20,395 bases of DNA from a virus, in IMG/VR virus record IMGVR_UViG_3300037488_001586, positions 1-20,395 of that record. One strand, 5' to 3'. The stretch's first letter is position 1, and every line of letters starts with the position of its first letter. The notes beneath the pieces are model-generated. The model made no database searches, was not told the origin of the DNA, and saw only the letters and a list, made by a program, of their open reading frames with translations. This document shows, piece by piece, positions 1 through 20,395 of the stretch. The position numbers and the translations under genes are program-made.

Positions 1-96
1 GCCGCCGGGGATGCCGACGTAGGCTTCCCGGATCTGCTGGTTCGGGTTATACGGATCGAACAGCGGAGCCTGCTCGAAGGTGGCGAGCGCCTTCAT
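1..96 (-). CDS. Hypothetical protein, N-terminal fragment (runs off window)
   Basis: The first 32 codons of a minus-strand gene begin at an ATG at 94-96, and the rest lies beyond the window edge. The visible start reads MKALATFEQAPLFDPYNPNQ and then QIREAYVGIPGG. It begins 3 bases after the stop of the upstream basic protein (100-480), so the two are probably co-transcribed. A weak purine-rich stretch (AAGAAG) lies upstream of the start. The visible part is too short to assign a family. The tight spacing and the uninterrupted frame to the edge are the reasons for calling it real. Confidence 0.5.
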   Translation of the reverse strand, partial: MKALATFEQAPLFDPYNPNQQIREAYVGIPGG

Positions 97-99
97 GGC

Positions 100-480
100 T
101 TAATGCTTCTTCACGTGCATCGGGCACTTCTTGCGGCCCTTGCGCCAGCGGAAGCCCTTCCTGAGGCGCCCGTTGGCCTTGAGGCCCGCCAGGATGCACC
201 CGGCGCGCGACGCTGCCTTGGCCTTGGCCGGCTTGCGCGGCTTGCGCGCCTTCGCGGGGCTCTTGCAGGAGGCCGCGTTCATGTCGAGCTTCTGCTGCGC
301 GAGCGCCGCGAGGCCGCTCGCCACGCCCGGGGTCGTGCAGGCGCGCTCGACGGTCACGCGCCCACTGCCGCACTTCAGGCGGCTGATCGCCGCCTGGCAC
401 ACGACGTTGACGCTGCCGCTGTTCGCCACGCGCAGCGCGCGATACGCCTTGCTTGCCGCTGAGCCAAAGGATGTAGCCAT
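100..480 (-). CDS. Basic Cys/Lys-rich hypothetical protein (126 aa)
   Basis: A 126-residue protein of unknown function. I start it at the ATG at 480 because GGGAG lies ten bases upstream; the frame could extend to a TTG at 516, which lacks such a signal. The N-terminal half (to about residue 70) is Ala/Ser/Gly-rich with cysteines. The C-terminal half is strongly basic with many Lys, Arg and Ala residues (KARKPRKPAKAKAASRAG, later RKGFRWRKGRKK) and ends in KKH. Six cysteines are spread through it, and no membrane segment is visible. The basic tail suggests nucleic-acid binding or a virion or packaging role, but that is inference. It is probably in an operon with the partial gene that follows 3 bases later. 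Confidence 0.55.
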   Translation of the reverse strand: MATSFGSAASKAYRALRVANSGSVNVVCQAAISRLKCGSGRVTVERACTTPGVASGLAALAQQKLDMNAASCKSPAKARKPRKPAKAKAASRAGCILAGLKANGRLRKGFRWRKGRKKCPMHVKKH

Positions 481-542
481 GCCCGCTAGGCTCCCATGAG
501 CAAGGTTGGCCGTCAACCAACATGGCGCACCCGCGCGCGTGG

Positions 543-548
543 TACGTT
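543..548 (+). promoter_or_regulatory. -10 box (TACGTT) for leaderless start at 556
   Basis: GG-TACGTT is followed by seven bases (AGGGCGC) and then the ATG at 556. The same geometry occurs at 947-960 and at many other starts here. No clear -35 box was found. A transcription start about seven bases after the -10 would fall on the A of the ATG. Confidence 0.5.
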
Positions 549-568
549 AGGGCGCATGAAGAAGCGCA
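547..568 (+). repeat. 22-base direct repeat, copy 1 (start of small gene A)
   Basis: Twenty-two bases, TTAGGGCGC plus the first 13 bases of the gene (ATGAAGAAGCGCA), are identical to 951-972. The repeat covers the translation start and first codons (MKKR) of two neighbouring genes. It is the 5' marker of a tandem duplication. Confidence 0.9.
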
Positions 569-903
569 CACGCCCCACAAGCCCGCGAGGCGGACGCACC
601 AGCTTGCGGGGCACGCGCACCGAACACGGTGACGCGGCTGAGACAGCCCTCGCGGCCCTCCAGCGGCACCTTGAGGCGAGGGAGTGCTTTAAGAGCGCAC
701 TCGAACTGGGCACCGCTTGGACGCAGATCGACGAAGGTTACCGGATAAATCTCATCCCCAACCTTCAACCGGAGCGCATATTCCAAGAGACTCAGGTTGA
801 TCGACCGGAGAGGCACATCTCCGAAAAGCGTTCCGACGAGCAACTCGAACGGTTTGACAAGCTGGCAGACAAGTTCAAGCGGGCCTGCTTGATCCGGCGC
901 TAG
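556..903 (+). CDS. Small helical hypothetical protein, paralogue A (115 aa)
   Basis: A 115-residue charged protein of unknown function. The start at 556 is preferred over an in-frame ATG at 496, because 556 has the leaderless -10 arrangement and its first codons are identical to those of the gene at 960. Without gaps, residues from about 16 on (SLRG..TEH......AL...........C.......LG.A) align with the gene at 960: shared residues are SLRG, EH, AL, C, LG and A. The two are therefore paralogues that have diverged towards their C-termini. The stop at 901-903 overlaps a remnant of the polymerase 3' end on the other strand. The opposite strand is also open across 547-990, so coding strand is not certain. 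Base composition from 661 to 900 is visibly less GC-rich than the polymerase gene. Confidence 0.6.
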   Translation: MKKRTRPTSPRGGRTSLRGTRTEHGDAAETALAALQRHLEARECFKSALELGTAWTQIDEGYRINLIPNLQPERIFQETQVDRPERHISEKRSDEQLERFDKLADKFKRACLIRR

Positions 904-947
904 ACCTCGGCCCAGGACTTCCCGATCACGGCCTCGGTGTTGGTGAT
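900..947 (-). pseudogene. Remnant of the DNA polymerase 3' end
   Basis: Read on the minus strand, 947 to 900 encodes ITNTEAVIGKSWAEV and a stop. The true polymerase C-terminus (1198-1245) is PFPVEVKVGKSWAEV and a stop. The last 24 bases before the stop are identical between copies (902-925 and 1200-1223), and similarity fades further in. This is a detached, diverged copy of the polymerase tail stranded between the two small plus-strand paralogues. It has no start and is not expected to be made. Confidence 0.8.
902..925. repeat. 24-base direct repeat, copy 1 (polymerase tail)
   Basis: Identical to 1200-1223. In both copies the bases encode GKSWAEV at the polymerase C-terminus on the minus strand. 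It marks the 3' end of the tandemly duplicated unit. Confidence 0.95.
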
Positions 948-952
948 AGCTT
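947..952 (+). promoter_or_regulatory. -10 box (TAGCTT) for leaderless start at 960
   Basis: GA-TAGCTT plus seven bases (AGGGCGC) precede the ATG at 960, the same arrangement as at 543-556. No -35 box of the TGWCAG type was found. Confidence 0.5.
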
Positions 953-972
953 AGGGCGCATGAAGAAGCGCA
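951..972 (+). repeat. 22-base direct repeat, copy 2 (start of small gene B)
   Basis: Identical to 547-568. It covers the last two bases of the -10 box, the spacer and the first codons of the gene at 960. Confidence 0.9.
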
Positions 973-1193
973 GCCTACGCGGACCTGCATCGGAACACGC
1001 CCTTGAGCACGCCAGCGCGCTCACGCGCGCCGTCAACTCCGCGAAACAGGGGCGCTGTGACCTGGCGATGTACGCGCTGGGCAACGCCGCCGCGCACCGC
1101 GACTCGCTTCCGCTGCACAAGGATCACAGCAAGCAGTGGGTGAACGCCCACGCCGTGGTCATGCGGTGGTGTCGCGTCGAGCCGCGCCGCTGA
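960..1193 (+). CDS. Small helical hypothetical protein, paralogue B (77 aa)
   Basis: A 77-residue protein of unknown function, paralogous to the gene at 556: same MKKR start, then SLRG..SEH......AL...........C.......LG.A in register. Most of the chain is predicted helical with two cysteines (one near residue 33, one near the C-terminus in RWCRVEPRR). Its stop (1191-1193) lies 4 bases from the convergent polymerase stop (1198-1200). Paralogue A holds the same position beside the polymerase-tail remnant, so gene and tail were duplicated as one unit. The leaderless -10 box at 947-952 suggests it is expressed. Confidence 0.65.
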   Translation: MKKRSLRGPASEHALEHASALTRAVNSAKQGRCDLAMYALGNAAAHRDSLPLHKDHSKQWVNAHAVVMRWCRVEPRR

Positions 1194-1197
1194 TCGG

Positions 1198-4100
1198 TCA
1201 GACCTCGGCCCAGGACTTCCCGACCTTGACCTCGACGGGGAACGGGATGGTCCGCCCGTCGCGCTCGTACTCCTGGGTGAAGCACCGGATCACGTCCGCC
1301 TGGAGCGCGTCGGCGTCGTCCTCCCAGCACTCGAACACCGCCGCGTCGTGGATCTGGGCGATGGCGTAGGCTTGCTTGTAGCCATCGAGCGCGCGGTCCA
1401 TGCGCTCCATGCCGGTGTTCATGATCGACGCGGCGGCGGCTTGGACGCCAAAGTTCATCGCCTCGGTGGGCTCGACCTGCCCGAGCGGGAACGTGCGGGT
1501 GCGCCCGTACAGGAACTCGCGGATCTCGTAGGGCGGCTGGCTCGCCCGCGCGACGGTCAGGCGCTGCCACGCGACCACGCCGCTCATCTTGCCCATGAGC
1601 GAGCCCACCGCCGCCGCGATGTCCGCGAGCTTGGCCTGGGGCCGCTCCTTGACGATGGTGCGCCACAGCGTCTCGACGGAGCCGCCGTAGAACGCCCCGT
1701 ACTCTAAAGGTTTGGTCTGGTCGCGCGCCATCTTCTGCTCGTCCTTGCCCATCGTGTCGAACGACGGGAACACCACCCGCGCGCACTCGCGGTGGATGTC
1801 GAGCCCGTCCGCGAACACCTGGCACAGGAACGGGTCGCCCGAGATCAGCGCGATGATCCGCGCTTCGAGTTGCGAAAAGTCGAACCCGACGAACACGCGG
1901 CCCGGCGGGGCGACGACCTGGGCGCGCAGGTTGGGGCGCGTCCGCTTGACGAGCTTGCCCTTGGCGTCCTTGCGCCACGGGATGCCGTGGGCGTCGGTGG
2001 CGACGAACCCCGCGCCCTCGGGCGTCCACACGAGCCCCGGCGGCTCGGGGACGGTCTTCCACTTGTCCTTGGGGACGTTGGAGACGACGGGCTCGGCGGA
2101 CCCCCAGCGGCCGGTGATCTTGTGGACCGACCAGATCGGGTGGATGCGCTGCCGCGCGTCGGCGTAACCGTAGACCACGTCGCCGTCGCGCTCCTGATCG
2201 AAGATCGGCCCAACGAACGTCGCGTAGAGCTTCTCGTTCTCGCGGTACGCCAGGATGTCGCGCACCACCTTGACGTGCGTCAGTTGCTCCAGCACGTCCC
2301 GCTTCGTCGATAGCGCGCCACCACCGGACGTAGCCGTAAGCCCGGCGCCACCGGCTTGGAGCAGCGCAGCGATGTGCTTCCCGGCGGTGATCTTCCAGCG
2401 CCAGGTCTTGGTGTCAACGAGGTGTGTAAGGGCGGCAAGGCGTAGATCGTACCTCTCACGGTGCGTGTCGGGATCGCCCCGACGCTGGGTTCGCGCCTCT
2501 TCGAGCGCAAGCTGGTGGCGGATCTCCTCTTGGATCGTGGGGTCGGCGGCGGCAGCTTCGACGACCTGCTTGGCCTGGCGGATGTTGGCGAGGAACACGC
2601 GGCGTAGCTCCGCGTTGACTTCCCGGCTCACGGGCATGCCGACGAGGTGCATCTTCGTCGCGATCTCGGACATGCGCTTGTCGAGCGCGTAGACCTGCTC
2701 GGTGCGCGTGCGCTGGACGCGCAGCGTGAGCGCCGGGCGCAGCGCCCGCGTGGCGGCGGTGTCCTGCGCGTTGTAGCGCGTGAGGCGCTCGGGGCTCTCC
2801 TCGGCGTTCTTGTACGTGCTCTTCCACGGCGCGACGGCGAAGAACTGCGCCGTGACCGTCTGGAGGTTGTGCGCGCAGCCGGGGAACCCGGCGTGGTGCG
2901 CGAGCAGCGTGTCCTCCCACGGCCCCGCGAGCGCGTAGCCGTTGCCCATCAGCACGGTGCGATCGTAGAGCCCGTTGTGGTAGACCTTGGTGACGCGCTC
3001 GCTGCCGAGCACGGCTTGCAGCCGGGACAGCGCCCACGGCGGGAGCAAGTCCCACCACACCGAGATCGCCCGGCCCTGCGTCGCCAGCCCGAGCGTGCGG
3101 ATGCGCGCCATGTAGGCCATGAGCGCGTGGTGGCGCTCCGGGTCGTCCACGTAGGTTTCGAGATCGAGCGCGACCTCGCCCTCGGCCACCGCCTCGTCGA
3201 GGAGGTCCACCAGCAACTGCGCCGCACGGTCGGCGTCGGTGAACTCGACCTCGACGTTGAGCTTGAGCCACAGGTCTTGCCCCCGGCTCAGGCCATCGAC
3301 CTTGCCCGCGTCGTAGTACAGGTTGATGAACCCCAGGTCGGGCGTGTGCGCGCCCCGGATCGACGCGCCGCCGCCCGAGGTCAACGTCGCCGGGTGGATC
3401 GACGGCACGAGCGGGCGCAGCACGCCGGTCCCGTCGGCGTCCACTTCGAGGCAGGTCGAGAGCACGTTGGCGAGCTTGAAGGTCTTGGGCTTGACCTTCG
3501 CGGCCTTGCGGGCCTTCGCGGGCGTCGGGTTGGCCGTCGCGTGGGCGTCAGCGGCCAGCAGCATCCGCTGCGTGACCTTCCACTGCTGCACGGCCCAGGC
3601 GTAGGCCACTTGCGCCAGCCGGGGCTTGACCGGGCCGAAATACTCGTCGATGACGTGCGCGCGGGGTGGCTTGCGGGCGCGGAACGGCTGGCCCGGCAGG
3701 GGGCGCATCAGGCGGGCGCGGATCTGCGTGCGCTCGCGGTCGGTCAGCCACGCCAGGCGCTTGGCCGCGAGCGTGGCGGTCTGCGCGGCCTGCTTGGCCT
3801 GCGCCCGTGCGTGCGCGGCGGTCGCCTGCTCCTCGACGCGCAGCGCCTTGGCGAGCACCTTGGCCTCGGCGCGCTGGCGCTCCTTCTGGCTCCGCTTCTT
3901 GGCCTTGCTGACGTTGGGCGGGTCGATGGCTTCGATCACGTCGCGGGGGATCAACGCCTTGGCCGCGACCGCGCCCAGGCTCAACACCGGCATCTTGGGA
4001 AACTCGGCTAGCTCCTGCGCCAGCCGCCCCTTGCACGCCGCCGCCGCTCGGTGGCGCTGGGCCTCATCGGCACCCTCGGTCGCCTGGCACAGGTACGCGG

Positions 4101-4335
4101 TCGTCAGCACGATGTCGTCGCGGCGGCGCCCGACCTTGGCGAGCATCTTATCGACGAGTTGCAACGCGCCGCAGAACTGGCGGTTGGTGAACGTCTCCGT
4201 GCGCCCCGGCCCCTCACCGACCAGGATCCAGCGCGGGGCGTCGGGGATCTCCGCGAGCACGGGGCGCGCGGGCTGGCCGTCAAGGCTGAACGGGCAGTCG
4301 GCGCAGGCCGCGCCCTCGGTGGTGCCGCGCCTCAC
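1198..4335 (-). CDS. UDG-like/family A DNA polymerase fusion (1045 aa)
   Basis: A replicative DNA polymerase with three modules. (1) Residues 1-350 form a uracil-DNA-glycosylase-superfamily domain of the family 4/5 type. It has VGEGPG at 39-44, LSLG at 118-121, HPA at 324-326, and cysteines 11, 14, 83 and 101 spaced like the 4Fe-4S ligands of that family. A Lys/Ala/Arg-rich insert of about 150 residues (about 144-290) splits it. (2) Residues 385-540 are a DnaQ-like 3'-5' exonuclease: ExoI D391-x-E393, ExoII NGLYD with D458, ExoIII Y521-x3-D525. (3) Residues 550-1045 are the PolA palm: motif A D819 in FDFSQLEAR, motif B R871-x3-K875-x3-Y879-G, motif C H996-D997 followed by Ala where Glu is usual. 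No 5'-3' exonuclease is present. The GTG start at 4335 overlaps the upstream stop (GTGA), implying translational coupling. The frame stays open upstream, but that part only shadows the winged-helix gene. Confidence 0.93.
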   Translation of the reverse strand: MRRGTTEGAACADCPFSLDGQPARPVLAEIPDAPRWILVGEGPGRTETFTNRQFCGALQLVDKMLAKVGRRRDDIVLTTAYLCQATEGADEAQRHRAAAACKGRLAQELAEFPKMPVLSLGAVAAKALIPRDVIEAIDPPNVSKAKKRSQKERQRAEAKVLAKALRVEEQATAAHARAQAKQAAQTATLAAKRLAWLTDRERTQIRARLMRPLPGQPFRARKPPRAHVIDEYFGPVKPRLAQVAYAWAVQQWKVTQRMLLAADAHATANPTPAKARKAAKVKPKTFKLANVLSTCLEVDADGTGVLRPLVPSIHPATLTSGGGASIRGAHTPDLGFINLYYDAGKVDGLSRGQDLWLKLNVEVEFTDADRAAQLLVDLLDEAVAEGEVALDLETYVDDPERHHALMAYMARIRTLGLATQGRAISVWWDLLPPWALSRLQAVLGSERVTKVYHNGLYDRTVLMGNGYALAGPWEDTLLAHHAGFPGCAHNLQTVTAQFFAVAPWKSTYKNAEESPERLTRYNAQDTAATRALRPALTLRVQRTRTEQVYALDKRMSEIATKMHLVGMPVSREVNAELRRVFLANIRQAKQVVEAAAADPTIQEEIRHQLALEEARTQRRGDPDTHRERYDLRLAALTHLVDTKTWRWKITAGKHIAALLQAGGAGLTATSGGGALSTKRDVLEQLTHVKVVRDILAYRENEKLYATFVGPIFDQERDGDVVYGYADARQRIHPIWSVHKITGRWGSAEPVVSNVPKDKWKTVPEPPGLVWTPEGAGFVATDAHGIPWRKDAKGKLVKRTRPNLRAQVVAPPGRVFVGFDFSQLEARIIALISGDPFLCQVFADGLDIHRECARVVFPSFDTMGKDEQKMARDQTKPLEYGAFYGGSVETLWRTIVKERPQAKLADIAAAVGSLMGKMSGVVAWQRLTVARASQPPYEIREFLYGRTRTFPLGQVEPTEAMNFGVQAAAASIMNTGMERMDRALDGYKQAYAIAQIHDAAVFECWEDDADALQADVIRCFTQEYERDGRTIPFPVEVKVGKSWAEV
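1200..1223. repeat. 24-base direct repeat, copy 2 (genuine polymerase tail)
   Basis: Identical to 902-925. This copy lies within the functional polymerase 3' end, including the first bases of its stop codon. Confidence 0.95.
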
Positions 4336-4763
4336 GCGCGGTCGCTTTGCATGTCCAAGATCAGGTCTTCGATCTGGGTCAGCATCAGGGCGCGCTCGTG
4401 GGCCATCGACGAGCCGGGCCGCAGGTACGCATACAGGCTGCGCCCGATGTCGATCCGCAGCAGGTGGCCGCGCTGCACCAGGCGCTGGAGGTGGCGCTGG
4501 ACCGTGCGGAGGTTGCACGCGCCGTAGTCCTGGCGCACCTCCTCGACGATCGCCGCGATGTGGCGCGGGTAGGTCTGCGACACCGCCTTGGCGATGCAGT
4601 GGTCGAGCGCACGCGGGTCGCGGCGGCGCCACGGCTCCTTGACGCTCTTGGTCAGCGTCTTCGGTGCGGGCGGCGCGTGCGTGATCGCATGCGCCAGGTG
4701 TACTTCGGTGCGCTCGCACCGATCGTCACGGCAGAGCCGCGACGGATCCAGGTCCATCTCCAT
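4332..4763 (-). CDS. Winged-helix protein upstream of polymerase (143 aa)
   Basis: A 143-residue protein with a probable winged-helix DNA-binding domain at about residues 55-115. It reads IAAIVEEVRQDYGACNLRTV and then QRHLQRLVQRGHLLRIDIG: a helix-turn-helix followed by a short beta wing ending in SLYAYLR. The N-terminus holds two cysteines (C11, C16) and histidines and could bind metal, though no standard motif is complete. The start at 4763 has AGGGG six bases upstream. Its stop overlaps the GTG start of the polymerase, so the two are made from one message. It could be a regulator of the operon or a replication accessory factor; the sequence does not decide. Confidence 0.75.
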   Translation of the reverse strand: MEMDLDPSRLCRDDRCERTEVHLAHAITHAPPAPKTLTKSVKEPWRRRDPRALDHCIAKAVSQTYPRHIAAIVEEVRQDYGACNLRTVQRHLQRLVQRGHLLRIDIGRSLYAYLRPGSSMAHERALMLTQIEDLILDMQSDRA

Positions 4764-4819
4764 CAGTCACCCCTTGCTGTCGAAGAGACCCGCGCCTTCA
4801 CGCGCGAGCCTCGCTCTCT

Positions 4820-4838
4820 GTTCTACGAGAGGGGCCTG
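4820..4838 (-). promoter_or_regulatory. Possible degenerate promoter for winged-helix/polymerase operon
   Basis: On the minus strand CAG, then ten bases beginning GCCCC, then TAGAAC resembles the stronger promoters of this window (for example 12378-12400), but the front of the -35 box is not conserved. It lies about 57 bases ahead of the ATG at 4763 and downstream of the terminator at 4925-4947, where a promoter is needed. The assignment is weak. Confidence 0.3.
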
Positions 4839-4924
4839 CGCGAGCGCAAGAACTCGGGCAAGGGATCGGCGGGTAGTGGCGCGATCAGGATCGCCACCCC
4901 AGCCCTGGCCCACCGAAAACGACA

Positions 4925-4947
4925 CAGGGCACCTTGACGGTGCCCTG
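4925..4947 (-). terminator. Hairpin terminator after the ssDNA-binding gene
   Basis: A perfect nine-base-pair stem (CAGGGCACC with GGTGCCCTG) with a five-base loop lies 22 bases past the stop of the DUF669 gene. On the minus strand it is followed by TGTCGTTTTC, an imperfect T-rich tract. It probably ends the message from the promoter at 5517-5539. Confidence 0.65.
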
Positions 4948-4969
4948 CGCGGTTCGGGATGGGGTTGGG

Positions 4970-5470
4970 TTAGGCCCGGCGGACAGCGCCAGCGGCGGGC
5001 TTACGCATCGCCGGGGGCGGCGGGGGCGGCGCCTCGACGAGGTCGAGCGGACGCTCGTTGGCGACCTTGAGGAAGGTGCGCGACGGCAGCGGCTGGCCGT
5101 TCCCGCCGATGGTCGCCTGGCCCTCCTCGTGGAACACGCTGATCTGGATCCGCGCGCCCATCAGGTCCGAGCCCTTGATGCGGGCGAAGTCGGCCATGCC
5201 GGTCGCGAGGCAGAGCCGCTTGAAGCGGCCGACCGCCGTATCCTTGAGCGAGTAGATGCCCTTGAGCGTCTGGCCCGCGTGGTCGCCATCGACGACGCTG
5301 AAGTCCACGTCGATCTTCGGGTTCTGCGTCTTCGAGGTGCCGCGCACCACGTTGGTGATGTCCACGACGTAGTCGCCGGGCGGCACGGCGGGAAGCTGGT
5401 TGCCGGTACCGGCCCAGTCCTGCACGTTGGTAAGGTCGATGTCGAGGTCGAAGTCATTGAACTGAGACAT
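4970..5470 (-). CDS. DUF669-like phage single-stranded DNA-binding protein (166 aa)
   Basis: A 166-residue protein whose layout matches the DUF669 phage proteins that bind single-stranded DNA beside Sak4-type ATPases. Residues 28-130 form a beta-rich core (GDYVVDITNV, then NPKIDVDFSVVDGDHAGQTL), with the typical FKRLCLATGMADF helix and LMGARIQISV strand. The C-terminus is a Pro-rich hinge and a short basic tail (APPPPPPAMRKPAAG) rather than the acidic tip of bacterial SSB. It follows the Sak4 gene in the same direction but has its own promoter (5517-5539) and a leader of about 40 bases with only a weak purine-rich ribosome site. This would allow higher expression than the upstream genes. Confidence 0.75.
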   Translation of the reverse strand: MSQFNDFDLDIDLTNVQDWAGTGNQLPAVPPGDYVVDITNVVRGTSKTQNPKIDVDFSVVDGDHAGQTLKGIYSLKDTAVGRFKRLCLATGMADFARIKGSDLMGARIQISVFHEEGQATIGGNGQPLPSRTFLKVANERPLDLVEAPPPPPPAMRKPAAGAVRRA

Positions 5471-5516
5471 GGTGTGCGTGGCTTTCTTTTTCGAGGTTGG
5501 TTGCGGAGACGGTCAG

Positions 5517-5539
5517 ACCCTACACCGAGGGTCTGTCAA
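5517..5539 (-). promoter_or_regulatory. TTGACAG-N10-TAGGGT promoter for the ssDNA-binding gene
   Basis: On the minus strand TTGACAG (5539-5533), ten bases, then TAGGGT (5522-5517). The -35 overlaps the TGA stop of the upstream ATPase gene. It includes a perfect inverted repeat, CAGACCCT-N6-AGGGTCTG (5514-5535 region), that could be an operator or a weak terminator for the ATPase gene. Unlike most promoters here it makes a leader of about 40 bases. Confidence 0.65.
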
Positions 5540-6387
5540 AGCGGCTTGGCGGGTGCGGCGGGCACCACGCGGCGGGGCGGGGCGAGCATCGGCGCACGCG
5601 CGACGACGGGCGCCCGCACGGGCGCGACCGGCGGCACGGGCTTGCCGCGCACGGCGTCGATGTCGTAGCCGAGGGCGTCGAGCAGGGTCGCGTAGGTGCC
5701 CACGAGCGGGTCGGGCAGGCTCGCCGCCAGGGCGCCCAGCCGGTTGCCCGCGATGTAGTTCATGAACTTGCGCGTGCGGACCTGGAACTGCATCGGCAGC
5801 AACTCCTGCCCACGCTTCTCCTGGTGCGTCCGCGCGTGGAACACGTAGTGAACGCCCGCCATGAACTTCGCGGCCTGCTGACCGGGGATCATGGGACCGC
5901 CCATCGGGTCGTCTTCCGACGGGTGCTTGGTGAGCGCGAGCCACACGATGTTGCAGCCCAGGCCGTGCATCTGCACGCGCAGGTCGCGCAGGTGGTTGCC
6001 GAGGGTGCCGTAGACCTGGCGCATGTCGGGCTTGCCCTGGAGCCGCAGCAACGACGCCAGGTACAGGTCGGTGTAGAACGTCAGGCTGTCGATCACGATC
6101 GTCTTGACGCGGCCCTGCGCGATCAGCGGCGCGGCCTTCGCCATCGCCTCGGCCATGTCGGTCATGGTTTCGATCGCCCACACCAGCGGCTTGACGCCCG
6201 GCTCGAACAGCCCGTCCTCGGGCGGGTTCATCAGCGAGTCCCAGCCGCCCTCGGTGGCGTCGGACAGGAACAGCGGACGCGGGAACGAGCCCGCGAAGGT
6301 GGTCTTCCCCGAACGGCTATCCCCGTAGATCAGGAACGTGTTGGTGGGGGCAGCGTCGGGGGGAGGGTCGAGGTTGATCTCTCTCAT
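5536..6387 (-). CDS. Sak4/RecA-like recombinase ATPase (283 aa)
   Basis: A phage recombination ATPase of the Sak4/AAA_24 type, expected to promote single-strand annealing or strand exchange with an SSB partner. The Walker A motif GDSRSGKT is at residues 22-29 and Walker B VKTIVIDS at 94-101. The chain continues with the usual core (NHLRDLRVQMHGLGCNIVWL then ALTKHP) and ends in an Ala/Pro/Val-rich tail from about 250 to 283. The ATG at 6387 has TAGGAA just upstream, where the TAG is the stop of the zinc-ribbon gene. Stop and ribosome site therefore overlap and translation is probably coupled. The adjacent DUF669 ssDNA-binding gene supports the assignment, since Sak4 proteins commonly sit beside their SSB. 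Confidence 0.85.
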   Translation of the reverse strand: MREINLDPPPDAAPTNTFLIYGDSRSGKTTFAGSFPRPLFLSDATEGGWDSLMNPPEDGLFEPGVKPLVWAIETMTDMAEAMAKAAPLIAQGRVKTIVIDSLTFYTDLYLASLLRLQGKPDMRQVYGTLGNHLRDLRVQMHGLGCNIVWLALTKHPSEDDPMGGPMIPGQQAAKFMAGVHYVFHARTHQEKRGQELLPMQFQVRTRKFMNYIAGNRLGALAASLPDPLVGTYATLLDALGYDIDAVRGKPVPPVAPVRAPVVARAPMLAPPRRVVPAAPAKPL

Positions 6388-6394
6388 GGGGTTC

Positions 6395-6616
6395 CTAGCG
6401 GGTGCGGGTGGGGACGGTCAGGTTCCACGCGCACCGCGTACAGCGCGCGTACTTCCGAGGTTCACGAACGATCGCGCCGTTGCAGACCGGGCAGCGCCTG
6501 GGCTGACGCCCGCGCCCGACCGGGACGACGTGGGCGGGGTGCAGCCCGAGGGTCTGGCACCGCTCCTCACGGCACGGCATGAAGGCGGGGTCAGCGAGCA
6601 GATCGAAGAACAGCAC
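6395..6616 (-). CDS. Small zinc-ribbon protein (73 aa)
   Basis: A 73-residue protein with a clear zinc-ribbon: CPVC at residues 42-45 and CTRC at 59-62, with a further C15/C20 pair and a basic stretch around 35-56. The GTG start at 6616 is inferred from the promoter at 6627-6649, whose -10 ends ten bases before it. The frame is open much further upstream, but that part would overlap the small gene at 6652-6813 and the promoter. It lies just before the Sak4 ATPase, with the stop inside that gene's ribosome site. A role in nucleic-acid binding or in the recombination machinery is plausible but inferred from the ribbon and context only. Confidence 0.65.
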   Translation of the reverse strand: MLFFDLLADPAFMPCREERCQTLGLHPAHVVPVGRGRQPRRCPVCNGAIVREPRKYARCTRCAWNLTVPTRTR

Positions 6617-6626
6617 GACGCCGCTG

Positions 6627-6649
6627 ACGCTACCACCAGGGTCTGACAC
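6627..6649 (-). promoter_or_regulatory. GTGTCAG-N10-TAGCGT promoter for zinc-ribbon/Sak4 genes
   Basis: On the minus strand GTGTCAG (6649-6643), ten bases starting ACCC, then TAGCGT (6632-6627). It starts just past the stop of the small gene at 6652-6813 and precedes the GTG at 6616 by ten bases. The form and spacing match the promoters at 9548-9570 and 12378-12400. Confidence 0.65.
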
Positions 6650-6651
6650 GG

Positions 6652-6813
6652 CTACAGGTCGTGGTCGTCGAGGCGCTCGCGCTGCGCCTTGGCGGCGGCG
6701 AGCAGGCGCTCCAGCACCTCGAAGGCGGTGTGCGCGAGCACGGTGGCGGACCCGACGAAGGTCAGGCTCTGCTCGGCGTCGGTGATGGCGAGGTCGATCT
6801 CTGTATCGGTCAC
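6652..6813 (-). CDS. Small acidic helical protein (53 aa)
   Basis: A 53-residue protein starting at GTG 6813, with an excellent ribosome site (AAAGGA six bases upstream). It reads MTDTEIDLAITDAEQSL, then a helix rich in Ala, Leu, Glu and Arg ending in RERLDDHDL. The composition suggests a single long helix or helical hairpin, possibly dimeric. No family recognised. It lies between the 149-residue protein (stop at 6841) and the promoter for the zinc-ribbon gene, so it is the last gene of the upstream operon. Confidence 0.65.
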   Translation of the reverse strand: MTDTEIDLAITDAEQSLTFVGSATVLAHTAFEVLERLLAAAKAQRERLDDHDL

Positions 6814-6840
6814 AGCACGTTCCTTTCGGTGAGAGCTTGG

Positions 6841-7290
6841 TCACGGTGCGTCGCTTGGGGTTGCACATGGCACCACGATGGCTTCGCCGCGCAACCTGGC
6901 GGCAACCATCGCGCGATCGGCGGGGCTCAGGGCATCGTACAGCCTCGGCAGATGGTCAGCTTCACCCGTCCATCCACCCCATGCGTCGATGCGGTCCTTC
7001 ATGGCTAGGTAGCACGCAACCGCCACGGTGATCCGCCACGAAGGGGCGTGCATCGCAAGCTCGATCTGCGACGGGTCCGCGAACGCGGCACGCGCCAACC
7101 CGAAGCTGCGATCGTGCTCATCCCACTTGATGGGCAACCCACCCGTCACGACCACGTCGTACCTGATCTGATCTGCGACGGCCTCGGCCCTGTTCACCGC
7201 CAGGCTAGCTCGCGTGAACAGCAGCCAGCCGCCGTTGCTCAGTTCGGAAACGAGCACAGACTCGTCGCCGGGATCCCAGGTCACCTTCAT
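6841..7290 (-). CDS. Hypothetical protein (149 aa)
   Basis: A 149-residue soluble protein without a recognised family. The N-terminus (MKVTWDPGDESVLVSELSNG then GWLLFTRASL) looks beta-rich. The middle carries helices (ELAMHAPSWRITVAVACYLA), and DALSPADRAMVAARLRGEA forms another near the C-terminus. There is no signal peptide or clear membrane span. The ATG overlaps the stop of the coiled-coil gene upstream (ATGA), so translation is coupled. Codon use resembles the neighbouring replication genes. Its place in the operon suggests an accessory role, but nothing in the sequence defines it. Confidence 0.7.
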   Translation of the reverse strand: MKVTWDPGDESVLVSELSNGGWLLFTRASLAVNRAEAVADQIRYDVVVTGGLPIKWDEHDRSFGLARAAFADPSQIELAMHAPSWRITVAVACYLAMKDRIDAWGGWTGEADHLPRLYDALSPADRAMVAARLRGEAIVVPCATPSDAP

Positions 7291-7898
7291 CGCCAGCCCC
7301 GCTCGTCGAGCAGCAATCGCAGCCGCTCGACCTCGGCGCGGGCGGCGTCGCGCTCGGCGTCACGCTCTTGGACGAGCAGCCGCAGGGCCTCGCGCTCTTG
7401 GATCAGCCGGACCTGCTCGGCAGCCAGGAAGTCCCGGTCCGCCTGCATCGCGTCGCGCACACGCAGGAACTCGTAGGCCCGCTGGAACAGCGGCGTCAAC
7501 GCGGCCCGTGCCGCCGCCTGGGCCTGATCCCGCGCCACGCGCGCCTCGTCGCGCTCCGCAACGAGCAGCCGCACCGCCTCGATCAGGTCGCCGTTGCTCT
7601 CGGGCTCGCACCGCATGAGCACGGCGATGCGATCGAACGCGCCCTCAAGCTCGATGACGCGCGCCAAAAACGACTGGTTACGCAAGGCCAGGCGTGCCAC
7701 GGCGAGCGCAGCCTCGGCCTCGACCAACAGCTTGCGCGTCGCGAGGTGCTCGCGGGCCTCGGTTTCCGCGAGGCGCTGCCACTCGTCGGCCCGCGCGTTC
7801 GTCGGGCACAAGACGAACTCGTCCACGTCGCAGCGGGTACGCCCCTCGGTGGGCGCGACGACGGTCAAGCGGATGCCGGTATCGAAGGGGTTGGGCAT
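7287..7898 (-). CDS. Coiled-coil protein (203 aa)
   Basis: A 203-residue protein dominated by coiled coil. From about residue 37 to the end it is almost continuous heptad-like helix (Leu/Ala/Val spaced among Glu, Arg and Asp), with a short break near residues 85-105 that contains a Cys and a Pro. The first 35 residues are non-helical. The start at 7898 has GAGG four bases upstream and overlaps the last 34 bases of the Mom-like gene. The stop overlaps the next ATG. A structural, scaffold or oligomerisation role is likely, but no family is recognised. Confidence 0.7.
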   Translation of the reverse strand: MPNPFDTGIRLTVVAPTEGRTRCDVDEFVLCPTNARADEWQRLAETEAREHLATRKLLVEAEAALAVARLALRNQSFLARVIELEGAFDRIAVLMRCEPESNGDLIEAVRLLVAERDEARVARDQAQAAARAALTPLFQRAYEFLRVRDAMQADRDFLAAEQVRLIQEREALRLLVQERDAERDAARAEVERLRLLLDERGWR

Positions 7899-8512
7899 GA
7901 AACCTCAGACGGTGAAGGGTGGTGGATCTGACGCTCAGGGCTCGCCCACCATCGCAGAAACTCGCGACGAGCCGTAGACGATAGCGGGAGGCAATAACGA
8001 AGACGCCCAGGCTGTTTCGTCTCCGTATACCCGGCTGCGAGAATCTGCGCTTTGGTCATGCAGACCCCCCCGGAGTGAAACTTTCGACGGCTTACTACGG
8101 TGCCGTCAGCAGATCGGTAGTACCGCGACTCTTCGACCTGACCGCAGGCCAACCACGAAGCAGCCCGGTAAACAAACCCCGCATGGCCGACATTGGGGTC
8201 AGCGTAGGACACGAGCCCCCAGACCCCTGGCTCGCGTTGCTTTAACGCCCGCACCGAACGTGAGATGGCGCGCGTTAGCAGGTTCCTTTCATGCCCATCC
8301 GGTGCCCACAGGCGTGACAATTCCCAAACATTTCGCTTAACCCCGAAAAGAAACTTCCCGACGAATTGGTTTGCGGGAATCGAAAACACTACCAAGGCGT
8401 CGCCGTGCCTGAAATAGTGTGACTTTCCCGATGGTACGGAGTGCGTGTAGTGTGACGTGCGAATGGTCGCTATCGCGGCTGTCCGCTCGGGGCCGAGAAG
8501 TTCAGTTGCCAT
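7865..8512 (-). CDS. Mom-like DNA modification protein (215 aa)
   Basis: A 215-residue protein resembling the phage Mu Mom family, GNAT-fold enzymes that convert adenine in phage DNA to a carbamoylmethyl-type base and protect it from restriction. Family-type segments are NVWELSRLWAPDGHERNLLT (61-80), LVSYADPNVGHAGFVYRAAS (100-119) with W120 next, and a C-terminal core ending RLRYCLPL (171-178). The last 30 residues are not typical of the family and overlap the next gene. The ATG has AAGGGAG a few bases upstream and follows the nuclease stop by 15 bases. Base composition is unlike the neighbours: by hand count 61 of 120 bases in 8281-8400 are G or C, far below the surrounding genes, suggesting separate acquisition. 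A generic GNAT acetyltransferase is the main alternative. Confidence 0.72.
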   Translation of the reverse strand: MATELLGPERTAAIATIRTSHYTHSVPSGKSHYFRHGDALVVFSIPANQFVGKFLFGVKRNVWELSRLWAPDGHERNLLTRAISRSVRALKQREPGVWGLVSYADPNVGHAGFVYRAASWLACGQVEESRYYRSADGTVVSRRKFHSGGVCMTKAQILAAGYTETKQPGRLRYCLPLSSTARREFLRWWASPERQIHHPSPSEVSCPTPSIPASA

Positions 8513-8527
8513 TAATCAAGGCTCCCT

Positions 8528-9541
8528 TCAGGACTCGCCCGTGGCGCAGTGATCGAAGTGCGGGCACCGACCATAGCGGCCGATGCACCCGTTGCGGGCG
8601 CGCGGGAACGAGCCGGTCGAGCGCGCGAGTTGGATCAGCCCCTCCCAGCGGGCGAGGTCGTCGCGGTGCGCGGTGACCTGTGCCGTCGTGGGCTTGACCC
8701 ACACGCGCTGGTACTGGGGGTTCTTGGGTTGCTTGCCGAGGAGGTTGATCAGCACGCCCTGGAGCGGCCCAAAGAACAGGTCGAGCCTGAGCTTGTGCCA
8801 GAGCATGACCTGGCCGATGACCTCGCCGTCGTTGGCCCACCCTTCGAGGGTGTCGCCGTCGAACCGGCTCGCGCTCTTGTGCTCGACGATGTACGTCCCG
8901 GCGGGGCGCCCGTGGGCGCTGTCGGGAAAGTGGGCGATCAGGTCGTAGCGGCACGATTCACCCGTGCGCGGATCGACGAGATCGTGCTCGACCGCGAGCG
9001 GGGTCAGCACGTCGTGCGTGTAGTGCAGGCGGTAGCCGTCGAACACGCGCCAGGCCGTGTCGAGGAAGGTCGGGTTGCACCCGGCGGCGCGCAGCGCCTG
9101 ATCGACGCCCTCGGGCGTCAGCGGGTACGCCGGGTCGATCAGGCGCTGGTAGGTGACGGCCAGGTAGGTGTGCAGGAGCGTGCCGACCGCGAGGGCGGGC
9201 GACTCCATCACCGCGCCGGGCGTGGCGGGCGTGACGTACCGCCGCTGCCAGGCGTAGGGGCATCGCTGGAACAGGGCGAAGCTCGACCAGCCGCGCCCGG
9301 TCGATTGTCCGCCCAGCCGGGGCACGCCCGCAGCGGCGAACACCTCGGGCAGGGCGGCATCGACGGGCGCGAAGACGGACAGCAGGAACGCCTGCGCCAG
9401 GGGAGCCTCGGGGACCGGCGCATCGACGGCGATGCCGTAGCTGTCGGTCGCCTTGACGTTGCAGTAGGCGACCTGGGGGTGCGCGAAGCGGCCCGCCGCC
9501 GCCGGGGTCAGCGGGTCGCCGCACAAGAAACAAGCAGGCAT
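8528..9541 (-). CDS. Cas4/RecB-like Fe-S PD-(D/E)XK nuclease (337 aa)
   Basis: A 337-residue nuclease of the PD-(D/E)XK superfamily with a Cas4/AddB-type iron-sulfur cluster, expected to resect DNA ends in recombination-linked replication. Motifs: SSFALFQRCPYAWQRRYV (86-103) with C94, H124 in GTLLH, D200 in CRYDLI, E220-H-K222 in YIVEHKS, and Q244 in VIGQVMLW. The C-terminal cluster cysteines are C319, C326 and C332 (RCPHFDHC). The N-terminus carries an extra possible metal site (C4, C7, C27) not usual for the family. The ATG at 9541 lies six bases after the -10 of promoter 9548-9570, so the message is predicted to be leaderless. The gene heads an operon that continues with the Mom-like gene. 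Confidence 0.87.
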   Translation of the reverse strand: MPACFLCGDPLTPAAAGRFAHPQVAYCNVKATDSYGIAVDAPVPEAPLAQAFLLSVFAPVDAALPEVFAAAGVPRLGGQSTGRGWSSFALFQRCPYAWQRRYVTPATPGAVMESPALAVGTLLHTYLAVTYQRLIDPAYPLTPEGVDQALRAAGCNPTFLDTAWRVFDGYRLHYTHDVLTPLAVEHDLVDPRTGESCRYDLIAHFPDSAHGRPAGTYIVEHKSASRFDGDTLEGWANDGEVIGQVMLWHKLRLDLFFGPLQGVLINLLGKQPKNPQYQRVWVKPTTAQVTAHRDDLARWEGLIQLARSTGSFPRARNGCIGRYGRCPHFDHCATGES

Positions 9542-9547
9542 GCGGCG

Positions 9548-9570
9548 ACCCTACCAAGAGGGTCTGACAA
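9548..9570 (-). promoter_or_regulatory. TTGTCAG-N10-TAGGGT promoter, leaderless start at 9541
   Basis: On the minus strand TTGTCAG (9570-9564), ten bases, then TAGGGT (9553-9548), six bases, then the ATG. The -35 and spacing match the published mycobacterial form TTGTCRGTG-N8-TANNNT except for AC in place of TG. GACCCT-N6-AGGGTC within it forms a perfect inverted repeat. Confidence 0.75.
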
Positions 9571-9576
9571 CCGACG

Positions 9577-9762
9577 CTAGCGTGCGGCGCCCAGGTGCGT
9601 GCGGCAGGACTTCACGTTGTGGCCGAGCCCGTGGCACGCGCCGCAACGGTACATGCGCCGCGACGACGGGGGCCGGGGCGTGACCGCCGGTTGCACGCCC
9701 CGATAGATCACGCCCGCGAGCACGTACCACGAGGATCGGATCTTCAGGTGAGCCAAGCGCAC
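9577..9762 (-). CDS. Zinc-knuckle protein (61 aa)
   Basis: A 61-residue protein with a canonical CCHC zinc knuckle near its C-terminus: C40-x2-C43-x4-H48-x4-C53. This is the spacing of retroviral nucleocapsid knuckles, which bind single-stranded nucleic acid. The N-terminal 36 residues are basic and carry no domain I recognise. The start is taken as GTG 9762, 17 bases past the helicase stop. No strong ribosome site is seen, and a later in-frame GTG is possible. It is probably co-transcribed with the helicase. A helper that brings the helicase or nuclease to single-stranded DNA would fit, but this is inference. Confidence 0.65.
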   Translation of the reverse strand: MRLAHLKIRSSWYVLAGVIYRGVQPAVTPRPPSSRRMYRCGACHGLGHNVKSCRTHLGAAR

Positions 9763-9779
9763 AGCCCGGCATCGTAGGG

Positions 9780-12371
9780 CTAGTCGTCGAGCAACGCAGC
9801 AAGAAGCCGATCCATGTCGGGCGTTTCGACGGGGCCGCGCAACGCCTCCTGAAGCACGGAGATCGCCCCGGCGGCGGACTCCAGGCTCAGGGGCAACGTG
9901 GCGTCCAGCTTCTTGACCAGCGCCAACACGACGCGCTGATCGACCATGTGGTCGGCCACGACGTAGGTGACGTTCATCGGGCGGGTGGGCGCGAACGTCC
10001 GCATCTCGGCCTGCGCCATCGTCGCGGGGGTGTAGTCACACTCCGCGAAGATCGCGAGGCGCGCGTGGGAGAAATCGAGGCCGACCTGCGCCACCGCCAT
10101 CGTGCAGACCAGCGCCGACGCGGGCGCGTCGCCGCGCCAGGCGTCCACGAGCTGATCCCGCGTGCGCGGTGGCACCTCGCCGGTCAGCAGGCGTGCGCGG
10201 TCGCCTAGCTCGGCGGCGAGGGCGTTGGCGAGGGCGACGTGCCAGGTCCACACGACCACGGGCTCGCCCCGGTCGAGCATCGTGCGCGCCTCGGTGACCG
10301 TGGTGGCGAGCTTGAGCATGCTGGTGTGCTCGCGGTAACGCGCGAGCAGGCCGATGGTGCTGCCCTTGCCGTCGCTGATCGCGGTCGCGGCCACGTCAAG
10401 CTGGCGCCGGGTCTTGGTGTCGATGGCGGTCAGGATCACGTTGCGGGAGATCGGGGGCAGGCCCGCCTGCACGTCCGCCCAGCGGCGCCGGATCATGACC
10501 TCCGCGAGCCGCGCGCGTAGCTCGTGCTCGTTGGAGATGCCGGTGTACACCGTGCCGTAGGCGGTGGGCTCGGGGTTGCCGTACCGCTGCGCGAACTCGT
10601 GGAAGCTCCCCCAGGCCCCTGGCGCGATCAGGCCCAGGACCGACCACAGCCCCGGCGGCATGTTCCAGATCGGCGTGCCCGTCGCCGCGATCACGCGGTG
10701 CGCGCGGTTGGCGACCAGCACCGCCGCCATCGTGCGCCGGGTGCGCGGGTTCGCGAGCCAGTGAGCCTCGTCGAAGACCACGGTGCCGAACGGTCGCGCC
10801 GTCTCCCAGAACGGCAGGATGTCGTAGTGGCCGACGATCAACGGCTGCTGCACTTGCGTCGCGTCGAACTTCCGGCCCATCATGATCCCGACGGGGACGC
10901 CTGGGAACACGCGCGCGAGCCAGCCGATCCACACCGAGCGGACCATCGCCGGGCAGATGACGAGCAGCGGCCCCGTCGCGGGATCATGACTTATGATGGC
11001 TGAGAGCGTGTTGTGCGTGACGAGACAGTGCTCGACGACGTAAAGCTGGTCGGGCGCGCTCACCGAGATGCAGGTGGCCGGGGCGGTGCCCTCGGGTTCG
11101 ATGCTGCGGATGATGCGCGCCGGATGAAACTTCGCGCGAGACACCCACCCCTGGCGTGCGCGAAACGGGGATATCCCCGGCGGCATGTTGATGGTCAGGC
11201 GCCAGCTTGGGCGCCCCGTGCGCTGCTCGCCCAGGTAGGTGTACTTGGGCGTGGCCCGATACCCTGCGCGCACCGACCCCCCAAAACTCTCAACGAGGAA
11301 CTTGACGGCTTGCACCAAAGCCTCGGACGAGGACGAAAATTGAAGAAGTTGACTGGCCTTGGCTTGGCACCGGGCGGATAGTTCGCCGTCGGTGTCCATC
11401 AACCCCTGAAGCAGCGCGAGCCGTTGCGCCGGGCTCGCGAACAGGTACGCTTCGGGGACGAATTTCTCCCAACTGCGCTTGCCCATCAAGCCGAGCCCGC
11501 GCAACGCGGTGAGCACAGGATTGCTGGGGTGGGTCAAACCCGCGATGCTCCACGCCGTCGCCTTGGCCCCTACGACCGCCCCGCGTGTCAACCGCACGCC
11601 CGGTGGCAACACCTTGGCGACCTCGGCGGGCACGACCTCGTCGCCGGGCACGAATTGCACGCTGTTCGAGAGCGCGCCATCCCCGAGCAACACCCCCAAC
11701 AGGTACGGGTCGAGCGGTAGCGCACGTTCGGGGAACGCGATGGGCTCGACCAGCGGGATCCGCCACTTCCGGTTGAGCGTGGCCCGCAGATGCGCGGTAT
11801 TGACGACCTCGTGAGGCTTACCTCGATGAAAGTTGTTGTGGGTCCACGCGGCCCAGAGGTGCTCGCCATCGACGACGGTGCTGGTGCCGTCCGAGAACGT
11901 CACGCGAAACATGGGCAGCTCGCCACGCGGGAACACGCCCGTAATGTTGCAGGGCTGGCCGTTCGCGCCGATGACTTGGTCACCGACGACGAGATCCTCG
12001 ACAGGGCACCATCCCGTCGGTGTCAAGATGGGTGTCCCGTGGCGGTTCGCTTTGCCCACGCGCATGTCGTCGCCCAGGAGCGTGCCCCGGCGGCGCGTGA
12101 TGAAGTCCACCGCCGCGTGCTGCGCGGGGCGCAACGTGAACCCCCGGTCGCGCGTCGCCGCGTCGCGTCGCGCCCAGTCGTGAGGTACCGGATGCAGGAG
12201 GTGGCGCGCGGCGTCGGGGTGCTCGGGGAGCAGGGGCAGGTGGCTCTGGTGCAAGGTCACGATCCCGCCCGTACCCAACGTCAGCCCCGGCACCTTGCCC
12301 GCGATGGCCTGGAGTTCGCCCAGCGGGGCGGTGTACCAGCCGGGACGGTGCGACAGCGCGGCGATGCTCAC
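9780..12371 (-). CDS. SNF2-like superfamily 2 helicase interrupted by an intein (863 aa precursor)
   Basis: A phage SF2 DNA helicase/translocase of the SNF2-like type. The P-loop (GDDMRVGK then T, residues 100-107 plus T455) is split by an intein at 108-454. After splicing the helicase is about 516 residues. Remaining motifs: DEAH at about 534-537, ATGTP (motif III) at about 563-567, GLDFSHA (motif V), and AQAEMRTFAPTRP (motif VI) near 786-798, where SNF2 enzymes have QAxxRxxRxGQ. The N-terminal 75 residues carry no domain I recognise. I start at the GTG at 12371 rather than 12377, because it lies six bases after the -10 of promoter 12378-12400, while 12377 abuts the -10. The gene heads the replication operon, divergent from the D5-like ATPase. 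Confidence 0.88.
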   Translation of the reverse strand: MSIAALSHRPGWYTAPLGELQAIAGKVPGLTLGTGGIVTLHQSHLPLLPEHPDAARHLLHPVPHDWARRDAATRDRGFTLRPAQHAAVDFITRRRGTLLGDDMRVGKANRHGTPILTPTGWCPVEDLVVGDQVIGANGQPCNITGVFPRGELPMFRVTFSDGTSTVVDGEHLWAAWTHNNFHRGKPHEVVNTAHLRATLNRKWRIPLVEPIAFPERALPLDPYLLGVLLGDGALSNSVQFVPGDEVVPAEVAKVLPPGVRLTRGAVVGAKATAWSIAGLTHPSNPVLTALRGLGLMGKRSWEKFVPEAYLFASPAQRLALLQGLMDTDGELSARCQAKASQLLQFSSSSEALVQAVKFLVESFGGSVRAGYRATPKYTYLGEQRTGRPSWRLTINMPPGISPFRARQGWVSRAKFHPARIIRSIEPEGTAPATCISVSAPDQLYVVEHCLVTHNTLSAIISHDPATGPLLVICPAMVRSVWIGWLARVFPGVPVGIMMGRKFDATQVQQPLIVGHYDILPFWETARPFGTVVFDEAHWLANPRTRRTMAAVLVANRAHRVIAATGTPIWNMPPGLWSVLGLIAPGAWGSFHEFAQRYGNPEPTAYGTVYTGISNEHELRARLAEVMIRRRWADVQAGLPPISRNVILTAIDTKTRRQLDVAATAISDGKGSTIGLLARYREHTSMLKLATTVTEARTMLDRGEPVVVWTWHVALANALAAELGDRARLLTGEVPPRTRDQLVDAWRGDAPASALVCTMAVAQVGLDFSHARLAIFAECDYTPATMAQAEMRTFAPTRPMNVTYVVADHMVDQRVVLALVKKLDATLPLSLESAAGAISVLQEALRGPVETPDMDRLLAALLDD
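11010..12050 (-). mobile_element. Class 3 intein with LAGLIDADG endonuclease (347 aa) in helicase P-loop
   Basis: An in-frame intein inserted between Lys and Thr of the Walker A motif. It begins with Ala, not Cys or Ser (ANRHGTPILTPTGWCPVEDL), and has the features of class 3 inteins: Trp in block B (DGEHLW), Cys in block F (VVEHCL) and Thr in block G (VTHN), followed by Thr as +1 residue. Splicing would start from the block F Cys. A two-motif LAGLIDADG homing endonuclease lies between the splicing blocks: LLGVLLGDG and LLQGLMDTDG. Because the P-loop is unbroken only after splicing, helicase activity depends on it. Class 3 inteins are often found in phage and DnaB-type ATPases. Confidence 0.9.
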
Positions 12372-12377
12372 GGGCAC

Positions 12378-12400
12378 ACCCTACCAGCGGGGCCTGACAG
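12378..12400 (-). promoter_or_regulatory. CTGTCAG-N10-TAGGGT promoter for helicase operon
   Basis: On the minus strand CTGTCAG (12400-12394), ten bases beginning GCCCC, TAGGGT (12383-12378), six bases, then GTG at 12371. The seven -35 bases are shared with the divergent promoter 12394-12416, because CTGTCAG on one strand reads CTGACAG on the other. Confidence 0.75.
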
Positions 12401-12416
12401 ACCCGCGTGCTAGCGT
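12394..12416 (+). promoter_or_regulatory. CTGACAG-N10-TAGCGT promoter for D5-like ATPase
   Basis: CTGACAG (12394-12400), ten bases beginning ACCC, TAGCGT (12411-12416), nine bases, then the ATG at 12426. It is back to back with the helicase promoter and uses the same -35 base pairs, so both probably cannot be occupied at once. Confidence 0.7.
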
Positions 12417-12425
12417 GCCGCGCTC

Positions 12426-14030
12426 ATGCTCGTCTCGCCCGACGTATGCGCCATCCACCGCCTACGGATCTCGTCGATCGTGCGGGCCAAGGTGAAGGGG
12501 AAGAGCCCGCGCGATACCGCGCTCGACGTGTGGACGTACATCCTCAAGGCCGAGACAAAGATGGGCACGGCGTTCTTGCACACCGCCGACGGCACGCTCT
12601 ACGCCTACCTGGGCGCGACCCGCCAACTCGTCACGTTCCCCAACACCGTGCGCGAGGCCGAGCAACTGGTCGCCTACGTCACCCAGGTCTACGGCATCAC
12701 GTTCACGGACACGTTCGGGCGGTACATCTTTGATAGCTTTCGGAACTACGCCCTGGCGCACGCGATCGAGAACGACCCCCGGCGGTTCGCGGTCTATGAC
12801 GTGCGGGCGCACGTCGGCTACCTGACGAACTACCAGGGCCGCATGTGGCGGCTCGACGGCGGCACGCCGATGCTCGTCGATAACGGCACCGACGACGTGT
12901 TCTTCATCAACGATGACGGCGGCGTCTCGTGCGAGCCGCAGATCCGCCACCACGGGATCTTGCTCGACCTGCTCACCGACCTGAACTTCGCGGAGAGCGG
13001 GCTGTCGGGCATGACGCCCGAGGCCCAACGCCAGGCGATGATCGTGTGGTTGTTCGCGCTCGCGTTCCCCGACCTGATGCCGACCAAGCCGCTGCTGATC
13101 TTGGAGGGGACGCAAGGGTCGGGCAAGTCGGCGGCGGTGGCGCTGATGCAGCTTGCGCTCATGGGCGTGTCCAAGCCGATGATCCTCCAGCGCAACAAGG
13201 AAGATGACTTCGGCGTGATCCTGCTGCGGTCGCCGCTCGCGGTGTTCGACAACACGGACAGCTACATCGAGTGGGTGCCGGATGCCGTGTGCGCGTACAC
13301 CACCAGCGGGCAGTGGGTGAAGCGCAAGCTCTACTCCAACAGCGAGGAGGTGGTGATCAAGCCGCACGCCTTCATCGCCGTGGCGTCGAAGAACCCCGCC
13401 TCGTTCCGGCGCGAGGACGTGGCCGATCGCTGCCTGATCATGCGCCTGGAGCGCCGCGCGAACTTCACGGCGTTCGAGACGTTGCGCCAGGACGTGCTCG
13501 CCCAGCGTGAGGCGCTGCTGGGCGAGTACCTGTGGTACGTCAACCAGATCATCGCCTACATGCGAACGCACGGCGACGTGATGGAGCGTAACGAGACGGC
13601 GCGCATGGCCGACTACGCGCGGTTCGCGCGGGCGGTGAGCGCCGTGCTCGGGTGGCCTGCCACCACGATCGACGACCTGATGGCGTCGATCGCGCACGAG
13701 CGGGACACGTTCATCAACGAGGACGACCCGCTGGTGCAGTTGCTGGAGCACTGGGTCAAGAAGAACGCCCGCCGCCCGGTCACGGTGCAGAAGCTGTTCA
13801 GCGACCTGGACGCGCTCGCGCCGATGCTGGGCGCGACGTTCTACAAGTCGCCCCGCGTGCTCGCGCAGAAGGTCCGGTCACCCCACGTCGAGCGCGCCTT
13901 CAAGGTCAAGATGACGATCCGCGAGGGCCAGAAATACTACGAGTTTGAACCGCTCAACGCCTTGACCGTCGTGGACGGTGGGGCCGAGCCCGGTGCCGCC
14001 TACGAGCCGCCGCTGCTCGAACTGGTCTAG
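12426..14030 (+). CDS. D5-like (SF3-type) primase/helicase ATPase (534 aa)
   Basis: A 534-residue phage replication ATPase related to the D5/SF3 helicase proteins, probably the replicative helicase or helicase-primase partner of the polymerase. The ATPase core has Walker A GTQGSGKS (228-235), Walker B AVFDN (272-276), the following hydrophobic and Thr/Ser-rich stretch (VCAYTTSGQWVKRKLYSN), and arginine-finger candidates R335 and R340 (DVADRCLIMRLE). The N-terminal 200 residues lack recognisable archaeo-eukaryotic primase or TOPRIM motifs, so primase activity is not shown. The C-terminal 100 residues resemble a DNA-binding helical domain. It is transcribed away from the helicase operon from a shared promoter region. 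Its stop overlaps the stop of the convergent gene 14027-14401. Confidence 0.85.
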   Translation: MLVSPDVCAIHRLRISSIVRAKVKGKSPRDTALDVWTYILKAETKMGTAFLHTADGTLYAYLGATRQLVTFPNTVREAEQLVAYVTQVYGITFTDTFGRYIFDSFRNYALAHAIENDPRRFAVYDVRAHVGYLTNYQGRMWRLDGGTPMLVDNGTDDVFFINDDGGVSCEPQIRHHGILLDLLTDLNFAESGLSGMTPEAQRQAMIVWLFALAFPDLMPTKPLLILEGTQGSGKSAAVALMQLALMGVSKPMILQRNKEDDFGVILLRSPLAVFDNTDSYIEWVPDAVCAYTTSGQWVKRKLYSNSEEVVIKPHAFIAVASKNPASFRREDVADRCLIMRLERRANFTAFETLRQDVLAQREALLGEYLWYVNQIIAYMRTHGDVMERNETARMADYARFARAVSAVLGWPATTIDDLMASIAHERDTFINEDDPLVQLLEHWVKKNARRPVTVQKLFSDLDALAPMLGATFYKSPRVLAQKVRSPHVERAFKVKMTIREGQKYYEFEPLNALTVVDGGAEPGAAYEPPLLELV

Positions 14031-14401
14031 CGACGCAGGACGAGGTACGCCGCGATCAGCCCGCCGCCGATCACGAGCTTGGTCTTGTGCTTGGCGAAGA
14101 AGCCCTGCTCCGCGCCGCCGTCGCCGCCGCCGCCGCCGCCCTCGCCCTCGCCCTCGCCGCCACCACACGTCGGCGGCGGGGTGTTCGCGTCACACCGCGC
14201 CTTCGCCTCGACGATGTCCCTGGCCCCGCCGCACCGCGCCTGAAGGTGCGCCTTGAGGCACATATCATAGGCCGTCAGCTTCAGCATCACCTTGCCGGGG
14301 TCACGGCTCACCTGAAACCCACCGTCCTCGCCTTGCTGGCGCACCTGCGGGTTCACGTTCTGCATCATGGCGGGGTTCAGCCCAAGGCCGTAGAGGAGCA
14401 T
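14027..14401 (-). CDS. Gly-rich-linker protein with C-terminal membrane anchor (124 aa)
   Basis: A 124-residue protein with four cysteines in residues 48-79 (YDMCLKAHLQARCGG ... ARCD ... TCGGG), then a Gly/Glu linker at about 80-96, then a C-terminal hydrophobic segment of about 15 residues (LVIGGGLIAAYLVL) and two terminal arginines. This suggests a short tail anchor in the membrane, with the Cys domain on the other side of the linker. The same layout occurs in the unrelated protein at 16202-17050. The start is leaderless (TACGCT, seven bases, ATG). Its stop overlaps the D5-like ATPase stop. Function unknown; a virion membrane, host-envelope or lysis-related role is possible. Confidence 0.7.
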   Translation of the reverse strand: MLLYGLGLNPAMMQNVNPQVRQQGEDGGFQVSRDPGKVMLKLTAYDMCLKAHLQARCGGARDIVEAKARCDANTPPPTCGGGEGEGEGGGGGGDGGAEQGFFAKHKTKLVIGGGLIAAYLVLRR

Positions 14402-14408
14402 GCCCTGG

Positions 14409-14414
14409 AGCGTA
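14409..14414 (-). promoter_or_regulatory. -10 box (TACGCT) for leaderless start at 14401
   Basis: On the minus strand GG-TACGCT, seven bases, then ATG. No -35 box at the ten-base spacing was found; the TGWCAG box here (14418-14424) serves the opposite strand. Confidence 0.45.
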
Positions 14415-14417
14415 CCA

Positions 14418-14440
14418 CTGTCAGACCCACCGTGTAGAAG
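14418..14440 (+). promoter_or_regulatory. CTGTCAG-N10-TAGAAG promoter, leaderless start at 14448
   Basis: CTGTCAG (14418-14424), ten bases beginning ACCC, TAGAAG (14435-14440), seven bases (TTAGGGC), then GTG at 14448. The last base of the -10 is G, not T; otherwise it fits the set. Confidence 0.65.
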
Positions 14441-14447
14441 TTAGGGC

Positions 14448-15035
14448 GTGCCCCACACGACCCGGAAGCCGCCGCGTCGCGCTCGCCCCCGGACGCTGCC
14501 CGACCGCTCCCTGATCGAGCTAGCCGAGGCGCTCGCGACCAACGTCCACGACGACGACCCCCACGGCTGGCTGCGCCTGCCCTGGAACAACGGCTGGCAC
14601 GCCGTCGAGCTTGCGCGCGAGATCGCGGAGCTGACCGACCGGCACGCGGGGTTCCGCGATCCGATGCGGCTGCTGTGCAGCCAGCGCATCGTCACGTCCG
14701 AGGTCTATGACGAAGCCGGGCGGCTCGCGGCGCTGGCCTACGGCACCGGCCCGGTCTACTACGTCGCCCTGCGATGCCTCCAGATGCTGATCGCCAACAG
14801 CGACGGCGGCGGGCACGTCTACAACGCCTGGCTCTTGCCCGTGCTGCTGCGGCTGACCGACGAGGAACTCGGCCCGACGAGCGTGGCCGTGCGGACGTGG
14901 CGCTGCCACGACGCCATCGGCACCGGCCCGAACCTGCGCGGCAACCTCCACGATCCCCTGCGCCGCGCGTTCGTCACGGCCTGGACGCGCGGCCTCTACC
15001 AGGCCGCATACAGCCTCCCCAAGGTGAAGCCATGA
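14448..15035 (+). CDS. Hypothetical protein (195 aa), first of a four-gene operon
   Basis: A 195-residue protein that I do not recognise. The first 15 residues are very basic (HTTRKPPRRARPR), and the rest is mainly helical with many Trp, Leu and Ala (LIELAEALATNV, WHAVELAREIAELTDRHAGF, VYYVALRCLQMLIANS, RRAFVTAWTRGLYQAAYSL). There is no signal peptide or membrane span. The GTG start is leaderless from promoter 14418-14440. The stop overlaps the next ATG (ATGA), and the four genes from 14448 to 15962 overlap or nearly touch, so they form one operon. Function unknown. Confidence 0.7.
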   Translation: MPHTTRKPPRRARPRTLPDRSLIELAEALATNVHDDDPHGWLRLPWNNGWHAVELAREIAELTDRHAGFRDPMRLLCSQRIVTSEVYDEAGRLAALAYGTGPVYYVALRCLQMLIANSDGGGHVYNAWLLPVLLRLTDEELGPTSVAVRTWRCHDAIGTGPNLRGNLHDPLRRAFVTAWTRGLYQAAYSLPKVKP

Positions 15036-15304
15036 AGCTCTACAACGTGATCGTGAACTTCGACATGTACGTCGTCGCGGAGAGCCCCGAGGCCGCGCGC
15101 GAGGCGTTGACGGCGTGGGTGGCTGAGGGTAACGAACCCTCCGAGGTCGTCGCGATCGAAGCCGCCCGCGAGAACTCCGTCCGCACCGCGTGGCGCGACA
15201 AGCCGCCCCTGGTCGCGGCGGACGTGACCGACACCCAGTTCGAGACGCTCAAGGGTCGCACCACCGCGACCACCTACACCTTGCTCTACACGAAGGACCG
15301 CTGA
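15032..15304 (+). CDS. Small hypothetical protein (90 aa)
   Basis: A 90-residue soluble protein. The N-terminus reads MKLYNVIVNFDMYVVAESPE, a beta strand pair followed by the SPEAAREALTAWV helix. That pattern is seen in small phage proteins in which a strand-rich start is followed by an ESxEEA helix. The C-terminus (TTATTYTLLYTKDR) is strand-like. The ATG overlaps the stop of the preceding gene and has AAGGTGA just upstream. No specific function is assigned. Confidence 0.7.
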   Translation: MKLYNVIVNFDMYVVAESPEAAREALTAWVAEGNEPSEVVAIEAARENSVRTAWRDKPPLVAADVTDTQFETLKGRTTATTYTLLYTKDR

Positions 15305-15306
15305 CC

Positions 15307-15693
15307 ATGATCGATGCAACCGACCTGCCCGTGCTGACCCGCCTGCCCGAGGCGCTCGCGCCCACGCCCATCCCGCCGGAAACGACCATCACGTTGCCCT
15401 CGGGGGAGGTCATGCCGCTGCGTGATATTTACGATCCGCGTGACGCCCCGCCCGAGGCTAACGATGAAGCCGACGAGGCCGCGTTCAACGACGTTGTCGC
15501 CTACCTCGTCGCCCTCACCGAGGGGCTGGCGCACACGCTCGTGCTGCACTCGGAGGCGCTCAACCAGATCCTGCACGGGCTGACGGGGCCGGTCGCGCGT
15601 GCGCTGCAACGCAAGCCGAAGCCCAAGGCCAAGGCCAAGGTCAAGGCCAAGGCCAAGCCCAAGGCCAAGCCGCGCAAGCGGGCGAGGCGGTGA
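15307..15693 (+). CDS. Protein with histone-H1-like Lys/Ala/Pro tail (128 aa)
   Basis: A 128-residue protein with an acidic, Pro-rich N-terminal half (residues 1-58, including EANDEADEAAF), a helical middle (59-100, DVVAYLVALTEGLAHTLVLH), and a strongly basic tail (about 103-128: KPKPKAKAKVKAKAKPKAKP then RKRARR). The tail resembles bacterial histone-H1-like proteins, which bind DNA without sequence preference, and is encoded by a hexamer repeat (15613-15672). It starts two bases after the previous stop. A DNA-compacting or membrane-tethering partner of the next gene is possible, but function is not established. Confidence 0.7.
   Translation: MIDATDLPVLTRLPEALAPTPIPPETTITLPSGEVMPLRDIYDPRDAPPEANDEADEAAFNDVVAYLVALTEGLAHTLVLHSEALNQILHGLTGPVARALQRKPKPKAKAKVKAKAKPKAKPRKRARR
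15613..15672 (+). repeat. Ten tandem six-base units encoding Lys-(Ala/Pro/Val)
   Basis: Ten consecutive hexamers, each starting AAG, mostly AAGGCC with AAGCCC, AAGCCG and AAGGTC variants. They keep the reading frame and give a K-P/A/V dipeptide repeat. Such arrays can vary in number by slippage. Confidence 0.85.
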
Positions 15694-15962
15694 TCGAGAC
15701 GGTGCTCGCGGCGCTCGCGACGCTGGCGATCTCACTCGTCGGCACAGTGACCCGCCCGACGCGGGCCTGGTGCCCCGTGGGGTGGCACCTGTCCGAGGGC
15801 ATCCGCACGCACGCGACGCGGCACCCGATCGGCGCGTTCGCGTGCCAGCGTCCGCTCGTCGGCCTGGAGAACGACGCGCCCGCGCGACCGGGCACCCTGC
15901 GCGGGCGGCTGTACTGCGCCCACCCGCGCGTGGTCGGTGACCGCCACGTCCGCTGCGACTAG
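15690..15962 (+). CDS. Small membrane-anchored or secreted Cys-containing protein (90 aa)
   Basis: A 90-residue protein whose GTG start overlaps the previous stop (GTGA). Residues 1-20 (MIETVLAALATLAISLVGTV) form a hydrophobic segment that could be a signal anchor or membrane span. The remainder has four cysteines (C28, C52, C76, C89) and several His and Arg residues, compatible with two disulfides outside the membrane. The positive charge right after the hydrophobic segment would favour the C-terminus staying inside, so topology is unclear. It could be a spanin-like or envelope protein, but there is no lipobox and no certain family. Confidence 0.6.
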   Translation: MIETVLAALATLAISLVGTVTRPTRAWCPVGWHLSEGIRTHATRHPIGAFACQRPLVGLENDAPARPGTLRGRLYCAHPRVVGDRHVRCD

Positions 15963-15986
15963 CCCGAGGCATTCGCGCGGTCGCGA

Positions 15987-16166
15987 CTAACGCTTGGTGA
16001 CGGCGTCCGCTGCGAGCACGGCGACGAACACGAGCGCGCCGACGATCGCCATCCGGGGCAGCGTGCCGGTCGAGGGCACGGTCGGGAACCGCTGACTGAG
16101 CGGGTACTCGATGGCCGCGCCTACGGCGGCGGCGACCAGGGCGCGCTGGAGTGCGGGCGAGTTCAT
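15987..16166 (-). CDS. Small two-span membrane protein (59 aa)
   Basis: A 59-residue protein starting at ATG 16166, five bases after the -10 at 16172-16177. It has two hydrophobic segments: residues about 8-20 (RALVAAAVGAAI) and about 38-54 (MAIVGALVFVAVLAAD), separated by a polar loop (EYPLSQRFPTVPSTG), and ends in TKR. Size and topology fit a small class II-type holin, and an endolysin lies 3 kb away, but they are not in one operon, so this is only a possibility. An in-frame upstream start at 16181 is less likely given the promoter. Confidence 0.6.
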   Translation of the reverse strand: MNSPALQRALVAAAVGAAIEYPLSQRFPTVPSTGTLPRMAIVGALVFVAVLAADAVTKR

Positions 16167-16171
16167 GCGTG

Positions 16172-16177
16172 ACCGTA
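16172..16177 (-). promoter_or_regulatory. -10 box (TACGGT) for leaderless start at 16166
   Basis: On the minus strand GG-TACGGT, five bases, then ATG. It faces the divergent -10 at 16189-16194 across CCAC-GCG-GTGG (16178-16188). Confidence 0.45.
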
Positions 16178-16188
16178 CCACGCGGTGG

Positions 16189-16194
16189 TAGGCT
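16189..16194 (+). promoter_or_regulatory. -10 box (TAGGCT) for leaderless start at 16202
   Basis: GG-TAGGCT, seven bases, then ATG. It is divergent from the promoter at 16172-16177. The CCAC-N3-GTGG between them could be a shared operator. Confidence 0.5.
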
Positions 16195-16201
16195 CAGGCG
16201 T

Positions 16202-17050
16202 ATGCCGACTCCGCAGCAAAACCTAGCGACCATCGAGGCGTTCCGTGTGAAGGCGAACGGGTTCCCTATCACGACGCCGACCCTCGACGACTTCTTCGCG
16301 GCGCGGAAGGCCATCGAGAGCCTGACCCAGATCCCCGGCTTCCTGGGGCAGGGCGCGAACCCGCGCGACTTCGCGGCGATGGGCATGTTCGAGCTGATGC
16401 TCAGTACCGATTGGTCCACCGATAAGTGGCTCAACAAACAGCTTGCGGAGGAGTGGCCCCGAGGCTTCGACTTTGAAGGATCCCGCAACACCGATCTGTA
16501 CACGCGCGCCCGCCAGGCCGAATGGACGCGCCTCCAGGCTGACAAGCGCCCTTTGCGCGAGGTAATGCTTGACCGGATCACCGCTTTCGATGGATGGATA
16601 ACGACGCCCAACGATCGGCGTGGCCTGACCCCGTGGGTCGGGTCACCGAGTAAAGGCGCTTACGCCGTCGCCTACGCCCTCCTCAACGATCCCAACCCGA
16701 ACGTCCAGCGCAAGCTCCTCACGATGCTGGTGTCCATGCCCTGGCCCACGTCGTGGACGCAGGAGTTCCTGGTCAACCGGCGCCTGTTCGATGACTACAT
16801 CGAACGCCTGGGAGCCTCGAAGTACGATACCGCGACCCGCACCGGGCTCCAGAACCTAGCCATCCGCGCGCGGGATGCGTTCAGGCGACCCGAGACGTTC
16901 ACGGCGATGGAGGCTGTGACGGGCGGTGGCGGTGGTGGCGGCGGCGGGTCGAGCGGCGGGCCAAAGTTGGCCTGGTACCACCAGTCCACGACCGGGGGCG
17001 CGCTGCTGGTCGGGCTGGCCGTCGGCGTGCTGTGGGGCATGCACCGCTGA
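16202..17050 (+). CDS. Hypothetical protein with Gly-rich linker and C-terminal membrane anchor (282 aa)
   Basis: A 282-residue protein of unknown family. Residues 1-240 form a soluble, mostly helical domain rich in Trp and Arg, with no motif I recognise. Residues about 243-257 are a Gly/Ser linker (nine consecutive Gly, then SSGG). Residues about 264-280 are a hydrophobic segment (GALLVGLAVGVLWGM), and the chain ends HR. The soluble domain is thus tethered to a membrane by a flexible linker, the same layout as the 124-residue protein at 14027-14401. The leaderless ATG at 16202 is preferred over a start at 16151. A stem-loop (17059-17090) follows the stop. A virion-membrane or cell-envelope role is inferred. 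Confidence 0.7.
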   Translation: MPTPQQNLATIEAFRVKANGFPITTPTLDDFFAARKAIESLTQIPGFLGQGANPRDFAAMGMFELMLSTDWSTDKWLNKQLAEEWPRGFDFEGSRNTDLYTRARQAEWTRLQADKRPLREVMLDRITAFDGWITTPNDRRGLTPWVGSPSKGAYAVAYALLNDPNPNVQRKLLTMLVSMPWPTSWTQEFLVNRRLFDDYIERLGASKYDTATRTGLQNLAIRARDAFRRPETFTAMEAVTGGGGGGGGGSSGGPKLAWYHQSTTGGALLVGLAVGVLWGMHR

Positions 17051-17058
17051 CCTGGAAA

Positions 17059-17090
17059 CCGCGTAAACCATGTGGTCTTGGTTTACGCGG
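17059..17090 (+). terminator. 12-bp stem-loop after the 282-aa gene
   Basis: CCGCGTAAACCA pairs perfectly with TGGTTTACGCGG around an eight-base loop (17071-17078). It starts 9 bases past the stop at 17050, which suits a terminator, but no T-tract follows, so a factor-dependent or regulatory hairpin is equally possible. Confidence 0.5.
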
Positions 17091-17221
17091 GCGGTCTGCA
17101 AGCTCTCGATTACATTCACTTCACCCCCGTTGATAAAACGCGGAGGCGGTCCTGGCCGGGTGCGGCTGTCGGAACCACGCGCGGAGCCGTCGCGGACGAG
17201 GGTTCGCGAGGTTGCAGCGTT

Positions 17222-17387
17222 TTGACGCGCTGCACGGTGGAATGTCCCCCCTCGAAACCGAAGTTTTCAAAGCTCCCTTGGAAGCCTTTTGTGTACTTTC
17301 TGATAACGGAAAGTACAGTTTCGTTGCCTCTGCTGGGTTTTCAAAATGCTTTTTTCAGGGGGGACATTCCACCGTGCGCCGCGTCAA
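17222..17387. repeat. 166-base inverted-repeat element (31-bp arms)
   Basis: Arms 17222-17252 and 17357-17387 are inverted copies with two mismatches. The inner 21 bases of each arm (17232-17252 and 17357-17377) are a perfect match, GCACGGTGG...CCCCCCT. The interior (17252-17356) has 43 G/C among 105 bases by hand count, far below the surroundings. Nested inside is a nine-bp stem TGTACTTTC/GAAAGTACA (17292-17300, 17309-17317) with an eight-base loop, and a direct repeat GTTTTCAAA (17263-17271, 17337-17345). No transposase is encoded and no clear target duplication is seen. It could be a MITE-like element, a replication origin, or a regulatory or RNA hairpin. Confidence 0.85.
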
Positions 17388-17465
17388 TTTCGGCCAAGTT
17401 CGCGGACCGTGGTGCGGAAAAAAGCGGAACGGCGTTCAACCTCGGAGAACGGCCGGAGCCTACGC

Positions 17466-17494
17466 TTGTTACAGAGGGCGTTATGCAGTACCTA
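17466..17494 (+). promoter_or_regulatory. Sigma-70-like promoter (TTGTTA-N17-TACCTA), leaderless start at 17500
   Basis: TTGTTA (17466-17471), 17 bases, TACCTA (17489-17494), five bases (CAGGC), then ATG at 17500. Spacing is standard, and the -10 sits at the leaderless distance seen elsewhere in the window. Confidence 0.5.
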
Positions 17495-17499
17495 CAGGC

Positions 17500-18120
17500 A
17501 TGTCTAAGCGCGTTCGGGATCTGAAACCTGAGGTTCGGGTCGAGCTACCCGCGAAACTCCGCGAGTTTCTGGGAAAGGTCGCGGAGTTTATGAAAACGGA
17601 TCAACGCTGGGCGTTGAATTGGTTACTCGTGAAGCTCGAAGCGATGATCGAGAGCGGCGACATCGCCCAGTTGGGCTGGGAGTTCGACCAGGCGTTCCGG
17701 CTCATGGGCGCGGACGTACCGGGCATGGACCTGGCCCTGCTCCACCGCAGCCCCAAGACCAAGTCGGGCTTCGTCGGCGTGTACGCCAACGGCAAGGGCT
17801 ACCGCGCGATGGCCTCGGACGGGCACAACCTCGGCACGTTCCCCACGAGCGAGCGGGCCGCGTGGGAGCGGTACCTGTACTGCCGCAAGCACACGCTGAC
17901 CTACGGGCCGTTGGAGGAATGGCTGGTCAAGGCCGAGCGCGAGCTACACAACGACATCCGCAACGCCCTGGAGGCGCAGGGGGCGGACATGCCGCTGGCG
18001 TACCGGCGGTTCGCGATCTACACGGCGGCGCAGAACCGAGTGTACTTCGAGGGTCTGTCAGCCGAGGACAAGGCCTACGAGACGACCGACCCGATGGAAA
18101 CGTACTTCAGCGTGCCGTAG
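17500..18120 (+). CDS. DNA-binding protein with RHH-like and AP2-like domains (206 aa)
   Basis: A 206-residue protein. Residues 10-52 look like a ribbon-helix-helix domain (VRVELPAKLREFL then helix ending WLLVKLEAMI). Residues about 87-130 match the AP2/ERF-type DNA-binding fold: SGFVGVYANGKGYRAMASDG (89-108) then HNLGTFPTSERAAWERYL (109-126). The family pattern is GvY...yrA....g..LGtF.t.eeAA. In phages such AP2 domains usually accompany HNH homing endonucleases, but no HNH motif is present. The C-terminal 80 residues are helical and unassigned. The ATG at 17500 is chosen from the promoter at 17466-17494; the open frame upstream crosses the inverted repeat. It is likely a regulator or a remnant of a homing-type gene. 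Confidence 0.7.
   Translation: MSKRVRDLKPEVRVELPAKLREFLGKVAEFMKTDQRWALNWLLVKLEAMIESGDIAQLGWEFDQAFRLMGADVPGMDLALLHRSPKTKSGFVGVYANGKGYRAMASDGHNLGTFPTSERAAWERYLYCRKHTLTYGPLEEWLVKAERELHNDIRNALEAQGADMPLAYRRFAIYTAAQNRVYFEGLSAEDKAYETTDPMETYFSVP
18039..18061 (-). promoter_or_regulatory. Antisense CTGACAG-N10-TACACT promoter inside the AP2 gene
   Basis: On the minus strand CTGACAG (18061-18055), ten bases beginning ACCC, TACACT (18044-18039). The match to the window's promoter form is as good as the genic ones. No start codon lies at the leaderless distance, so it would make an RNA antisense to the AP2-type gene running towards the inverted repeat. It may also be a chance match within coding sequence. 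Confidence 0.4.
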
Positions 18121-18123
18121 CGG

Positions 18124-18504
18124 CTACTCGTCCCAGTGCCATGCCTTGAAGTACGTCACGGGGATCATCAGGCGCCCGTTCTGTTTTTCCGTCATCTCTT
18201 GCACCTTGTGCTTGATCTTGGCCTTGCGGAGCTTGGCGGACAGCTCCTCTAGGCCATCCAGCGAGGGCGCGGAGCGGTAGCACTCGACTTGGCGCCCATA
18301 CGCCTCGCAGGACTCGCGCATGCGCTTGGGCTCGACGCCCAGCGCCTTGGCGACCGTGGTGACGCTGGCGACCTTGCCGGGTGAAGCATACGTCGTGTAC
18401 CCCCACTTCGGCGCCCGCTCGGACACCGGCAGTTCGTTACGGTAGTCGCCCAGGTGCAGGTGCTTGTGCTTGCGCTTGCGCTTGACGGTCTGCTTGCGTG
18501 CCAT
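18124..18504 (-). CDS. Basic hypothetical protein (126 aa)
   Basis: A 126-residue protein with a very basic N-terminus (MARKQTVKRKRKHKHLHLGD) and a possible helix-turn-helix at about residues 44-66 (KVASVTTVAKALGVEPKRMR), a pattern like the DNA-recognition helices of small regulators. No further domain was recognised. The ATG at 18504 lies six bases after a TACCGT -10, so a leaderless start is chosen; a longer upstream frame exists but would overlap the next gene. It converges on the AP2-type gene (stops 4 bases apart). A DNA-binding role is inferred from charge and the helix pattern. Confidence 0.65.
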   Translation of the reverse strand: MARKQTVKRKRKHKHLHLGDYRNELPVSERAPKWGYTTYASPGKVASVTTVAKALGVEPKRMRESCEAYGRQVECYRSAPSLDGLEELSAKLRKAKIKHKVQEMTEKQNGRLMIPVTYFKAWHWDE

Positions 18505-18510
18505 GCCTGA

Positions 18511-18516
18511 ACGGTA
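18511..18516 (-). promoter_or_regulatory. -10 box (TACCGT) for leaderless start at 18504
   Basis: On the minus strand TG-TACCGT, six bases, then ATG. It sits inside the short gap before the stop of the upstream gene at 18519. No -35 is recognised. Confidence 0.4.
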
Positions 18517-18518
18517 CA

Positions 18519-19232
18519 CTACCGGCGGCGCTTGCGGCGCCGCTTGTCGCCTTCGAGCGTCACGCTGAACGGCTGCGGGGACTTCCCGTCCGCGAAGTTG
18601 GGGAAGAACCGCACGATCTTGGCGGACGTGACCGCCGGGCACGCCGCCTGATTCTTGGGGAAGTCGGGGCAGGTCGTCTCGACGAACTTGGCCGAGATCC
18701 AGGTGCCGTCGCGTAGCTCGCCGGGCCAGAACGCGATGTTGCGGGCGCGGGCCACGCCGTCGTCGGGCGCGACCTTGCCGACGACGTAACCCATGGGCGC
18801 CTTGACTCGTCGCGCGGACGCGCACTTGCCCTTGAGCTTGCCTTTAGGGCGCTTACACGTCTCCTGCTTGTCGCTGTTGCAGTCGGCGTCCTGCACGCAG
18901 GCGCGCTTCTTCGGCCACGTTATCACCTGCTCCACCTTGCCCGTTTTGGCGCTGGCCCTGGCGGCGGCTTGGCTGACGATGAGCTTGGCGTCGTGGAACA
19001 ACACGGGCGCGTGGACGTTGAACAGCGTCGTCTTGTTGCTGACGGATGGATGCACCGATAGCGCCGAGCGACCTTCGGGGCCTTCCTTTGACCGCGCCGA
19101 GGAGTGGCCGTGCGCCGCGTAGGTGCAGCCGATGACGCGCTCGGGTAGCTCCATCAGCTTGGGTGGCGAGACGCCCTTGGCGCGGGCGGGCCAGGCGCAG
19201 GGGTCGGCGGCTTCCTTCAGCGGGCGCTTCAT
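18519..19232 (-). CDS. Cys/Lys-rich hypothetical protein (237 aa)
   Basis: A 237-residue protein with no recognised domain. At about residues 107-133 it has four cysteines in the arrangement C-x3-D-x-D-C-x7-C-x10-C, resembling the C-x(2-3)-D-x-D-C modules common in secreted proteins of Myxococcota. It ends in an Arg/Lys cluster (DKRRRKRRR). There is no clear signal peptide. The ATG at 19232 lies six bases after a TATCAT -10 and is preferred over the start at 19271, which would overlap the divergent endolysin. Further Cys (C12, C36, C204, C214) could form disulfides. The basic end suggests nucleic-acid binding or virion packaging; function unknown. Confidence 0.65.
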   Translation of the reverse strand: MKRPLKEAADPCAWPARAKGVSPPKLMELPERVIGCTYAAHGHSSARSKEGPEGRSALSVHPSVSNKTTLFNVHAPVLFHDAKLIVSQAAARASAKTGKVEQVITWPKKRACVQDADCNSDKQETCKRPKGKLKGKCASARRVKAPMGYVVGKVAPDDGVARARNIAFWPGELRDGTWISAKFVETTCPDFPKNQAACPAVTSAKIVRFFPNFADGKSPQPFSVTLEGDKRRRKRRR

Positions 19233-19238
19233 GGGGCC

Positions 19239-19244
19239 ATGATA
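19239..19244 (-). promoter_or_regulatory. -10 box (TATCAT) for leaderless start at 19232
   Basis: On the minus strand GG-TATCAT, six bases, then ATG. It overlaps the endolysin -10 (19243-19248) by two bases, so the two promoters should exclude each other. Confidence 0.5.
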
Positions 19245-19248
19245 CCAT
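19243..19248 (+). promoter_or_regulatory. -10 box (TACCAT) for the endolysin start at 19258
   Basis: GA-TACCAT, nine bases (CGCCGTCGC), then ATG. It shares two bases with the divergent -10 on the other strand. No -35 is recognised. Confidence 0.45.
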
Positions 19249-19257
19249 CGCCGTCGC

Positions 19258-20130
19258 ATGGCTGAGATCATCGGTGTTGATTACGCCTCGGTAGACCAGA
19301 ACGTCGCGCCGGGGTTCCCCCAGGCCCGCGCCGCAGGCGTCCGGTTCGCGATCGTCCGCGCCATCTACGGGCGCGGGTTCAACGATCGCCTGGAGCCTTA
19401 CCGCGACCCGTGCTGGGCGCGCGACAAGGACGCGATCCGCGCCGCCGGGCTCAAGCGGGGTGCCTACCTGTTCCTGTGCTTCGCCAAGACGGGCACCACC
19501 ACGCCCACGCCCGAGGCGCAGGCCCAGGCGTACTGCGACTACGTGGGCCTGCTACCGTACCAGGACTTCGTGCCGATGATCGACGTGGAAGAGGCGTCCG
19601 ACACGCTCTCGCCCGACGCGATGTATGACTGGGTCATGCGCGCGGCGAACGTGCTGGCGGCGCACTTCGGGGCCTGGCCGGGCATGTACACCTCGAACCG
19701 CGTGTGGCAGGAAAACCTGGCGGGGCACGCGGCCGGGGCGCTGATCTCCTCGCCGCTGTGGCTCGCCAAGCCGTGGCCGTGGGCGATCAACGCGCCCGCG
19801 CACCTCGACGGCGCCCCCGCGTACCAGCCGACGACGATCCCCGAGTTCGGGGATGCCACGTACTGGTGGATCTACCAGTACCAGGGGGACGCGCGCGGGG
19901 TGCCGGGTTTCTCTTCGACGTGCGACCTGAACCGCTTCCACGTCGTGCGGCGGGGCGACCAGGGCGGCATCGTCACGTGGGTGCAGCGCCGCGTGGGCAC
20001 GACCATCGACGGCGTGTTCGGGCCTGCGACCGAGCATGCCGTCAAGGCCGTGCAGGCGATGCACGGGCTCACGGTCGATGGGATCGTGGGACCGGACACG
20101 TTCGCGGCCCTGGCCTGGACCCGCGCCTAG
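19258..20130 (+). CDS. GH25 endolysin with peptidoglycan-binding domain (290 aa)
   Basis: A 290-residue lysozyme-like endolysin that would cleave the bond between MurNAc and GlcNAc in peptidoglycan. Residues 1-225 are a GH25 domain: D8 in GVDYASVDQ, the catalytic pair D109 and E111 in PMIDVEE, strand-4 type segments (GMYTSN, PLWLAK), and D223 in DLNRF. Residues about 232-288 are a PG_binding_1 repeat (GIVTWVQRRVGTTIDGVFG then ATEHAVKAVQAMHGLTVDG). There is no signal peptide, so export needs a holin or cell-wall access. The gene is single, with its own promoter region shared with the divergent gene at 18519-19232. The start is fixed by the -10 spacing. Confidence 0.9.
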   Translation: MAEIIGVDYASVDQNVAPGFPQARAAGVRFAIVRAIYGRGFNDRLEPYRDPCWARDKDAIRAAGLKRGAYLFLCFAKTGTTTPTPEAQAQAYCDYVGLLPYQDFVPMIDVEEASDTLSPDAMYDWVMRAANVLAAHFGAWPGMYTSNRVWQENLAGHAAGALISSPLWLAKPWPWAINAPAHLDGAPAYQPTTIPEFGDATYWWIYQYQGDARGVPGFSSTCDLNRFHVVRRGDQGGIVTWVQRRVGTTIDGVFGPATEHAVKAVQAMHGLTVDGIVGPDTFAALAWTRA

Positions 20131-20148
20131 CTAGGCTCGCGACGGCGC

Positions 20149-20373
20149 TTAGATCGCGACGGACGCGGCCCAGGTCTTGACGGCCTGGAAGGCGTCGTCG
20201 AACGCCCCTTCGCTGTGATGGCCGGGTGCCGCCACGAAGGCGGCGTCGAACGCCTTGCGGGCGGCGGTTGCCTTGAGCTTGGCGAGAGCCGCCGCCGACT
20301 TCTCGGAGAGGCCGCGCTCGCGCAGCTTGGAGGTGACGACGCGCGCGATACCGATGTCGATGTTCTTTGCCAT
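20149..20373 (-). CDS. Small helical protein (74 aa)
   Basis: A 74-residue helical, Ala/Lys-rich protein: MAKNIDIGIARVVTSKLRER then GLSEKSAAALAKLKATAARK. No domain recognised. The ATG at 20373 has AAGGAG a few bases upstream, one of the best ribosome sites in the window, so it is probably preceded by other genes of the same operon beyond the edge. It converges on the endolysin (18 bases between stops). Function unknown; it resembles small DNA-associated or structural accessory proteins only in composition. Confidence 0.65.
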   Translation of the reverse strand: MAKNIDIGIARVVTSKLRERGLSEKSAAALAKLKATAARKAFDAAFVAAPGHHSEGAFDDAFQAVKTWAASVAI

Positions 20374-20395
20374 GTTCGTTGCTCCTTAGCTCTTG

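Follow-up and report, generated by a model that had tools for sequence, protein, structure and literature searches.

The window analysed here, a viral contig of 20,395 bp with approximately 68% GC, carries a replication module and raises the question of which factor switches the genes of this module on. The initial annotation had listed six sites of the type TGWCAG-N10-TANNNT at these genes and proposed that a DNA damage activator of the host fires them. The main genes of the module are the following:

1198..4719, minus strand, UDG-PolA fusion polymerase at the end of the module (PF03167, PF01612, PF00476)
4970..5470, minus strand, SSB-like protein (PHROG 7778/378, Pfam DUF669), predicted controlled gene
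5536..6387, minus strand, Sak4-like recombinase (PHROG 124, 3.9e-26), downstream of the promoter at 6627
8528..9541, minus strand, PD-(D/E)XK nuclease (PHROG 1218, PF12705), predicted controlled gene
9780..12371, minus strand, SNF2-type helicase with intein (PHROG 62; SNF2, Helicase_C, Hint, LAGLIDADG), predicted controlled gene
12426..14030, plus strand, D5/primase-like protein (PHROG 47, weak at 4e-4, but adjoining the helicase in relatives too), predicted controlled gene

The polymerase combines a UDG at the N-terminus, a 3'-5' exonuclease and PolA in one chain, and this fusion is also present in the relatives L001-L008. In the relative L279 an intein similar to that of the helicase was found within the D5 gene instead, and in L326 a similar segment at 9787-10665, which suggests that the intein has moved between genes. 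Inside the replication module, a Mom-like DNA modification protein (PF25680) is encoded at 7865-8512 (minus strand). A GH25 lysin is encoded farther out, and the protein encoded at 15307-15693 (plus strand) ends in a lysine/alanine/proline-rich, histone H1-like tail.

The promoter candidates of the window, with their scores in a weight matrix described below, are:

5517..5538, minus strand, TGACAG-ACCCTCGGTG-TAGGGT, upstream of the SSB-like gene (ATG 5470); exact match, 17.0 bits
6627..6648, minus strand, TGTCAG-ACCCTGGTGG-TAGCGT, upstream of a 73-aa gene (6395-6616) and, behind it, Sak4; exact match, 27.3 bits
9548..9569, minus strand, TGTCAG-ACCCTCTTGG-TAGGGT, 6 nt to the nuclease ATG 9541, predicted leaderless; exact match, 30.2 bits
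12378..12399, minus strand, TGTCAG-GCCCCGCTGG-TAGGGT, 6 nt to the helicase GTG 12371, predicted leaderless; exact match, 22.9 bits
12395..12416, plus strand, TGACAG-ACCCGCGTGC-TAGCGT, 9 nt to the D5-like ATG 12426; exact match, 17.3 bits
14419..14440, plus strand, TGTCAG-ACCCACCGTG-TAGAAG, 7 nt to GTG 14448; -10 without the final T, 14.9 bits
18039..18060, minus strand, TGACAG-ACCCTCGAAG-TACACT, doubtful seventh site, wholly coding; exact match, 11.3 bits

Five of the six sites listed initially fit the pattern exactly, while the sixth, on the plus strand at 14419-14440, deviates in its -10 (TAGAAG); the exact match at 18039-18060, the weakest by the matrix (11.3 bits), had been left out. The assignment of sites to the helicase, nuclease, SSB and D5 genes could be retained. 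Sak4, also named at first as a controlled gene, has no site of its own, since the site at 6627 lies before the 73-aa gene and Sak4 comes after this gene. Directly before the UDG-PolA polymerase, no promoter of this type was found in the window.

The six exact matches compare with 0.07 expected from dinucleotide shuffles, and none of 100 shuffles reached six. TGWCAG on its own is not enriched (10 occurrences in the window, 15 expected), and thus the signal is the composite with the -10. A weight matrix was trained on 88 sites from other phages, with no window sequence included, and the window was then scanned with it. Its seven best matches are the seven sites (30.2, 27.3, 22.9, 17.3, 17.0, 14.9 and 11.3 bits), and the eighth-best score is 2.2 bits. 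First-order random sequences gave a mean peak of 4.4 bits, a maximum of 12.5 bits in 40 trials and 0.05 matches above 10 bits.

Six of the seven sites are located at gene or operon starts, for the most part those of replication genes. Four contain no coding bases, one contains three and one shares bases with the end of a small, hypothetical ORF, so that the only fully genic site is that at 18039, although just 12% of the window is noncoding. The motif is therefore not evenly distributed over coding sequence, a distribution that would have spoken against the initial proposal. The copy at 18039-18060 is antisense to a plus strand gene near its 3' end and may be an antisense promoter or a chance match. 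Only 6-9 nt separate the -10 from the start codon at 9548, 12378, 12395 and 14419, and transcripts from these four sites are therefore predicted to be leaderless or nearly so; at 6627 the distance is 10 nt.

The core is TGTCAG at 6627, 9548, 12378 and 14419 and the one-base variant TGACAG at 5517, 12395 and 18039. The spacing of 10 bases between the core and TANNNT is exact in six sites and is kept at 14419 with TAGAAG. No TTGACA-like -35 hexamer approximately 17 bp before the -10 was seen when the sequences of the window sites were read by eye; a TTTGACA at 5517 is located 11 bp from its -10. Similarly, no LexA box was seen by eye in the promoter regions of the window and its relatives. Two divergent pairs of sites share a palindromic CTGWCAG, the promoters of the D5-like and helicase genes having the core CTGACAG in common. 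The inverted repeat ACCCT-N6-AGGGT is present in some sites only; as an essential element it was rejected, since most sites lack it.

This architecture resembles the mycobacterial P1 promoter, whose consensus tTGTCRgtg-8 nt-TannnT (PMC5656591) can be read as TGTCRG, ten bases and TANNNT, and the identity of the spacing, pointed out in the initial annotation, holds. Like the sites of the window, P1 lacks a -35 and is found before repair and recombination genes. They differ in the bases after the core, which are TG in mycobacteria but AC or GC in every site of the window, with ACCC as the phage form, so that strictly taken the sites are not of the mycobacterial form. They further differ in the extended -10 (TGN), which is common in the phage arrays described below, and in that the phage sites serve phage genes.

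To find out whether the set recurs, relatives of the window were compared, eight of which were obtained by a search with the polymerase and a ninth contig, L064 (in its whole length L325), by a search with the motif. Searches in the named phage collection yielded no close relative of the window, and a Sak4 search of viral contigs gave no matches. The order D5, divergent helicase, nuclease, small gene, Sak4, SSB and polymerase is kept in the better-covered relatives. In L323, L324 and L325 the motif is found again upstream of the nuclease gene and in the interval that separates D5 from the helicase, in L279 it precedes the nuclease gene, and in L323 and L325 the SSB gene is preceded by a site with TAGAAC as its -10. 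The D5 promoter is identical at 22 of 22 positions between the window and L323/L324, while the D5 protein itself is 53% identical. In the more distant relatives L002 and L003, sites are absent at the corresponding places. The promoter set is real and recurs at matching places in relatives.

The same promoter is carried by many other uncultured phages, in which the full element reads TGTCAGACCC-N3-TGN-TANNNT and occurs in arrays with as many as 26 promoters. Scans of viral contigs revealed 26 copies within 9 kb in L014 and at least 10 in several other phages. In 118 phage loci we counted 692 sites of the element and 11 of the reversed pattern; these loci were chosen for having at least one site, so that the evidence lies in the multiplicity and not in the first match, and 105 of the 118 have at least two. 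The sites are largely on one strand, and 75% of them are intergenic, compared to 39% of random positions. Most of the 118 loci have a GC content of 35-40%, and thus the element is no by-product of high GC. A profile of 97 sites has the form AA-TGTCAGACCC-N3-TGN-TANNNT with a conserved A approximately 7 nt past the -10, where the transcription start is expected. Since the copies come with a -10 and a start signal at fixed places, they do not correspond to the spread, untied copies of a stoperator array.

In cellular genomes, the phage form of the motif was found directly upstream of DNA repair genes, in line with the initial suggestion that host genomes be scanned for the pattern. A scan for TGTCAGACCCC-N2-TGN-TAGNNT in one genome per species (84,980 species) gave 40 matches, mostly in Actinomycetota and in Myxococcota or 'Deltaproteobacteria'. 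The genes right behind them, as judged by eye, include radA, recN, ssb, rpsF, an imuA-like gene and genes for uracil-DNA glycosylase, helicase, RecB-like nucleases and 13E12-type proteins; in one locus (L106), the -10 is directly followed by an inverted repeat that is similar to the LexA box of actinobacteria. The pattern TGTCAGACCC-N6-TANNNT occurs 290 times in 146 Myxococcota genomes (4 reversed) and 110 times in 296 Actinomycetota genomes (3 reversed), whereas 150 Pseudomonadota genomes show no enrichment (4 versus 6 reversed); these phylum totals were summed by hand and include a few genomes that had first been reached by a motif match. Behind the sites of this second sample are recA, ssb, recN, uvrA, radA, sbcD, ligA, dnaN, rmuC and comM/yifB, and further genes for an AlkZ-like glycosylase, dGTPase, DUF222-HNH proteins and pup. 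Domain searches confirmed most of the genes named here, while the genes behind other host sites are unrelated to DNA repair or unrecognisable. The promoter set of the window is thus a conserved one of the host damage type, identical to promoters of host repair genes.

Several observations in the host genomes deserve mention. In a Streptomyces-like genome (L309:583-828) the motif is located before pup, which encodes the tag of the Pup-proteasome system; this system is genetically linked to PafBC. In many Myxococcota (L293:517-1197, L243, L244, L296, L297) it precedes a gene whose 227-aa product (VSVNKLG...) is of unknown family, a candidate new damage-response gene. In many Myxococcus-like genomes (L247, L250-L254, L292, L298) a protein of approximately 365 aa with a von Willebrand factor A domain is encoded behind it.

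The published properties of PafBC make it a candidate for the reader of the sites. According to PMC11804915, PafB binds the -26 motif, PafC contacts domain 4 of SigA, and activation needs ssDNA in the WYL domains. The HTH_PafC domain scored above the cut-off in 113 of the 146 Myxococcota and 191 of the 296 Actinomycetota genomes. In Myxococcota, the motif is present in 72 of 113 PafC-positive but only in 1 of 33 PafC-negative genomes (p=1.2e-10), and in Actinomycetota in 37 of 191 versus 3 of 105 (p=2.6e-5); these counts were read by hand from tables, and the p values are without control for genome size. Nearly all motif-bearing genomes are therefore PafC-positive, but the converse does not hold, since many PafC-positive genomes, especially in Actinomycetota, are without the exact motif. 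The Myxococcota encode a tandem pair with WYL, WCX and HTH_PafC domains, which matches the PafBC structures with 4e-43 (PafC) and 9e-21 (PafB). In phages, any WYL domain was found in only one of 34 records, several of which are fragments. Thus, the check for a PafBC-like WYL regulator, also suggested at the outset, showed that the motif tracks PafC across genomes and that WYL is nearly absent from the phages, which makes an activator of the host more likely. The one exception is a stand-alone WYL protein of 77 aa (L330:1498-1728) in the relative G007, in which the motif is present as well; this protein could modulate the host activator. The co-occurrence with PafC applies to the phyla compared; the host of the window may belong to the actinomycetes or to the myxobacteria. 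A search for Sak4 in 195 Myxococcota genomes gave no match, an empty answer that says little about the host. PafBC as the reader is supported by this correlation between genomes, which is not proof.

Based on these data, we consider it quite probable that the replication genes of the phage are under host DNA damage promoters of the TGTCAGACCC form, read by a PafBC-type activator of the host, as had been proposed initially; the sequence checks support this proposal, and we infer ssDNA or damage induction during infection. At promoters without a -35, the -26 element TGTCAGACCC would be read instead by the host's PafBC-type WYL activator, which would hold the housekeeping RNA polymerase on the -10, often of the extended form TGN-TANNNT. 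Single-stranded DNA from phage entry, replication and recombination would activate PafBC, and active PafBC would fire the SSB, Sak4, nuclease, helicase and D5 genes. More replication would then yield more ssDNA and stronger expression in a self-reinforcing loop, which basal PafBC activity could start. It is an evenly balanced matter whether a large group of phages, most of them uncultured, uses the ssDNA-activated activator of the host as its standard switch for early genes and depends on PafBC; these phages would infect Actinomycetota and perhaps Myxococcota, and as many as 26 repair promoters in a single phage would convert the ssDNA signal of infection into early transcription.

Other readers of the sites have to be weighed. 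An activator or sigma factor encoded by the phage, with the likeness to host promoters due to mimicry or chance, appears unlikely. Phages commonly have their own transcription factors, the Microbacterium phages of cluster EC for example a sigma factor (PMC7302621), and, compared with host sites, those of phages are tighter and occur in larger numbers. However, hundreds of bacterial genomes have the element before repair genes, it is common to unrelated phages, the only WYL domain in the 34 phage records is that of the mini-protein, and the 10-bp gap is too short for a -35/-10 reading by a sigma factor. Still less probable is a general strong host promoter without a -35, which is not damage-specific and which the phages use for its strength. 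Promoters with an extended -10 but no clear -35 are frequent in Actinomycetota, which counts for this explanation, as does the fact that some genes behind host sites are not repair genes; but the host genomes with the exact element hold few copies (1-14 in most, at most 26), and prominent among the genes behind these copies are those of repair, recombination and replication.

We give the least credit to the explanation that the sites are stoperator-like operators, at which a repressor from either a temperate phage or the host would bind. The distance to a -10 and a start signal is constant for nearly all sites, the window ORFs scanned (a subset of all ORFs) include no recognisable integrase or repressor, and host copies precede inducible repair genes. 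The repeat ACCCT-N6-AGGGT, which together with the palindromic CTGWCAG of the two divergent pairs and the one intragenic site would suit an operator, is absent from most sites. A promoter set read by a host activator of the PafBC type thus is the reading that we prefer.

The use of host damage sensing by phages is already known for LexA, as exemplified by GIL01 (PMC4551915), whose genes are likewise placed under DNA damage sensing of the host. There, a LexA repressor is removed by RecA, whereas here an ssDNA-activated activator would act on replication and early lytic genes. New with respect to the searched literature are the PafBC-type promoter in phages and its ACCC form: neither phage use of such a promoter nor the ACCC form in Myxococcota or Actinomycetota was found there, subscription papers being thinly covered, and the titles listed for the string TGTCAGACCC are unrelated. 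If the proposal is true, these would be, within that literature, the first phages to time their genes by an ssDNA-activated WYL activator of the PafBC type and not by LexA, with an element that is common among environmental phages. The element also makes it simple to pick out, by sequence, phages with hosts that may rely on a PafBC-type response.

For the hosts, the motif offers a concrete DNA element in two cases. In Myxococcus xanthus, the regulators of the LexA-independent damage response that includes DdiA are 'yet to be identified' (PMC12288472), and in Streptomyces an initial search did not turn up the mycobacterial PafBC motif (PMC9380542). Several Myxococcus-like genomes encode an XRE regulator resembling DdiA behind a TGTCAGACCC promoter, a likeness that rests on family, size and genus and not on comparison with MXAN_0633. 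These ddiA-like genes share the promoter with the phages, but DdiA belongs to a host system.

Among the named phages, the consensus query gave a single match, in Microbacterium phage Savannah, with E=4, which is not significant alone. It falls in the 53-bp gap between the exonuclease gene and erf and scores 29.0 bits by the matrix; a second site with the core TGTCCG, just before the exonuclease gene, scores 13.2 bits. The conservation of a 71-bp stretch here extends to some 50 records of Microbacterium phages, and cultured Microbacterium phages of the Quhwah/Savannah group bear the element upstream of erf. No convincing site was found in Myxococcus phage Mx8 or in the part of the genome of Microbacterium phage Triscuit that was scanned. 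The identities of a PstS-like protein of phage G012 to the actinobacterial proteins that it matched are just 28-38%, and the host of G012 is not fixed thereby. Microbacterium foliorum and the phages of the Quhwah group are a laboratory pair in which the idea is testable now.

According to PMC7302621, the cluster EC phages are lytic and have a RecET-like pair besides the phage sigma factor; the text of that paper contains neither the word "promoter" nor any TGTC sequence. Their 18-bp repeat (PMC7302621) and the start-associated sequences of actinophages resemble the present element as short repeats just before many small early genes, but they differ from it in sequence, and the present element is shared with promoters of host repair genes. 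In the window, two different small genes at approximately 540-570 and 940-973 (plus strand) both open with TTAGGGCGCATGAAGAAGCGC after a TANNNT-like sequence, and this stretch is possibly a second promoter or a start-associated repeat.
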